A stretch of 64,000 nucleotides of DNA from Pareuzebyella sediminis (lineage in GTDB: Bacteria; Bacteroidota; Bacteroidia; Flavobacteriales; Flavobacteriaceae), in the NCBI RefSeq assembly GCF_008367235.1, contig NZ_VTZS01000005.1:310001-374000 (forward strand), given 5' to 3'. This document shows positions 1 to 64,000 of this stretch, piece by piece (the stretch's first letter is position 1; every line of letters begins with the position of its first letter). Made by a program: the position numbers and the translations under genes. The notes under the pieces are model-generated. The model was not told the origin of the DNA. It did not search any database and worked only from the letters and a program-made list of their open reading frames with translations.

Positions 1-330
1 AGCTGGGATCCGGTGGTTCAAAAACTAACTCATCTCTCTCAAATATCTTATGTTGACGGTATGGTAGATGGTGCGCTATCCTTTCGGGTAAAGAGCAATG
101 AATATTTTGTGCCCATTACCGGCGCTATCGATGTAGCCTCGGAAATTAAAAAGATCGAGGAAGAGTTAAAGTACACGAAGGGTTTCTTAAAATCGGTGCA
201 GAAGAAACTGTCCAACGAGCGTTTTGTGAACAATGCCCCTGAAAATGTCATTGCACTTGAACGTAAGAAACAGGCCGATGCAGAGGCCAAAATTGAAACT
301 TTGGAAAAGAGTTTGGCCAGTTTAGGGTAG
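1..330 (+). CDS. valS: Valine--tRNA ligase, C-terminal fragment
   Basis: The reading frame is open from base 1, so only the last 109 or so codons are present and the true start lies outside the window. The stretch PITGAIDVASEIKKIEEEL followed by KKLSNERFVNNAPENVIALE matches the C-terminal coiled-coil tRNA-binding domain of class I valyl-tRNA synthetases, which contacts the tRNA elbow. The catalytic HIGH and KMSKS regions are outside the window. A GTG at base 13 is internal and should not be taken as a start. The assignment rests on the characteristic FV-KAP-VV-ER-K pattern of this arm and is fairly secure. Confidence 0.9.
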   Translation, partial: SWDPVVQKLTHLSQISYVDGMVDGALSFRVKSNEYFVPITGAIDVASEIKKIEEELKYTKGFLKSVQKKLSNERFVNNAPENVIALERKKQADAEAKIETLEKSLASLG

Positions 331-648
331 CGTTTGAGGTAATATGGTAACTTTTAGGATCAAGTTTCCTCTAATCTCTTGAAGTTTTAGATTTTAGATA
401 CCAACTTCAAAATACGGAGTCCTATTTCGCAATTACTTTCTTGATGGACGGCTTGCTGTACGAATTGTCTTTTAAATTCACCTGAGAGAACAAGTATAGG
501 GGGGCTGCACAAAGTGGCCGATCGAGAATTGCCTGAAATTGTAAGGTGTTTGAATCGTTTGGACGGACACCTGGATGTACGAAAGTGATAATGAATCACG
601 GACGGCGGATTACTAGATTCTCAAGAAAAAGCGAATCCCTTATAAATT
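331..648. other. Intergenic stretch without recognisable gene
   Basis: About 320 bases between the valS stop and the TetR operator. Both strands hold only short open frames with no recognisable protein character. The longest, on the minus strand around 387-599, reads like noise. No hairpin followed by a T-run was seen. A weak promoter-like box, TAAATTTA at 643-650, lies at the right end just before the TetR operator. Confidence 0.4.
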
Positions 649-670
649 TAAGTGAATGCCTATTCACTTA
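649..670. promoter_or_regulatory. Palindromic operator of the TetR regulator
   Basis: Perfect 9-base arms TAAGTGAAT and ATTCACTTA are separated by four bases. The core TGAAT-N4-ATTCA is typical of TetR/AcrR operators. It directly follows a -7-like box (TAAATTTA, 643-650), so bound repressor would cover the transcription start of its own gene. A related palindrome occurs after the gene at 1273-1296. Confidence 0.65.
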
Positions 671-688
671 TTTCGCTATATTAGCAAG

Positions 689-1258
689 GTGAGACCAAAA
701 GATAACGCGAAGGTAGAGGCTATTTTCGAAGCTACCATCGGCTTGACCGGGGAGCTGGGCTTGGATAAACTCACCATTTCGGCGATTGCGAATAGGGCGG
801 ATATCGCAAGTGGCACATTATATATTTATTTTGACGGAAAAGAACAATTGCTCAACGAACTGTACAAGAGTTTGATGCAAAAGGGAACGCTCTCCCTCTT
901 ACCTTCGATAACCCACCTTCCTCTTAAAAAGCAATTGATGTCAATTTGGGCGAGTGTGCTGAAATTTCGCGTAGTCAACAGCGCGGATGTAGTGTTCATG
1001 CATCAGTTTCGTTATTCTTCACTAATTTCAGGGGAAGCTAAGAATTTAGATGAAAGGTTTTTAGGGCACGTTTCCAGGTTGTTGAATGCGGGCAAAAAAG
1101 AATGTATTATCAAGGATGTTGACAATGAACTTTTGTTTCCGCTGCTTTATGGGTACGTCAATAGTTTGGCAAGGGATATGGTCTCTAAAAACATTACCTT
1201 GACCGAGACCCTAATCGAGACCACCTTCGGTATTTGTTGGGATGCTATAAAAGCTTGA
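689..1258 (+). CDS. TetR/AcrR family transcriptional regulator
   Basis: One-component repressor. The N-terminal helix-turn-helix spans roughly residues 15-50 (counted from GTG 689): GLDKLTISAIANRADIASGT followed by LYIYFDGKEQLL, the usual LYxYFxxKExLL TetR signature. The remaining ~140 residues form the all-helical ligand domain, whose ligand cannot be predicted. An upstream ATG at 656 is in frame but sits inside the operator palindrome. The GTG at 689 gives the family-typical beginning RPKDNAK and a leader of ordinary length, so it is preferred. The two flanking palindromes (649-670, 1273-1296) suggest autoregulation plus control of a downstream transcript. No efflux genes, the usual targets, follow. 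Confidence 0.85.
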   Translation: MRPKDNAKVEAIFEATIGLTGELGLDKLTISAIANRADIASGTLYIYFDGKEQLLNELYKSLMQKGTLSLLPSITHLPLKKQLMSIWASVLKFRVVNSADVVFMHQFRYSSLISGEAKNLDERFLGHVSRLLNAGKKECIIKDVDNELLFPLLYGYVNSLARDMVSKNITLTETLIETTFGICWDAIKA

Positions 1259-1272
1259 AAAGTTTAACATTT

Positions 1273-1309
1273 TTAAATGAATACTTGTTCATTTAAGAAT
1301 GTATCTTTG
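1273..1309 (+). promoter_or_regulatory. Second TetR-type operator with overlapping promoter
   Basis: TTAAATGAA and TTCATTTAA form perfect 9-base arms around six bases (1273-1296). The core TGAATACTTGTTCA closely matches the core of the operator upstream of the regulator (TGAATGCCTATTCA). Five bases after it lies TATCTTTG (1302-1309), a perfect match to the Bacteroidota -7 element TAnnTTTG. Repressor bound here would occlude the promoter. No clear -33 TTTG was found at the expected spacing. Confidence 0.6.
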
Positions 1310-1314
1310 TGGTC

Positions 1315-1467
1315 CCTAAGTCTATAGCTAACTCAATGTCTCTTAATTCGTACGTACGGCGTAAGCTACTTTTTTAGGAACAACTTGAACTTATTTGGTT
1401 AACGAGGCCCCACAAATGCGGTAAATATACGGTTCCCCCACTGTATCGCTGTGGGGTTTCTTTTTTT
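1315..1467 (+). ncRNA. Candidate short transcript under TetR control
   Basis: A promoter ends at 1309 and an intrinsic terminator ends at 1467, defining a transcript of about 150 bases that contains no convincing coding sequence. The best frame is 13 codons from ATG 1336. A 7-base segment CCCCACA (1408-1414) could pair with TGTGGGG (1450-1456) and so compete with the terminator stem (1436-1441 with 1451-1456). It could be a small RNA, a leader, or the remnant of a lost operon. No known RNA family was recognised. Confidence 0.3.
1436..1467 (+). terminator. Intrinsic terminator
   Basis: CCCCAC and GTGGGG pair around a nine-base loop and are followed by TTTC and seven Ts. It ends the short transcript starting near 1315 and separates it from the gene at 1568. 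Confidence 0.7.
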
Positions 1468-1567
1468 ATACTCTGTTTTTCAAGATAATTACAGTGTGTG
1501 CTGTTTTTATGGAATCTCTTGGTGCATTTTCGAGTTTGATTGTTATCTTTAAGAAAACGATACCATT

Positions 1568-2161
1568 ATGAAAGAATTTATATGCCTAATGGCTTTGTCT
1601 ACCACCATTTCATGTGTTTCTCAAACGACAAGTGCCGATATTCTTCCAGAACCCGTACAAATAAAAACGGCTACCTTACCGGCGCCCGAAGCTGATAAAG
1701 AAGATGCGATGGTTTATGGTTACAATGCCTCGGGCGAGTTGGTGGTTTTAAGGGAAGGTAGCAATAACCTTGTATGTATCGCCGACGATCCAAAAAAGGA
1801 AGGTATTAGTGTAGCGTGTTATTCAAAAGCACTGGAGCCTTTTATGAAAAGGGGGCGTGAGTTGACTGCCGAAGGTAAGAACACCAAGGAAAAGCGCGAA
1901 ATACAAGGGGCGGAGGTGGCCGCAGGAAAATGGCAGATGCCATTGGTGCCCAGTATGCTTTATGTCTACTATGGCAGCGATGACGCATACGACAAAGAAA
2001 CGGGGAATCTTGCCGATGGTCAATTTCGTTATGTTATTTATACGCCCTTTGCAACAACCGAATCAACAGGTTTGCCTGGCAAACCTCACGAAAAGGGTAT
2101 GCCCTGGTTGATGGATCCAGGCACGTATCGAGCGCATATCATGGTAGGTCCATTTAATTGA
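1568..2161 (+). CDS. Secreted protein of unknown function
   Basis: 197 residues. The N-terminus MKEFICLMALSTTISC is a short hydrophobic signal. The TISC could act as a weak lipobox, although position -3 is Thr rather than Leu, so a lipoprotein is possible but not certain. The mature part has motifs such as MVYGYNASGELVVLREG, an LVCIADDP segment, and a C-terminal YVIYTPFATTESTGLP and GMPWLMDPGTYRAHIM. These look conserved, but I cannot attach a function. There are no transmembrane segments beyond the signal and no catalytic motif I can name. A weak -7 box TATCTTTA (1544-1551) with TTG at 1519-1521 may drive it. It stands alone between a terminator and the creatininase gene. Confidence 0.7.
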   Translation: MKEFICLMALSTTISCVSQTTSADILPEPVQIKTATLPAPEADKEDAMVYGYNASGELVVLREGSNNLVCIADDPKKEGISVACYSKALEPFMKRGRELTAEGKNTKEKREIQGAEVAAGKWQMPLVPSMLYVYYGSDDAYDKETGNLADGQFRYVIYTPFATTESTGLPGKPHEKGMPWLMDPGTYRAHIMVGPFN

Positions 2162-2261
2162 TACCCCTTTCGCTGCAGTCGTTATATGCCGCCCCTGAAC
2201 CCTCAAAGAAATACGTATTGTTTCTTAGTCGTTTATTTAAACCATAAACCAACATAACTTG

Positions 2262-3023
2262 ATGAGACCCTATATACTGGCGGAAACCAATTGGGAAGCT
2301 TTAAAAAATGAAACTTTTGATTTGGCGGTCTTGCCCTGGGGAGCTACGGAAGCCCATAATTACCATTTGCCCTATGCAACAGACAATATTCAGGCCGACC
2401 ATATGGCGGCCGAATCGGCAAGATTGGCTTGGGAAAAAGGAGGGAAGGTAATCGTGCTGCCCACTATACCTTTCGGGGTGAACACAGGGCAATCCGATAT
2501 TTATCTTGATATTAATTTAAACCCCAGTACACAGTTAGCCATTCTAAACGATATTGTCGAAGTACTCGACCGCCAGAAGCTCTCTAAGCTTTTGATTTTT
2601 AATGGTCATGGGGGTAATAATTTCAAACCTTTGGTCAGGGAGCTGGGTTTGAAATTTCCGAAGATGTTTATCAGTTACTGTTTCTTTCCACAAGTGCTGG
2701 ACAAATATGCATATTTTGAAGAAAAGGGCGATCATGCCGATGAGATGGAGACCAGTCTAATGCTCCACTTGCGTCCTGATTTAGTATTACCTAAGGGAAA
2801 ATGGGGTAGAGGGGCCGCCAAATCTTTTAAGATCAAGGCTTTTTCCGAGGGATGGGCATGGGCCGAACGCGAATGGTCGAAAATTAGCGAAGATACCGGT
2901 ACCGGTAATCCGTACAAGTCGACCAAGGAGAAAGGGCATCTTTTTTTTGAGGATATTACAAAGAAAATGGGGGATTTTATGCTCGAACTCTGCGAAGCCG
3001 ATTTAGATGATCTCTATGAATAA
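2262..3023 (+). CDS. Creatininase family protein
   Basis: 253 residues from ATG 2262; a TTG three bases upstream is in frame but unlikely to be the start. The metal-site signatures of the creatininase/MftE amidohydrolase family are visible: LPWGATEAHNYHLPYATDN (E and H ligands), the loop PFGVNTGQSD, NGHGGNN near the middle, and GDHADEMETS with the late Asp/Glu/His ligands. These enzymes are cytoplasmic and hydrolyse cyclic or small amides such as creatinine, or act on peptide intermediates. The actual substrate here is unknown. It is monocistronic as far as can be seen and converges with the acyl-CoA-binding protein gene. Family call is secure, substrate is not. Confidence 0.85.
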   Translation: MRPYILAETNWEALKNETFDLAVLPWGATEAHNYHLPYATDNIQADHMAAESARLAWEKGGKVIVLPTIPFGVNTGQSDIYLDINLNPSTQLAILNDIVEVLDRQKLSKLLIFNGHGGNNFKPLVRELGLKFPKMFISYCFFPQVLDKYAYFEEKGDHADEMETSLMLHLRPDLVLPKGKWGRGAAKSFKIKAFSEGWAWAEREWSKISEDTGTGNPYKSTKEKGHLFFEDITKKMGDFMLELCEADLDDLYE

Positions 3024-3082
3024 AATAGACTATAGACTGGAAATGCTTCTTTAATACTTTCGACCAGGGCGAAGAAATATCG

Positions 3083-3343
3083 CTAGGTCATCAATTCTTT
3101 CTTTACTAGTTTTATATATGCCTTCATAGCTTCTTCCCGAGAGAGATTTTTAGCCTGAATCAAGGCATTGGCCTTAAAAGCATTGATTAATGGAGTCTTG
3201 CTTCCAGGGTTGCTGAAATTTTTGTTTGCAATTCTGTAATACGCATATAACTTTAATAAAAGGTCGGCCGGCATAGGTTCGGTATGGCCGTTAACAAATT
3301 CGACAGCTTTTTGAAAATCAGTAAGTAACTTCTCCGTTTTCAT
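3083..3343 (-). CDS. Acyl-CoA-binding protein (ACBP)
   Basis: 86 residues from ATG 3343. The four-helix ACBP pattern is clear: FQKAVEFVN, then DLLLKLYAYYRIANKNFSN, a PLINAFKANAL segment and the ending LSREEAMKAYIKLVKKEL. LxLYAYYxxA and EAMxxYIxxV are the acyl-CoA contact helices. It binds long-chain acyl-CoA esters in the cytoplasm. It overlaps the end of psd by 26 bases and is the last gene of the lipid operon, which fits a role in buffering acyl-CoA. A start seven codons upstream is possible but adds only basic residues. Confidence 0.85.
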   Translation of the reverse strand: MKTEKLLTDFQKAVEFVNGHTEPMPADLLLKLYAYYRIANKNFSNPGSKTPLINAFKANALIQAKNLSREEAMKAYIKLVKKELMT

Positions 3344-4001
3344 CTTTCTTGATAGTTGCCGCAATGCAAGTTTTTGCCCCGACTACTTTTTGATTGAGCC
3401 TCACCGTAATTGCACAGTCCAAAGGTAACAAAAGGTCGACTCTAGACCCGAACTTTATAAACCCTGCATCATCTCCTTGCTGTACACTCTCGCCAACCTC
3501 GGCATAATTTACAATACGCCTTGCCATCGCACCTGCTATTTGTCGATATAAGACGTCACCAAATTTAGGAGTCTTGATAACCACGGTGGTACGCTCATTT
3601 TCGGTACTCGATTTCGGATGCCAAGCCACGAGATATTTACCTGGGTGATATTTAGAATATTTGATGCTCCCACTTGCAGGATATCGCGTCACATGGACGT
3701 TGGTAGGCGACATAAAAATAGAAACTTGCTTTCGTCTATCGTTGAAATACTCCGTTTCCTCAACTTCTTCGATAACAACTACCTTACCGTCGACCGGTGC
3801 TAAAATTTCGTCGAAGTTCTTAAGGGTCTTACGTGTGGGATTGCGAAAGAACTGTAGAATTAGAATAAGGAGAATGAGTGATGTAATTTGAAGGCCCCAG
3901 CGTAACCATGGGATATTCACGTAAAACTGCGAAAGCAAGATGATGGCAGAAACGATGAAAAAAGTGGCCAAGATTATCTTTTGACCCTCCTTATGAAACA
4001 T
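3318..4001 (-). CDS. psd: Phosphatidylserine decarboxylase proenzyme
   Basis: Converts phosphatidylserine to phosphatidylethanolamine at the inner membrane. Two hydrophobic segments (about residues 8-26 and 35-52) anchor the N-terminus. The catalytic part begins PVDGKVVVIEE and contains MSPTNVHVTRYPASG with the conserved His, and FIKFGSRVD, whose Gly-Ser bond (about 185-186) is the self-cleavage site producing the pyruvoyl group. The length (227 residues) matches the short bacterial type. It overlaps cdsA by about 11 bases, so the two are translationally coupled and act consecutively in the pathway apart from pssA, which is not in the window. An alternative ATG two codons upstream exists. Confidence 0.95.
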   Translation of the reverse strand: MFHKEGQKIILATFFIVSAIILLSQFYVNIPWLRWGLQITSLILLILILQFFRNPTRKTLKNFDEILAPVDGKVVVIEEVEETEYFNDRRKQVSIFMSPTNVHVTRYPASGSIKYSKYHPGKYLVAWHPKSSTENERTTVVIKTPKFGDVLYRQIAGAMARRIVNYAEVGESVQQGDDAGFIKFGSRVDLLLPLDCAITVRLNQKVVGAKTCIAATIKKDENGEVTY

Positions 4002-4794
4002 AAGCAAAAATGTTTAACGTTAAGTATGCAAATGGCGCTGCGAATATAAGACTATCCAACCGATCTAGCATTCCTCCATGCCCTGGTAAAATAGCGCCAC
4101 TATCTTTCACTCCTGCCGACCGCTTAAACTTAGATTCGACCAAATCCCCTAAACTTCCCGCAACAACGATGACGGCTGCTACACAGACCCATTGCAACGG
4201 ACTAATCAAGGGTTCGTACTTTGCCATCAAATAGGCTATCCCAAGAGCAAATACCAAGCCGCCTAAGGCACCTTCAACTGTTTTTTTAGGGGATACCCTA
4301 GGAAACAGCTTCGTGCGACCGAATAGGCTACCTACAATGTAGGCAAAAGAATCGTTTACCCAGATAAGTATAAAAATACCTATAATTAAGAATTTGGCAA
4401 AGTCATCATTGGTATAGGGAATCATGGTCAGAAATATACAGCCCCCGCCCACATAGAACAAACCAATGATAAATTTTTGCACCGTATTAAAAAGTTTTTC
4501 CCTTTTCGAAAAAAGATATACCATTAAGGCAATATTCACTAAAATGGTACAAAGTAATAACACGTAGACCAATAACATATCAGTAACGAAATAAATGTAG
4601 GCCCACCAAAGGGCCATGTAGGCCAAATAGATGTGTAGCCCTCTCAGGGCTACCAGTTTTTTGTATTCATTCAAGCAGGCCAAGCCGAACACCATGAACA
4701 AAAAGTCAAAGGCATCGGAACTTAAAAAAACAGCCGATAATAATAAAATAATGTAAACTGCCCCGGTTAGCGAGCGTCTAAGCACTTCTCTCAT
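3991..4794 (-). CDS. cdsA: Phosphatidate cytidylyltransferase
   Basis: 267-residue polytopic membrane enzyme making CDP-diacylglycerol from phosphatidate and CTP. Hydrophobic helices cover most of the chain. The C-terminal signature is intact: SLFGRTKLFPRVSPKKTVEG, then GSLGDLVESKFKRSAGVKD and PGHGGMLDRLDSLIFAAPFA, the conserved catalytic Asp/Lys-containing CdsA motif. It lies 3 bases after the LUD-domain gene and overlaps psd, all on the minus strand, consistent with one operon supplying phospholipid precursors. Confidence 0.95.
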   Translation of the reverse strand: MREVLRRSLTGAVYIILLLSAVFLSSDAFDFLFMVFGLACLNEYKKLVALRGLHIYLAYMALWWAYIYFVTDMLLVYVLLLCTILVNIALMVYLFSKREKLFNTVQKFIIGLFYVGGGCIFLTMIPYTNDDFAKFLIIGIFILIWVNDSFAYIVGSLFGRTKLFPRVSPKKTVEGALGGLVFALGIAYLMAKYEPLISPLQWVCVAAVIVVAGSLGDLVESKFKRSAGVKDSGAILPGHGGMLDRLDSLIFAAPFAYLTLNIFAYVS

Positions 4795-4797
4795 AAT

Positions 4798-5412
4798 CTA
4801 CAGATCTTCCAAAAGTAAAAGATACAGATTTTTGGAACTACTTCCGTAGGTGAGAAAATCATCTGAATTTTCTTTGTTTGATTGAAAATGCTTTAAAGTG
4901 GTAATGTTGGCCGGAATACTATGGCCATATTTCTTTTTAATTGTCTTTAGTCCTTCGCCAATAGATTCTACCAACTGACTGGTAGTAGCGAATACGATAA
5001 CATTATAAGGCAACTCGTGGAGTTTATTGTCCATTAACTGGTTTGAACACACAAGTATTGATCCATTTTGAGCGATAAGATGTTCACAAGTAGTAAAGAA
5101 GACATCACTTTCCTTCGATTTATTGGTAAACTTGATTTTCTCCTTTGAAAATTTCTCTTTCAAATTGTCATTAAGCGCAAAGAAAGGATGCTCATGCCAG
5201 TCGTTTTCATTAATTATGTTCTTAAGTGCCCTAGAAATCTCAGAAAATGAATCGCAATATAGAAACTTGCCACCGTTCTTTTTGAAATGGATCGTAAACT
5301 TCTCATCTACCGGTATAACAAGGTCGGGCATATGGGCACCTCTAGTTTCCGTAGTTTCTTTGGAACCCTTTTTCTTTTTACCTCCGCCAAATAATTTGTC
5401 AAATAGCCCCAT
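4798..5412 (-). CDS. LUD-domain (LutC/YkgG-like) protein
   Basis: About 204 residues, starting MGLFDKLFGGGKKKK with a basic Gly/Lys-rich N-terminal tail. The remainder resembles the LUD fold of LutC-type proteins: KFLYCDSFSEISRALK, then SDVFFTTCEHLIAQNGSILV and NVIVFATTSQLVESI. LutC functions in lactate utilisation, but no lutA or lutB is nearby and a lactate role is not supported here. The position between ftsH and cdsA suggests an envelope or housekeeping association, though this is only context. A start two codons upstream is possible. Confidence 0.7.
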   Translation of the reverse strand: MGLFDKLFGGGKKKKGSKETTETRGAHMPDLVIPVDEKFTIHFKKNGGKFLYCDSFSEISRALKNIINENDWHEHPFFALNDNLKEKFSKEKIKFTNKSKESDVFFTTCEHLIAQNGSILVCSNQLMDNKLHELPYNVIVFATTSQLVESIGEGLKTIKKKYGHSIPANITTLKHFQSNKENSDDFLTYGSSSKNLYLLLLEDL

Positions 5413-5468
5413 TTGCAATTATAAAACTCGATATGCGCCTTCCTGCATATGAAAAACGTTAAAATTCT

Positions 5469-7481
5469 TTATTTATTTTTCTCACCTTCCTCGGCCAAAG
5501 TTCCTTGTTCAGCACTTTCGTCTACATCTTCTTTCGGTACTTTTTCCTGTCCCTTTTGGTCAAATTCTTTGTCGAAGGGTCTTTTGCCAAATATTTTTTC
5601 AAGGTCTTCCTTGAAAATAACCTCTTTCTCGAGAAGTCTTTCGGCCAATTCGGTAAGTTTGTCTTTATTCTCAGTTAGTACCGCTATGGCCCTTTCATAC
5701 TGGGCTTCGATTATTTTTGAAATTTCTTCGTCTATCTTTCTCGCGGTATTCTCACTATAGGGTTTTGAAAAACCATAAGAGTCTTGTCCTGAAGAATCGT
5801 AATAGGTCAAGTTTCCAATTTCATCATTGAGCCCATATATGGTTACCATCGCCCGTGCTTGCTTGGTTACTTTTTCCAAATCGGAAAGGGCCCCGGTTGA
5901 AATTTTATCGAAGATCACTTTTTCCGCGGCCCTACCTCCCATGGTAGCGCACATCTCATCGAGCATTTGCTCAGGTCTCACAATCAGGCGTTCTTCAGGT
6001 AGGTACCAAGCAGCACCTAATGATTGGCCACGTGGTACAATAGTAACTTTAACTAGGGGTGCGGCGTGTTCAAGCATCCAACTTACCGTGGCATGACCAG
6101 CCTCATGGTAAGCAATCGTTTTTTTCTCGCCTGGCGTAATAATCTTGTTCTTCTTTTCGAGGCCTCCCACAATTCTATCTACGGCATCCAAGAAATCTTG
6201 TTTGGTTACCGCTTTTTTCTCTTTTCTAGCGGCTATAAGGGCAGCCTCGTTACAGACATTCGCAATATCGGCACCTGAAAAACCTGGAGTTTGCCGTGCC
6301 AAGAATTCAAGATCCAAAGCTTCGGCGGTTTTAATAGGTCTGAGATGTACTTCAAATATCTCCTTTCGTTCCCGAATATCGGGGAGATCTACGTAAATCT
6401 GTCTATCGAAGCGACCAGCACGCATAAGAGCCTTATCCAGCACGTCGGCGCGGTTCGTAGCAGCCAACACAATGACATTGGTATTGGTACCAAAACCATC
6501 CATTTCGGTCAATAGCTGGTTCAATGTATTTTCGCGCTCGTCATTTGAACCTGTAAAATTATTTTTACCACGGGCTCTACCTATAGCATCAATTTCGTCA
6601 ATGAAAATGATTGCTGGAGACTTGTCTTTGGCCTGTTTGAAAAGGTCTCGTACCCTTGAGGCACCAACACCCACGAACATTTCAACAAAATCGGATCCGG
6701 ATAGGGAGAAGAAAGGTACCTTAGCCTCGCCTGCAACGGCTTTCGCTAAAAGGGTCTTCCCGGTTCCAGGAGGTCCTACGAGCAATGCACCCTTAGGAAT
6801 CTTACCGCCCAAAGAAGTGTATTTGTCAGGATTTTTTAAGAACTCCACGATTTCCTCTACTTCTTCCTTTGCACCTTCAAGACCCGCTACATCTTTAAAA
6901 GAGGTTCTTGTATCGGTCTTTTCGTCAAAAAGCTTGGCTTTCGATTTTCCGATATTGAATATCTGGCCGCCTGCGCCTCCGCCTCCGCCTCCGGACATTC
7001 TACGCATGAGATATATCCAAATACCAATAATTAATACAAAGGGCAGAATGCCCAACAACAAATCCATAAGGTAGTTGTTGTCCGTATCGTAATCGACTAT
7101 GGTGTCAAGATTGTTTTCTTTTTTAATATTCTTGATTTCATTCTCGAAATTTTGAAGATCACCATAGTCTAGCACATATTGTGGGGCCCTGCCGGTTGAA
7201 GGCAAGAAAGGCTGATCGTTTACCTCTTTGTGAACATCTTTTTTCAAAGCCTCATCGGTAAGGTACACCTTTGCCTGACGGGTATTGGTGATAATCATTA
7301 TTTCTTTGACATCACCGTTTCTAAGATATTCCTGTAGTTCTGATGTGGTGGTTTTCTTTGTACTTGCAAAATTACCGCTACCTATAAATTGAAAGCCAAT
7401 TAAAAGTATCGCGATCAAACCGTAAATCCACCATGAGCTGAATTTCGGTTTTTTAGGATTTGTATTGCTATCTTTAGCCAT
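5469..7481 (-). CDS. ftsH: ATP-dependent zinc metalloprotease FtsH
   Basis: Membrane-anchored AAA+ protease that degrades misassembled membrane and some soluble proteins. Two transmembrane segments (about 17-34 and 139-158) flank a periplasmic domain. A Gly-rich linker follows at 164-172. The AAA module has Walker A GPPGTGKT (236-243), Walker [12 protein letters not shown], and the second region of homology with arginine fingers in RAGRFDR (355-360). The zinc site HEAGH is at 459-463, with the third ligand in the ALSDLEK region. 670 residues is normal for Bacteroidota. The C-terminal tail is acidic and charged. Separated from rsfS by 9 bases, so probably cotranscribed. Confidence 0.97.
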
Positions 7482-7490
7482 TCTTTTTTT

Positions 7491-7868
7491 TTACTGGTTT
7501 AAACTACTCTCCACCTCAGTGACCTTGGCATCTCCCCAAAGGCCCTCGATGTCATAATATTCTCTAATGTTTTTTTGAAAAACGTGCACAACGATGTTCA
7601 CATAGTCCATCAATACCCACTCGGCGTTATCTTCACCTTCAACGTGCCAAGGTTTATCTGAGATGGCCTTGCTTACAGTTTTTCGGATGGAACCGACTAT
7701 AGCATTTACATGTGTATTCGAAGTACCATTACATATTATAAAGTAGTCGCAAACGGTATTTTCAATATCCCTAAGGTCAAGTAAACTTATATCATTTCCT
7801 TTTACTTCTTCAATTCCCTGTAAGATCAATGCAATTAATTCATCTGCACTGGCTTTGCTTTTCTGCAT
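7491..7868 (-). CDS. rsfS: Ribosomal silencing factor RsfS
   Basis: 125 residues with the Iojap/RsfS pattern: EVKGNDISLLDLRDIENTVC, DYFIICNGTSNTHVNAI, WHVEGEDNAEWVLMDYVNIV and a final REYYDIEGLWGDA. It binds ribosomal protein uL14 and blocks subunit joining under starvation. First gene of the minus-strand operon leading to ftsH. A TAACTTTG box 20 bases upstream of the ATG is its likely promoter. Confidence 0.95.
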   Translation of the reverse strand: MQKSKASADELIALILQGIEEVKGNDISLLDLRDIENTVCDYFIICNGTSNTHVNAIVGSIRKTVSKAISDKPWHVEGEDNAEWVLMDYVNIVVHVFQKNIREYYDIEGLWGDAKVTEVESSLNQ

Positions 7869-7887
7869 TCAAAAATTTTAGTTTCTA

Positions 7888-7895
7888 CAAAGTTA
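7888..7895 (-). promoter_or_regulatory. -7 element of the rsfS-ftsH operon
   Basis: On the minus strand this reads TAACTTTG, a perfect TAnnTTTG box, with the rsfS start codon 20 bases downstream. No TTTG at the expected -33 spacing was found, so strength is uncertain. Confidence 0.5.
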
Positions 7896-7962
7896 TTATT
7901 TTTTTGTTCTTTTAACCCCAGTTTTTAACAATTGATGGAATATATAACCCATCATAGGGATT

Positions 7963-8694
7963 ATGCAATTAATCAAACTTGATGCCACGGACTCGACCAA
8001 CGATTATTTAAAAAGTTTGGCGAAGTCTAAATATCTCGACGATTTTACGGTAGTGACCACTAAAAACCAATTGAAAGGTAAGGGTCAAATGGGCGCAAAA
8101 TGGTATTCAGAACCTGGCAAAAACCTTACCTGTAGCGTGTTAAAGAAAAATATGAACATTCCCATTTCCGATCAATTTGCACTGAATTGTTGTACCTCAT
8201 TAGCCGTATATAACACCCTTAAAGCCATATCGGTACCCAATCTTAGTATTAAATGGCCTAACGACATTCTGTCAGGCTCGCATAAAATTTGCGGGATACT
8301 TATCGAAAACATATGCTCCGGGGGTCTCGTTCGTACCTCCATTATAGGTATAGGTCTTAATGTCAACCAGCAAAACTTTAACAACTTACAGAACGCTAGT
8401 TCGCTAAAAATGTTGTTGGGTAAGGCTTTGGATATTGGGGAACTGCTGTGTCACATCGTATCAAATTTAGAGGAAGCCTTTAAATCATGGGAAAGAAATG
8501 GATATCGGTACCTTTTAAATCACTATGAAAACCACTTGTTCAGAAGGGCTAAGCCCTCAACGTTTAAAAATTCGACGGATGAATTATTCATGGGTTTCAT
8601 AACAGGGGTCACCAAGGAGGGAAAATTAATTATTACCCTTGAAGACAATGTTTTGAGGGAGTTTGATCGAAAAGAGATTCAACTATTATATTGA
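7963..8694 (+). CDS. birA: Biotin--[acetyl-CoA-carboxylase] ligase
   Basis: 243 residues covering only the catalytic and C-terminal domains; the N-terminal winged helix of E. coli BirA is absent, so it should be a ligase without repressor function. Visible motifs are DSTNDYLK, the biotinyl-AMP loop KGKGQMGAKWYSEPGKNL (a degenerate GRGRxGR), and SIKWPNDILSGSHKICGILIEN with the catalytic Lys. It attaches biotin to carrier proteins in the cytoplasm. It is transcribed away from rsfS, and its last 9 bases overlap the end of the convergent START-like gene. Confidence 0.93.
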   Translation: MQLIKLDATDSTNDYLKSLAKSKYLDDFTVVTTKNQLKGKGQMGAKWYSEPGKNLTCSVLKKNMNIPISDQFALNCCTSLAVYNTLKAISVPNLSIKWPNDILSGSHKICGILIENICSGGLVRTSIIGIGLNVNQQNFNNLQNASSLKMLLGKALDIGELLCHIVSNLEEAFKSWERNGYRYLLNHYENHLFRRAKPSTFKNSTDELFMGFITGVTKEGKLIITLEDNVLREFDRKEIQLLY

Positions 8695-9087
8695 ATGGAT
8701 CCTTTCCAAATTTTCCGAAAGCGTTTCCATAAAATTGGTAATGGGTTTTTTGACCATCATGGCCATCATAGCATTGAATTGGCCTTCGAAACTTAAGGTC
8801 ACCTCACTTGCATCGTCTTCCGTAGATTTTATGTTGGCCGTTAAAGTAAAGGGTAGTTTATCATTTGCTGCACCCAAAACGATTTTATTATAAGGAATTT
8901 GTTCTTTTCGTTCCAAAACGATTTCAGGCATGCCCTTTATGGAAAAAAGAAATTTATCTTCGTTCAAAACCACAAATTTTTCTATGGATTCGGGCATTAA
9001 TTTCTCGAAGTTTTTTAAATCTGTTAGATAATCGAATACTTCTTTGTCTCCTTTAGAGATATTCTTTTTGGGGGCTTCTATATGCAT
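8686..9087 (-). CDS. SRPBCC (START-like) superfamily protein
   Basis: 133 residues with the helix-grip style pattern: an N-terminal strand, then DKEVFDYLTDLKNFEKLMPESI, then FSIKGMPEIVLERKE, and a C-terminal helix PITNFMETLSENLERI. This matches the polyketide cyclase/START-like fold that binds hydrophobic ligands. The ligand is unknown. It lies 7 bases after pyrE on the same strand and is likely cotranscribed. Its stop region overlaps the end of birA by 9 bases. Confidence 0.8.
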   Translation of the reverse strand: MHIEAPKKNISKGDKEVFDYLTDLKNFEKLMPESIEKFVVLNEDKFLFSIKGMPEIVLERKEQIPYNKIVLGAANDKLPFTLTANIKSTEDDASEVTLSFEGQFNAMMAMMVKKPITNFMETLSENLERIHSI

Positions 9088-9094
9088 GTACTCT

Positions 9095-9736
9095 CTATTG
9101 TTGCCATTCTGAAGGCCGTTTGCGCCATTCTAAAAGCATGTTAAGCTGTTCTTCTTTAATAAAGTGGGTTTCAGATGCCTGTTCCACAAGATGCGCGTAG
9201 TCACTGAGGGTGTTAAGCGCGATACCTTTTTTTTCAAAATTCTCTTGGGCCGTATGAAAACCGTAGGTAAATATGGCCAGCATACCTTTTATATTGGCGC
9301 CTGCATGTATCAGGGCATCCACGGCATTCAGGCTGCTCTTCCCTGTGCTAATCAAATCTTCAATGACTACAACCGTTTGATTGCGTTCAAGCTGACCTTC
9401 GATTTGATTTTGCCTTCCATGGGATTTGGGTTCGGGGCGAACGTAGATAAAGGGAAGGTTCAAATAATCGGCAACTAGCACCCCGATTCCTATCGCACCG
9501 GTTGCAACACCCGCTATGATATCCGGCTTGCCGTAGAGTGCTTCCACTTGTTTGGCCATTTCTTCTCGAACGAAGTTTCGAATGATAGGATGCGAAAGAA
9601 TTATTCTATTGTCACAATAAATTGGGGATTTCCATCCAGAAGCCCATTGAAAAGGATTTTCCGGTTTCAACTTTATTGCATTAATTTGCAGCAGAAGCTC
9701 GGCTGTTTTTTTAGCGGTGTTTTTGTCTAAAACCAT
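9095..9736 (-). CDS. pyrE: Orotate phosphoribosyltransferase
   Basis: Converts orotate and PRPP to orotidine monophosphate in pyrimidine synthesis. 213 residues. The N-terminal hood carries NPFQWASGWKSPIYCDNR (orotate site), the catalytic loop YVRPEPKSHGRQNQIEG supplies Lys and His, and the PRPP motif VVVIEDLISTGKSS is intact. The start codon is only seven bases from that of the divergent Nudix gene, so the pyrE promoter must lie within the Nudix coding sequence. A TACATTTG box overlaps the Nudix ATG. Confidence 0.95.
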   Translation of the reverse strand: MVLDKNTAKKTAELLLQINAIKLKPENPFQWASGWKSPIYCDNRIILSHPIIRNFVREEMAKQVEALYGKPDIIAGVATGAIGIGVLVADYLNLPFIYVRPEPKSHGRQNQIEGQLERNQTVVVIEDLISTGKSSLNAVDALIHAGANIKGMLAIFTYGFHTAQENFEKKGIALNTLSDYAHLVEQASETHFIKEEQLNMLLEWRKRPSEWQQ

Positions 9737-9740
9737 AACA

Positions 9741-9748
9741 CAAATGTA
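9741..9748 (-). promoter_or_regulatory. Probable -7 element of pyrE overlapping the Nudix start codon
   Basis: The minus strand reads TACATTTG, a perfect TAnnTTTG box. The pyrE ATG (9736) begins five bases downstream, so the message would be leaderless or nearly so. The box contains the ATG of the divergent Nudix gene (9744-9746). Confidence 0.45.
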
Positions 9749-10331
9749 TAAAGTTTTTGTTAACGAATCGCCGTTGATTTTAACAAATAAACTCTCCGAA
9801 ACCGCAAATGGTGAATATTATTTGCTCAATGAAGATTCGATTCAAGACGCTATAAAGGCCTTGAAGAAAAAGAAAATCGAAGAAGCTTACATTTATCATC
9901 CCAACCACGAGGAAATACTTAAAAAGTTTACTAAAAAAATTCCTTTGACGGTGGCTGCCGGCGGTGTAGTAACGAATGCCAAAGGCAAAGTACTTTTCAT
10001 TTACAGAAATGAGAAATGGGATCTGCCAAAAGGTAAACTCGACAAAGGCGAATCTATTGAAGATTGTGCCATTCGTGAGGTCATGGAGGAGACAGGAGTG
10101 AAAGGATTGAGAATCGAGAATTTTCTAAGAACTACTTACCATATTTATAAGAATAGTGGAGCCTATACTTTGAAAGAGGTGCATTGGTTTGCCATGAAAA
10201 CAGATTATACCGGTAAACTGAGACCTGAAAAAAAGGAAGGAATAAAAAAAGTGAAATGGAAAGGCCCGAAAAAAATTCAGAAAGCTTTACAAAATTCCTA
10301 TACCAATATTAAAATTCTATTCGGGGCTTAA
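9744..10331 (+). CDS. Nudix hydrolase
   Basis: 195 residues from ATG 9744; a GTG at 9717 is in frame but lies within pyrE. The Nudix box is complete at about residues 97-119: G-KLDKG-E-SIEDCAI-REVMEETGV, fitting GX5EX7REUXEEXGU, so a Mg2+-dependent pyrophosphohydrolase is expected. An N-terminal ~65-residue extension precedes the fold (KVFVNESPLILTN and a helical part), as in a common flavobacterial Nudix subgroup. The substrate is not predictable. It converges with the M14 peptidase gene with a 7-base gap. Confidence 0.9.
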   Translation: MYKVFVNESPLILTNKLSETANGEYYLLNEDSIQDAIKALKKKKIEEAYIYHPNHEEILKKFTKKIPLTVAAGGVVTNAKGKVLFIYRNEKWDLPKGKLDKGESIEDCAIREVMEETGVKGLRIENFLRTTYHIYKNSGAYTLKEVHWFAMKTDYTGKLRPEKKEGIKKVKWKGPKKIQKALQNSYTNIKILFGA

Positions 10332-10338
10332 AGAGGTC

Positions 10339-12123
10339 TTATTCACTGGTGTTTTTAATTACCCTATACACAGGGTATTGCATATGGGAAGCCTCATAAT
10401 GTTCTGATTGTTTGAAAAGCCAATCGAGCTGAGCATACCAATCCTTGGAAAACTCGGGTTCTATGGTTTTTTTATGTTCAAACCTATTCCGTAAGTTTTC
10501 GTTTTCTTTTAAAAGTTGTAGTGCTTCATCCTCAAATACATAAGGTGAAAACCCTTCTTTTTGCTGCAAGATGGGATCGAAAAAGTTCCAATTAAAAAAT
10601 GAATCGTGGGCCTGGGGTTCCAGGGTTTCCAATAAATAGCGCATGCCGTATTGTGCAATTGGTATAAAGAGGTCGCCTTGTTCGAATTGTTGCTCCCTTT
10701 GTGTACTGCTAACTTGGGTTTTGTAATGCGGGTAATGCCCCTCATAGGGAGACTTGACTGTCTGATAATCCTCAATTCGATACGATTCGACTCTGAACAC
10801 GGAATCTTTTTGTAAAACCCTGTAGTCAATTTCATTTAAGTCTAACAATGAAATGACTTTTGTCCAACCTTTTTTAAGGAGGTACCCCTTGGGTATTTTG
10901 ACCGAATCTTTAGGCTTGAAAAAATTTTGATACTGTATTTTTTTGGTGAATGGTTTACTACGATCATATTTCAAGCGCGGTAAACCGGTGACTTCACTTG
11001 TTAGGGTATCCGCTTTAAAGCCCTTAAAGCTTATCGTCGTGCTTTTAGTAGTATCTACCTCCCAAGAGACTGGATAATAGCGTAGCTGCTTTTGGAGATG
11101 ATTCGCCTCTGTACGGAGAAGTTTTATTTTTTGATGGTCGGTTTCAACAATTTCGATCATTTTCTGCATCAGGGCATAGGTGCCTTCAACCCTTTGCCTG
11201 TACGGTTTTAGCATATGGGTTTCGACCATCATCCCGAGCGTATTCCATAGGGTGGTATAGCCTGTAGAATATCTGGGATAATCCATAAATTGTGAAAAAC
11301 CTATTTCCGGGGGAGCATTGAATACATTGACATAGGGCGTGATCAACATATTATCTTCCATTAGGCCATTTTCGAGTGCTGGCATCATAATATCGTTCAC
11401 AAAGTGACCGAGTTCGCCCCCTAATTTATTATGTTGTGTAAAAAGGTGGGTCAGGGTATATTGGTAATCGGCCCCATTGCTTACGTGATTGTCAATAAAA
11501 ACGTCTGGTTTGATCAAATGAAATATTTTATAAAAAGTTCTAACGTTTTCAGTATCTCCCTTAATGAAATCGCGATTTAGATCATAATTGAGGGCATTAC
11601 CCCGAAAACCATAGGATTTTGGCCCGTTTTGGTTGGCCCGGGTAGTGCTGTTACGGTTGAGTGACCCACCAATGTTAAAAATGGGAATAGTGACGAGTAC
11701 CGTATTTTTAGGGGAGTTGATTTTGCCGGTTACAAGGTCGCGATACAAAAGCATTGTGGCGTCGATACCATCACTTTCACCCGGGTGAATACCATTGTTG
11801 ATTAAAAGTATGCTCTTGTCGTTCCTTATTTTAGGAAAATTGAAATCACCCTCAGGGTTGTACGTTATGATGTGCAAAGGATAACCACTATCGGTTTCTC
11901 CGATTGTCTGCATATTGACCTCCGGAAAATCTTTGGCCAATCGGACATAAAAATCAATGGTCTCAAAATAGGTGGCCGTCTCTTTTCCTTCACTCAGCTC
12001 AAAATGTGTGGGGAAGCTCTCTGTGTTGTCAGGCGTATTGGTTTCACATGATACTAAGAACAGCGAGGCAATCCAAGCAATTTGCCATATTGGCTTCTTT
12101 AGAGGATAAAGTATAAAATACAT
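10339..12123 (-). CDS. M14 family zinc carboxypeptidase-like lipoprotein
   Basis: 594 residues. The signal peptide ends in LVSC, so Cys26 should be lipidated and the protein placed in the periplasm or outer membrane. The M14 zinc site is visible: GIHPGES gives His112 and Glu115, and DNHVSNGADYQ gives His212. Glu300 in MMVETHML is the likely catalytic base. The remaining ~290 residues form a C-terminal region of unknown fold, typical of the large Bacteroidota M14 proteins. It would release C-terminal residues or act on cell-wall or dietary peptides; specificity is unknown. It lies downstream of the two-component pair on the same strand with a 104-base gap. Confidence 0.88.
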   Translation of the reverse strand: MYFILYPLKKPIWQIAWIASLFLVSCETNTPDNTESFPTHFELSEGKETATYFETIDFYVRLAKDFPEVNMQTIGETDSGYPLHIITYNPEGDFNFPKIRNDKSILLINNGIHPGESDGIDATMLLYRDLVTGKINSPKNTVLVTIPIFNIGGSLNRNSTTRANQNGPKSYGFRGNALNYDLNRDFIKGDTENVRTFYKIFHLIKPDVFIDNHVSNGADYQYTLTHLFTQHNKLGGELGHFVNDIMMPALENGLMEDNMLITPYVNVFNAPPEIGFSQFMDYPRYSTGYTTLWNTLGMMVETHMLKPYRQRVEGTYALMQKMIEIVETDHQKIKLLRTEANHLQKQLRYYPVSWEVDTTKSTTISFKGFKADTLTSEVTGLPRLKYDRSKPFTKKIQYQNFFKPKDSVKIPKGYLLKKGWTKVISLLDLNEIDYRVLQKDSVFRVESYRIEDYQTVKSPYEGHYPHYKTQVSSTQREQQFEQGDLFIPIAQYGMRYLLETLEPQAHDSFFNWNFFDPILQQKEGFSPYVFEDEALQLLKENENLRNRFEHKKTIEPEFSKDWYAQLDWLFKQSEHYEASHMQYPVYRVIKNTSE

Positions 12124-12227
12124 TTCCTAAAATTAAACAAAAACCAAGTAGTTCAGATCAAAAACCGATGTTTCTAGACACTTAAATTTGGGAATATATT
12201 CAGCAGCCCCGTGGGTAATTGATGTAG

Positions 12228-12618
<391 letters not shown>

Positions 12619-12632
<14 letters not shown>

Positions 12633-14472
12633 TAAAATAGATGTTGAATGTGGTTCCCTTTCCTAGTTGGCTTGATACCGTGATTTTGCCGTTCATGGCT
12701 TCGATTTGATTTTTGGTAATGTAAAGCCCGATACCTCTGGCGTCGGGGTGATCATGAAAGGTTTTATACATGCCAAAGAGTTTGTCGCCATATTTTTTTA
12801 GGTCGATACCTAGGCCATTATCCGAGATAGAAAGAATGCAATAATTTTTTTCTCTACGTGCAGTGAGCGTAATTATAGGATCCCTCTCAGGATTTTTATA
12901 CCTCACGGCATTGGTGATGAAGTTCATCAATACATTCTCCACGTAAGTGGGTACGCCTTTTATTTCGAGCTCTTCCGTAATTTTGTTTATAATCTTTGCG
13001 TTATTGTTTTTCAGAAAAGCGATGAGATTCTGTTCGACGACATGTATCTTATTATTAAGACTCACAGGTCTCTTTTTAAGGTTGACATTTGTATTAATGG
13101 CAACCACCTCGTTAAGATTTTCTAGTGTTTCTAGTAAATTATCAGAGGCATTGACCAACATCTTGATAATATTTTGCTTTTCAACTTCTTCTTTTTCGTG
13201 TACCAGAAAGTCGAGCAACATGGAAAAATTCGATGTATGGGAGCGAAGGTTGTGCGAGACAATATGCGCAAAATTGACCAATTTCTTGTTCTGAAGAGAG
13301 GTGACATTGATAAGATCTCGAAGTTCATCCTCTTTTCTCTTGATATCTGATATGTCTAAACTGATTCCGACTAGGCCGTAGGCTTTTCCGTCTTTATGTG
13401 ATAGTGGAATCTTTGAAGTCAAAAAAGTAGTGACTTTCCCATCTTTAGTTCTACTTATGGTCTCCTTGCCCAGCATTGGATTTAGCGTTTCCATTACCAT
13501 TATATCTTCATCTCGGGAGATTTGGGCCATGTCTTCATCGAAAAGATCAAAATCGCTTTTACCCAAAAGTTCTTCGGGGCTGTTTACGCCGAAATAATCA
13601 CACTCAGCCTTGTTCACTAGAATTTTTCGTGAATCGATGTCCTTAATGTAAACATTTAAGGGCAAATTATTGATCAGGGTTCGCATGAGATCTTCACTGG
13701 CCTTTGTTTTGACCTCTGTTTGAATCTGGTCTTGAATATTCTGAAAAGTTCCTGCCAAGGAGACCAATTTTTGATTTTTGAAAATAGGCCTTCCAGCCGC
13801 CTGAACCCATATCTCTTTTCCTTTGGCGGTAATGATCTGCAATTTTTCGCTCCATGGCTCCCCACTTTCCATGGCTTTATGCACTATCAGGGAAATCGTA
13901 TTTTTGCTATACCCTTCTTTATAAAAGTCAAAAGCGTTGTCCATTGAGGGTTCGAAATCGTTGCTTACCTCATGAATTTTTCTGGTCATATCACACCATA
14001 GAAGTTTATCCTCCTCGACGTTGTATTCCCACGTCCCTATTTCTCCTACTTCGGCGGTGACCTCTAAAAGTGATTGAAGTCTTTGAACACGTTCTTCTCT
14101 AAACTTGCTAAGCGTTATGTCTTGGGTTAATATAATTAGGCCAATAACATTTTCGCTTTCATCATACCAAGGGTTCCAGGTCCACTTAAAGAATTTATCT
14201 CCTGCAGCCGTTTGCAAGCTATACTCGATTTCTGATGAGGCGGCATCATCTTTAAAAGACTCTTCAAATTTACCTTCCAAGTTCTCCGATAGATGGGAAA
14301 ATATAGAACCTATTTTCCTTCCAAATGTCAGACCTGGTTCCAACTCATGTGCTTTGAACCATTTATCGGAAGCATACACAACCTCAAACTTTTTGTTTAT
14401 AAAAACAATAGCTTCAGGTAGTTGTTTGATTAGGTAGTTGTTGGTCTTGATTTGGGGTCCCTTCAACATCAT
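12619..14472 (-). CDS. PAS-domain sensor histidine kinase
   Basis: About 617 residues with no transmembrane segment, so probably cytoplasmic. Three PAS modules follow one another (positions from the longer frame beginning at 14517): about 30-138, 148-268 and 275-395, the first two ending in PAC-like WTWNPWYDESENVIG and VSLAGTFQNIQDQ, the third in LVGISLDISD. The phosphoacceptor His (about 422 in that frame) sits in VSHNLRSHTSNF, the Bacteroidota SHNLRS variant of the H box. The ATPase domain shows the N box FITNAVRYKNP, the G1 box SDNGLGID and G2 RGIGLYITK. Start chosen near MMLKGPQ because PAS1 follows directly; an ATG at 14517 is also possible. Its ligand is unknown. Confidence 0.9.
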
Positions 14473-14627
14473 AGAGAAATTTCCTACGAAGATAATGGGT
14501 TTTGTATTTAAAATCATAAGGTTTGTTGTGAACCTTAAGAAACTCGTTGTGTTAGGTTAGATTAACAGGGAATGGCTTAAAAAACAGAGAGTACTAGAAG
14601 GCTCTTTGTATTCTCCTATATGTTGTG

Positions 14628-14663
14628 GCAAGAACCTAAAAAATTCATATTGTAAGTTCTTGC
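14628..14663. repeat. Inverted repeat downstream of coaD
   Basis: GCAAGAAC and GTTCTTGC are perfect 8-base arms 20 bases apart, within the 180-base gap between the histidine kinase and coaD. There is no T-run, so it is not a canonical terminator. It could be an operator or a stabilising hairpin of the coaD message. Confidence 0.3.
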
Positions 14664-14697
14664 TCACAATCCTTACAAGGGATGTTTCGAAATAGCT

Positions 14698-15165
14698 TTA
14701 TTCATTTTTTCCTTGAAAACGTACCGTATCTGGAACGAGGCCCGTATAATCTCCTCCATTTCGAATAACATCACGTACGATGGAAGAGCTTATGTATGAT
14801 TTTCCGGAGGAGGTCAAGAGAAAAACAGTTTCAATTTCCGACAATTTTCGATTGGTATGTGCAATAGCTTTTTCAAATTCAAAATCGGCCGGGTTTCGTA
14901 GGCCTCGTAAAATAAAACCTGCATCCATTTTTTTGCAAAAATCGACGGTTAGACCTTGATAGGTAAGCACCTTTATTTTTTTTTCTTCTTTGAAGGCCTC
15001 TTGGATAAACTGTTTGCGTTGATCCAAGGTGAACATATATCGTTTTTCTGCATTGATGCCTATGGCAATAATCAGTTCATCAAATACTGTAATGCCTCTT
15101 TGTATTATATCATAGTGCCCTAAGGTCAGTGGATCGAAAGAACCCGGAAAAATTGCGCGTTTCAT
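14698..15165 (-). CDS. coaD: Phosphopantetheine adenylyltransferase
   Basis: Fourth step of coenzyme A synthesis, joining ATP and 4'-phosphopantetheine to give dephospho-CoA. 155 residues, normal length. The nucleotidyltransferase motif GSFDPLTLGH has the TxGH-type His17, RGLRNPADFEFE binds substrate and the second motif SYISSSIVRD closes the active site. It lies 89 bases downstream of ddl on the same strand. Confidence 0.97.
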   Translation of the reverse strand: MKRAIFPGSFDPLTLGHYDIIQRGITVFDELIIAIGINAEKRYMFTLDQRKQFIQEAFKEEKKIKVLTYQGLTVDFCKKMDAGFILRGLRNPADFEFEKAIAHTNRKLSEIETVFLLTSSGKSYISSSIVRDVIRNGGDYTGLVPDTVRFQGKNE

Positions 15166-15254
15166 CGGTTACATTTACGATTTAGGTCATTTTTAATTTA
15201 TTGAGAACTCTTTTAGTATAATTGCTGTCAATGACCATTTAAAGGTACCCTTTT

Positions 15255-16229
15255 TTATTTTAAAGCTTCATCTACCGCGCAACCGAAGAGTTCGGTCAAC
15301 GATATACCCGCCGTTTTAGCCTGTTGAGGTAAGATACTCTCGGTAGTTAAACCAGGTGTGGTATTCATTTCTAGCATGTAAGGCTCATTGTCAACGAAGA
15401 TGAACTCACTACGTGAGTAACCTTTCATTTTTAGTATCTCGTAGGCTTTTTGCGCTATATCCGTAACTTTTTTGGCCTGCTCTTCCGAAATTCTTGCCGG
15501 GGTTATTTCTTGGGATTGACCTTGGTATTTCGCTGCGTAGTCAAAGAAATCGTTATCGGAAACAATCTCTGTTATTGGTAATACTTTACTTTTTCCTTTA
15601 TAGGTAATAACTCCTACCGAAACTTCCGTGCCCTCCAAGAACGCTTCGATGAGAATTTCATCATCCTCTTGGTAGGCCTTTTCTATTGCTGTCGGTAATT
15701 CTTTTTTTGAATATACTTTTGAAATACCAAAACTACTGCCCGCTTTATTGGCTTTAACAAAACATGGTAGCCCCACCGCATTCAATATTTCTTCGGTCTT
15801 CACTTCGTCTCCTTTGTTAAGGTAATAAGAAGGTGCGGCCTTAATACCATAGGGTTTGAGAACACTGAGTAGGTCACGTTTATTAAAGGTGAGGGCGGAT
15901 TGATAATAGTTACAGGAGGTTTGTGGTATACCTAGTAATTCGAAGTAGGCCTGCATGAGGCCATCCTCTCCAGGGGTACCATGAATGGCATTAAACACGC
16001 AATCAAAGGTAATCTTGCCAATAGGTGAGTCTACCGAAAAGTCGTGACGATTTACCGGGTGTTCCTGTTCATCGGTATCGACATACACCCATTTGTCTTT
16101 GAGAATATGAATCCGGTAGGTATTGAAACGAGACTGGTCCAAATAGTGGTGCACTACATTACCACTTTGCAGCGAAATCTCGAATTCACTGGAATAGCCT
16201 CCCATGATAATGGCAATATTTTTCTTCAT
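15255..16229 (-). CDS. ddl: D-alanine--D-alanine ligase
   Basis: ATP-grasp enzyme making D-Ala-D-Ala for peptidoglycan. 324 residues. Motifs seen: IMGGYSSEFEISLQSG at the N-terminus, the substrate loop HGTPGEDGLMQAYFELLGIP, the ATP-grasp LPCFVKANKAGSSFGISKV, and the C-terminal metal and dipeptide site EFIFVDNEPYMLEMNTTPGLT followed by ESILPQQA. The active-site Tyr/Phe position that separates vancomycin-type ligases cannot be judged by eye alone. It is divergent from the PASTA protein gene, another cell-wall related function. Confidence 0.95.
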   Translation of the reverse strand: MKKNIAIIMGGYSSEFEISLQSGNVVHHYLDQSRFNTYRIHILKDKWVYVDTDEQEHPVNRHDFSVDSPIGKITFDCVFNAIHGTPGEDGLMQAYFELLGIPQTSCNYYQSALTFNKRDLLSVLKPYGIKAAPSYYLNKGDEVKTEEILNAVGLPCFVKANKAGSSFGISKVYSKKELPTAIEKAYQEDDEILIEAFLEGTEVSVGVITYKGKSKVLPITEIVSDNDFFDYAAKYQGQSQEITPARISEEQAKKVTDIAQKAYEILKMKGYSRSEFIFVDNEPYMLEMNTTPGLTTESILPQQAKTAGISLTELFGCAVDEALK

Positions 16230-16366
16230 AGCATCGTTTTCTTAGTTACCTGGTTCAAAGTAAAGAAAAAGCTTCCGATTTCTATTTCAATAGGTTTGTT
16301 TTTTGTTTGGCGGGATAGTAGATACATACAAATTAAAATAGACTTCAATTCGTAAGGAGCATTACT

Positions 16367-16374
16367 TATATTTG
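16367..16374 (+). promoter_or_regulatory. -7 element of the PASTA-rluD operon
   Basis: TATATTTG is a perfect TAnnTTTG box 19 bases before the ATG at 16394. No good -33 TTTG was found at 18-20 bases upstream. Confidence 0.5.
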
Positions 16375-16393
16375 TCAGATCAAAAACAATTGG

Positions 16394-16981
16394 ATGCGCA
16401 ACTTTTTCAATTTTCTTAGAAGCAAAGTTTTTTTAATTCAGCTTGGACTTGCTTTATTGGTTTCTATTCTGCTGATTTTCTTGGTGTTGAGGTGGTTGAA
16501 CAGCACCACCAATCATGGTGAATTTGTAGAGGTACCCGATTTTTCAAAAATGTCCGTCCCGGAAATGAGAGCGTCTATTGCAGAGGTTGGCTTGAGATAT
16601 GAGGTCTTGGATTCTGCTAATTTCAATCCCGAGTACCCTCGATTTTCTATTATAGAACAGAATCCTCCTGCAGGAAATAAGGTTAAGGAAAATAGAAAAA
16701 TTTATTTTACTGTAAACCCTTCTGGTTATAAAAAGGTAACAGTTCCAAAAATCATTCAAGTAACCCAAAGAAATGCCGCCTCGATGTTAAGGGCGGTCGG
16801 TCTTGATGTGGCCCGTGTAACTTATATCGATGAATTGGGAAAAGATATGGTGTATCAACTTAAGCACAAGGGAAAATATATTAAGCCAGGGGATAAACTG
16901 CCCAAAACTTCTAAGGTCGAACTCATCTGCGGTAACGGTACCATTCCCGAAGAGGCTAGAATTCAGGCAGATTCGGAATAA
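16394..16981 (+). CDS. PASTA-domain membrane protein
   Basis: 195 residues. A single transmembrane helix at about 14-36 (LIQLGLALLVSILLIFLVL) is followed by two to three PASTA modules outside the cytoplasm: VPDFSKMSVPEMRASIAEVG with IIEQNPPAGNKVKENRKIYF, then VPKIIQVTQRNAASMLRAVG with GKYIKPGDKLPKTSKVELI. PASTA domains bind peptidoglycan fragments or beta-lactams in other bacteria. Here there is no kinase or penicillin-binding domain attached. It is 3 bases upstream of the pseudouridine synthase gene and certainly cotranscribed. Confidence 0.9.
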   Translation: MRNFFNFLRSKVFLIQLGLALLVSILLIFLVLRWLNSTTNHGEFVEVPDFSKMSVPEMRASIAEVGLRYEVLDSANFNPEYPRFSIIEQNPPAGNKVKENRKIYFTVNPSGYKKVTVPKIIQVTQRNAASMLRAVGLDVARVTYIDELGKDMVYQLKHKGKYIKPGDKLPKTSKVELICGNGTIPEEARIQADSE

Positions 16982-16984
16982 ATT

Positions 16985-18013
16985 ATGAAGTCAGAAGATG
17001 ATAGCTTAGACCAAAACGACGACGAACTTTTTGAGCATTATAGATTTGTGGCCTCGAAAGGCCAAGAGCCTTTGAGGGTCGACAAATTTTTAATGAACTT
17101 TATTGAGTATGCCACCCGAAATAAAATTCAGCAGGCGGCTAAAAATGGTCATATTTGGGTGAACGGGGGCATCGTAAAACAAAACTACAAGGTCAAGCCT
17201 GACGATGAGGTCAAGGTACTCTTTGAGCATCCACCGCATGAGTTTTTATTGGTTCCCGAAGACATACCTTTAGATATTGTCTATGAAGACGAGGTACTAC
17301 TGGTTGTAAACAAACCAGCTGGAATGGTCGTGCACCCAGGTCATGGCAATTATTCAGGAACCCTGATCAATGCCCTTTTGCACCATATTGATAATCTTCC
17401 TGCCAACAGTAATGAAAGACCCGGATTGGTGCACCGTATCGATAAGGATACCTCAGGGTTATTGGTCGTTGCAAAGACCGAATCGGCAATGACACATTTG
17501 GCAAAGCAGTTCTTCGATAAAACATCGGAACGCGAGTATATCGCACTGGTTTGGGGCGATGTTGAGCAAGACGAGGGTACAATTGAGGGAAATATTGCAC
17601 GTAACCCCAAAAATAGGCTACAAATGCAAGTTTTTCCTGAAGGAAACGAAGGCAAAGAAGCGGTTACACATTATAAAGTTCTCGAACGTTTCGGTTATGT
17701 TTCGCTGGTCTCCTGCAAATTGGAGACTGGTCGTACCCATCAGATACGTGTACACATGAAGTATATAGGCCATACGCTCTTTAATGATGAGCGATATGGG
17801 GGCGAAAAGATTCTAAAAGGTACGACTTTTACCAAATATCGGCAGTTCGTCGATAATGCTTTTAAAATCTTACCAAGGCAGGCTCTGCATGCAAAAACAT
17901 TAGGTTTTGTCCACCCCATAACGGGTAAGCATATGCGATTTGATTCGGAAATTCCCGAAGATATGTCAGATTGTATAGATAAGTGGCGTCATTACGCCCA
18001 ACATACCCGATAA
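16985..18013 (+). CDS. RluA/RluD family 23S rRNA pseudouridine synthase
   Basis: 342 residues. An S4 RNA-binding domain (about 28-85, beginning LRVDKFLMNF) precedes the synthase domain. The signature HRIDKDTSGLL (150-160) holds the catalytic Asp153. VVNKPAGMVVHPGHG, ALVWGDV and ETGRTHQIRVHM are the other conserved blocks. The S4 domain plus these motifs suggest RluD, which modifies helix 69 of 23S rRNA, but rluA and rluC-like paralogs cannot be excluded. Confidence 0.9.
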   Translation: MKSEDDSLDQNDDELFEHYRFVASKGQEPLRVDKFLMNFIEYATRNKIQQAAKNGHIWVNGGIVKQNYKVKPDDEVKVLFEHPPHEFLLVPEDIPLDIVYEDEVLLVVNKPAGMVVHPGHGNYSGTLINALLHHIDNLPANSNERPGLVHRIDKDTSGLLVVAKTESAMTHLAKQFFDKTSEREYIALVWGDVEQDEGTIEGNIARNPKNRLQMQVFPEGNEGKEAVTHYKVLERFGYVSLVSCKLETGRTHQIRVHMKYIGHTLFNDERYGGEKILKGTTFTKYRQFVDNAFKILPRQALHAKTLGFVHPITGKHMRFDSEIPEDMSDCIDKWRHYAQHTR

Positions 18014-18120
18014 GTATATTGATTTCGTTGATAGCACTATTGATAACTCTTTGTGGTGGGCATAGGTATTCCCAAAAAATGGCACTATTTTTAGGCTTAT
18101 TATAAAGCATTCAAACTGTT

Positions 18121-18882
18121 ATGAAAATAGTCGTTTCTCCGGCAAAATCGTTGGATTTCGAATCAAAATACCCTGATGTTGAAATTTCTCAGCCCCAATT
18201 TCTAAATGAGGCGGTAAAATTGAACAAAATACTGGCAAAGAAGAAGCCTAAGGCCCTGTCTGATTTAATGTCAATATCTTCTAACCTGGCCGAACTGAAC
18301 TGGGAACGCAACCAGCGTTTTGAAGTACCCTTTACACTTCAAAATGCCAGACCGGCCATATATGCGTTCAACGGTGATGTCTACCAAGGGCTCGATGCCT
18401 ATACGATGCCAGTAGAAGACATGAAAAAGCTACAGGATGTCTTAAGAATTTTATCGGGCTTATATGGTCTTCTGAGACCAATGGACCTTATACAGCCTTA
18501 CAGATTGGAGATGGGTACCAAATTGAAAGTGGGGCGAAAAAAAGATTTGTACGAATTCTGGAAAAAGACTCTTACCGAGAAATTGAATTCAGAAATGAAG
18601 GATGATGAGCTGTTCATTAATTTGGCAAGTAACGAGTACTTTGGTGCTATTGATACCAAAAAACTAAAAGTTCCTGTGGTAACGCCAATTTTTAAAGACT
18701 GGAAGAACGATAAACTTAAAATCATTAGTTTTTATGCCAAGAAGGCAAGAGGAGCAATGGTGCGCTATATTGTCGATAATGATATAACTACTATGGAGGC
18801 CCTTAAAGGTTTTGACTATGACGGCTATATGTTTAGTAAGGAGCGTACGTTGAAAGAAAACGAACCGGTTTTTATTCGGTAG
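18121..18882 (+). CDS. yaaA: Peroxide stress protein YaaA (DUF328)
   Basis: 253 residues, beginning [18 protein letters not shown], the family's typical N-terminus. Other conserved stretches are [55 protein letters not shown] and a C-terminal [17 protein letters not shown]. YaaA binds DNA and lowers free iron damage under peroxide stress in E. coli. It is monocistronic here and ends one base before the convergent bTHX gene. Confidence 0.95.
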
Positions 18883-18883
18883 T

Positions 18884-19012
18884 TCATTTCTTTTTCTTAA
18901 TTCCAATTTTTTCTTCTACAGTCGGTCTACGTTTGATTTTACGTGGTCTTCGAGAGCCATATGACCTATTGGCAATTTTGCCCCTTCTTGATTTTTTGTC
19001 TCCTTTACCCAT
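18884..19012 (-). CDS. 30S ribosomal protein bTHX
   Basis: 42 codons starting at ATG 19012: the protein begins MGKGDKKSRRGKIANRSYGS and continues RRPRKIKRRPTVEEKIGIKK, ending in a Lys run. The MGKGDKKSRRGKI start and SYGxRRPRK segment are diagnostic of THX, a small basic protein sitting in the 30S head that is common in Bacteroidota and Thermus. The gene lies one base from the yaaA stop, in convergent orientation. Its start decides the length: no other ATG is in frame nearby. Confidence 0.88.
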   Translation of the reverse strand: MGKGDKKSRRGKIANRSYGSRRPRKIKRRPTVEEKIGIKKKK

Positions 19013-19190
19013 GGCTATCCTTTATATTTTTCTGAAATTACATCTTTAAATTCAAAATGTCAAATGAGCACGTTTGGCCTATTGGGCTACACTTGCATTC
19101 AATATTAAAGTTTTAGGATACGATCACAGAATTTTAAATCTGCAATTTTGATATTTGTGTTATTGATGACAATTTTCAACAGCATATAGT

Positions 19191-19856
19191 TTGTTTTTAC
19201 ATACCCACCCGTATAGACCCTTCATTTCTGAAAAGAGTACCAAATTAGTGGTGGGTACCCTTCCACCACCTCGATTCACTACTAGAGAACTTAAACAGGA
19301 TGATGTCGATTTTTGCTATGGTAGTCGCAATGGAATGTTATGGCCGATTCTTGACCGTATTTTTGATCTCGGGTTGAAGTATGAGAATACCCCGCTAGCC
19401 ATAGCACAACGAAAGAAATTTTTATTGGCACGAAAAATAGGTATTTGCGATATTGTAGCAAAGGCCGAGCGCATTACATTAGATGCTTCCGATTTGGGGA
19501 TGCTTAATGTGGAACTACGTGATTTAGTGTCTTATCTTCAGAAGTTTGAAAATTTGAAAACGGTTCTTTTTATGGGTGGAAACAGTAAAAACGGTCCCGA
19601 ATATTTCTTTAGAAAACTTCTTAAAAGTTATGGTGTGAAATTGGAGAGGGTCTCTGATAAAATACCGAGAATCCATCGTTTTGCACTTCCTAAATCTGAT
19701 CGTGAGATTAAGACGGTATCTTTAATAGCACCATCCGGTGCAGCAAATAGGGCCGTAGGTAGCTTGACCGCCTATAAAAAAATAAAAGAGAACAACCCGC
19801 ACTACAATACCATGGATTTTAGGGTGGACCAATATCGTCCGGTTTTTTTGGAATGA
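19191..19856 (+). CDS. Uracil-DNA glycosylase superfamily protein
   Basis: 221 residues. The motif VVGTLPPPRF near the N-terminus is in the place of the GxxP catalytic loop of the UDG superfamily. YGSRNGMLWPILDRIF resembles the YxHPxNxFWPIL block of hypoxanthine/mismatch glycosylases. LFMGGNSKNG and the late LIAPSGAAN match the GxxP and SPS-like C-terminal loop. DNA repair is therefore likely, but specificity is unknown. The start must be TTG 19191: the frame is closed by a TGA at 19167 and contains no ATG before the conserved region. A terminator follows. Confidence 0.75.
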   Translation: MFLHTHPYRPFISEKSTKLVVGTLPPPRFTTRELKQDDVDFCYGSRNGMLWPILDRIFDLGLKYENTPLAIAQRKKFLLARKIGICDIVAKAERITLDASDLGMLNVELRDLVSYLQKFENLKTVLFMGGNSKNGPEYFFRKLLKSYGVKLERVSDKIPRIHRFALPKSDREIKTVSLIAPSGAANRAVGSLTAYKKIKENNPHYNTMDFRVDQYRPVFLE

Positions 19857-19907
19857 ATAGCCAGAGGCGGAGAACGAAAGAACTTTGTTCTATTACCATT
19901 TCCAACT

Positions 19908-19941
19908 AAAAAGAGCCGGATCAATTAGATCAAGCTCTTTT
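19908..19941 (+). terminator. Intrinsic terminator after the UDG-like gene
   Basis: Arms AAAAGAGC and GCTCTTTT, with an inner GATC/GATC pair, end in a short T-run. It lies about 50 bases after the stop. Confidence 0.6.
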
Positions 19942-20171
19942 ACGAGAACACTATATGAAAATGAAAAAATTTGCTTTTTGTTTTTGAGAACAGGATAAAA
20001 GTATAACCAAGGTAGAGGTCGACGAAATTATTGTTGTGAACTCTGTTGTTTTTGTGGTGTACATAGACTATTTTGTTATATGAAAAATTGTTCCGATCAA
20101 GAATCACGGAATAATACGATATTTATGGGCCATTTGGCAAATCGATAACAAAAAGCTATTAGAACCATTTT
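19942..20171. other. Leader region of ppc
   Basis: Between the terminator and ppc lies a 10-codon frame at 19955-19987 (MKMKKFAFCF, stop) that resembles the first residues of a signal peptide cut short, followed by AT-rich DNA. No clear TAnnTTTG box and no known riboswitch were recognised. The gap from 19857 to 20171 thus holds one terminator and no gene. Confidence 0.35.
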
Positions 20172-22718
20172 ATGCAACAATCGGAAAGATTAATTGAATT
20201 CAAGAAATCAGTAAACAACAAGTTCAACGTATATAACAGTCTCTTTTTAAACTTACCCTATCGCAATATCGAGAATGTGGGTATGTTGATTCCTTTATTG
20301 TTAGACCAATGTCAAAAAGGACTAGCCGCAGGTCTGAACCCTCAAGAAATTCTTGAGGCCTTTTTTCAAAACTTTGCCAATATCGAATCGGAAAAGGAGC
20401 GAATAGATTTTATGTTCCGTATTATTCAGTATGTAGAACGTCAGGTTGTTTTGTACGATAGTGTTGAAGATGCCGCTTTCCCAAAATTACAGACACATAG
20501 AAGATCTTTATCTATCAAAGACTATTTTGAACTGGTCGATAAGAACAAAAGTTGGGACAAGGTTTCCAAGAAGCTTTCGACTTTTAGTGCACGTATCGTT
20601 TTAACGGCTCATCCTACACAGTTCTATACTCCAGCAATACTTGATATTATTGCAGATCTTAGATCCTTAATTCTTGAAGACCGCATAGACGAAATCGATG
20701 TTACCTTACAACAACTGGGGCTCACATCCCTTATAAATGCCAAGAAACCGACGCCTTTGGATGAGGCTAAGAATATTATCTATATTCTTCGTCACATTTA
20801 CTATGATGCCGTGGGTGATCTCTATGCCTATATCAAGGAAAATATTCATAAAGACGATTTTGAGAATCACAACATTGTGAAACTGGGGTTTTGGCCCGGG
20901 GGCGATAGGGATGGTAATCCTTTTGTTACCGCAGATATCACTAAAGACGTTGCCGACGAACTTCGCATCAACCTTATGAAGTGCTATTACAATGACTTAA
21001 AGCGTATTCAGAAGAAACTCACCTTCAAAGATGTTCAAGAACCGATTAGACAGTTAAGGGGTCACTTGTATACCGCCATGTTCGATACCAAAAAAACTGT
21101 CAAGTTTGAAGATATTCTCGAGCCTCTATTGACCATTAGAGCTCTTTTGGTCGAAAAATATCATAGTATTTATTTGAAAGAACTAGATCATTATATAGAT
21201 AAGGTTAAAATATTTAAGACACACTTTACCACCTTGGATATTCGGCAAGACCATAGTAAACATAAGATGGTCGTTGAAACAATTCTCAAGAAGAATAATT
21301 TGATTAAAGAACATCTTGATGAGCTTTCAGAGGATGAACTGGTCAATATTCTTATCAATACGAAAATTACGTTAAATGCCGATGATTACGATGAAGATAT
21401 AGTCAAAGATACTATTGTAAATATCTCACAATTGGAAGGTATTCAGGCAACTAATGGCGAAGAGGGTTGTAATCGATATATTATTAGCAATTCGGAAGAT
21501 ATTTTTTCGGTACTCTTTGTATATGGCCTTTTCAGGTGGTGTGGATGGGATAACAAAGCCATCACTTTCGATATCATTCCTCTTTTTGAGACGATGAAGG
21601 GGATGGATGGTTCGGAGGAGACGATGCGGATCTTGTTCGATTTGCCTGAGTACCGACAGCATTTAGCGCGTAGGGGCGATAAACAGACTATTATGTTAGG
21701 TTTTTCCGATGGTACGAAAGATGGTGGCTACTTAAGGGCGAACTGGTCGATACTAAAGACGAAGGAAAGTTTATCAAAGATTTGTTCCAATAATGGTGTC
21801 AGTGCGATATTCTTTGATGGTAGGGGAGGCCCACCGGCGAGAGGAGGTGGTAAAACCCATCGTTTTTACGCTGCCCAGACCAAAGGTATTGCCAACAATG
21901 AAATACAATTGACAATTCAAGGTCAAACCATTACAAGTACTTATGGCACTAAGGAACATTTTATACATAATTGTGAACAATTGATGACCGCAGGTCTTTC
22001 CAATAACCTCTTTGGGAAAGAAAATGTCATTTCGAGCGCCCATCGAAAACTGATCGAAGAGCTTTCCGATTTGAGTTTTGAAAAATACGATGCCTTGAAA
22101 AAGCATGAAATGTTCATCCCCTATCTTGAAAATAGAAGTACGCTGAAGTTTTACCAAAAAGCGAATATCGGTAGTAGACCTGGCAAAAGGGGAAATAAGA
22201 AGCAGTTAGAGCTCACAGACCTTCGTGCAATATCTTTCGTAGGTTCATGGAGCCAACTTAAGCAGAACGTTCCTGGTTATTTTGGAATAGGTACAGCTAT
22301 TAACACTTTAAAGCAGCAGGGAAGGTTAAAGGAAATAAAAAAGCTTTATAAAGAAGTGCCTTTCTTCAAAGCTTTGATGCTCAATAGTATGATGTCTTTG
22401 TCAAAATGTTATTTTGAATTGACCAGTTATATGAAAGAAGATGAGAAATATGGTGCTTTCTGGCAAATACTTCACGATGAATTTGAACTATCTAAGAAGA
22501 TGTTGTTGACGATTTCGGGAAGCAAGGTTTTGATGGAAAATGAAGCGGTTTCTCGCGAGTCTATAAAAATAAGGGAAAGCATCGTACTTCCTTTGTTAGT
22601 AATTCAGCAATATGCCTTGCAGAAAATTGGGCAAAAAACCGAACACGATGCGTTATATGAGAAAATAGTTACTAGGTCATTATACGGAAATATTAATGCC
22701 AGTAGAAATTCGGCCTAG
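20172..22718 (+). CDS. ppc: Phosphoenolpyruvate carboxylase
   Basis: Anaplerotic enzyme fixing bicarbonate to phosphoenolpyruvate to give oxaloacetate. 848 residues, a little shorter than E. coli (883). Conserved catalytic blocks are present: LTAHPTQ with His147, FWPGGDRDGNPFVT, LGFSDGTKDGGYLRANW, and the glycine-rich loop FFDGRGGPPARGGG near residue 550. RPGKR in the C-terminal part is followed by LRAISFVGSWSQ, matching the usual RAIPWVFAWTQ block in a divergent form. It is alone in its transcription unit, with a terminator behind it. Confidence 0.95.
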   Translation: MQQSERLIEFKKSVNNKFNVYNSLFLNLPYRNIENVGMLIPLLLDQCQKGLAAGLNPQEILEAFFQNFANIESEKERIDFMFRIIQYVERQVVLYDSVEDAAFPKLQTHRRSLSIKDYFELVDKNKSWDKVSKKLSTFSARIVLTAHPTQFYTPAILDIIADLRSLILEDRIDEIDVTLQQLGLTSLINAKKPTPLDEAKNIIYILRHIYYDAVGDLYAYIKENIHKDDFENHNIVKLGFWPGGDRDGNPFVTADITKDVADELRINLMKCYYNDLKRIQKKLTFKDVQEPIRQLRGHLYTAMFDTKKTVKFEDILEPLLTIRALLVEKYHSIYLKELDHYIDKVKIFKTHFTTLDIRQDHSKHKMVVETILKKNNLIKEHLDELSEDELVNILINTKITLNADDYDEDIVKDTIVNISQLEGIQATNGEEGCNRYIISNSEDIFSVLFVYGLFRWCGWDNKAITFDIIPLFETMKGMDGSEETMRILFDLPEYRQHLARRGDKQTIMLGFSDGTKDGGYLRANWSILKTKESLSKICSNNGVSAIFFDGRGGPPARGGGKTHRFYAAQTKGIANNEIQLTIQGQTITSTYGTKEHFIHNCEQLMTAGLSNNLFGKENVISSAHRKLIEELSDLSFEKYDALKKHEMFIPYLENRSTLKFYQKANIGSRPGKRGNKKQLELTDLRAISFVGSWSQLKQNVPGYFGIGTAINTLKQQGRLKEIKKLYKEVPFFKALMLNSMMSLSKCYFELTSYMKEDEKYGAFWQILHDEFELSKKMLLTISGSKVLMENEAVSRESIKIRESIVLPLLVIQQYALQKIGQKTEHDALYEKIVTRSLYGNINASRNSA

Positions 22719-22740
22719 CTCTGAACAAGTATGAACATTG

Positions 22741-22776
22741 AAAACCCGTTTGGCCTTTGACCTTACGGGTTTTTTT
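22741..22776 (+). terminator. Intrinsic terminator of ppc
   Basis: AAAACCCGT and ACGGGTTTT pair around a 15-base loop and run into seven or more Ts, 22 bases after the ppc stop. Confidence 0.85.
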
Positions 22777-22855
22777 GGAGGTAAAAATGGACAAGCCCCG
22801 AAATCATTGAAAACAATTTCAGGACTTGACTCTTTATTTTAAAAAGTGTAAAACT

Positions 22856-22996
22856 CTACTGTTTATTGCGTTGTTCATTAATCGTTCTATCGTTAATATC
22901 GAACTTGTCGTTTCTATTTTTAGTATTTCCGGTAGGATTCGTGGGATCGTGTTGTTCCTTCTTCCTTTTAAATCTCTTATCATTCATAATTCCCAT
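22856..22996 (-). CDS. Small hydrophilic protein of unknown function
   Basis: 46 codons on the minus strand from ATG 22996 (or ATG 22987, three codons later). The product begins MGIMNDKRFKRKKEQ and includes the segment HDPTNPTGNTKNRNDKFD, rich in Asn, Lys, Asp and Arg with almost no hydrophobic residues. It looks like an intrinsically disordered small protein. The opposite strand carries a 61-codon frame, but that is hydrophobic without a signal or membrane pattern and is probably its shadow. No function is suggested. Codon choice and composition, not homology, are the basis for the call. Confidence 0.5.
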   Translation of the reverse strand: MGIMNDKRFKRKKEQHDPTNPTGNTKNRNDKFDINDRTINEQRNKQ

Positions 22997-23302
22997 ATCT
23001 TGTTTTTATGATTAATACCTAATATAGGAAATAGGGGTGAATACATGCGTTAAAACCTTTTTAAAATGTTGTTAAAATATTGATAAACAGATAGTTATGT
23101 GTTTTTTTTGAAAAATACCGTGCTCCTTTGTTACAAACCGACCAATAGTTCGTTCCCTATAATCATATCAACCTGGTGTGATACGACTAAAATGAGAAAA
23201 ATTGTGATCGAACATATGATTCCATTCTCAACTCTTCTTGCTAACCGCTTCCACATAAGTCAAACCGAGTGGCTGTAGATTTGCATGGCAACTTAAAAAA
23301 AA
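22997..23302. other. Intergenic region without recognisable gene
   Basis: AT-rich DNA to the left of the nested inverted repeats. No open frame of protein character and no clear promoter was recognised. The small gene at 22856-22996 must be transcribed from within this stretch if it is real. Confidence 0.3.
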
Positions 23303-23353
23303 CATGCTATATATAGGGGGAATTGTCATCCCTATATGGGAGATGGTAGCATG
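23303..23353. repeat. Nested inverted repeat
   Basis: Outer arms CATGCTA (23303-23309) and TAGCATG (23347-23353) enclose inner arms ATATAGGG (23311-23318) and CCCTATAT (23330-23337). The two stems are almost continuous on the left side. A related smaller hairpin follows at 23384-23407. There is no T-run, so it is not a plain terminator. Confidence 0.4.
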
Positions 23354-23383
23354 CTTTGCTAGAGTACATTCGCTATACAATCA

Positions 23384-23407
23384 ATAAGGGGGTATGCTTC
23401 CCTTTAT
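23384..23407. repeat. Related small inverted repeat
   Basis: ATAAGGG and CCCTTTAT pair around nine bases. Sequence and layout (AGGGGG, spacer, CCCT-TATGG) resemble the inner part of the repeat at 23303-23353, as if the two were degenerate copies. Confidence 0.3.
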
Positions 23408-23458
23408 GGTGCTATGCGGTTACCAGAAGATGATTGGCACATGAAAAAGGCAGGGTCA

Positions 23459-23992
23459 TTATTTTGCCTCATCCGTCTTTAGAACACTTATTGTCACCAA
23501 TAATTGACCGAAATGACGTTGAGCGTGTTCCGCGGCATGAAATAAAAGACCGATAACCGTGCTCGGCAATTTTTTTCTACCCACCGTTCTTTTTTCGGTC
23601 AAAATGGATTCTGGGAGTGTTTTAAAATAGTCTACGGCCTCTTCGACCTTTTCATCGAAGGAGTCTACCAGTTGTTTTGTCGTCAGCTTCTCATTTGATA
23701 GCCCTTCCTTTTTGAGATAGGCGAATTGTGCTTTTGACAGCGGTCTTTCTTTATCATATGCGAGCATTCGGTCAAGTACGCCTGTTAGGTGCTGTAAATG
23801 AAAACCTATCGATGCCCTTCCGCAGGGTTCGGACCATAGCAACTTATCAGGGAAATTTTCAGTGTGTTTGCGAAGATCTTCCCTGACTTGTAATAGGGCA
23901 TGGGCGGCAGGTTGCAAATAACTTGAAATATCAGGTAAGGGCCCCCGAAGCCAAACTTCATATTGTTCTTCATTACCCGAAGAGTATGCCAT
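23459..23992 (-). CDS. DinB superfamily protein
   Basis: 177 residues from ATG 23992 (the longer frame upstream overlaps the neighbouring gene and lacks family features). The DinB/DUF664 four-helix pattern is visible: the first helix with SYLQPAAHALLQVREDL, the motif GFHLQHLTGVLDRML contributing a metal-binding His, and the C-terminal LLFHAAEHAQRHFGQLL with the two other His ligands. These proteins are metal-dependent and many act as thiol-S-transferases, but no substrate can be named here. It follows the small membrane protein gene by 8 bases. Confidence 0.85.
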   Translation of the reverse strand: MAYSSGNEEQYEVWLRGPLPDISSYLQPAAHALLQVREDLRKHTENFPDKLLWSEPCGRASIGFHLQHLTGVLDRMLAYDKERPLSKAQFAYLKKEGLSNEKLTTKQLVDSFDEKVEEAVDYFKTLPESILTEKRTVGRKKLPSTVIGLLFHAAEHAQRHFGQLLVTISVLKTDEAK

Positions 23993-24000
23993 GATTGAAT

Positions 24001-24231
24001 TTATTTTGTAGTGCGTAGCGTTTTGACTTTTAAGATAAGCAGGCGAAACAAAAGTACCCAAGGGAAGCCGTGGAGTAGAACATCGAACCAATCGATGAAT
24101 TTCATTCCCGTAGCACCGCCCCATACCCACTGTATTTTACCCCAAATATGGGGTTCGGGAATGAAAGGTGCAAGCCCAAGGGTAAGGCACAGGAGACTGA
24201 CTATTTTCCAATCATTTATAGCTTCCTTCAT
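24001..24231 (-). CDS. Small two-helix membrane protein
   Basis: 76 residues from ATG 24231, a start chosen because the longer frame upstream reads like non-coding DNA. Two hydrophobic helices, about 9-25 (IVSLLCLTLGLAPFIPEP) and 53-69 (LLHGFPWVLLFRLLIL), flank a conserved-looking loop HIWGKIQWVWGGATGMKFID. Function is unknown. Related small proteins in flavobacteria share the APFxPEPHIWGKIQW stretch. It is cotranscribed with the DinB gene. The divergent SusD-like gene starts 227 bases away, so the two promoters share this gap. Confidence 0.65.
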   Translation of the reverse strand: MKEAINDWKIVSLLCLTLGLAPFIPEPHIWGKIQWVWGGATGMKFIDWFDVLLHGFPWVLLFRLLILKVKTLRTTK

Positions 24232-24384
24232 AACGTCTTTGCTTTCATTTGCTGATCGAACATTCGATTTGGCATTTACCCACCTACCAATAGTATCGAC
24301 AAAAGTATTAAAAGGGGTAGTACATCTATCCAATTTTAAAATATGAATTCCTCGAGTTTCACAGGTGTAAAAATAACGCCAAAT

Positions 24385-24392
24385 TATTTTTG
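24385..24392 (+). promoter_or_regulatory. Possible -7 element of the SusD-like gene
   Basis: TATTTTTG matches TAnnTTTG and lies about 65 bases before the ATG at 24458. No -33 TTTG was found at the usual spacing. On the other strand TAAATTTG (24412-24419) could serve the divergent small membrane protein gene. Confidence 0.35.
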
Positions 24393-24457
24393 GTATAGTG
24401 TAGAAGCGATTCAAATTTAAAATAGCTTTATGGCCAAAAAATAACCCTATTGATTTA

Positions 24458-26203
24458 ATGAGAAATAATGTTTGGTTATATTTCATTTTAGCCCTATTAC
24501 TGGCTTGTGACCAGAACGATGAAATAGTGGATGAACCCACGGTTGAGGTCGGGACTCTCGAAATTCATATCACGGCCGAAGAAGCCTTTGTTTCCGGGTT
24601 CGAAGTGTCGGTTTCACCAGGGCAGCCATCTAAAGTTTCTACAGATGATGGCCCGATTACCTACACCGATCTTGCTATAGGAATTTATGAAATTACTATC
24701 GAAAATAGCGAAAGTGGGGAATCCTTTAGCCGGAGTGTAACGGTGACGACCAATAACACTATTCGTGTAGAGTTTGTAGTTGTAGCACCTTCTCAACCAA
24801 TTCAGGAAACTCCGTTAAGCCTTCAAACCCTTTTATCGGATTCTTATGCGATTCTAAGGTCAATTTTCGACGCTGATGGTTATATTTTTTATTGGGGCGA
24901 TATCGGCACTGATATCCTACGTGATAATCCCATGGAAGATTCTAGCGCCTACCCCTTTGATAACTATGTTTTTGATTCAAGTAATTATACTATTAATGAG
25001 TTCTGGTCTAGGCATTATCAGGCCATATCCCTATTGAATAGGGGTTTGGCCGCATTAGGTTCAGGAGAATACGATAAGGAAGAAGAGATAGATAGTGTTG
25101 AGGTAAGTGGGGAGTTAAGGTTTTTACGCGCATTATACTACTTTAATTTGGTAAAGATGTTCGGAAACCCGGTGGTAGTAAATAGCTATGTCAATAATCT
25201 TGATATTCAACCGGTTTTTGAGCAAGGTGGTCTTGAAACATATGAATTGATCGTCGATGATCTACAAGCAGCAATTTCAAGCCTTCCCTTTAGTTACACA
25301 AGCAATAAAGCCTCCAGGGCAGCTGCACAAGCGCTTTTAGGAAAGGTCTATTTGCAAATGGCCGGTTTTCCCCTACTTCAGACAGATAAGTATGTTTTGG
25401 CCAAGGACCAATTGACGCCCCTGGTGGGATTGTATCAACTAGAGGAAAATTATGCGGATGTATTCGCAATTTCCAACGAAAATGCAAATACGGAAGTTAT
25501 TTTTACGATAGCTTATGGGTCTTCAGAAGCTGCTAATGGTAGCAATTATGGCGTGATTTGGGGGCCGATGGGAGCCGTCAAAAATGACCGTTTACTTTTG
25601 GTACCGGATTTTCCGGAAATCTATTTGTACGGTGACGAGACGTTTGACGATCCGGTTAGTTTTCCAATTGGTTTGGTTGACCGGCGTTTTGAAATAAATG
25701 TGGCTACTTTTAAAAGGGAAGGTGGTATGCGGATAGACTTGGAGGAAAGAAATAATTGGAGGCCTTTTAAATGGAACCAAAATTTGTCGTCCGTGGACTA
25801 TGATTCTGGGGGTTTTGATTTTCCTTATTTGCGCTATGCAGATGTGCTTCTCATGTTGGCCGAAATAGAAAATCAATTGAACGGTCCCACGGCTTACGCC
25901 TTGGATTTGATCAATCAGGTCAGGTACAGGGCATTTGGGCCCGGTAATGGCAATATTGAATCGGGATTAAGCCAAGCAGGGCTTTTTGAGCTAATCTTGG
26001 AGGAAAGAAAACGTGAATTTTGTTTTGAGGGCCATCGAAAGGACGACCTAATTCGGACCCAAAGATTAGAGATGACCATAAGCGACTATAATATGGCCAA
26101 TCCTCAAGACAGCAGAGATTTTCAGATCCATGAATATTTGTGGCCTATCCCAGATAGTGAAATCAACACGAACCCCAACGTGGTACAAAATCCAGGATAC
26201 TAA
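24458..26203 (+). CDS. RagB/SusD family outer-membrane lipoprotein
   Basis: 581 residues. The signal ends LALLLAC, lipidating Cys17. Residues about 30-108 form a beta-rich domain (VGTLEIHITAEEAFVSGFEV to VTVTTNNTIRVEF) like a PEGA or carboxypeptidase-regulatory fold, unusual at the N-terminus of SusD. From about 120 on the chain follows SusD: NEFWSRHYQAISLLNRGL, EVSGELRFLRALYYFNLVKMFG (TPR-like helix), SRAAAQALLGKVYLQMAG, and the C-terminal FPYLRYADVLLMLAEIENQL with ILEERKREFCFEGHRKDDLIR. SusD proteins capture glycans or peptides for a SusC porin. No susC is adjacent, so partner and substrate are unknown. Confidence 0.92.
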   Translation: MRNNVWLYFILALLLACDQNDEIVDEPTVEVGTLEIHITAEEAFVSGFEVSVSPGQPSKVSTDDGPITYTDLAIGIYEITIENSESGESFSRSVTVTTNNTIRVEFVVVAPSQPIQETPLSLQTLLSDSYAILRSIFDADGYIFYWGDIGTDILRDNPMEDSSAYPFDNYVFDSSNYTINEFWSRHYQAISLLNRGLAALGSGEYDKEEEIDSVEVSGELRFLRALYYFNLVKMFGNPVVVNSYVNNLDIQPVFEQGGLETYELIVDDLQAAISSLPFSYTSNKASRAAAQALLGKVYLQMAGFPLLQTDKYVLAKDQLTPLVGLYQLEENYADVFAISNENANTEVIFTIAYGSSEAANGSNYGVIWGPMGAVKNDRLLLVPDFPEIYLYGDETFDDPVSFPIGLVDRRFEINVATFKREGGMRIDLEERNNWRPFKWNQNLSSVDYDSGGFDFPYLRYADVLLMLAEIENQLNGPTAYALDLINQVRYRAFGPGNGNIESGLSQAGLFELILEERKREFCFEGHRKDDLIRTQRLEMTISDYNMANPQDSRDFQIHEYLWPIPDSEINTNPNVVQNPGY

Positions 26204-26212
26204 ATTCTTTAC

Positions 26213-26977
26213 TTATTTTCTGATTCCCTTAACGAAAGATTCCACATTTTTAGGTCCTTCTGCCATTACATGTTTGATGAACGCCGATCCGATGATGGCA
26301 CCATGGGCTGACTTGGTCGCTTGTTGAAAAGTTTCCTTATTGCTGATGCCAAAGCCGACAATCTGGTGGTTTGAAAGGTTCATGTCTGCGATACGTTTGA
26401 AGTACCGTTGTTGTTCTTCCCCAAAACCGGATTTGGCACCGGTTACGCTTGCAGAACTTACCATGTAAATGAAACCTTTCGACACGCTATCGATGAACCG
26501 GATGCGTTCTTCAGAGGTCTGCGGAGTAATTAAAAAGATATTTATCAGTCCATATTTTTCGAAAATGGGCTGATATTCAGAATGATAGACGTCGACCGGT
26601 AAATCGGGTATAATGAGCCCATCTATGCCGATATCCTTACATTTTCTACAAAAATCTTCGACACCGTATTTTAGTATGGGATTGAAATACCCCATAATGA
26701 TAAGGGGAATAGCAACAGATTTGCGAATATCTTCTAGCTGTTCAAAAAGAATTTTGGTCGTCATTCCATTCTTAAGTGCCTGGGTCGAACTTTTTTGAAT
26801 CGTAGGACCATCGGCCAAGGGGTCGCTAAAGGGAAGGCCTATTTCAATAAAATCTACTCCGCTTTTTTCCAAATCTTGAATAAGGGGCACGGTATCGTTC
26901 AATGATGGAAACCCTGCCGTAAAATAGATGGATAGTAGTTTATGATTTTCCTGAAGCTTCTGCTGTATTCGATTCAT
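26213..26977 (-). CDS. trpA: Tryptophan synthase alpha chain
   Basis: Cleaves indole-3-glycerol phosphate and passes indole to TrpB. About 254 residues from ATG 26977, which gives the usual MNRIQQKLQE start; an ATG 14 codons upstream would add an unusual tail. FTAGFPSLNDT, the catalytic IEIGLPFSDPLADGPTIQ (Glu and Asp), IIMGYFNP, GLIIPDLPVD and GFGISNKE are all present. Last gene of the trp operon; its stop faces that of the SusD-like gene with a gap of only 9 bases. Confidence 0.96.
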   Translation of the reverse strand: MNRIQQKLQENHKLLSIYFTAGFPSLNDTVPLIQDLEKSGVDFIEIGLPFSDPLADGPTIQKSSTQALKNGMTTKILFEQLEDIRKSVAIPLIIMGYFNPILKYGVEDFCRKCKDIGIDGLIIPDLPVDVYHSEYQPIFEKYGLINIFLITPQTSEERIRFIDSVSKGFIYMVSSASVTGAKSGFGEEQQRYFKRIADMNLSNHQIVGFGISNKETFQQATKSAHGAIIGSAFIKHVMAEGPKNVESFVKGIRK

Positions 26978-27044
26978 TTTGATAGGCGTGTCGGAAATGG
27001 GATCTTGAATTTTTGTCATTGATGGGTGGGCTTATGTTTACTTT

Positions 27045-28226
27045 CTAGAGTCCAAAATAGTCTATATACGTTTCTAGGTCTTTGTCGCCCCGCCCGGAGA
27101 GGTTCACGACCACGATGTCATCAGGGTTGAACTTTCGTTGTTCAAAAATCGCTAAGGCATGCGACGATTCTATTGCTGGAATAATACCTTCGGTCTTGCA
27201 GAGGTTCAAACCGGCTTTCATGGCATCGTCGTCAGTAATGCTAATAAATTCAGCCCTTCCGGATCGATATAGGTGGGCGTGCATCGGACCCACACCGGGA
27301 TAGTCCAACCCTGCAGAAATGGAATAGGGTTCCGTAATCTGCCCATCGGTAGTCTGCATCAATAGGGTTTTGCTTCCATGAATGATGCCTACCTTTCCCA
27401 AAGCCGATGTAGCAGCACTTTCCCCTGTATCGATACCTTTTCCGGCCGCTTCGACGGCAATGATTCCCACTTCTTCATTGTCTAGATAATGATAATAGGC
27501 ACCTGCGGCATTGCTGCCGCCACCGACACAGGCTACGACGTAATCAGGGTTCTCACGGCCTTCTTTCTCTTTCAATTGCCATTTGATCTCTTCAGAAATG
27601 ACCGACTGAAATCGGGCGACCATATCCGGATAGGGGTGTGGCCCAACGACCGACCCGATAATATAATGGGTATCGACCGGGTTATTTATCCAATCACGAA
27701 TGGCCTCGTTTGTAGCGTCTTTTAACGTCCGACTGCCCGATAGGGCCGGTCTTACTTCAGCACCCAACATTTTCATTCGTGCGACGTTAGGAGCTTGGCG
27801 TGCAATATCGATCTCGCCCATATATACCACACATTCAATTCCCATAAGGGCACATACGGTGGCCGTGGCCACCCCGTGCTGTCCTGCACCGGTTTCGGCG
27901 ATAATACGATTCTTACCCAATTTTTTGGCCATTAAAATTTGACCAATGGTATTATTGACCTTATGCGCTCCGGTATGGCAAAGGTCTTCCCGTTTGAGGT
28001 AGACCTTCGTATGGTACTTGTTCGAAAATCGCTCCCCAAAATATAACGGTGTCGGCCGACCCACATAGTCCTTAAGTAATTTAGAGAATTCTTCTTTGAA
28101 AGAAGGCTCTTGCATAATCTGGATGTATTGCCGACGAAGTTCTTCGGTATTCGGGTAGAGCATTTCAGGGATAAATGCTCCCCCGAATTCTCCGTAATAT
28201 CCTTTTTCGTTTGCGTGATATGACAT
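27045..28226 (-). CDS. trpB: Tryptophan synthase beta chain
   Basis: PLP enzyme making Trp from indole and serine in the alpha2beta2 complex. About 393 residues from ATG 28226 ([16 protein letters not shown]). The PLP lysine lies in [14 protein letters not shown], and the phosphate-binding [15 protein letters not shown], the catalytic [17 protein letters not shown] and the late [12 protein letters not shown] are intact, so this is the conventional TrpB1. It is followed at short distance by trpA. Confidence 0.96.
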
Positions 28227-28322
28227 ATCTAATTTTATTGTTCCCACCAAGTGGAAAATCTGTTTCAGAACACTTAGCTTAACTAAAACCCACAGGTTCT
28301 AAGCGGTATTCCCTAAAGTTTT

Positions 28323-28805
28323 TTATTCCAGTGCCCGGGTATTGGCCACTTCTCGATGGAGCTTCCATATTCCATCTTTTTTATCTTTTTTCAAAACGGC
28401 CAGAAATGTAGCCGTTAACTCAACGGACTCTCCATTTTCATCGGTATAAAAAGTGGAACTCGTTCCAAAATCATAGGCCACACTATCACTGACAATAATA
28501 GTCTCTTGGGGTTTCATAACCAAACTGTCGTAACTGAAAAGGCCGGAAGGATTGCTTCTTAACTTTTTAAACGGCTCCCATGCTCCGCATTCAGGGGTTA
28601 GGGACTTTACATTTTGAGTGGCATACGACATGAGATCCCCAAACCTATTTTCTTTAATGGCCAATTGAAAAGCTGTTCTCGTTTCTTCTATCAATGCCAG
28701 TTCAGCTTTGACATCAAGTGTATTTCCAGTATGTTCCTCATTCTTTTTACTTTTGTTGCAACAAAGGCAAACTAAAATCATTGAAGTTAATAGCAGTTTT
28801 TTCAT
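28323..28805 (-). CDS. NTF2-like (SnoaL/DUF4440-type) lipoprotein inside the trp operon
   Basis: 160 residues. The signal MKKLLLTSMILVCLCC has Cys15 or 16 as the likely lipid anchor. The mature part resembles the cystatin-like NTF2 fold: an N-terminal helix LALIEETRTAFQLAIKENRFGDLMSY, then strands VSDSVAYDFGTSSTFYTDE and VELTATFLAVLKKDKKDGIWKLHREVAN, where GxWKLxRE is characteristic of DUF4440-like proteins. Role unknown. It lies between trpF and trpB on the same strand. It has no obvious link to tryptophan synthesis, so it may be a passenger or have its own promoter. Confidence 0.75.
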   Translation of the reverse strand: MKKLLLTSMILVCLCCNKSKKNEEHTGNTLDVKAELALIEETRTAFQLAIKENRFGDLMSYATQNVKSLTPECGAWEPFKKLRSNPSGLFSYDSLVMKPQETIIVSDSVAYDFGTSSTFYTDENGESVELTATFLAVLKKDKKDGIWKLHREVANTRALE

Positions 28806-28846
28806 GCACCGGTGTTTTTATTGTTGTTACTACTTTTATTTGAATA

Positions 28847-29536
28847 TTAAAATTGTTGCATATCTTCTATAAATCTTTTCAATCGTTTTATATCCTTCCA
28901 TCCCGGTTCGATTTCAAATCCACTGTTGACATCAAGGGCATGGCAGTACTTCGACTCAGGTCGCTCTAAAAATGTTTTGATGGAATCTAATTGATCCGGA
29001 CCGATACCTCCACTTAAAAAATAAGGTTTGGTCGAAGGGTATTTTTCAAGGACCCTCCAGTCAAAAGTATACCCATTACCACCAGGAAGTTTCCCCTTGG
29101 TATCGAAAAGAAAGAAGTCACAAACTGGTTCATAGGGCATTACTACCGAAAAGTCAAAATTGTCTTTTATTGAAAACACCTTAATGACTGCAACATGCGG
29201 GGCCTTTTCTTTGACCGATGCGCAGAAATCCGGGTTTTCATTTCCATGTAATTGAACCAATAAAAGTTGATAATCCTCAATTCTCTCCAGAACTGTGGAT
29301 AGACTGGCATCGACGAATACCCCGACCTTTCTTATTCGGTGCGGGAGATGAGGTAGGGCGCCCTTGAAATAGCGTTGAGAAGGTTCCCAAAAAATAAATC
29401 CCATATAATCAGGTTGCAATGCCGTTACTTCCAAAGGATTCTTTTTCATGCCACAAACCTTAAGTTTAAGATTTGCCGTATCCCGTATGGTGGGCTTTTC
29501 TTTTTTTTGGGTATAGTTATAATCCATTTCGGTCAT
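28847..29536 (-). CDS. trpF: Phosphoribosylanthranilate isomerase
   Basis: TIM-barrel enzyme converting PRA to CdRP. 229 residues, slightly long because of a ~24-residue N-terminal extension before LKVCGMKK, which holds the catalytic Cys. MGFIFWEPSQRYF, RKVGVFVDA, VQLHGNENPDFC, then FFLFDTK with the general-acid Asp, and LSGGIGPDQL with a late LDVNSGFE match the family. A start nearer the conserved region is possible but no ATG sits at the expected place. It follows trpC by 9 bases. Confidence 0.94.
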   Translation of the reverse strand: MTEMDYNYTQKKEKPTIRDTANLKLKVCGMKKNPLEVTALQPDYMGFIFWEPSQRYFKGALPHLPHRIRKVGVFVDASLSTVLERIEDYQLLLVQLHGNENPDFCASVKEKAPHVAVIKVFSIKDNFDFSVVMPYEPVCDFFLFDTKGKLPGGNGYTFDWRVLEKYPSTKPYFLSGGIGPDQLDSIKTFLERPESKYCHALDVNSGFEIEPGWKDIKRLKRFIEDMQQF

Positions 29537-29545
29537 ATCGTCTAA

Positions 29546-30337
29546 TTAAACCGTACGATATAGGTCATTTATAAATGTTTGCGCACTGTCCCCAGGGTTC
29601 GAGGTCTTCATAAAATTTTCTCCGATCAAAAAACCCTCGTAACCGTAGCTTTTTAAATCTTGAATGGCTTCCACCGAACTGATTCCGCTTTCCGATACCT
29701 TGACGAAATCGTCGGGAATTTTTAGGGATAGTGTTTTGCTGGTGTCCAAATGCACCTCAAAGGTCTTTAGGTTACGGTTGTTCACACCGATCATATCAAG
29801 ACTGGGCATCATCGACTTTTTCAGTTCTTCTTCATTGTGTATTTCCAACAAAACCTCCAGTCCCAAATTTTTTGCCAATTCAGAAAGTGCTTTGACTTCT
29901 TCTCGTTGCAGTACCGCTGCAATAAGTAGGATTACATCGGCCCCATGGGCCTTTGCCTCTAAAATTTGATATTCGTCGACAATAAACTCTTTGCGTAGCA
30001 AAGGCAAATCGACCACGGCCCTAGTAAGCAATAAATCCTCCAACGAGCCACCAAAATATTTGAGATCGGTCAGCACGCTCATTCCACATACCCCTGCATT
30101 TTCGTAGCCGCAAGCCACTTGCGCTACATTGGTGTTTTGATTGATCACTTGTTTAGAGGGCGAACGTCTCTTATGCTCTGCGATAATACCCGTTTCACTT
30201 TCCTTTAACCGTGACACCAGAGAAATACAGGGCCGTTGAAATAGGTAGGAGGTCTCCCATTGAGAGGCAGGTACCACCTTTTTTTTTAGCGCTACTTCTT
30301 TTCGCTTATCAGCAATTATTTTTTCGAGTATGTTCAT
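29546..30337 (-). CDS. trpC: Indole-3-glycerol phosphate synthase
   Basis: Forms indole-3-glycerol phosphate from CdRP. 263 residues. Start MNILEKIIADKRKEVALKK. IIAEHKRRSPSKQVIN holds the catalytic Lys, SVLTDLKYFGGS, LLRKEFIVDEYQI with the second Lys, ADVILLIAAVL, LLEIHNEEEL, GVNNRNLKTFEV, KVSESGIS and GFLIGENFM are in order. TrpC and TrpF are separate, as in most Bacteroidota and unlike E. coli. Confidence 0.96.
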   Translation of the reverse strand: MNILEKIIADKRKEVALKKKVVPASQWETSYLFQRPCISLVSRLKESETGIIAEHKRRSPSKQVINQNTNVAQVACGYENAGVCGMSVLTDLKYFGGSLEDLLLTRAVVDLPLLRKEFIVDEYQILEAKAHGADVILLIAAVLQREEVKALSELAKNLGLEVLLEIHNEEELKKSMMPSLDMIGVNNRNLKTFEVHLDTSKTLSLKIPDDFVKVSESGISSVEAIQDLKSYGYEGFLIGENFMKTSNPGDSAQTFINDLYRTV

Positions 30338-30425
30338 ACTTCAACGCATTATTTTTCCTTAGTTTTCGAGTTTGCTCAAGAGCATTTGGATGTGGGCGAG
30401 GTCTTTGTTCTGTTGGGCATATGAT

Positions 30426-31421
30426 CTAGTTTTTACTTAACTCCTGCAATTTTTTTAAGGCCTTCAAACCTCTGCCGCTCATTAAAGAGTCCTGCGCCTG
30501 TTCGAAGCCGTCTCTTGGGCTCAAATTCTTGACCGTAGCGATGGCTACCCCAGCATTGGCACAAACTACGTCGTTTTGAGATTTGCTACCCCGACCTTGT
30601 AGGATATCAAGAAAAATTTGTGCCGATTCTTCGATGGTATCTCCCCCTACAATATCGGACTTTTGAACTGCCGTAACCCCAAAGTCTTCTGGTTTTAGAA
30701 TGCCTTCTGAATTATTTGAAATGGTTTTGGTATTGCCGGTCAATGAGATTTCGTCATATCCGTCAAGGGCGTGCAGTACCGTGAACCTTTTGTCCGTATT
30801 CTGGTAAAGGTACCCATACATTCGAGCCAATTCGAGGTTAAAGACACCCACCATTTGGTTTTTTGGAAAAGCGGGGTTGACCATAGGGCCTAGCATATTA
30901 AAAAATGTTTTGACGGCAAGTTCACGTCGTATGGGCGCCACATTTTTCATCGCCGGATGAAATAAGGGAGCATGCAATACACAGATGCCCGCTTCATCAA
31001 TACTTTTCTCCAAAAAATCAGCTTCATTACTGAACTTGACACCTAAAAACTCCATGACATTACTGCTTCCACACTTTGAGGATACCCCATAATTTCCATG
31101 TTTCGTGACTTTCACACCGGCGCCCGCTGTAACAAAGGAAGCCAAGGTAGAAATGTTAAAGGTGTCTTTGCCATCTCCGCCAGTACCGCACAGATCTATT
31201 GGGTTATATTGCGATAAATCTACCGACAAACAGAGTTCCAGTAGGGCATCTCGAAAACCTTCGAGTTCTTCTATAGTCACACTTCGCATCATATATACAG
31301 TCAAAAAGGCCGCAATTTGACTGGTATTGTAATCGCCGTTGGCAATATTGACCAAAACCTGTTTGGCATCTTCCTTCGGAAGAATTTCGTGGTTGATCAA
31401 TCTGTTCAATATTTCTTTCAT
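30426..31421 (-). CDS. trpD: Anthranilate phosphoribosyltransferase
   Basis: Joins anthranilate and PRPP. 331 residues. DLCGTGGDGKDTFNIST is the PRPP pyrophosphate loop, KHGNYGVSSKCGSSNVME lies at the Mg and anthranilate site, and FHPAMKNVAPIRRELAVKTFFN matches the hinge region. It is not fused to a glutaminase domain. The 88-base gap to trpC and the 112-base gap before it, from trpG, are the largest inside the E-G-D-C part of the operon. Confidence 0.96.
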   Translation of the reverse strand: MKEILNRLINHEILPKEDAKQVLVNIANGDYNTSQIAAFLTVYMMRSVTIEELEGFRDALLELCLSVDLSQYNPIDLCGTGGDGKDTFNISTLASFVTAGAGVKVTKHGNYGVSSKCGSSNVMEFLGVKFSNEADFLEKSIDEAGICVLHAPLFHPAMKNVAPIRRELAVKTFFNMLGPMVNPAFPKNQMVGVFNLELARMYGYLYQNTDKRFTVLHALDGYDEISLTGNTKTISNNSEGILKPEDFGVTAVQKSDIVGGDTIEESAQIFLDILQGRGSKSQNDVVCANAGVAIATVKNLSPRDGFEQAQDSLMSGRGLKALKKLQELSKN

Positions 31422-31533
31422 TCTTATTTTTTCTTTTAGGATTTATGAGGATATAGATCCACTTATGTGCGGGTTTTTTATCAAGAATCAAACGAATCTT
31501 AAGGTTTCAGTTCATCGATTTCACCTAATTCTA

Positions 31534-32106
31534 CTATTTCTTTTTAACCCAATTTTCCAACATTTTCTTTCCGTCAGGGGTTAATACCGATTCCGGATGG
31601 AATTGCACGGCGCACACGTCATAGCTCTTATGTCTCAATGACATGATCTGCCCGTTTTCGTCTACCGAAGTGGCCTCGAGAACCTCTGGTAGATTAGGGT
31701 GTACGACCCAAGAATGATATCGGCCAACCTCAATTTCATTGGGAATTCCTTCAAAGATAATATCATCTTTGATTACTTTTATTTTAGTTGCAGTGCCATG
31801 GTACACTTTATCTAGGTTAATCAACGACCCTCCGAATACCTCACCAATAGCTTGTAACCCTAGACAAACCCCGAAAATGCTCTTTGATGGTGCATACTTG
31901 GCAATAATATCTTTAAGAAGGCCCGCTTCATCAGGTATACCTGGTCCGGGAGAGAGTACAATTTTTTCAAAGGCCTCGACTTCTTCCAAGGTCAGCTGAT
32001 CGTTTCTTTTGACGGTTACCTCACAGTCTAAATCTTCTAGGTAATGCACCAGGTTGTAGGTAAAACTGTCGTAGTTGTCGATTACTAAAATCTTCTTCAT
32101 GCTCAT
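31534..32106 (-). CDS. trpG: Anthranilate synthase component II (glutamine amidotransferase)
   Basis: Supplies ammonia from glutamine to TrpE. 190 residues. IDNYDSFTYNLVHYL at the N-terminus, oxyanion strand LSPGPGIPDEAG, nucleophile Cys81 in GVCLGLQAIGE and the C-terminal His-Glu pair in VQFHPESVLT are present. Overlaps the trpE stop by four bases (ATGA-type coupling), ensuring equal synthesis. Confidence 0.96.
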   Translation of the reverse strand: MSMKKILVIDNYDSFTYNLVHYLEDLDCEVTVKRNDQLTLEEVEAFEKIVLSPGPGIPDEAGLLKDIIAKYAPSKSIFGVCLGLQAIGEVFGGSLINLDKVYHGTATKIKVIKDDIIFEGIPNEIEVGRYHSWVVHPNLPEVLEATSVDENGQIMSLRHKSYDVCAVQFHPESVLTPDGKKMLENWVKKK

Positions 32107-33500
32107 ATTGTTTTAGCAATTTCCAAAGCTTTGGTCAAGGCTCCCAGTTTATTATAGGTTTCCTGTAGTTCGTGTTCCGGATCGGAAGCCGCCACTAGCC
32201 CCGCACCGGCCTGGTAGTGCAAATGATGGTTTTTGCTAAGGAAGGTACGTATCATGATGGCATGGTTGAAATTCCCATTAAAATCCATAAAGCCTATGGC
32301 ACCGCCATAGTACCCCCGGCTTGTTTTTTCATACTTTTCGATCAATTGCATGGCCATATGTTTCGGTGCACCGCTCAACGTACCAGCGGGAAAGGTGTCT
32401 GCGACCACTTTCATGGTAGGAATATCTTTTTTCTTTTGTCCCGTAACCTTGGAAACCAAATGGATAACATGCGAAAAGAACTGTACTTCGCGATAATTTG
32501 CGACTTCGACCATATTTCCATTACGACTTAAGTCGTTTCTGGCTAAGTCGACCAGCATGACGTGTTCACTATTTTCTTTGTCGTCTTCGGTCAGCTCTTT
32601 GGCCAGAATAGCGTCTTGCTCATCGTTTCCGGTCCGTTTGAAGGTTCCTGCTATCGGATGTATCTCGGCTCTTCCGTTTTTGACGATCAATTGAGCTTCT
32701 GGAGAACTTCCGAATATCTTAAAATCACCATAATCAAAATAAAATAGATAAGGGGAAGGGTTTACCGACCGCAGTGCCCGGTACACATTGAACTCATCGC
32801 CTTTGAAGCCTTGAGAAAATCTTCTTGAAAGCACTAGTTGAAAGACATCTCCCCGTTGGCAGTGTTTTTTGGCTAAACGCACATGCTCTTTGTAACCTTC
32901 ATCCGGTAAATTGGAGATTGGTTCTCCTTCCAAAGAGAAGTTATAAGAGGCAAAATTACGCACATTCAAAATCTGCTCTATTTCGGCAATATTCGAATCG
33001 CGTTGAAAACAGTGCGCGAAAATATAGGCCTCATTTTTAAAGTGATTGATGGCTATGATATTTTGATAGACGGCATAGAAAATATCGGGTATTTCAATAG
33101 ATCCCTCCTTTTTGTTCAGTTCGATAGATTCAAAATAGCGCACCGAATCATAGGCCATATAGCCAAAGAGGCCGTTATAGATAAACTTAAAGTCATTGTT
33201 TTGGGTCTCGAACTTTTGGCTGAAATTATGTACAATTTCTGCTACGTCGGTCGTTTCTTTTATAACGGTTTCAATTATAGTTCCGTCAGGAAACGTTTCC
33301 ATGACCTTTTCATTTTCTACTTTTATCGAGGCAATCGGGTTACAGCAGATATAAGAAAAGCTGTTGTCATTAGCATGATAGTCGCTACTCTCCAGAAGAA
33401 TACTATTAGGAAATCGATCTCGAATTTTAAGATAGACACTTACCGGTGTTATGGTGTCGGCAAGAATCTGTTTGAAATGGGTGGTTAGTTGATATGACAT
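32103..33500 (-). CDS. trpE: Anthranilate synthase component I
   Basis: Makes anthranilate from chorismate. 465 residues. The N-terminal feedback domain contains LLESSDYHANDNSFSYIC, where an LLES-type motif forms part of the tryptophan-binding site in this family. The catalytic domain has GDVFQLVLSRRFSQ, PSPYLFYFDYGDFKIFGSSPE, HPIAGTFKRTG, the DKENSEHVMLVDLARNDLSR block and FPAGTLSGAPKHMAMQ with GAIGFMDFNGN. First structural gene after the attenuator, so it is controlled by charged tRNA-Trp level and probably by feedback inhibition. Confidence 0.96.
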   Translation of the reverse strand: MSYQLTTHFKQILADTITPVSVYLKIRDRFPNSILLESSDYHANDNSFSYICCNPIASIKVENEKVMETFPDGTIIETVIKETTDVAEIVHNFSQKFETQNNDFKFIYNGLFGYMAYDSVRYFESIELNKKEGSIEIPDIFYAVYQNIIAINHFKNEAYIFAHCFQRDSNIAEIEQILNVRNFASYNFSLEGEPISNLPDEGYKEHVRLAKKHCQRGDVFQLVLSRRFSQGFKGDEFNVYRALRSVNPSPYLFYFDYGDFKIFGSSPEAQLIVKNGRAEIHPIAGTFKRTGNDEQDAILAKELTEDDKENSEHVMLVDLARNDLSRNGNMVEVANYREVQFFSHVIHLVSKVTGQKKKDIPTMKVVADTFPAGTLSGAPKHMAMQLIEKYEKTSRGYYGGAIGFMDFNGNFNHAIMIRTFLSKNHHLHYQAGAGLVAASDPEHELQETYNKLGALTKALEIAKTI

Positions 33501-33521
33501 AGAAATTGATATAAAATAAGT

Positions 33522-33546
33522 AAGGCCTGTCGTGATGACAAGCCTT
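33522..33546 (-). terminator. trp operon attenuator hairpin
   Basis: On the minus strand AAGGCTTGTC and GACAGGCCTT pair over ten positions with one T-G wobble around a 5-base loop, then run into ACTTATTTTAT. It lies about 30 bases after the leader peptide stop and 22 bases before trpE. This is the expected position of the attenuator that ends transcription when Trp is plentiful. Confidence 0.75.
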
Positions 33547-33574
33547 ATATAGTTTTACTACAATGATGCTCAGC

Positions 33575-33631
33575 TCACGAAATCTGTCGAGAGTTGTTCC
33601 ACCACCAAGTATTTATTTTGAAATGTTTCAT
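33575..33631 (-). CDS. trpL: trp operon leader peptide
   Basis: 18 codons from ATG 33631 to TGA 33575: MKHFKINTWWWNNSRQIS. Three consecutive TGG codons occupy 33607-33599. A run of Trp codons in a short frame between a strong promoter and a terminator, directly ahead of trpE, is the hallmark of ribosome-mediated attenuation. The stop lies inside a possible small hairpin (CTC-CGA with TCG-GAG). Leader peptide composition in Bacteroidota varies, so the frame was identified by its Trp codons and position rather than by sequence likeness. Confidence 0.88.
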   Translation of the reverse strand: MKHFKINTWWWNNSRQIS

Positions 33632-33661
33632 TAAAAATGAATTCGAAAATCTTAGTTGGCT

Positions 33662-33692
33662 CAAATATAGAAATCATTTTTAAAATGACAAA
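33662..33692 (-). promoter_or_regulatory. trp operon promoter
   Basis: The minus strand has TTTG (33692-33689), a 19-base spacer and TATATTTG (33669-33662), a full match to the Bacteroidota consensus TTTG-N19-TAnnTTTG. Transcription would start near 33655, about 25 bases before the leader ATG and 155 bases before trpE. Confidence 0.85.
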
Positions 33693-33707
33693 CCAAAATT
33701 TTAAATT

Positions 33708-33742
33708 AAACCTCGCATCAAATAACTTGAATGCGAGGTTTT
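33708..33742. terminator. Terminator after yceI, possibly bidirectional
   Basis: AAACCTCGCAT and ATGCGAGGTTT are perfect 11-base arms around a 12-base loop, with T-rich DNA on both sides. It ends the marR-nitroreductase-yceI transcript immediately upstream of the trp promoter. Confidence 0.85.
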
Positions 33743-33761
33743 ATAGAAGAGTTTAAATTAA

Positions 33762-34337
33762 TTAGAATTCTAAATCGACTACAAGGTCGAACTCGTCATA
33801 GATAAGTTTATCGCCCAGGTTCTCGAAAAAATCGCCAGATCTAAATTTGATATCGTAGTCTGTTCTATCAACTTTCATGGTAGCAGTAGCTTTATTGCCA
33901 TAGATAGACACATCGAAAGTAATAGGTTTGGTAATGTCTTTAATGGTCAGGTCACCTGTAACCTCATAAGAATTCTTGCCTGTTGATTTTACATCTTTAA
34001 ATACCAATTTGGAAACGGAATGTTTGTCCACGGCGAAAAAATCATCAGATTTTAAATGACCTTCAAGTTTACCTTTGCCGTCACCTTCCATGTCGGTAGA
34101 AATCAGGGTCGGCATGTCTACCTCGAATTCGCCTCCAGTAAGCTTATCTCCGTCAAAAATCAAGGTTCCCGACTTTAGCTCGACCGTGCCGGTGTGCGAG
34201 CCAGTAACCTTATACGCTTTCCAAGTCACGGTACTTGCTTCAGTCTTTACCTCTTTCTTTTCTTCTACCACGGGCTCCGTAGCAGATGCGGCACCAAATA
34301 CAAGCGCCAATGCGATACTAAATACTTCTTTTTTCAT
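33762..34337 (-). CDS. YceI family periplasmic protein
   Basis: 191 residues with a signal MKKEVFSIALALVFGAASA. The lipocalin-like YceI fold is visible: VTWKAYKVTGSHTGTVELKSG (start of the first sheet strands), GGEFEVDMPTLISTD, GHLKSDDFFAVDKHSVSKLVF, VTGDLTIKDITKPITFDV and the final YDEFDLVVDLEF. YceI proteins bind isoprenoid-like lipids in the periplasm. It is the third gene of the marR unit, 35 bases after the nitroreductase. Confidence 0.93.
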   Translation of the reverse strand: MKKEVFSIALALVFGAASATEPVVEEKKEVKTEASTVTWKAYKVTGSHTGTVELKSGTLIFDGDKLTGGEFEVDMPTLISTDMEGDGKGKLEGHLKSDDFFAVDKHSVSKLVFKDVKSTGKNSYEVTGDLTIKDITKPITFDVSIYGNKATATMKVDRTDYDIKFRSGDFFENLGDKLIYDEFDLVVDLEF

Positions 34338-34372
34338 AATTTTAATTGTTTTGAATAATTCTAATTGTTGTT

Positions 34373-35002
34373 TTAAATATGTGTGATTAACTGTTTTTTT
34401 GGTTTCCTCACTTTTTTATAATGTTGGGTCTCATCATTCTTTGATCGATAGCCAAGGGTAACCAAGACGGCAGTATTCAAACTGTCATCTGACAACCCTA
34501 AAATATCGTTGAACTGCTCCCGATCGAAACCTTCCATAGGGCATGTATCTATTTTCATATCCGCTGCTGCCGAAAGTAGATTCCCTAAGGCGATATAGGC
34601 CTGTTTTTCGGTCCACTTTGCCTTTTCCTCTTGTGTAAGATCCAGTAGTTTCGATTTCATAAAGCTAGCGTATCCGGCTAAGTCTTCAACTGGAATGTTT
34701 CTGGTCTCACTGACATTTTGTAGATAGTCGTCTACAAGTTCCTCGCCAAAATCGGTTTGATTCGCCAAAACAATAAGATGCGAGGCTTCGGTAAGCTGCG
34801 ATTGCCCCCAAGCGGCCGGTTTTAATCTCGCTCTTAAAACCGGGTCTTCAATTACTATAATTTTGTAAGGTTGAAGCCCGTAAGATGAAGGGCTCAACGT
34901 AGCTGCATCCAGCAAAGCCTCCAATTTTTCTTCAGTTATTTCTTTGGTGCTGTCGAATTTTTTAGTGGCATATCGCCAATTCAAATTATCTATATAACTC
35001 AT
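34373..35002 (-). CDS. NAD(P)H-dependent nitroreductase family protein
   Basis: 209 residues, an FMN flavoprotein of the NfsB/NfnB type. RYATKKFDSTKEI is the family start, SPSSYGLQPYKIIVIED the FMN phosphate contact, SHLIVLANQ and KQAYIALGNLLSAAADMKIDTCPMEGFD the dimer and flavin core, and VTLGYRSKND the C-terminal block. It should reduce quinones or nitro compounds. Cotranscription with a MarR regulator fits an electrophile or redox stress function. Confidence 0.9.
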   Translation of the reverse strand: MSYIDNLNWRYATKKFDSTKEITEEKLEALLDAATLSPSSYGLQPYKIIVIEDPVLRARLKPAAWGQSQLTEASHLIVLANQTDFGEELVDDYLQNVSETRNIPVEDLAGYASFMKSKLLDLTQEEKAKWTEKQAYIALGNLLSAAADMKIDTCPMEGFDREQFNDILGLSDDSLNTAVLVTLGYRSKNDETQHYKKVRKPKKQLITHI

Positions 35003-35024
35003 TTTTGTATTATTGAGGTTTATT

Positions 35025-35471
35025 CTAAAATTTATCTAATAGGTCGTTCAAATGTTCCAAATCTTGCGGCTCTAGATTTTTTAAGACGTACCGTTCTGCT
35101 TCCTTCATGGCCACATCCATTTTTGAAAGGGCCTTTTCACCTTCAGGGGTAATGCGTATTTCTACTTTTCTGCGGTTGCTCGGGCAGACGATTCGGTCCA
35201 CATATTCCTTACTGATTAATTTATCGACCAGTCGGGTCGTATTGCTCATTTTTGTGACCATTCTTTCATTGAGTGTCGAGAGGTTGGCAGGTTTTCCCAT
35301 TTGACCCCGTAGAATCCGTAAAACGTTGAATTGTTGTAATGAGACTTCGAAAGGCTTTAAAGTAGCAGTAATAACTTCGTTTATATGGTTGTGTACCAAA
35401 CTTAAATGAATAATCGTCCGGCTCTCCAAAGGAATCTTTTTATCAGTTTTAATTACTTCTTCAACATTCAT
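35025..35471 (-). CDS. MarR family transcriptional regulator
   Basis: 148 residues with the winged helix in the middle: EVSLQQFNVLRILRG, then LSTLNERMVTKMSNTTRLVDKLISKEYVDRI and a wing RKVEIRITPEGEKALSKM. These repress genes until a phenolic or redox ligand binds. The first gene of the unit marR-nitroreductase-yceI. Its -7 box and a perfect palindrome lie 9 to 30 bases upstream, so autorepression is likely. Confidence 0.93.
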   Translation of the reverse strand: MNVEEVIKTDKKIPLESRTIIHLSLVHNHINEVITATLKPFEVSLQQFNVLRILRGQMGKPANLSTLNERMVTKMSNTTRLVDKLISKEYVDRIVCPSNRRKVEIRITPEGEKALSKMDVAMKEAERYVLKNLEPQDLEHLNDLLDKF

Positions 35472-35479
35472 GTCTATAC

Positions 35480-35501
35480 TACAATTGTATATACAAATAT
35501 A
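35480..35501 (-). promoter_or_regulatory. marR promoter with operator palindrome
   Basis: The minus strand reads TATATTTG at 35501-35494, a perfect -7 box. TACAATTGTA at 35480-35489 is a perfect 10-base palindrome that would cover the transcription start, and the marR ATG follows nine bases later. This is the arrangement of a self-regulated MarR gene. Confidence 0.6.
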
Positions 35502-35640
35502 TGATTATTTTAAAGGCTCTCAAGTAGGACGATCCCAATTATTTGTTAAACTTTAGTAGAATATCTTTAAGTCAAAATCCTTATTTTTGACACTCATATA
35601 AGAGAATGCCTTGTAAAAATGATTAGCTCCAAAAGAAGTG

Positions 35641-35648
35641 TAAGTTTG
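35641..35648 (+). promoter_or_regulatory. -7 element of the rhodanese gene
   Basis: TAAGTTTG matches TAnnTTTG, 37 bases before the ATG at 35686. A second match TATTTTTG lies at 35582-35589. No -33 at the correct spacing was found for either. Confidence 0.4.
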
Positions 35649-35685
35649 TCAAGGTGTCGAAAGACTTTACAAAATTGAAGTACCT

Positions 35686-35997
35686 ATGGATTTATCACAA
35701 GAAGAATGGGAAGATCAGCTGGCGAAAGATGACAACGCGGTCATCTTAGATGTAAGAACACCTGAAGAAGTGCAGGAGGGGTATATTCCCAAGGCTAGAA
35801 ATATTGATTTTTATCTAGGCCCTGATTTCATGGCAGAGATTGAAAAATTGGATAAAAATAAGAACTACTATGTCTACTGTAGAAGTGGCAATCGCAGTGG
35901 TCAGGCTTGTTCGCTAATGAACAATTTGGGAATAAAGAATGCCTACAATCTTGAGGGTGGTTTTATGAATTGGGCCGGGGATGTCGTTGAAGAGTAG
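35686..35997 (+). CDS. Rhodanese-like sulfurtransferase domain protein
   Basis: 103 residues, a single rhodanese domain: NAVILDVRTPEEVQEGYIPKARNID is the start, and the active site loop YCRSGNRSG holds the catalytic Cys, followed by LEGGFMNWAG. It transfers sulfane sulfur in the cytoplasm; no signal peptide is visible. Specific acceptor unknown. Confidence 0.92.
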   Translation: MDLSQEEWEDQLAKDDNAVILDVRTPEEVQEGYIPKARNIDFYLGPDFMAEIEKLDKNKNYYVYCRSGNRSGQACSLMNNLGIKNAYNLEGGFMNWAGDVVEE

Positions 35998-36096
35998 TAG
36001 TAGCTAGCTGCTCTATTTTAGTTTTCAAGGTTTTCGGTTCAGTTTTGGTCATGAAGGCGTTTATACGTAAAGGATAACTTTTACATTCTTTTATCT

Positions 36097-37371
36097 ATGC
36101 GAGAAGACCTGCTGCATTTTATCTGGAAGTATAAGAAATTGCAGGTGGCAGACTTGACCACAACTCGAAATGAGCCGTTAACCCTCATTGGAGCAGGCAC
36201 CCACAATTACTTGTCAGGACCGGACTTCTTAAATGCTCAGGTTAGAATCGGCGACCAACTTTGGGCAGGTAATATCGAGATTCATCTTAAATCTTCAGAC
36301 TGGTATGCGCATCATCATGAAACTGATGCGAATTACAATAATGTAATTCTCCACATTGTTTGGGAAGACGATATTGCAGTTTTTCACAGTGATAATTCTG
36401 AAATACCAACCCTTGAACTTCGAAATTTCATTTCCGAAGGATTGCTAGATCGGTATCGGAATCTTTTTGATCAGCAAGGGGTGAACTTTATCAATTGTGA
36501 AAAAGACCTTGTTGAAGTCGATACCTTTTTATTTGAAAAGTGGTTGGAAAGACTCTTCTTTGAGCGATTAGAGAATAAATCGAATTCAATTGACCAGGTT
36601 TTGAAAGCAACGAAAAATGATTGGGAACAGGTATTCTTTTGCCTAATAATGCAGAATTTTGGTCTAAAAATCAATTCTGAAGCCTTTCAAAGTATCGCCC
36701 GAGCGCTAAACTTTTCCGAGGTAAGAAAATTACAGTCAAGTGCATTTGCTTTGGAAAGTGTTTTTTTTGGTATGGCCCATCTTCTTGAAGATGAAAAGAT
36801 TGTAGATGACTATTACCTTAGATTGCGAAAGGAGTACGGGTATCTCAAAAAGAAATTCAATTGGAATGACGAAACGGTTTTAAAGCCCGAATTTTTTAAG
36901 TTACGACCTTATAATTTCCCCACGATTAGACTGTCTCAAGCCGCAAACCTGTATACCAGGCACAAAATGTTGTTTGTCGCCGTAATCGAAGCAAAAACGG
37001 TAGAAGAACTCTATTCGATATTTGATGTAGCTACGAGTAAATATTGGGAAGATCACTTCACCTTTGGAAAACAATCAAAGAAAAGCATTAAAAAACTTAC
37101 TAAGAAGTTCATTGACCTTCTAATTATCAATGCAGTTGTACCCATAAAATTTTGTTATGCCAAATTTACCGGTCAAATGATTGCCGAAGAGATTAGTGCC
37201 ATAGTATCCTATATTAAAAAAGAGGATAACGCAATACTAGAAAACTATGAACATCTAGGAGTGAAGGTTCGAACGGCTCAAGACAGCCAAGCGCTCTTGC
37301 AATTGTACAATCAATATTGTAGACCGAATAAATGCTTGGAGTGTGCGGTAGGGCAAAGACTGCTTCGGTAA
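36097..37371 (+). CDS. DUF2851 family protein
   Basis: 424 residues. The start MREDLLHFIWKYKKLQ and the blocks GTHNYLSGPDFLNAQVRIG, WAGNIEIHLKSSDWYAHHH, DANYNNVILHIVWEDD match DUF2851, a Bacteroidota family with a putative nuclease-like PD-(D/E)XK appearance: Asp in PDF, EIHLKSSDW with a Glu-x-Lys-like arrangement. Several Cys at the C-terminus (CRPNKCLECAVG) may bind metal. Function is not established. Confidence 0.85.
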   Translation: MREDLLHFIWKYKKLQVADLTTTRNEPLTLIGAGTHNYLSGPDFLNAQVRIGDQLWAGNIEIHLKSSDWYAHHHETDANYNNVILHIVWEDDIAVFHSDNSEIPTLELRNFISEGLLDRYRNLFDQQGVNFINCEKDLVEVDTFLFEKWLERLFFERLENKSNSIDQVLKATKNDWEQVFFCLIMQNFGLKINSEAFQSIARALNFSEVRKLQSSAFALESVFFGMAHLLEDEKIVDDYYLRLRKEYGYLKKKFNWNDETVLKPEFFKLRPYNFPTIRLSQAANLYTRHKMLFVAVIEAKTVEELYSIFDVATSKYWEDHFTFGKQSKKSIKKLTKKFIDLLIINAVVPIKFCYAKFTGQMIAEEISAIVSYIKKEDNAILENYEHLGVKVRTAQDSQALLQLYNQYCRPNKCLECAVGQRLLR

Positions 37372-37458
37372 TCCATCGAGTTTGGTGTAGCATGACCTTT
37401 TCGAAAACAATGGTAAACACCTGAGCGGGTATTTTAAATATTTTTGTACATATTCTTT

Positions 37459-37466
37459 TATCTTTG
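37459..37466 (+). promoter_or_regulatory. -7 element of the PspC gene
   Basis: TATCTTTG lies only four bases before the ATG at 37471, so the message would be leaderless or the promoter serves an internal start. A TTTG at 37443-37446 is too close to act as -33. Confidence 0.4.
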
Positions 37467-37470
37467 GGGC

Positions 37471-37698
37471 ATGCGGTTTTTTTATCAAATTCTTTATTAT
37501 TTCCAGAAGCGCGGTTTTGAAGTGTGTCGGCGAATCGCAGAACGCTTAGGAATTCGTGCACGGGTAGTACGCACTTCATTTATCTACCTGACTTTTGTAA
37601 CCTTGGGTTTTGGTTTTGCCCTATATTTGTTTTTGGCCTTTTGGTTGCGTATCAAAGATTTGATATATACCAAGCGCACTTCGGTTTTTGATCTTTAA
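37471..37698 (+). CDS. PspC domain protein
   Basis: 75 residues from ATG 37471. The cytoplasmic start RGFEVCRRIAERLGIRARVVRTSFIYLTFVT and one hydrophobic segment TFVTLGFGFALYLFLAFWL are typical of the PspC domain, which in enterobacteria senses phage shock. Here no pspA or pspB is near. The stop is 3 bases before the potassium channel gene, so both are cotranscribed. Confidence 0.8.
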   Translation: MRFFYQILYYFQKRGFEVCRRIAERLGIRARVVRTSFIYLTFVTLGFGFALYLFLAFWLRIKDLIYTKRTSVFDL

Positions 37699-37701
37699 TC
37701 T

Positions 37702-38709
37702 ATGATAAGACTCTTTCGTTCTAAGCTTTACTTGGCATTGACATTGGTCTTTGCCATTCTGATAACGGGGGTAATGGGCTATAGGTTCTTGGGTGAGTAC
37801 AGTTGGTTAAATGCGCTATACATGACCATCATTACCGTAACCACTGTGGGTTTTTCCGAAGTTGGCCCGATGAATACGGGTACTAGAATTTTCACCATAT
37901 TTTTGATTATAGCGAGTGTTGTCATTTTTGCCTTTGCCCTTTCCGTAATAACAGAATATATTTTGAGCAGAAATTCGTTGGATCTTTTAAAAAAGAAAAA
38001 AGTGAAAAATACAGTTGACAAGTTTAATAACCACGTTATCGTGTGCGGTTTTGGACGAAACGGAATGCAGGCGGCCGAGCGGTTGAACTCATATAAAAAA
38101 CCTTTTGTCGTGATTGAACGGGAAAGGGAGATTATCGATAAGTACCAAGAAGAGATGCTTTTTATCGAGGGTGATGCGAACGATGATGAGGTCTTGAATG
38201 CGGCGGGTGTAGAAAGGGCACAATATCTGATTGTAGCCTTGCCAGACGATGCCGCCAATTTGTTCGTGGTTCTTTCTGCCCGTCAGATGAATAGGGATCT
38301 TTTTATAATAAGTAGGGCGTCATTGGTGACCTCCCAGAAAAAATTACTTCTCGCAGGTGCCAATAAGGTAATCATGCCCGACAAAATAGGAGGGGATCAT
38401 ATGGCTTCACTGGTGGTTATGCCCGATTTGATCACGTTTATGGATAAGTTGGGAATGGAAGGAGAACATACCACTAACCTTGAGGAAGTGGCCATTGAAG
38501 ATTTCAAAGGTCAAGTCGATTGTAACTCGCTGCGCGATCTTGATTTACGAAAAAAAACAGGCTGTACAATTATCGGATATATAGAGCCCAATGGTAATTA
38601 TATAATTAACCCCGAGGCAGATTTACAACTACAGCCGAAGAGTAAGGTGATTGTCTTAGGCAGGCCTGAGCAAATCCGAAAACTAAATGAAATGTTCCAT
38701 ATTCAATAA
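37702..38709 (+). CDS. Potassium channel with TrkA (RCK) domains
   Basis: 335 residues. Two membrane helices (about 9-30 and 64-88) flank the pore loop with selectivity filter TVGF (48-51), a variant of TVGYG. The RCK part follows: HVIVCGFGRNGMQAAERL with a Rossmann loop, then IEGDANDDEVLNAAGVERAQYLIVALPDD, and a C-terminal TrkA-C domain beginning near VAIEDFKGQVDC. It should be a K+ channel gated by nucleotides or ions. Confidence 0.93.
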   Translation: MIRLFRSKLYLALTLVFAILITGVMGYRFLGEYSWLNALYMTIITVTTVGFSEVGPMNTGTRIFTIFLIIASVVIFAFALSVITEYILSRNSLDLLKKKKVKNTVDKFNNHVIVCGFGRNGMQAAERLNSYKKPFVVIEREREIIDKYQEEMLFIEGDANDDEVLNAAGVERAQYLIVALPDDAANLFVVLSARQMNRDLFIISRASLVTSQKKLLLAGANKVIMPDKIGGDHMASLVVMPDLITFMDKLGMEGEHTTNLEEVAIEDFKGQVDCNSLRDLDLRKKTGCTIIGYIEPNGNYIINPEADLQLQPKSKVIVLGRPEQIRKLNEMFHIQ

Positions 38710-38820
38710 TCGCGGTTGCGTTAATTCAACGTTATTATTTGATTGTAAAGCTTATTTTTAGGATATTGCCCGAACTTGAAAAAAAACCGTTCGCACAAGT
38801 ACCAATACCACACAAAAATT

Positions 38821-40893
38821 ATGAAGAAATTTACCGTACTGCTTTTTATGCTTTTTGGAATATTGGCTTTTTCCCAAGAACTGACTGTTACAGGAAAGGC
38901 CTTTAACCCTTCCCCAAGAATCAATGATGGGGTAATCGAATTGGAAGTGGAAGGGGGAACCCCGCCCTATCGGTATAAATGGAGCAATCAAGCAACATCC
39001 TTATCTTCAAAAAGATCTATGGGGCTTGTGGAAGGAATACCCTACACGGTTGAAGTTTCCGATGCAGCTGGCAATGAGGTAACCAAGGTATTTAAAGTAG
39101 AAACCGAAGCGATTGCAGAGGTCTTTAATGGAACTATGACCCCCGCAGTAAGCGCTTTGGGATCCGTGCTTTTCTGGGACCCTTTTGCGGGTATAGGTAT
39201 TTATGATCCCGTGGTTTACGCCGATGTAAAATTGGTGCCTACACCTGGATGGTCTTCGGACGTTAAAGATAAATTCGTGCTCAAGCAATGGTTGAAGCCT
39301 GAGGGTGCCAAGGTCAGTAAAGGCGAAAAGATTGCCGTGGTATCAAGTGATACAAAAGCCGATGAAACTGTTGTCGCTACAGCCAGCGGAACCTTACGTT
39401 ATCTTGTTCAAGAGGGTGAAACAATTTACAACTCAGAAAATGCCATGCATGTCATTGAACAGGGCGCACATAATTTGGCTGAAATAGAGTACGATGAACC
39501 TGAGGTAATCACCCATCCGAATGGAGACCCTGTAACCAAAGGGATTCCATTTATAGTAATCTGGTTGGTTCTAGGTGCCACCTTCTTCACGATACGCATG
39601 GGTTTTATCAATATAAGAGGTTTTGGACACTCCATTGATTTAGCCAAAGGGAAATATGATGACCCAGATGCTCCGGGCCAGGTCACCCATTTCCAAGCAC
39701 TGGCGACCGCAGTATCCGGTACCGTAGGTTTAGGAAATATTGCTGGCGTGGCCGTCGCTGTTTCTTTGGGAGGCGCAGGCGCTACTTTTTGGATGATTGT
39801 TTGCGGGCTACTAGGAATGTCTTCGAAGTTCGTAGAATGCACGCTTGGGGTAAAATATCGTGATATCCTTCCTGACGGTCGGGTATTTGGCGGTCCCATG
39901 AATTATTTGAGATACGGTCTTGAAAAGCGGAACCTAAAAGGATTTGGAAAGGTCTTGGCAGGCTTTTTTGCCGTATTGGCCATTGGTGCTTCATTTGGAG
40001 GAGGGAATATGTTTCAGGCCAACCAATCTTTTGAGCAATTGGCAGGTCAATTTCCTGTCTTGGCAGGAAATGGATTTTGGTTCGGCGTAGTTACTGCCGT
40101 TTTAGTCGGCGTAGTAATCATTGGAGGAATCAATAGTATCGCCAAGGTTACAGGTAGAGTGGTTCCAATAATGGCATCCATTTACATTTTGGCTGCGCTC
40201 GCGGTTATCATTATGAACATTCAGAATATTGGTCCGGCATTTTCGGCCATCTTCGAAGGCGCCCTTAACCCGTCTGCCTTGAAGGGCGGTATCATTGGCG
40301 TACTGGTCGTTGGTTTTCAAAGGGCCGCATTTTCTAATGAGGCCGGAGTAGGTTCGGCAGCAATTGCCCATAGTACCGCAAAAACGAATAATCCTCCATC
40401 CGAAGGTTTCGTTGCACTTTTAGAGCCATTTATCGATACGGTCGTGGTGTGTACCTTGACGGCCTTAGTACTTATTTTTACGGGTATGCACGAAGTTGAA
40501 GGTATGGCCGGTGCCCAATTGACTTCCGATGCATTTGGTAGCCAAATTTCTTGGTTCCCCTATGTGTTGGCCTTAGCGGTGTTCCTATTTGCATTTTCTA
40601 CAATGATTTCTTGGTCGTACTATGGAATGCGTGCATGGACCTACCTATTTGGAAAGAGTAAAAAATCTGAAATGGTTTACAAAATGCTCTTCTTGGTATT
40701 TGTGGTTATCGGGGCTTCCGTCAGTTTGGGTGCCGTACTCGATTTTTCCGATATGATGATCTTGGCGATGTCGTTCCCGAATATTATAGGGCTCTACATT
40801 ATGTCTGGGGAGGTTAAGGGCGATTTGAACGAATATTGGAAAAAATTGAAGGCCAACCAGCTCTTTAAAAAACAGCTGAAGACTAAGGAATAG
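38821..40893 (+). CDS. Alanine/sodium symporter with SprB-like and lipoyl-like N-terminal domains
   Basis: 690 residues from ATG 38821; a start 15 codons upstream lacks a signal character. Order: signal peptide (1-19, ending AFSQ), a SprB-repeat-like domain (about 38-93, [16 protein letters not shown] to [15 protein letters not shown]), a biotinyl/lipoyl-like domain (about 150-213, [17 protein letters not shown], with LVQEGE) and then the AGCS symporter from about 240 ([21 protein letters not shown] and [20 protein letters not shown], the glycine-rich Na+ and substrate site). The domains sit outside the cytoplasm, so lipoylation is doubtful even though a Lys179 is in the right neighbourhood. 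The usual substrate is alanine or glycine. Confidence 0.88.
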
Positions 40894-40908
40894 TCTGAAA
40901 AAGTTCGT

Positions 40909-41811
40909 ATGAAGAATTTAAAACCCCACTTTAGGTTCAATAAGCAGGAACGAAGTGGGGTTTTCTTTTTGTTGCTATTCATTATCGTGCTACAGTTCAT
41001 ATATTTCATGCTGAAATTGTATCCCGCTCCTAAAACGGAAAATAGGTTCTCGGTCAATACGGCGCTTCAATCGCAAATCGACTCTTTACGAAATAAGGTT
41101 TTGCAGAAAGATAGTGTTAGGTACTATCCATTCAATCCGAACTACATTACCGATTACAAAGGATACGTATTGGGTATGTCCGTCGATGAAATCGATAGAC
41201 TGCACAAATTTCGTTCACAGCACAAGTTCGTAAACAGTGCCCAAGATTTTCAGAAAATAACAGGAGTTTCCGATTCTTTGCTTGTCGCCATCTCCCCTTA
41301 TTTTAAGTTTCCGGAATGGACCCAAAATATCAAAAAAAATGTTGCTAGTGTAAACTCCGAAGATGCATTACGGCTTGGTAAAGAAAACTATCCGTCGAGA
41401 AATAAAGGAACCCGCCTTAGTGATTTGAACGCTGCTACGGTAGACGATTTAAGAAGAGTTCGCGGAATAGGGGAGAAATTATCGACAAGGATCGTAAAGT
41501 TTCGTAACCGATTAGGTGGGTTTTTAGTAGACGAACAACTTTACGATGTATATGGTCTTGAACCCGAAGTGGTAGCCAGAGCTCTTAAAGAGTTCAGAGT
41601 GCTTAAAAAACCTCAAATAGCCCCTATAAACCTCAATACTGCATCGGTCGAAGAACTGTCCAAATTGGTTTATATTCAGAAATGGGTAGCGGAAAGTATA
41701 GTAAACTACAGGGAAGTCAATGGAACTATCGATTCTTTTGACGAATTGAGAAATATTGAAGAATTCCCTTCGGATAAAATAGAGAGAATAGCTTTATATT
41801 TGTCGCTTTAA
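40909..41811 (+). CDS. Helix-hairpin-helix (ComEA-like) domain protein
   Basis: 300 residues. One transmembrane helix at about 17-36 (SGVFFLLLFIIVLQFIYFML) tethers the protein. Three HhH-like units follow: FKFVNSAQDFQKITGVSDSLL, LSDLNAATVDDLRRVRGIGEKLSTRIVKFR, and INLNTASVEELSKLVYIQKWVAESIVNYR. The LNAATxxxLxxxxGIG pattern is typical of ComEA DNA-binding modules. DNA uptake or DNA-binding at the envelope is possible but not shown. The first 20 codons contain a complete intrinsic terminator (40920-40970). Confidence 0.85.
   Translation: MKNLKPHFRFNKQERSGVFFLLLFIIVLQFIYFMLKLYPAPKTENRFSVNTALQSQIDSLRNKVLQKDSVRYYPFNPNYITDYKGYVLGMSVDEIDRLHKFRSQHKFVNSAQDFQKITGVSDSLLVAISPYFKFPEWTQNIKKNVASVNSEDALRLGKENYPSRNKGTRLSDLNAATVDDLRRVRGIGEKLSTRIVKFRNRLGGFLVDEQLYDVYGLEPEVVARALKEFRVLKKPQIAPINLNTASVEELSKLVYIQKWVAESIVNYREVNGTIDSFDELRNIEEFPSDKIERIALYLSL
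40920..40970 (+). terminator. Intrinsic terminator inside the start of the HhH gene
   Basis: Perfect 12-base arms AAAACCCCACTT (40920-40931) and AAGTGGGGTTTT (40953-40964), loop 21, then CTTTTT. It is 26 bases after the symporter stop but lies within codons 4-20 of the helix-hairpin-helix gene. Confidence 0.75.
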
Positions 41812-41830
41812 AAAATGAGCAATGCATAGC

Positions 41831-42991
41831 ATGTACTTCACGGAAGAACATCATCTTTTCAGGGAAAGTCTAAAGATATTTTTACAAAAGGAAGTAGTTC
41901 CGCATATTGAGAAGTGGGAGGAAACCGGAACTATTGAACGTTTTATTTGGAAAAAGTTTGCCGAAATGGGTTATTTTGGTCTGGCAACCCCAGAGGCCTA
42001 CGGCGGGTTGGGCCTTGATTTGTTCTACACGGTCATCTTTCTCGAAGAGTTGCAAAAAATCAATTCAGGTGGCTTTGCAGCAGCAATGTGGGCCCACACC
42101 TATCTCGCAATGACCCACTTGAATGAGAATGCCAACAACGAACAGAAAGAATTGTATTTGACGCCCAGTGTAGCGGGTGACAAAATAGGTTGCCTAGGTG
42201 TTTCGGAGCCTTTCGGAGGAAGTGATGTAGCAGGAATGCGTTCAACGGCCGTTAGACAGGGTGATGACTATATTATAAACGGCTCTAAGACATTTATCAC
42301 CAATGGGGTTTATGGGGACTATATTATTTTAGCGGCCAAGACCGATCCTGAAGCGGGCAATAAAGGGATTAGTATTTTTATCGTTGATCTTGATAGTGAA
42401 GGGGTTTCGGCCACCAAGCTCAATAAATTAGGTTGGCGTGCTTCAGATACGGCGGAACTTGCTTTTGACAATGTAAAAGTGCCTTCTTCGAACCTTTTGG
42501 GTAAAGAGGGTGATGGTTGGGGCTTTATTATGGAGGCTTTTGCATTAGAAAGACTCATAATGGGCGTGAACGCCCACGCACGGGCCGAATTTGCGCTCGA
42601 CTACGCCATGCAGTACATGGCAGAGCGTGAAACTTTTGGTAAACCTATCAACCAGTATCAAGCATTAAGGCACAGACTCGTGGATTTACACGCTGATATT
42701 GATCTCTGCAAAAGCTATAATTACGCTACGGTCTATAAGATGGAGCAAGGGAATTACGCAGTTCGTGAGGCCTCAATCGCCAAATTGAAATCGACACAAA
42801 TGGCCGATGAAGTCATCTATAATTGCCTGCAGTTTTTAGGGGGATACGGGTATATTGAGGAGTACCCGATGGCTCGAATGCTCCGAGATAGCCGACTGGG
42901 GCCAATAGGAGGAGGTACTTCGGAAATACTCCGGGAGATAATCGCGAAAATCGTAATCGACAAGAAAGATTACCGGGCTACAAAAGGGTAA
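41831..42991 (+). CDS. Acyl-CoA dehydrogenase family protein
   Basis: 386 residues from ATG 41831. FAD contacts CLGVSEPFGGSDVAGM and FITNGVYGDYIILAAKT, and EYPMARMLRDSRLGPIGGGTSEI near the end. The loop that carries Glu in short and medium chain enzymes reads GGGT, but ALERLIMG (Glu240) is the site used by isovaleryl- and long-chain type enzymes. The substrate is therefore probably branched or long-chain acyl-CoA, though this is inference. It is 19 bases after the HhH gene. Confidence 0.9.
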   Translation: MYFTEEHHLFRESLKIFLQKEVVPHIEKWEETGTIERFIWKKFAEMGYFGLATPEAYGGLGLDLFYTVIFLEELQKINSGGFAAAMWAHTYLAMTHLNENANNEQKELYLTPSVAGDKIGCLGVSEPFGGSDVAGMRSTAVRQGDDYIINGSKTFITNGVYGDYIILAAKTDPEAGNKGISIFIVDLDSEGVSATKLNKLGWRASDTAELAFDNVKVPSSNLLGKEGDGWGFIMEAFALERLIMGVNAHARAEFALDYAMQYMAERETFGKPINQYQALRHRLVDLHADIDLCKSYNYATVYKMEQGNYAVREASIAKLKSTQMADEVIYNCLQFLGGYGYIEEYPMARMLRDSRLGPIGGGTSEILREIIAKIVIDKKDYRATKG

Positions 42992-43135
42992 ACTCATAAT
43001 TTCAGGATGAACTTGGTAAAAAATAGTCCCATGGTAGTAACGGGGACGCATTATTAGTTTAAGGTAAAGGTAAACTTTAGATGCTTCTTTTATAATTTTT
43101 TTGTTTCTAGTAATGCAGTTTTCATTTATTCATTT

Positions 43136-43143
43136 TATATTTG
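43136..43143 (+). promoter_or_regulatory. -7 element of rpsU
   Basis: TATATTTG, a perfect TAnnTTTG box 35 bases before the rpsU ATG. No good TTTG was found at -33. Confidence 0.55.
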
Positions 43144-43160
43144 CACCCTTAATCACAAAG

Positions 43161-43168
43161 AAAGGAGG
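43161..43168 (+). promoter_or_regulatory. Strong Shine-Dalgarno of rpsU
   Basis: AAAGGAGG is almost fully complementary to the 3' end of 16S rRNA and lies 9 bases before the ATG at 43178. Most genes in the window have no such sequence. Confidence 0.85.
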
Positions 43169-43177
43169 TTGTAGCCA

Positions 43178-43372
43178 ATGTTAATAATACCAGTAAAAGA
43201 AGGAGAGAACATCGATAGAGCGCTAAAGCGTTTTAAGAGAAAATTCGATAAAACGGGCACGATGCGCAGACTGCGTCAACGTCAACAATTTACAAAACCC
43301 TCCGTAGAGCGCAGGGCTCAAATACAAAAGGCGCAGTATATACAAGGTCTTCGGGATAAGGAAGAAATCTAA
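43178..43372 (+). CDS. rpsU: 30S ribosomal protein bS21
   Basis: 64 residues. MLIIPVKEGENIDRALKRFK and the basic tail RRLRQRQQFTKPSVERRAQIQ match bS21. It binds near the 16S anti-Shine-Dalgarno. In flavobacteria bS21, with bS18 and bS6, has been reported to mask that sequence, and rpsU keeps a strong Shine-Dalgarno as an autoregulatory exception. The sequence here, AAAGGAGG nine bases before the ATG, fits that. A terminator follows, so it is monocistronic. Confidence 0.96.
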   Translation: MLIIPVKEGENIDRALKRFKRKFDKTGTMRRLRQRQQFTKPSVERRAQIQKAQYIQGLRDKEEI

Positions 43373-43404
43373 TTTAGAAGCCTTTTAGCCATTAATAAGA
43401 CTAT

Positions 43405-43436
43405 AAATCCCGTCATGAAATGACGGGATTTTTTTT
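43405..43436 (+). terminator. Intrinsic terminator of rpsU
   Basis: AAATCCCGTCAT and ATGACGGGATTT pair around three bases and run into eight Ts. Confidence 0.9.
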
Positions 43437-43522
43437 GTGTTATATAGGTTCCGAAGAAGTAGATTGTTGTTTTTGATGCCCGTATTTTGCCGTAGAAACT
43501 AGCTCTGCTTCATTAAGCATCC

Positions 43523-43530
43523 TACCTTTG
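43523..43530 (+). promoter_or_regulatory. -7 element of xerC
   Basis: TACCTTTG matches TAnnTTTG, 35 bases before the xerC ATG. No clear -33 element. Confidence 0.4.
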
Positions 43531-43565
43531 AAAGAGCGCAGATAAAACTTTAGTACCTTAGTGCT

Positions 43566-44456
43566 ATGGACTTGACATCTTTTTTATCATATCTCTCCCT
43601 CGAAAAAAATTATTCCCCGCACACCATATCCGCTTACAGATCCGACCTAGAGTATTTTGTTCTTTTTTGTACCGATTTTCACAATGTATCGGATATAGAT
43701 ACGATAGATTACGTTTTAATCCGTGATTGGATTGTTCACCTGGTCAATGCACAGGTTTCTAATCGTTCGATAAATCGCAAGATAGCCTCATTGAAAGCGT
43801 ACTATCGATTTTTACAACATATCGGTAGAATAAAGGCAAACCCTTTAGCAAAACACAAGGCTTTGAAGACCTCTAAAAAGTTGGAGGTGCCATTTTCGGA
43901 ATCTGAAATGGAAGCCGTCTTATCACAAATTGAATTTACCGAAGATTTCGAAGGGTGTCGTGATCGACTCATTATAGAATTACTTTACACCACAGGTATG
44001 CGAAGGGCGGAACTGATCAATTTAAAGATGAGTAATGTCGATATATCGGCTAACATTGTAAAGGTGTTGGGGAAAAGAAACAAAGAGCGGTTTATTCCTC
44101 TCTTACCTTCTACAAAAGCGCTGTTTTTAGACTATTTTGATCAAAGGAATGCTTTGGAGACCGTGAACGATAAAGCGTATATATTTCTGTTAAAATCAGG
44201 GGATAAAATATATGAAAACCTTGTGTATCGATTAATTAATAAGTACTTTAGTGAGGTGTCGTTTAAGGTAAAAAAAAGTCCCCACATCTTGAGGCACACC
44301 TTTGCGACCCATCTGCTGAACAAAGGAGCGGATTTGAATTCCGTGAAGGAGCTATTGGGTCATTCGAGTTTGGCATCTACGCAAGTATATACACATAATA
44401 GCATCGCCGAACTAAAAAAAGTGCACAAGAAGGCGCACCCAAGAAGCAAAAAATAA
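43566..44456 (+). CDS. Tyrosine recombinase XerC/XerD type
   Basis: 296 residues, chromosome dimer resolution type. The N-terminal core-binding domain (SYLSLEKNYSPHTISAYRSDL) and the catalytic domain with Arg146 (YTTGMRRAELI), Lys in the VKVLGKRNKER hairpin, His240 and Arg243 (SPHILRHTFATHLL), His266 (LLGHSSLASTQVYTH) and Tyr275 are complete. It is not next to any integrase-like cargo and is in the rpsU-hpf-tuf housekeeping cluster, so it is the host Xer enzyme rather than a mobile element integrase. XerC and XerD cannot be told apart by eye. Confidence 0.9.
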   Translation: MDLTSFLSYLSLEKNYSPHTISAYRSDLEYFVLFCTDFHNVSDIDTIDYVLIRDWIVHLVNAQVSNRSINRKIASLKAYYRFLQHIGRIKANPLAKHKALKTSKKLEVPFSESEMEAVLSQIEFTEDFEGCRDRLIIELLYTTGMRRAELINLKMSNVDISANIVKVLGKRNKERFIPLLPSTKALFLDYFDQRNALETVNDKAYIFLLKSGDKIYENLVYRLINKYFSEVSFKVKKSPHILRHTFATHLLNKGADLNSVKELLGHSSLASTQVYTHNSIAELKKVHKKAHPRSKK

Positions 44457-44494
44457 TCTGGGGCATCTCATTGTTTAATTTAAAACATCAACCT

Positions 44495-44797
44495 ATGAAA
44501 GTAAACGTGCAATCGGTCAACTTTAATGCCGACAGAAAGCTTATTGATTTCTTGCAGAACAGAATGGATAAATTGGAAACATTTTACGATAAAGTAATTA
44601 GTTCCGATGTCTACCTAAAGGTGGAGAACACAAGTTCGAAAGAAAACAAAATTGTCGAAATTGTTCTTAATGTGCCCGGGGATAAGTTTATGGTGAAAAA
44701 ACAATGTAAAACTTTTGAGGAGGCCATTGATTCTTCTTGCAATTCTTTGGAAAGAAAGCTGATCAAACGAAAGGAGAAATTGCGTGTTCAGGCCTAA
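44495..44797 (+). CDS. hpf: Ribosome hibernation promoting factor (HPF/RaiA family)
   Basis: 100 residues from ATG 44495; a TTG 8 codons upstream is in frame but unlikely. MKVNVQSVNFNADRKLIDFLQNRMDKLE, SDVYLKVEN, EIVLNVPGDKFMVKKQCKTFEEAIDSSCNSLERKLIKRKEKL match the short HPF family, which inactivates 70S ribosomes in stationary phase. No C-terminal extension for 100S dimer formation is present. Confidence 0.92.
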   Translation: MKVNVQSVNFNADRKLIDFLQNRMDKLETFYDKVISSDVYLKVENTSSKENKIVEIVLNVPGDKFMVKKQCKTFEEAIDSSCNSLERKLIKRKEKLRVQA

Positions 44798-44818
44798 TGA
44801 AAATTTTGTAAAATTTAT

Positions 44819-44848
44819 TTTGATTAAACAAATAAATCTATACATTTG
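44819..44848 (+). promoter_or_regulatory. Promoter of the tRNA-tuf cluster
   Basis: TTTG (44819-44822), 18-base spacer, TACATTTG (44841-44848), close to the Bacteroidota consensus. Transcription would start near 44854 and immediately enter the hairpin at 44851-44876. Confidence 0.75.
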
Positions 44849-44850
44849 CA

Positions 44851-44876
44851 GTCCGTTAGAAATAGCGGACTTTTTT
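44851..44876 (+). terminator. Hairpin with T-run at the start of the tRNA-tuf transcript
   Basis: GTCCGTTA and TAGCGGAC pair, with one wobble, around a GAAA tetraloop and are followed by six Ts. It can be the terminator of hpf, but it overlaps the start of the next transcript and may attenuate it. Confidence 0.65.
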
Positions 44877-44898
44877 ATGCATAAAAAAGGGGTAAAAG

Positions 44899-44972
44899 GC
44901 CGATGTAGCTCAGCTGGCTAGAGCACGTGATTTGTAATCTCGGGGTCGTGGGTTCGAGTCCCTCCATCGGCT
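44899..44972 (+). tRNA. tRNA-Thr (anticodon TGT)
   Basis: Acceptor GCCGATG pairs with CATCGGC. Anticodon loop TTTGTAA gives TGT (reads ACA). T loop TTCGAGT. The anticodon stem and T stem each have one T-T opposition. CCA is not encoded. Confidence 0.93.
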
Positions 44973-44997
44973 CGGAAGTTCTTTAAAATATAAGGCT

Positions 44998-45079
<82 letters not shown>

Positions 45080-45195
45080 CAAAGGAATGCGCAAGATAGA
45101 TTTTGTGTAAAAGTCTTCCGGCGTATAAAAATATTGAAACCAACGATTCCGAAAGTGGTATTCAGAAAATGAATATGATTAGGAATGTTAAAAAT

Positions 45196-45268
45196 GCGGG
45201 AGTAGCTCAGTTGGTAGAGCGTCAGCCTTCCAAGCTGAATGTCGCCGGTTCGAACCCGGTCTCCCGCT
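45196..45268 (+). tRNA. tRNA-Gly (anticodon TCC)
   Basis: Acceptor GCGGGAG pairs with CTCCCGC. Anticodon loop CTTCCAA gives TCC (reads GGA). 73 bases with regular arms; CCA not encoded. Confidence 0.95.
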
Positions 45269-45335
45269 CAAGACCAAGGTAATGTTTGAAGGTTCGTGAC
45301 CTGAAACTTTAAGCCTTGAACCTGAAACCCAAAAG

Positions 45336-45407
45336 GCCGACGTAGCTCAGGGGTAGAGCGTTTCCTTGGTAAGGAAGAGGTCACGGGTTCAATTCCCGTC
45401 GTTGGCT
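45336..45407 (+). tRNA. tRNA-Thr (anticodon GGT)
   Basis: Acceptor GCCGACG pairs with CGTTGGC, with one wobble. Anticodon loop TTGGTAA gives GGT (reads ACC and ACT). CCA not encoded. It directly precedes tuf. Confidence 0.94.
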
Positions 45408-45465
45408 CATTTTTAAGGCATTATTTGTACACTAATATATAACTAAGATTAAAATTCATTAAAAA

Positions 45466-46653
45466 ATGGCAAAGGAAACTTTTGATCGTTCCAAACCGCA
45501 CTTAAATATAGGTACTATTGGACACGTAGATCACGGTAAAACAACATTGACAGCTGCTATCACCGAAGTGTTGTCAAACGCAGGATTGTCTGAAAAGAGA
45601 AGCTTCGATTCAATCGATAACGCTCCCGAGGAAAAAGAAAGAGGTATTACAATCAATACTTCACACGTTGAATATCAGACTGCCAATCGACACTATGCAC
45701 ACGTTGACTGTCCTGGTCACGCCGATTATGTGAAGAACATGGTTACCGGTGCCGCTCAGATGGATGGCGCAATTTTGGTGGTTGCGGCTACGGATGGTCC
45801 AATGCCACAGACTCGTGAGCATATCCTTTTAGGTCGTCAGGTAGGTATTCCTAGAATCGTTGTTTTCTTGAACAAAGTAGACATGGTCGATGACGAAGAG
45901 CTTTTGGAATTGGTGGAAATGGAAGTGCGTGAATTGCTTTCTTTTTATGAATATGACGGGGACAACGGACCTGTAATTTCTGGTTCTGCGCTAGGGGCGT
46001 TGAACGGGGAACAAAAATGGGTTGACACTGTAATGGAGTTGATGGATGCTGTGGATAGCTGGATCGAATTGCCTGCAAGGGATGTCGATAAAGATTTCTT
46101 GATGCCCGTAGAAGATGTATTTACCATTACTGGTCGTGGAACGGTGGCTACCGGTCGTATTGAAACTGGTATCGCAAACACAGGTGATGCCGTTGAAATC
46201 ATCGGTATGGGTGCCGAAAAATTGACCTCTACGATTACAGGGGTTGAAATGTTCCGTAAAATCTTGGATAGAGGTGAAGCTGGTGATAACGTAGGTATCT
46301 TGTTGAGAGGTATTGAAAAAACTCAAATTAGCAGGGGTATGGTAATCTGTAAACCAGGCTCTGTTAAGCCACACGCCAAGTTTGAGGCAGAGGTATATAT
46401 TCTTAAAAAAGAAGAGGGTGGTCGTCACACACCATTTCATAATAACTATCGTCCTCAGTTCTATGTAAGAACAACAGACGTTACAGGTAACATTAGCCTT
46501 CCTAGTGGAGTTGAGATGGTAATGCCTGGTGATAACTTGACTATTACTGTTGAGCTGATTCAGCCTATCGCATTGAGCGTTGGTCTTCGTTTCGCTATCC
46601 GTGAGGGAGGTAGAACCGTTGGTGCTGGTCAGGTTACCAAGATTCTAGATTAA
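45466..46653 (+). CDS. tuf: Elongation factor Tu
   Basis: 395-residue GTPase that delivers aminoacyl-tRNA to the ribosome. G1 GHVDHGKTT (19-27), the switch region [14 protein letters not shown]3 DCPGHADYV (81-89) and G4 NKVD (136-139) are intact. The domain 2 and 3 segments [13 protein letters not shown] and the end QVTKILD are regular. It follows tRNAs, an arrangement typical for Bacteroidota, and is separated from tRNA-Trp by a hairpin. Confidence 0.98.
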
Positions 46654-46674
46654 TTTATCGGATAACATAATGTA

Positions 46675-46712
46675 TTTAAGGGTGTTCCGCTAATGTGTGG
46701 AACACCTTTAAA
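46675..46712 (+). terminator. Hairpin between tuf and tRNA-Trp
   Basis: TTTAAGGGTGTTCC and GGAACACCTTTAAA form a nearly complete stem (one wobble) with a 10-base loop. There is no long T-run, so it may be a partial terminator or an RNase processing site releasing tRNA-Trp. Confidence 0.5.
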
Positions 46713-46723
46713 TGCAATTATAA

Positions 46724-46796
46724 ACGGGTGTAGCTCAGTTGGTAGAGCACTGGTCTCCAAAACCAGGTGTCGGGAGTTCGAGTCTCTCCTCCCGTG
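46724..46796 (+). tRNA. tRNA-Trp (anticodon CCA)
   Basis: Anticodon loop TCTCCAAAA gives CCA. D arm GCTCAGTTGGTAGAGC and T loop TTCGAGT are standard. The acceptor stem ACGGGTG/CTCCCGT has one T-T opposition at the sixth pair. It is located between tuf and secE, the common Bacteroidota position. CCA tail not encoded. Confidence 0.94.
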
Positions 46797-46863
46797 CTGA
46801 ATAGAATGGTACCATATCAGTAGATGAGTATCGCTGCCTAAGTATCTAAATTGTAATAGAGTT

Positions 46864-47052
46864 ATGTTGACATACATTAAAGAATCTTTTGAGGAACTTC
46901 GTAACAATGTGACTTTGCCTTCACGAGCGGAATCATCAAACCTTATGGTTATTGTGGCCGTATTTTCCATTTTATTCGCTTTAGCGACATGGGGTGTAGA
47001 TACTGCATTGAGTGAATTGGTTCAATTGTATTTCAACAACATTTTAAACTAA
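46864..47052 (+). CDS. secE: Preprotein translocase subunit SecE
   Basis: 62 residues with one C-terminal transmembrane segment (SNLMVIVAVFSILFALATWGVD), preceded by the amphipathic LTYIKESFEELRNNVTLPSR typical for the short single-span SecE. It clamps SecY in the translocon. Nine bases before nusG, the conserved order. Confidence 0.93.
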   Translation: MLTYIKESFEELRNNVTLPSRAESSNLMVIVAVFSILFALATWGVDTALSELVQLYFNNILN

Positions 47053-47061
47053 GCGTTAGCT

Positions 47062-47613
47062 ATGTCAGAAGTATTGGATAAAAAATGGTATGTGGTTAGA
47101 GCAGTCAGTGGCCAAGAGAATAAAATCAAAGGGTACATTGAGAGCGAAGTCGAGCGCCATGGTTTTTCTGACTACTTAGAGGACGTGTTAGTGCCTACTG
47201 AAAAGGTTATTCAAATTCGCAACGGAAAAAAAATTAGTAAAGAACGGGTTTATTTTCCGGGCTATATTATGATTAAGGCGAATTTAGGAGGTGAGATGAT
47301 CCACATCATACGATCTATTACAAACGTAATAGGTTTTTTAGGCGAAACAAAGGGAGGGGATCCCGTGCCACTTCGAAAGTCAGAGGTGAATAGAATGCTT
47401 GGAAAAGCTGATGAATTGGCTGTTAATACGGATAGTGTCGCCATTCCGTTTACCCACGGCGAGACCGTAAAGGTAATCGACGGGCCCTTTAATGGGTTTA
47501 ATGGTACCGTAGAGAAAATAAACGAAGAGAAGCGTAAACTTGAGGTCATGGTGAAGATTTTCGGAAGAAAAACACCTTTGGAACTCAGTTATATGCAAGT
47601 TGAAAAAGTATAA
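47062..47613 (+). CDS. nusG: Transcription termination/antitermination protein NusG
   Basis: 183 residues. The NGN domain begins KKWYVVRAVSGQENKIKGYIESEVERHG and ends around VNRML; the KOW domain starts at EKVKVIDGPF-like GETVKVIDGPFNGFNGTVEKIN. It links RNA polymerase with ribosome or Rho. Located between secE and rplK, as usual. Confidence 0.96.
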   Translation: MSEVLDKKWYVVRAVSGQENKIKGYIESEVERHGFSDYLEDVLVPTEKVIQIRNGKKISKERVYFPGYIMIKANLGGEMIHIIRSITNVIGFLGETKGGDPVPLRKSEVNRMLGKADELAVNTDSVAIPFTHGETVKVIDGPFNGFNGTVEKINEEKRKLEVMVKIFGRKTPLELSYMQVEKV

Positions 47614-47631
47614 TACAAATGTTACATATAT

Positions 47632-47662
47632 AAGTTGTGTTGCTTCCACATAAATACAACTT
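47632..47662 (+). repeat. Small inverted repeat upstream of rplK
   Basis: AAGTTGT and ACAACTT pair around 17 bases in the 66-base nusG-rplK gap. It may be a leader hairpin of the L11-L1 unit, where L1 autoregulation is known in other bacteria. No obvious L1 target was recognised. Confidence 0.3.
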
Positions 47663-47679
47663 CAATTTAATTCTAAACA

Positions 47680-48117
47680 ATGGCAAAAGAAATAGGTAAA
47701 GTAGTTAAACTACAAGTTAGGGGAGGTGCTGCGAATCCATCGCCACCGGTTGGACCCGCCTTAGGTGCTGCCGGAGTTAACATCATGGAGTTCTGTAAGC
47801 AGTTCAACGCTAGAACACAGGACAAACCAGGCAAAGTATTGCCAGTTGTTATCACCGTCTACAAAGACAAGTCGTTCGACTTTGTCGTGAAAACACCGCC
47901 GGCGGCAGTTCAATTGTTGGAAGCAGCTAAGATTAAAAAAGGATCTGGCGAACCTAACCGGGTAAAATCAGGTAACGTTACTTGGGATCAAATTAAGGCA
48001 ATTGCCGAAGATAAAATGGTAGACCTAAATGCCTTTACAATCGAATCAGCGATGAGTATGGTTGCGGGTACGGCAAGGTCTATGGGTCTTAAAGTCGCAG
48101 GTAAACGACCTTTTTAA
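47680..48117 (+). CDS. rplK: 50S ribosomal protein uL11
   Basis: 145 residues. [30 protein letters not shown] at the N-terminus and [19 protein letters not shown] at the C-terminus are conserved. It forms the GTPase-associated stalk base. Starts the L11-L1-L10-L7/L12 block. Confidence 0.97.
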
Positions 48118-48137
48118 AATCTTAAAAAGCAATTTAA

Positions 48138-48827
48138 ATGGCAAAGTTAACAAAGAAACAAAAAGAGGCCCTTGCCAAAATCGATAAGGATAAACTTTAT
48201 TCGGTGGATGAGGGTGCTGCTTTGATCAAGGAAATAACCAATACAAAGTTCGATGCATCGGTAGATTTGGCTATTCGTTTAGGGGTTGACCCTAGAAAGG
48301 CCAATCAAATGGTACGTGGTGTCGTGACCCTACCCCACGGTACGGGAAAAGATGTAAAGGTTTTGGCTTTGGTTACTCCAGACAAGGAAGCGGAAGCAAC
48401 GGAAGCAGGAGCCGATTTCGTCGGATTGGATGAATATTTGGATAAAATTAAAGGAGGGTGGACCGATGTCGATGTCATTATCACAATGCCGAGCGTCATG
48501 GGTAAATTAGGTCCTTTGGGTCGTATTTTAGGTCCTCGTGGTCTTATGCCCAATCCTAAGACAGGCACTGTTACTATGGATGTCGCTAAAGCGGTGTCTG
48601 ATGTAAAGGCCGGTAAGATTGATTTCAAGGTAGACAAAACAGGTATAGTACACGCAGCAGTGGGGAAAGCATCTTTTTCTGCCGATAAGATTGCGGAGAA
48701 CGCCAAAGAGCTTTTAGATACCTTGATTAAAATGAAGCCAGCCGCCGCTAAAGGGGTTTACATGAGAAGCATTTTTATGTCAAGTACGATGAGTCCTAGT
48801 GTTCAATTGGATCCAAAGTCGGTTTAA
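48138..48827 (+). CDS. rplA: 50S ribosomal protein uL1
   Basis: 229 residues. Conserved GxxxRGxxxLPHGTGK region is present as [18 protein letters not shown], with [29 protein letters not shown] and the final [23 protein letters not shown]. It forms the L1 stalk and in other bacteria represses its own operon by binding the mRNA leader. Confidence 0.97.
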
Positions 48828-48854
48828 CCTAACTGGTAGATCAAAATTAAGAGT

Positions 48855-49370
48855 ATGACAAGAGAAGAAAAAGCAAACGTAATACAAGATTTGACTGCGC
48901 AGTTGGCCGATAGCCCTACCATTTATTTGGCAGATATCTCCGGCTTGAATGCGGCTCAGACTTCTGATTTAAGAAGAGCGTGTTTCAAGGCCAATGTGAA
49001 ATTGGCCGTAGTCAAGAATACCTTGCTTGCAAAAGCAATGGAAGCTTCTGAAAAAGAGTTCGGCGAACTTCCTGAAGTATTGAAGGGAAATACTTCATTG
49101 ATGATTTCCGAGGTCGGTAACGCTCCTGCAAAATTGATTAAAAATTTCAGGAAAAAATCAAACCGACCCCTGTTGAAGGGTGCTTTCGTAGAAGAAGCAA
49201 TTTATATTGGTGATGAAAATCTTGATAAACTGGTCAGTATCAAATCCAAAGAGGAGATGATCGGAGAGATTATCGGATTACTACAGTCTCCTGCCAAAAA
49301 TGTGATCTCCGGTCTGAAATCCGGTGGCGGCAAATTAGCAGGGATTCTGAAGACATTATCAGAAAAATAA
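48855..49370 (+). CDS. rplJ: 50S ribosomal protein uL10
   Basis: 171 residues. TREEKANVIQDLTAQLADSP, ISGLNAAQTSDLRRACFKANV and VKNTLLAKAMEAS match L10, the stalk base that binds L7/L12 dimers by its C-terminal helix. 27 bases after rplA; there is no room here for a long L10 leader, so control must lie upstream. Confidence 0.97.
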   Translation: MTREEKANVIQDLTAQLADSPTIYLADISGLNAAQTSDLRRACFKANVKLAVVKNTLLAKAMEASEKEFGELPEVLKGNTSLMISEVGNAPAKLIKNFRKKSNRPLLKGAFVEEAIYIGDENLDKLVSIKSKEEMIGEIIGLLQSPAKNVISGLKSGGGKLAGILKTLSEK

Positions 49371-49421
49371 GTACGCACTATAAACTAAGTATATTTTAAA
49401 ATTTTATTAAACGATAGAAAA

Positions 49422-49802
49422 ATGGCAGATTTAAAAGAATTCGCAGAACAGTTGGTAAACTTGACCGTTAAAGAGGTGAACGAGTTGGCCGATATATTAA
49501 AAGATGAGTATGGCATCGAGCCTGCAGCCGCAGCAGTAGCAGTAGCCGCTGGTGGTGGAGCAGCAGAAGGTGGTGAAGCCGCTGAAGAGCAGTCTGAGTT
49601 CGATGTAATATTGAAAGCTCCAGGAGGTTCTAAATTGGCAGTGGTTAAATTGGTTAAAGAGTTGACCGGTCTTGGATTGAAAGATGCCAAAGACATCGTC
49701 GATAGCGCACCAAAAGCCGTTAAGGAAGGTGTTTCTAAAGACGAAGCTGAAGGAATCAAAAAATCATTGGAAGAAGCAGGAGCGGAAGTTGAGCTTAAAT
49801 AA
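49422..49802 (+). CDS. rplL: 50S ribosomal protein bL7/L12
   Basis: 126 residues. N-terminal dimerisation helices ([23 protein letters not shown]), an Ala/Gly-rich hinge ([20 protein letters not shown]) and the C-terminal factor-binding domain [20 protein letters not shown] with [19 protein letters not shown]. Followed by a hairpin that probably reduces read-through to rpoB. Confidence 0.97.
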
Positions 49803-49823
49803 TAGCAGCAGCAATAGCACTTT

Positions 49824-49871
49824 GGTTTAGGTCTTTTTTCACCCTTGGTGAAGCTAGACCTAAGCCTTTTT
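49824..49871 (+). terminator. Hairpin between rplL and rpoB
   Basis: GGTTTAGGTC and GACCTAAGCC pair with an inner TTCACC/GGTGAA stem and are followed by five Ts. Probably a partial terminator or processing site separating ribosomal protein from polymerase genes. Confidence 0.6.
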
Positions 49872-49946
49872 ATAGTAGTAGGATTTTGGCATATGTTGAA
49901 GTATGCAACCCAAATTTAGTATTCACGTTCAAAATACTGTCCATAG

Positions 49947-52900
49947 ATGTTCACACAACAGACTGAAAGAATTAATTTTGCATCCGCTAAGAACACGCCG
50001 GAGTATCCGGACTTCTTGGACATTCAGATAAAGTCGTTTCAAGACTTTTTCCAGCTTGAGACAAAATCTGACGAAAGGGGCAATGAAGGCTTGTACAACA
50101 CCTTCATGGAGAACTTTCCGATTACCGACACCCGAAACCAGTTCGTACTTGAGTTTTTGGATTACTTCATAGATCCGCCACGATATTCCATTCAAGAATG
50201 TATCGAACGCGGGCTAACTTACAGTGTGCCCTTAAAGGCACGTTTGAAATTATATTGTACCGATCCAGAACACGAAGATTTTGAGACGATCGTTCAAGAT
50301 GTGTACTTGGGTACAATTCCTTATATGACCCCCAGTGGTACTTTTGTAATCAATGGAGCGGAAAGGGTAGTAGTTTCACAGTTGCACCGTTCACCCGGGG
50401 TTTTCTTTGGACAATCTTTTCATGCCAACGGAACTAAACTATACTCAGCAAGGGTAATTCCGTTCAAAGGGTCATGGATTGAATTCGCTACCGATATCAA
50501 TGGCGTAATGTATGCCTATATCGATAGGAAGAAAAAATTACCGGTAACTACCTTGTTTAGGGCCATCGGATTCGAACGGGACAAAGATATCCTTGAGATT
50601 TTCGATCTTTCGGAAGAGGTGAAGGTCTCTAAAGCTGGACTTAAAAAAATACTTGGCCGAAAATTGGCCGCAAGGGTGTTGAATACATGGCATGAAGATT
50701 TCGTTGATGAAGATACTGGCGAAGTAGTTTCAATCGAACGTAACGAGATTATTTTAGACCGTGATACGGTGTTGGAAAAAGAACACATCGACGAGATTCT
50801 TGATGCTGATGTTAAGACCATCCTCTTGCACAAGGAGAATAATGCACAATCTGATTATGCTATTATTCACAATACCTTGCAAAAAGACCCCACAAACTCC
50901 GAGAAAGAAGCGGTAGAGCATATTTATCGGCAATTAAGAAACGCCGAGCCGCCAGATGAAGAGACAGCACGCGGAATTATTGACAAATTGTTTTTTTCCG
51001 ATCAACGCTACAACTTAGGTGAAGTGGGTCGGTATCGGATGAATAAAAAATTAGGGCTCGATATCGGAATGGACAAGCAAGTCTTGACCAAAGAAGATAT
51101 AATTACGATTATCAAGTATCTGATCGAGCTAATCAATTCAAAAGCTGAAATCGATGATATCGATCACCTGTCGAATCGTCGTGTACGTACCGTTGGAGAA
51201 CAACTTTCATCACAGTTTGGGGTAGGTTTGGCCCGTATGGCAAGAACGATTCGCGAGCGGATGAATGTTCGCGACAATGAGGTTTTTACACCTATTGACT
51301 TGATCAATGCCAAGACATTATCTTCGGTAATCAACTCCTTCTTTGGAACGAACCAGCTATCTCAGTTCATGGATCAGACAAATCCTTTGGCAGAGATTAC
51401 ACATAAAAGAAGACTTTCCGCCTTAGGGCCTGGAGGGTTATCAAGGGAAAGAGCCGGGTTTGAGGTTCGAGATGTTCACTATACGCATTACGGCAGGTTA
51501 TGCCCGATAGAGACCCCGGAAGGACCCAATATCGGATTAATATCCTCTTTATCAGTTTTCGCGAAGGTGAACCCTATGGGCTTCTTGGAGACTCCATATC
51601 GAAAAGTGGTAGACTCTAAAGTGAATACAAAGGAGTATCAGTATCTAAGTGCAGAGGAAGAAGAAGGAATGAAAATCGCACAGGCGAATATTCCACTTAA
51701 AGAAGATGGGGAAATCGATGCCGAAAAAGTAATTGCTCGGGAAGAGGGTGACTTTCCGGTAGTAGATCCCGCGGAAGTCAACTATACCGATGTCGCGCCG
51801 AATCAAATTGCTTCGATTTCGGCCTCGTTGATTCCTTTCTTGGAACATGATGATGCGAACCGTGCACTTATGGGCTCGAACATGATGCGCCAAGCGGTAC
51901 CCTTATTAAGGCCACAGGCCCCGATTGTCGGAACCGGTCTTGAGCGCCAAGTAGCTTCTGATTCGAGGGTGTTGATAAATGCCGAAGGAGATGGAACTAT
52001 AGAATATGTCGATGCCCAGAAAATCATCATAAAGTACAATCGTACCGAAGATGAACGTCTGATCAGCTTCGACGACGATTCAAAAACCTATGAACTGGTC
52101 AAGTTTAGAAAGACCAATCAAGGTACGAGTATCAATTTGAAACCTATTGTCAAAAAAGGGGATAAAGTTAAAAAGGGGCAAGTGCTCTGTGAGGGGTACG
52201 CGACCGAGCAAGGCGAATTGGCCTTAGGACGTAACCTTACCGTTGCCTTTATGCCTTGGAAGGGTTATAATTTCGAAGATGCTATCGTAATATCTGAAAA
52301 GGTAGTGCGAGAAGATATCTTTACCTCGATTCATGTAGATGAATACGCTTTAGAGGTTCGTGATACTAAATTGGGTGCTGAGGAATTGACCCATGACATT
52401 CCTAACGTATCGGAAGAGGCGACCAAAGACCTTGACGAAAACGGAATGATTCGTATCGGAGCCGAAGTAAAACCAGGCGATATCTTGATCGGTAAGATTA
52501 CTCCTAAAGGAGAATCCGATCCTACTCCTGAAGAAAAATTGCTTCGTGCGATATTCGGTGATAAGGCAGGTGATGTCAAAGATGCCTCTTTGAAGGCTTC
52601 ACCTTCTTTACGTGGCGTTGTTATCGATAAGAAACTTTTCTCCCGGTCCGTTAAGGATAAGCGTAAGCGTTCCGAAGATAAGGAGGAACTCAATAAACTG
52701 GAGCTTGAATATGAAGTGAAGTTCCAAGAGTTGAAGGACATCCTGATTGATAAATTGTTTACGTTGATCAATGGGAAAACATCACAAGGGGTATTGAACG
52801 ATTTGGGAGAGGAAGTGCTGCCAAAGGGTAAAAAGTACACCCAAAAAATGCTGAATGCTGTAGATGATTTTGCCCATTTGGTAGGAGGAAGTTGGACCAC

Positions 52901-53756
52901 CGACAAGGAAACCAACGCTGCCGTTGCAGATTTGTTACACAACTATAAAATCAAATTGAACGACCTTCAAGGTAACTTGAGGAGAGACAAGTTTACGATT
53001 TCCGTAGGAGATGAATTGCCTGCAGGTATCATGAAATTGGCTAAGGTGTATATCGCTAAAAAGCGTAAATTAAAGGTAGGTGATAAAATGGCAGGTCGCC
53101 ATGGTAACAAAGGTATTGTTTCACGTATCGTACGCCAAGAAGATATGCCTTTCTTAGAAGACGGAACACCCGTAGATATCGTACTAAATCCGCTCGGGGT
53201 ACCCTCGCGTATGAACATCGGACAGATTTATGAAACGGTGCTTGGATGGGCTGGTCTTAAATTGGGCAAGAAGTTCGCTACCCCGATTTTTGACGGGGCA
53301 TCGCTTGATCAAATAAATAAGTATACCGATGAGGCCGGTATTCCAAGATTCGGGCACACGTATCTATACGATGGTGGAACCGGGCAACGTTTCGATCAAC
53401 CCGCTACTGTGGGAGTGATTTACATGTTGAAGCTAGGCCACATGGTAGATGATAAAATGCATGCGCGTTCTATTGGACCTTACTCATTGATTACGCAGCA
53501 ACCTTTGGGTGGTAAAGCTCAATTTGGTGGTCAGCGTTTTGGTGAGATGGAGGTATGGGCCTTGGAAGCTTATGGTGCATCGGCGACCTTACGGGAAATT
53601 TTGACCGTAAAATCGGATGACGTCATCGGTAGGGCGAAAACCTACGAATCCATTGTAAAAGGTGAGACCATGCCAGAACCCGGTTTACCGGAATCATTCA
53701 ATGTATTGATGCACGAGCTTAAGGGCTTGGGCCTTGATATTCGATTGGAAGAATAG
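49947..53756 (+). CDS. rpoB: DNA-directed RNA polymerase subunit beta
   Basis: 1269 residues. The rifampicin cluster [23 protein letters not shown] is near 465-490 with wild-type Asp, His and Ser positions, then [36 protein letters not shown]. Also [17 protein letters not shown] and a C-terminal [14 protein letters not shown]. Sequence suggests rifampicin sensitivity (inference). It is followed by rpoC after 55 bases. Confidence 0.98.
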
Positions 53757-53811
53757 CATCGATTGTAGCGATTGAAGAACACACATTTTAATTAGTAGCA
53801 CCATTTAGATT

Positions 53812-56800
53812 ATGGCTAGAATAAAAGATAATAACCCAATAAAAAGGTTTGATAAGATTTCCATCGGATTGGCATCGCCAGAAGCGATTTTGGCAGAATC
53901 TCGAGGAGAGGTCCTTAAACCTGAAACTATCAACTACCGTACACACAAACCTGAGCGGGACGGACTTTTCTGTGAACGTATATTCGGACCTGTTAAGGAC
54001 TATGAGTGCGCCTGCGGAAAATACAAGCGTATTCGTTATCGAGGTATTGTTTGTGACCGGTGTGGTGTTGAGGTTACTGAGAAAAAAGTACGTAGGGATA
54101 GGGTAGGACATATCAACTTAGTAGTTCCTGTAGCCCATATCTGGTATTTCCGTTCGTTACCTAACAAAATAGGATATCTCCTAGGGTTGCCCTCCAAAAA
54201 GTTGGACATGATTATTTACTATGAGCGGTACGTAGTCATTCAACCAGGTATTGCGAAAGGGCCCGAAGGCGAGGAAATTCAAAAAATGGATTTCTTGACC
54301 GAAGAGGAGTATCTGACTATTTTAGAATCCATACCACCCGAAAATCAGTATCTTGAAGATACCGATCCGAACAAATTCATCGCAAAAATGGGTGCGGAGT
54401 GTTTGATCGACCTTTTGGCGCGCATCGATTTGAAAGAGCTTTCGTATGAATTACGCCATAAGGCCAACACGGAAACTTCTAAGCAAAGAAAGACGGAAGC
54501 TTTAAAAAGGCTTCAGGTTGTAGAAGCGTTACGTGAATCTCAAGATAATCGTGAAAATAGGCCTGAATGGATGATTATGAAGGTCATTCCGGTCATTCCA
54601 CCGGAATTACGTCCCTTGGTTCCTCTTGATGGTGGCCGTTTTGCTACCTCCGATTTGAACGATCTTTACCGAAGGGTGATTATTCGAAACAACCGTTTGA
54701 AGCGATTGGTCGAAATCAAGGCTCCCGAGGTCATTCTTAGAAATGAGAAGCGTATGCTTCAAGAAGCTGTTGATTCGCTTTTTGATAATACGAGAAAAGC
54801 ATCTGCTGTAAAAACGGAGTCGAACCGACCTTTAAAATCCCTTTCCGATTCTTTAAAAGGTAAGCAAGGGCGTTTTCGTCAGAACCTGTTAGGTAAACGT
54901 GTTGATTATTCGGCTCGTTCGGTAATCGTGGTTGGCCCAGAGATGAAACTATTCGAATGTGGTCTTCCTAAAGATATGGCTGCCGAATTGTACAAGCCTT
55001 TCATAATAAGAAAACTTATTGAGAGGGGTATTGTAAAAACAGTAAAATCAGCGAAAAAAATAATAGATAAGAAAGAGCCAGTTGTTTGGGATATCCTCGA
55101 AAATGTATTAAAAGGGCACCCGGTCTTGTTGAACCGTGCCCCTACATTGCACCGTTTGGGTATTCAGGCATTTCAGCCGAAATTGATCGAGGGTAAAGCG
55201 ATACGTTTGCACCCCTTGGTGTGTACTGCGTTCAATGCCGATTTTGATGGTGACCAAATGGCGGTGCACCTGCCACTGGGGCCAGAGGCCATTTTAGAGT
55301 CGCAACTATTGATGCTTGCATCCCATAACATTCTGAATCCGGCGAATGGTTCACCTATTACCGTTCCATCCCAAGATATGGTATTGGGTCTTTATTACAT
55401 GACCAAGGAACGAAAATCTACTTCAGAAGTAAAAGTTAGGGGAGAAGGATTGACTTTTTATTCTGCCGAAGAAGTCGAAATTGCCTTCAATGAAGGTAAA
55501 ATAGATTTAAATGCAGGGATAAAGGTTCGGGCCAAAGACTTTAATGACGAAGGGGAGTTGGTCAATAAGATTATTCCAACAACCGTCGGAAGGGTATTGT
55601 TTAATATGGAAGTACCTGAAAAGGCAGGTTACATCAATGACGTATTGAACAAGAAATCATTGCGTGATATTATCGGTAGAATCTTAAGTGTTACCGATGT
55701 GCCGACCACTGCCGATTTCTTGGATAAGATTAAGACCATGGGCTACGATTTTGCCTTTAAAGGTGGATTGTCCTTCAGTTTGGGTGATATTATCATTCCT
55801 CAGGAAAAGCATGAGATGATTAACGAGGCCAATGAGCAGGTCGATGGTATTATGGCCAACTATAACATGGGGCTTATTACGAATAACGAACGTTATAATC
55901 AAGTCATCGATGTGTGGACGTCTACCAATGCCATGCTGACCGAATTGGCCATGAAACGTATTCGTGAAGATCAACAGGGGTTCAATTCAGTTTATATGAT
56001 GTTGGATTCTGGTGCTAGGGGTTCTAAGGAGCAAATACGTCAGTTGACCGGTATGCGAGGTCTGATGGCCAAACCTAAGAAATCTACCGCTGGTGGAGGG
56101 GAGATTATCGAAAACCCGATACTTTCTAACTTTAAGGAAGGTCTTTCGATTCTAGAATACTTTATTTCTACCCACGGTGCCCGTAAGGGTCTTGCCGATA
56201 CCGCTTTGAAAACGGCCGATGCAGGTTACTTGACCCGTCGCTTGGTCGATGTTTCGCAAGATGTTATCATCAATATCGAAGATTGTGAGACTTTGAGAGG
56301 TATTGAAGTAGAGTCGTTGAAAAAGAACGAGGAAGTGGTAGAAACTCTTGGAGAGCGTATTTTAGGTAGGGTTTCGCTACATGATGTATATGATCCTTTA
56401 ACTGAGGAGCTATTGCTAAAGGCTGGTCAGGAAATCTTGGAAGCCGATATCAGAAAGATCGAGGATTCTCCTATAGAGAAAATAGAAGTACGTTCTGCAT
56501 TGACCTGTGAAGCACCTAAAGGAATATGTGCTAAGTGTTATGGTAGAAACCTTTCTACCAATAAAATGGTACAACGAGGTGAAGCCGTGGGTGTAGTTGC
56601 TGCACAATCAATTGGGGAACCAGGTACACAGTTGACGTTACGTACCTTCCACGTGGGGGGTATCGCAGGAAACATTTCTGAGGATAATAAGTTAGTAGCC
56701 AAATTCAATGGTACGGCTGAAATCGAAGACCTTAGAACCGTTAAAGGTGAAGACAGTGAAGGAAAACCGGTAGAAATAGTTATTTCCCGAACTTCTGAAA

Positions 56801-58110
56801 TTAAAATCGTTGATCCGAAAACCGGTATTACCCTTAGTACGAATAACATCCCTTATGGCTCCCAATTGTTTATTGAAGACGGTGCCAAAATAAGTAAGGG
56901 CGATATCGTATGTCAATGGGATCCTTATAACGGTGTAATTGTTTCGGAATTTCCAGGTAAAATTGCCTATGAGAATATCGAGCAAGGAGTTACGTATCAG
57001 GTAGAGATAGATGAACAAACTGGTTTCCAAGAGAAGGTTATTTCTGAATCGAGAAATAAGAAATTGATTCCGACCCTTCTTATTCAAGATGCCAAAGGAG
57101 AAACGTTACGTTCTTATAACCTTCCTGTAGGTTCACATATCATGGTTGATGATGGGGATAAAATTAAGGAAGGTAAAATTTTGGTCAAGATACCTCGTAA
57201 ATCGGCAAAAGCTGGTGATATTACCGGTGGTCTTCCAAGAGTTACAGAGCTTTTCGAAGCGCGAAATCCATCAAACCCGGCGGTTGTTTCTGAAATTGAT
57301 GGTGTGGTTTCTTTCGGCAAGATCAAAAGAGGTAACCGTGAAATCATTATCGAGTCGAAATTGGGCGAGATCAAAAAATACTTGGTCAAGCTTTCGAATC
57401 AGATATTGGTTCAAGAGAATGATTACGTAAGGGCTGGTATGCCATTATCCGACGGCTCGATAACACCTGAGGATATTTTGGCAATTAAAGGTCCTTCGGC
57501 AGTACAACAGTATCTTGTGAACGAAGTTCAGGAGGTTTATCGCTTGCAAGGTGTGAAAATCAATGATAAGCACTTTGAGGTAGTGGTAAGACAAATGATG
57601 CGTAAAGTTCGTATTCAAGATCCTGGTGATACTATTTTCTTGGAGAACCAATTGGTGCATAAAGATGACTTCATTACCGAGAATGACGAAATCTATGGCA
57701 AGAAGGTTGTGGTAGATAAGGGTGACTCCGAAAACCTGAAGGAAGGTCAGATCATAACTGCACGCGAATTAAGGGACGAGAACTCTGTTCTTAAGCGTTC
57801 AGATAAAAATCTGGTGACGGCGAAAGATGCTGTTGCGGCCACGGCTACACCAATTCTTCAGGGAATAACGAGAGCCTCTCTTCAAACCAAGTCGTTTATT
57901 TCTGCGGCTTCTTTCCAAGAGACGACCAAAGTATTGAACGAAGCCGCGGTTAGTGGTAAAGTAGATACCTTGGAAGGCCTGAAAGAGAATGTTATTGTTG
58001 GGCATAAAATTCCGGCAGGTACGGGTATGAGAGATTATGAGAATATTATCGTAGGCTCAAAAGAGGAGTATGACGAAATTATGGCTCGTAAAGAGGCCCT
58101 GAAATTTTAA
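53812..58110 (+). CDS. rpoC: DNA-directed RNA polymerase subunit beta'
   Basis: 1432 residues. N-terminal zinc ribbon [20 protein letters not shown], the active-site [12 protein letters not shown] at about 475-486, the trigger-loop region beginning [20 protein letters not shown], and second zinc site [13 protein letters not shown] are intact. The length is typical for Bacteroidota. A strong terminator follows. Confidence 0.98.
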
Positions 58111-58115
58111 ATAAG

Positions 58116-58150
58116 AAACCCTCGGTGTTCGCGCCGAGGGTTTATTTTTT
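58116..58150 (+). terminator. Intrinsic terminator of rpoC
   Basis: AAACCCTCGG and CCGAGGGTTT pair around eight bases and run into TATTTTTTT. The DUF3467 gene starts just after it. Confidence 0.88.
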
Positions 58151-58158
58151 TAAGTGAT

Positions 58159-58470
58159 ATGAGCGAGAAAGAAAAGAATCAAAAGCAAATAAATATAGAG
58201 CTAGATGAAAAAACGGCAGAGGGTATCTATTCCAATCTGGCCATAATCAATCATTCGGTTTCCGAGTTTGTAATCGATTTTATCAGTATGATGCCAGGCG
58301 CACCCAAAGCTAAGGTGAAAAGTAGAATAGTTCTAACGCCACAGCATGCTAAGAAGTTCTTAAAAGCTATGAACGACAATATTCAACGTTTTGAAAAAGC
58401 ACATGGCACCATTAAAGATTATGAACAGCCTCCGATTCCCATTAATTTTGGGCCTACCGGAGAAGCATAG
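58159..58470 (+). CDS. DUF3467 family protein
   Basis: 103 residues. MSEKEKNQKQINIELDEKTAEGIYSNLAIINHSVSEFVIDF and the block FISMMPGAPKAKVKSRIVLTPQHAKKFLKAMNDNIQRFE match DUF3467, a small cytoplasmic family. Function unknown. It is constantly found next to rpoC in flavobacteria-like layouts, but terminators lie on both sides of it here. A weak expression from rpoC read-through is possible. Confidence 0.9.
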   Translation: MSEKEKNQKQINIELDEKTAEGIYSNLAIINHSVSEFVIDFISMMPGAPKAKVKSRIVLTPQHAKKFLKAMNDNIQRFEKAHGTIKDYEQPPIPINFGPTGEA

Positions 58471-58473
58471 AAC

Positions 58474-58504
58474 AAAACCCATTACCGAAAGTAATGGGTT
58501 TTTT
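58474..58504 (+). terminator. Intrinsic terminator after the DUF3467 gene
   Basis: AAAACCCATTAC and GTAATGGGTTTT pair around five bases, followed by Ts. Confidence 0.88.
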
Positions 58505-58569
58505 ATTGCTTAAAGGCGAATATAAAGCACAACATACATGCGCCTTGATACACATCATCTTATTGCTTC

Positions 58570-60159
58570 TCAGTCGAATTCGGAAACAAAATGCAGTTTA
58601 ACCGAAGGATATTTCTGTTGTGCCATCTGCAATGAAAATTGTGAATCTGCCAAAAACACCAATTGCCCTCTTTTATCTTTAGCGAGAAATTTTTGTTTTA
58701 CCCTTTTGAACTCCTCGAATTCCTCGTTTTTGGGGTCTTCAGGGTCTATCCAGCAAGCCTTGTATACCGGAAAGTTTTCATAGGTACATTTAGCGCCGTA
58801 CTCATGTTCTAAACGGTACTGTATGACTTCGAACTGAAGAGCTCCAACGGTACCTATGACTTTTCTTCCATTTATTTCCAAGGTGAATAATTGCGCCACT
58901 CCCTCATCCATGAGTTGGTCGATACCTTTATAAAGCTGTTTCGATTTCATGGGGTCGGCATTGTTGATATACCTGAAGTGCTCCGGTGAGAAACTAGGTA
59001 TGCCTTTATAGTGCAAAATTTCACCTTCGGTTAGGGTATCGCCGATCTTAAAGTTTCCCGTGTCATGAAGACCCACGATATCTCCAGGATAAGAAATGTC
59101 TACAATTTCCTTTTTTTCGGCAAAAAAAGCGTTCGGACTTGAAAATTTCAAGCTTTTATCTTGACGTACATGCAGATAGGGTTTATTGCGTTCAAAGGTT
59201 CCCGATACAATTTTAACGAAAGCAAGGCGATCTCGATGCTTTGGATCCATGTTCGCATGGATCTTAAACACAAACCCGCTCATTTCTTTTTCACTCGCCT
59301 CGACCAGCCTTTCTTCAGCCTTTTTGGGTCTAGGCGGGGGGGCAATTTCTATAAAGCAATCTAAAAGTTCCCTTACACCAAAATTATTTAGGGCCGAGCC
59401 GAAAAAGACAGGATGTTGCGCACCCTTTAAATAGTTTTCCTTGTCAAACGAAGGATACACCCCTGCCACCAGTTCTAAATTTTCGCGTAGTTCCGAAGCT
59501 GCCTTGGGCCCTATAATACGTTCTAGTTCTTCGCTTTCAAGAGTGTCAAAGGCGATAGTTTCCTCAATATTTTTTTTGCTATCACCACTGAAGAGATTGA
59601 TATTCTTTTCATAAATATTGTAGATGCCCTTGAAATCATACCCCATTCCAATCGGGAAACTCAGTGGCGTAACGGACAGCCCAAGCTTTTGCTCCAGTTC
59701 ATCCAAGAGGTCAAATGCATCCTTACCTTCCCTGTCCATCTTGTTGATAAATACGATTAGGGGAATATTGCGCATTCGACAGACTTCAACGAGTTTTTCC
59801 GTTTGTTCCTCTACCCCTTTGGCTACATCTACCACTACAATGACACTATCTACCGCTGTAAGTGTTCTAAAAGTGTCTTCTGCAAAATCTTTATGCCCCG
59901 GGGTGTCTAGAATATTTATTTTTTTCCCCTTGTAGATAAAGGCGAGTACAGAGGTGGCCACAGAAATACCACGCTGTCTTTCGATTTCCATAAAATCACT
60001 GGTGGCCGATTTTTTGATTTTATTATTCTTGACGGCACCTGCCTCTTGAATCGCCCCCCCAAATAATAATAACTTTTCGGTTAGGGTAGTTTTTCCGGCG
60101 TCGGGATGGGAAATAATTCCAAACGTTCTTCGCCTTTTAATCTGGTCTTTGAAATTCAT
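58570..60159 (-). CDS. prfC: Peptide chain release factor 3
   Basis: GTPase recycling RF1 and RF2 at the end of translation. 529 residues. G1 [12 protein letters not shown] (17-28), G2-containing [13 protein letters not shown]3 [12 protein letters not shown]4 NKMDREGKD, and RF3-specific blocks [15 protein letters not shown] and [20 protein letters not shown]. The 3' end lies 66 bases from the terminator of the convergent DUF3467 gene. Confidence 0.97.
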
Positions 60160-60173
60160 ACGGAAAATTTGGG

Positions 60174-60181
60174 CAAAAATA
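60174..60181 (-). promoter_or_regulatory. -7 element of prfC
   Basis: The minus strand reads TATTTTTG (TAnnTTTG) 14 bases before the prfC ATG. A TTTG at 60210-60207 is somewhat too far (25 bases) to be an ideal -33. Confidence 0.4.
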
Positions 60182-60557
60182 CGCTAATTAATAGGTTTTA
60201 CCAGCTCAAAATTAGGTGGATTGTTTCAGCGTTTTTGCCCTTAAACCCCACAATTGTATCGATTAAACTCCTTCGGTGCCATCCGATGAAATAACTAAAA
60301 CGTCGATTTGAAACGCATGGAGGCCCATTTTAATCGGGTAAATAAACGAATATATAGAGTGCTGTGTAAGGCAAAGATACCTTTTGACGAATAAATACGG
60401 GTTTGACAGAGATTTCGTATGATCTGGTATCGAAACAATTTGACCATATGTATTTTAACTATATCTTGCACGCATATAAAGTTAAGAATCCCCACTTCTT
60501 ACAAGAACCTTTCGTACCTATTTGCCATGGTGTTAGTTTAATGAAAACTAAACGTAT
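60182..60557. other. Intergenic region between prfC and the TSP3-repeat gene
   Basis: About 375 AT-rich bases. Short frames of 60 to 66 codons exist on both strands but look like noise. No TAnnTTTG box at a convincing distance from the ATG at 60558 and no hairpin with T-run was recognised. Confidence 0.35.
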
Positions 60558-63284
60558 ATGGGAAAAACTACGTTCTATGAAATAAAAAGAAAAATAATCA
60601 TAGGCTCAGTGTATCCAGTAGCCCTTTTTCTTTTTGTTCTAACTACTTCCTTTGATAATAATCTTGACCTTACGACTCAGGCGTCCTTTTTGGATGCTGA
60701 TGGTGATGGTGTTGCTGACGAGATCGACATTGATAACGATGGTGATGGAATAATCGATCAGGTGGAAGGGCTGACAAAGGATAGCGATAACGACGGCGTA
60801 CTTGATTATCTAGATTTAGATGCTGATAATGATGGTATTTTGGATTTTCAGGAAGCGCAATCATCATTTAATTTCGTTTCTCCCTCTGGAAAGGATATTG
60901 ATGGAAACGGTCTCGATGATATCTATGAGTCGTCACCTGGAAGCGGTGAAGGGTTAAGTCCAATTGATTCCGATAATGATGGACTACCCGATTATCTGGA
61001 TTTAGATTCGGATAACGACGGTATTTTAGATAAAGATGAATCCAGCTTTGTTAGCGATACCTTTGATTGTGAAACGTTACCAAGCCTTGATTTTAGCAAT
61101 ACTCCTATATTGGAATCCGGAGAGGCCCTTAACGAAGGAGCTGTGTATCGTTTTCCCAATGTTACCTCAGAGTTAGATGTTTTGGTAACCATCGAAGAGG
61201 TTGTAAATGGTGAAATCGTAACTATTGACCAAAACGATATCGACTCGGAATTTTTTAAACCTGAAATTACTTTTACTACCACGGACGATATCAGAAGGCC
61301 TTATGTAGATCTCAAACTTTCTGTGGTGAGCACTGGAACCATAGATCCTGTTGTGCTCGAAGGATTAATTGCTAACTTTATTGATATTGATGGAGAAGGC
61401 CTCTATCAAGAATACAATAGGTTTGATACTCCTGCGAGGTATACTTTTGATACCGATACCGAAGTGAATATAAACAACACTTCTGGAGGCCTTTTGATTA
61501 ATGGGGGTACGAAGGAATATGATGGCATATCGAATGAAAACCCTACAGTCAATGTTGCGGTAGAATTTGTAAATCTTTCTTCATTTGTATTTCGTTTCGG
61601 TATTCAAACTTCGAGCGACACTAATTTTGTGACCAAAGTACCTCGACAATCAGGAATTCAATTTTCTTGCTTAGACAATTTTGAAAACCCTCAAACCATA
61701 ACCTTTAATACAGATGTTGATTCCGATGGAGATGGGTATCCGAATAGGGTGGATATTGATTCCGATGATGACGGTATACCGGACAACGTCGAGGCCCAGC
61801 CTACTGATGGTTATGTGCCTCCCACTAATCTCGATGATGATAACGATGGATTGGATAACGCATATGAGGGGGAAGATGACCAAGGATTATCCCCGGTAAA
61901 TACAGACGGTACCGATAATCCTGATTACTTGGACGATGACAGCGACAACGATTTGGTATTTGACAACAACGAGGGGAACGACTTCAACTTCGACGGTGTG
62001 CCCGACCAGACCTATACGGGCGTCGATACGGACGGCGACGGGCTCGACGACGGTTACGAGGGCAGCGATGTGAACGACGGGTTCGATGTGAACGACGAGA
62101 TCGACGACCCTGCGAACGACCTGCCCGATACCGATGGCACCGAGGACGTGAACTATCGCGATGTGGACGATGACGGCGACGGTATCGATACCATCGACGA
62201 GGATGGAAACGGTGATGGAGATCCGACAAACGACGATACGGACGGTGACGGCACTCCCGACTATTTAGATCCGGATGGTCCCCCGCCTCCGCCCGATACC
62301 GATGGTGACGGCGTACCCGACAGTGTCGACCTTGACGACGACAACGACGGTCTTTTGGACACCACGGAAGATCCTGATACAGATGGTGACGGAGACCCTC
62401 TGACCAATCCTTCCGACAGTGATGGTGACGGCACTCCCGACCATTTGGATATCGACTCCGACAACGACGGTATACCCGATAATGTAGAGGCCCAGACGAC
62501 CGATGGCTATATAGCGCCGAACGACGACGACGAGGCGACCTATGAAGAGAACGATGGTCTCAACAGTGCCTATCCGGAGGGTATCACCCCTGTGGACACC
62601 GATGGCGACGGAACCAATGATTATCTCGACGGTGACAGCGACAACGATTCGGTTCCCGATAACAACGAAGGGAACGACTTCAACTTCGACGGTGTGCCCG
62701 ACCAGACCTATACGGGCGTCGATACGGACGGCGACGGGCTCGACGACGGTTACGAGGGCAGCGATGTGAACGACGGGTTCGATGTGAACGACGAGATCGA
62801 CGACCCTGCGAACGACCTGCCCGATACCGATGGCACCGAGGACGTGAACTATCGCGATGTGGACGATGACGGCGACGGTATCGATACCATCGACGAGGAT
62901 GGAAACGGTGATGGAGATCCGACAAACGACGATCTCGATCGAGATGGAACGCCATCTTACCTAGACCCACAGGAAAGTACTGAAATTGTGGTGATGCAGA
63001 TGGTTACCCCTAACAACGATGGTAAAAACGAGTTCTTATGGATAGAAAATGTCGATAAGGCTCTTAACAATACACTTAAAATATATAACCGCTGGGGTAT
63101 TTTGGTCTATCAAGGAGAAAATTACAACAATCAGAACAATGTTTTTGATGGAAGATCGAAAGGAAGATCAACGGTCAATGCTGAAGAATACTTACCGGCG
63201 GGTGTATATTTTTATATCTTTGAGTACAATACGGTCGATTCACAGCGCATTACCGATAGTAGTTATATTTACATTAGTAAATAG
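60558..63284 (+). CDS. TSP3-repeat surface protein with T9SS type B C-terminal sorting domain
   Basis: 908 residues. A signal-like start (IIIGSVYPVALFLFVLTTSF) is followed by Asp-rich thrombospondin type 3 repeats (DxDxDGxxD) at about 45-165, a non-repetitive beta-rich domain at about 170-380 (CETLPSLDFSNTPILESGE to IQFSCLDNF), a second TSP3 array at about 385-805 and a C-terminal domain with VTPNNDGKNEFLWIENV and LKIYNRWGILVYQGENYNNQ, the gliding-motility CHU_C/type B sorting domain. The product should be exported by the type IX system and bind Ca2+. It includes two identical 88-residue units. PorP/SprF follows. Confidence 0.92.
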   Translation: MGKTTFYEIKRKIIIGSVYPVALFLFVLTTSFDNNLDLTTQASFLDADGDGVADEIDIDNDGDGIIDQVEGLTKDSDNDGVLDYLDLDADNDGILDFQEAQSSFNFVSPSGKDIDGNGLDDIYESSPGSGEGLSPIDSDNDGLPDYLDLDSDNDGILDKDESSFVSDTFDCETLPSLDFSNTPILESGEALNEGAVYRFPNVTSELDVLVTIEEVVNGEIVTIDQNDIDSEFFKPEITFTTTDDIRRPYVDLKLSVVSTGTIDPVVLEGLIANFIDIDGEGLYQEYNRFDTPARYTFDTDTEVNINNTSGGLLINGGTKEYDGISNENPTVNVAVEFVNLSSFVFRFGIQTSSDTNFVTKVPRQSGIQFSCLDNFENPQTITFNTDVDSDGDGYPNRVDIDSDDDGIPDNVEAQPTDGYVPPTNLDDDNDGLDNAYEGEDDQGLSPVNTDGTDNPDYLDDDSDNDLVFDNNEGNDFNFDGVPDQTYTGVDTDGDGLDDGYEGSDVNDGFDVNDEIDDPANDLPDTDGTEDVNYRDVDDDGDGIDTIDEDGNGDGDPTNDDTDGDGTPDYLDPDGPPPPPDTDGDGVPDSVDLDDDNDGLLDTTEDPDTDGDGDPLTNPSDSDGDGTPDHLDIDSDNDGIPDNVEAQTTDGYIAPNDDDEATYEENDGLNSAYPEGITPVDTDGDGTNDYLDGDSDNDSVPDNNEGNDFNFDGVPDQTYTGVDTDGDGLDDGYEGSDVNDGFDVNDEIDDPANDLPDTDGTEDVNYRDVDDDGDGIDTIDEDGNGDGDPTNDDLDRDGTPSYLDPQESTEIVVMQMVTPNNDGKNEFLWIENVDKALNNTLKIYNRWGILVYQGENYNNQNNVFDGRSKGRSTVNAEEYLPAGVYFYIFEYNTVDSQRITDSSYIYISK
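61974..62237 (+). repeat. Perfect 264-bp direct repeat, copy 1
   Basis: Identical base for base with 62670-62933, offset 696 bases (232 codons). It encodes 88 residues of TSP3 sequence (EGNDFNFDGVPDQ to GDPTNDD). The region is richer in G and C than the flanks. Confidence 0.95.
62670..62933 (+). repeat. Perfect 264-bp direct repeat, copy 2
   Basis: Second copy of the repeat at 61974-62237, in the same reading frame. Synonymous positions are also identical, so the duplication is recent or the copies are kept alike by gene conversion. Confidence 0.95.
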
Positions 63285-63290
63285 AGATTT

Positions 63291-64000
63291 ATGGGAATAA
63301 AAAAGAGCTTTTTAGTGCTTCTTTTCTTGGTGTTACTGAGCGGCGTGGCATGGGCACAACAAGACGCTCAATACACGCAATACATGTTCAATACCATGAG
63401 CGTGAACCCAGCATATGCGGGTTCGAGAGGTCAGCTAAGCCTTACCGCACTTTATCGTTCCCAATGGGTAGGATTGGACGGAGCTCCTGAAACTTTTACC
63501 TTTAACATGCATTCGCCTATTCGAAATAGCAACGTGGGTTATGGTCTGTCGATAATAAACGATAGAATTGGTGACGGAACCGTTCAAGAAACTTATTTCG
63601 ACGCTATGGTTTCCTATACCGTGGATGTATCATTAAAGGGCAAGCTTTCATTCGGTCTAAAATTAGGAGGCAACCTGCTCAATCTCGATTTTGAACAATT
63701 GAGGCAAAGACCAGGTTTTGAGGAGACAGTCGCTACGGATAATATTGAAAATCGGTTTAGCCCGAATTTTGGATTGGGGATTTATTATCACACCGATACT
63801 TTTTATGCCGGTTTCTCGGCACCTAATTTGATGGAAATCGAACATTTCGACGGCTCGAATAATGATGCAAATGGAGTGGATTTTCTTTCAAAAGACCGAA
63901 TCAATTTTTATTTTATCACGGGCTATGTTTTTGATTTGAACGATGATTTAAAATTCAAGCCAGCCGTTTTGACCAAAGTTGTGGGTGGCGCACCGCTTCA
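63291..64000 (+). CDS. PorP/SprF family type IX secretion system membrane protein, partial
   Basis: Begins at ATG 63291, six bases after the TSP3 gene, and runs off the window after 236 codons. Signal peptide ends AWAQQ. Then DAQYTQYMFNTMSVNPAYAGSR, the hallmark PorP/SprF start (QYMFNxxxxNPAYAG), followed by LTALYRSQWVGLDGAPETFT and beta strands such as VGYGLSIINDRIG and LSFGLKLGGNLLNLDF. SprF-like outer-membrane barrels pair with type B cargo and help its surface attachment, so the pair is a coherent unit. The C-terminal part is missing. Confidence 0.92.
   Translation, partial: MGIKKSFLVLLFLVLLSGVAWAQQDAQYTQYMFNTMSVNPAYAGSRGQLSLTALYRSQWVGLDGAPETFTFNMHSPIRNSNVGYGLSIINDRIGDGTVQETYFDAMVSYTVDVSLKGKLSFGLKLGGNLLNLDFEQLRQRPGFEETVATDNIENRFSPNFGLGIYYHTDTFYAGFSAPNLMEIEHFDGSNNDANGVDFLSKDRINFYFITGYVFDLNDDLKFKPAVLTKVVGGAPL

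Follow-up and report, generated by a model that had tools for sequence, protein, structure and literature searches.

A trp operon attenuator of Flavobacteriaceae with a putative antiterminator directed at the terminator apex

Introduction

Before the trp operon of the 64,000-nt stretch of DNA analysed here (the window) lie a short frame with three consecutive Trp codons (WWW) and a terminator hairpin, raising the question of whether this locus is a ribosome-mediated attenuator and, if so, which RNA pairing would keep the terminator from forming. In E. coli, the antiterminator of the trp attenuator is formed by base pairing to the 5′ arm of the terminator. The helix terms used for the enterobacterial trp attenuator are II:III and III:IV (PMC1183508). 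Actinobacterial trp attenuators contain double or triple UGG codons and a GC-rich terminator with a U tract, and their complementary triples gGCC-rGCy-GGCC form a classical antiterminator/terminator pair (PMC1262725).

Within the Bacteroidota, the Bacteroid-trp motif (Rfam RF01692) comes from a comparative screen and is listed in Table 1 of that work (PMC2864571), a Bacteroid-Trp RNA has been placed by sequence before the F. psychrophilum trp operon (PMC6414381), and leader-peptide attenuation before amino-acid operons has been inferred in Flavobacterium psychrophilum (PMC9723704). The accessible parts of the two F. psychrophilum papers publish the inference of both the attenuation and the RNA and give no antiterminator. 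Nor was a Bacteroid-trp antiterminator found in the accessible parts of the literature searched, and an earlier description is possible.

Results and discussion

The trp leader locus

The promoter, Trp-codon frame and terminator before trpE are confirmed as real features of this locus (Table 1), and the letters contain all that the sequence-only reading described, namely the consensus promoter, the 18-codon frame and its three TGG codons, and the hairpin. When the 261-nt intergenic region was shuffled with its dinucleotides preserved, a frame of 6–45 codons with WWW appeared in 0/20000 shuffles, and the leader frame is therefore not a product of chance. Similarly, the RNA of 33660–33510 folds with z = −3.95, a stability reached by 0/200 shuffles. 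In a scan of 33450–33800 (0.1 sites expected), the hairpin at 33547–33521 was the only terminator-like site; it has a T-rich tail and ends 20 nt before trpE, placing an intrinsic terminator downstream of the leader frame and ahead of the first gene, as in an attenuator. Judged by its letters and those of its homologues, the locus is very probably a leader-peptide (ribosome-mediated) transcription attenuator of the trp operon, a known kind of element, in which stalling of the ribosome would provide the response to Trp.

Table 1. Features of the trp locus, in coordinates of the window
Feature	Position	Strand	Details
trp attenuator region	between YceI-family gene (end 33762) and trpE ATG (33500)	minus	
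Promoter	33662..33692	minus	−33 TTTG 33692–33689, 19-nt spacer, −7 TATATTTG 33669–33662
Rfam RF01692 Bacteroid-trp match	33537..33646	minus	41.9 bits, cut-off 49; whole model (1–131)
Leader peptide ORF	33575..33631	minus	MKHFKINTWWWNNSRQIS + TGA, 18 codons; ATG 33631, stop TGA 33577–33575; similar WWW frames in relatives
Three consecutive Trp codons	33599..33607	minus	TGGTGGTGG; from letters, conserved in homologues
Putative antiterminator, 5′ strand UCGUGA	33575..33580	minus	last three letters are the leader stop codon; starts 18 nt after last Trp codon
Possible pairing partner of the Trp codons (1:2 hairpin)	33556..33568	minus	duplex −9.4 kcal/mol, weakly supported
Intrinsic terminator hairpin	33521..33547	minus	stem 33547–33537 / 33531–33521, 11 bp, loop ATCAC, tail CTTATTTTAT
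Putative antiterminator, 3′ strand UCACGA	33530..33535	minus	terminator loop and first 3′-arm bases
trpE, first gene of the operon	32103..33500	minus	best NCBIfam match trpE, score below that model's curated cut-off
trpG, trpD, trpC, trpF, small lipoprotein-like ORF, trpB, trpA	26213..32106	minus	trpF below curated cut-offs; weak DUF4440 match for the small ORF

Like trpE, trpF scored below curated cut-offs, with no better name for either gene. Between trpF and trpB, a 160-aa lipoprotein-like ORF (28323–28805) has a weak DUF4440 match below the cut-off. A palindrome, AACCTCGCAT...ATGCGAGGTTT (33708–33740), lies 3′ of the upstream YceI-like gene and is perhaps the terminator of that gene; it is absent from the list of the terminator scan. 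Another copy of TGGTGGTGG is found in the window at 49550–49558 on the plus strand.

Conservation of the Trp-codon leader

Three sets of loci were compared. The close set comprised the window and its best 80 trpE relatives in the genome collection (81–87% identity; Maribacter, Arenibacter, Zobellia, Cellulophaga, Flagellimonas and other genera). The family set comprised 148 genomes, one per genus with the window included, the family being taken as Flavobacteriaceae from the names of the close relatives, while the distant set comprised 44 loci with 46–62% TrpE identity, mostly from other families and orders.

At 75/81 close loci, TGGTGGTGG occurred in a short frame at most 300 nt from trpE, and at the remaining six it lay 466–554 nt upstream of trpE with UCGUGA and UCACGACA elements behind it, giving a Trp-codon run before trpE at 81/81 loci. 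Three TGG codons were found in 136 genomes of the family set plus three more, and in a further nine one of the three is replaced, leaving two Trp codons (148/148). The sequence-only reading had proposed a ribosome-mediated attenuator with a WWW leader before the trp operon, to be checked by looking for a Trp-codon run in the trpE leaders of related Flavobacteriaceae, and the presence of this run in every close and family genome upholds that proposal. The leader extends to the distant set, where at least two Trp codons were present in a leader frame at 42/44 loci (40 with WW or WWW and two with WLW); no Trp leader was found at the distant loci L300 and L320, and the stretch before the L320 trpE resembles trpB by its letters.

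A seeming absence of the leader at six close and three family loci was an artefact, and at eight of these the attenuator sits further upstream because an ORF or its remnant intervenes. This small ORF, which we take to be GIY-YIG-like, lies between the terminator and trpE at L032, L070, L081, L087, L089 and L101 (about −360 to −10 relative to trpE) and at L328 and L329. Palindromes like TTTCCGCGAAGGCGGAAA and TTTCCACCTCCGTGGAAA flank it at five of the six close loci (no match in L032) and at L328 and L329, and from its sequence the palindrome-flanked ORF looks like an inserted small mobile unit. The flanking-palindrome pattern occurs three times in genome G067, six times in G111 and not at all in the genome of the window.

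Promoter and leader start

Transcription is predicted to start at 33657 or 33656. The box-to-start distance of 4–5 nt used here comes from a study in which this spacing is seen at many F. johnsoniae promoters, and in which Bacteroidota mRNAs are described as being without Shine-Dalgarno sequences (PMC6847099). A TAnnTT(T/A/C)G box with TTG 16–24 nt upstream was recognised at 71/75 close and 128/144 family loci. At 62 of these 71 close loci, the in-frame AUG closest to WWW on its 5′ side stands 4–8 nt downstream of the −7 box, and in 44 of the 62 the distance is exactly 5 nt; the leader mRNAs of these 62 loci are therefore predicted to be leaderless, a class reported to be small in F. psychrophilum (5.5% of mRNAs; PMC9723704). 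The distribution is broader in the family set, with 4–9 nt in 43/123 loci and mostly 10–22 nt in the others. In the window, unlike in most of its close relatives, 30 nt separate the −7 box from the leader AUG, which by folding prediction can enter a small hairpin.

A pairing between leader and terminator apex

Comparative and folding evidence supports an antiterminator formed by UCGUGA in the leader and UCACGA, which spans the loop and first 3′-arm bases of the terminator. A contiguous leader–apex helix of at least 5 bp (G–U allowed) was found at 218/219 distinct loci, a count that skips nine loci with no leader in the stretch analysed and draws on two sets sharing some genomes. This helix beat dinucleotide shuffles (p ≤ 0.05) in 131/144 genera versus 1/144 for the same leader segment with the 5′ arm. 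No antiterminator element was found in L243. A whole-genome search of the window's genome for a pattern with both antiterminator strands returned the trp leader as its sole match, and a search of the same genome for five His codons returned one match, antisense to a gene.

Covariation was assessed in an alignment of 60 rows enriched for deviating rows. The six core pairs formed in 351/360 cells, three of the pairs changed on both sides, and the covariation score of the core helix was reached by 0/500 shuffles. For example, matched changes in the two strands occur at L248 (TCGTAAAC/GTTTACGA) and L250 (TGTCGCAAT/ATTGCGACA). A control helix slid by +3 had a covariation of 0.079 versus 0.066 for the actual helix, with 51% of its cells paired, and a seventh pair (columns 34–105) formed in just 20/60 rows. 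The terminator was paired in 100% of cells with letters in the same alignment, with four pairs changed on both sides. Exchanging leader segments within the family cost little (own −11.92 kcal/mol; permuted mean −11.81, sd 0.05; best of 2000 permutations −12.02), since the letters of the core hardly vary.

The distance from the last Trp codon to the start of the element is 18 nt at 74/75 close loci and 18–19 nt in 136/143 genera. Its phase relative to the Trp codons is 0, 1 and 2 in 102, 36 and 5 genera, respectively, and the leader stop codon ranges in position from −11 to +8 nt relative to the element start across the 143 genera. With phase and stop position varying and spacing fixed, it is therefore the distance and the RNA strand that are kept, not the end of the peptide. 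Taken as a whole, the comparative and folding evidence points to an antiterminator that would exclude the terminator and would be hidden once a ribosome reaches the stop codon of the leader.

A predicted kinetic switch

With the last Trp codon in the ribosomal A site, the element would remain free, and a ribosome at the stop codon would cover it. In the proposed mechanism, RNA polymerase would start near 33657 and a ribosome would translate the 18-codon leader. Where charged tRNA-Trp is ample, the ribosome would pass WWW to the stop codon and cover UCGUGA, allowing the hairpin at 33547–33521 to form and transcription to end before trpE. Where charged tRNA-Trp is short, the ribosome would stall on WWW and UCGUGA, 18 nt downstream, would stay free to pair with UCACGA of the nascent terminator, keeping the hairpin open so that the trp genes are transcribed. 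Sequence and comparison support the conserved leader frame, the terminator and the UCGUGA:UCACGA pairing at its fixed distance from WWW, and leader translation, stalling, the timing of folding and the Trp response are inferred.

A folding model built from the window's letters and an assumed ribosome footprint is consistent with this scheme. In transcripts ending 18–20 nt into the terminator, the probability of the antiterminator was 0.91–0.97 when the ribosome was absent or stalled at WWW, and 0.00 when it stood at the stop codon. At 22 nt, the corresponding values were 0.53 without a ribosome, 0.85 with the ribosome at the first Trp codon and 0.97 with it at the third. The complete terminator wins at equilibrium in every ribosome state (0.98), and the switch must therefore be kinetic, chosen while the 3′ arm leaves the polymerase; the advantage of the antiterminator in the model is short-lived (two bases). 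The model also predicts that, unlike in E. coli, read-through rather than termination would result without leader translation.

Other families and apex geometry

Apex pairing with different letters occurs at distant loci, for example at L291 (TTGAATCGG:CCGATTCAA), L302 (CGCTGTGA:TCACAGCG) and L317 (TTGCCGGGT:ACCCGGCAA), and where such pairing is good among the distant loci, the leader strand lies 12–19 nt after the last Trp codon. Pairing with the 5′ arm was found at L303 (CGGGGTTCTG with CAGAACCCCG), L306, L314 and L315 (p ≤ 0.05). When each of 40 distant loci was compared with its own shuffles, nine reached p ≤ 0.05 for apex pairing and four for the 5′ arm, while swapping leader segments among these loci weakened both pairings (permutation p = 0.00005 each, uncorrected for relatedness). 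Two genomes from one genus of another family have tandem Trp attenuators before trpE, each with a WWW leader and its own terminator (L028:90–360 and L332, the latter on the minus strand), and the second attenuator of the tandem shows a matched change of leader and loop (TGCGGGA:TTCCGCA in L028 versus TGTGGG:CCCACA in L332).

From these comparisons we hold, with moderate confidence, that an apex-directed antiterminator operates in Flavobacteriaceae and some other Bacteroidota, in which a strand 18–19 nt after the last Trp codon, often including the stop codon, would invade the loop and 3′ side of the terminator. Its letters would change wholly between lineages while the geometry is kept or switched to the 5′ arm, and the leader mRNA of most close relatives, though not that of the window, would be essentially leaderless.

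Alternative pairings and readings

An attenuator of the textbook form would have a leader segment, or the stretch between leader and terminator, pairing with the 5′ arm of the terminator. The sequence-only reading had offered a weakly visible candidate of this form, GACAG with TTGTC, and although both motifs exist in the window, they were paired in 52.3% of cells without any compensatory change and 478/500 shuffles paired at least as well, so this antiterminator was not borne out. The 5′ arm fared no better with other partners, as pairing beat shuffles in the single genus given above for the leader segment and in 3/144 genera and 0/75 close loci for the intervening stretch. A classical 5′-arm antiterminator was consequently rejected for the Flavobacteriaceae, and even with some loci of other families fitting it (e.g. 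L303, L306, L314 and L315) we consider this reading very unlikely. A somewhat less unlikely reading accepts the helix between UCGUGA and the loop as real but regards it as a loop contact, a pseudoknot or kissing pair that tunes the efficiency of a formed terminator. All pairs changed on both sides do fall in the loop part (columns 99–101), and L291 has a complete 9-base complement inside a 12-nt loop. However, the pairs also include 3′-arm bases, with GUCGUGA:UCACGAC in 46/220 rows and about five arm bases paired in L302 and L317, and a base cannot pair twice; a loop contact is thus improbable as the main function.

The main switch might instead be the pairing of the Trp codons with a downstream stretch, as in the RF01692 drawing, with the terminator acting as a separate default. 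The Rfam consensus structure pairs the same region, and the mean duplex energy in the close set was −9.25 kcal/mol versus −6.99 for shuffles, with the window at −9.4, yet this pairing surpassed shuffles (p ≤ 0.05) in only 16/75 close and 20/144 family loci and includes several non-standard pairs in the window's own RF01692 match. Such a 1:2 pairing is plausible in the window's clade, while its standing as the main switch is highly improbable. The remaining reading concerns what is sensed, as in tnaC, where peptide-dependent ribosome arrest senses free tryptophan. The residues flanking WWW show partial conservation, often reading NTWWWxNLR at the close loci, but one of the three Trp codons can be lost (WWC, WWH, GWW, CWW) and the end of the peptide differs where the frame is shifted relative to the element. 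Codon counting therefore fits better than one arrest peptide, and sensing of free tryptophan in place of codon starvation has only the faintest probability here. The apex-directed antiterminator, read through codon starvation, remains our preferred account.

Comparison with known attenuators

The window's match to RF01692 (E = 0.0011 for 401 bases and 0.038 for 14 kb) falls below the gathering cut-off, while it shares with Bacteroid-trp the position before trp genes, the phylum and a match along the full model, and relatives scoring over the cut-off have the same parts as the window. Across 60 genomes, the window's own included, RF01692 was matched in 39 at E ≤ 1 and in 24 over the cut-off. 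In a phylum-wide draw with stricter filters (E ≤ 0.01), it was found in 21/198 genomes, 19 of them from the window's family, although nearly all distant loci (42/44) have a leader with at least two Trp codons. The model stops at the 5′ arm of the terminator, leaving out the rest of that hairpin and the UCGUGA:UCACGA helix. No T-box family was among the four Rfam matches in 26000–40000 (E ≤ 5). The isrJ, mir-1297 and MIR7533 matches nearby were far below their cut-offs and taken as chance, the isrJ match overlying the palindrome behind the YceI-like gene.

The likeness to the enterobacterial attenuator drawn by the sequence-only reading holds for its logic, as the window shares with E. coli trpL a run of Trp codons in a leader peptide, alternative RNA helices and a terminator before trpE, but not for the geometry of base pairing. 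The putative antiterminator of the window contacts the loop and 3′ side of the terminator, not its 5′ arm, the stop codon of the leader is part of the antiterminator strand, and the folding model shows no default termination without translation. Similarly, actinobacterial attenuators resemble the window in their UGG run and terminator and differ from it in their classical antiterminator pairing.

Conclusions

The kind of attenuator found here is already known, and the new part is the putative apex-directed antiterminator. With it, a sparsely described Rfam motif becomes a testable switch with both halves named, and the RF01692 model, which currently falls short of the 3′ arm of the terminator, could be improved. 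A 6-bp swap would offer a cheap handle on whether blocking the apex of a terminator can give antitermination. For the family, the comparison gives a Trp leader in every Flavobacteriaceae genome examined, together with a spacing rule of 18–19 nt.
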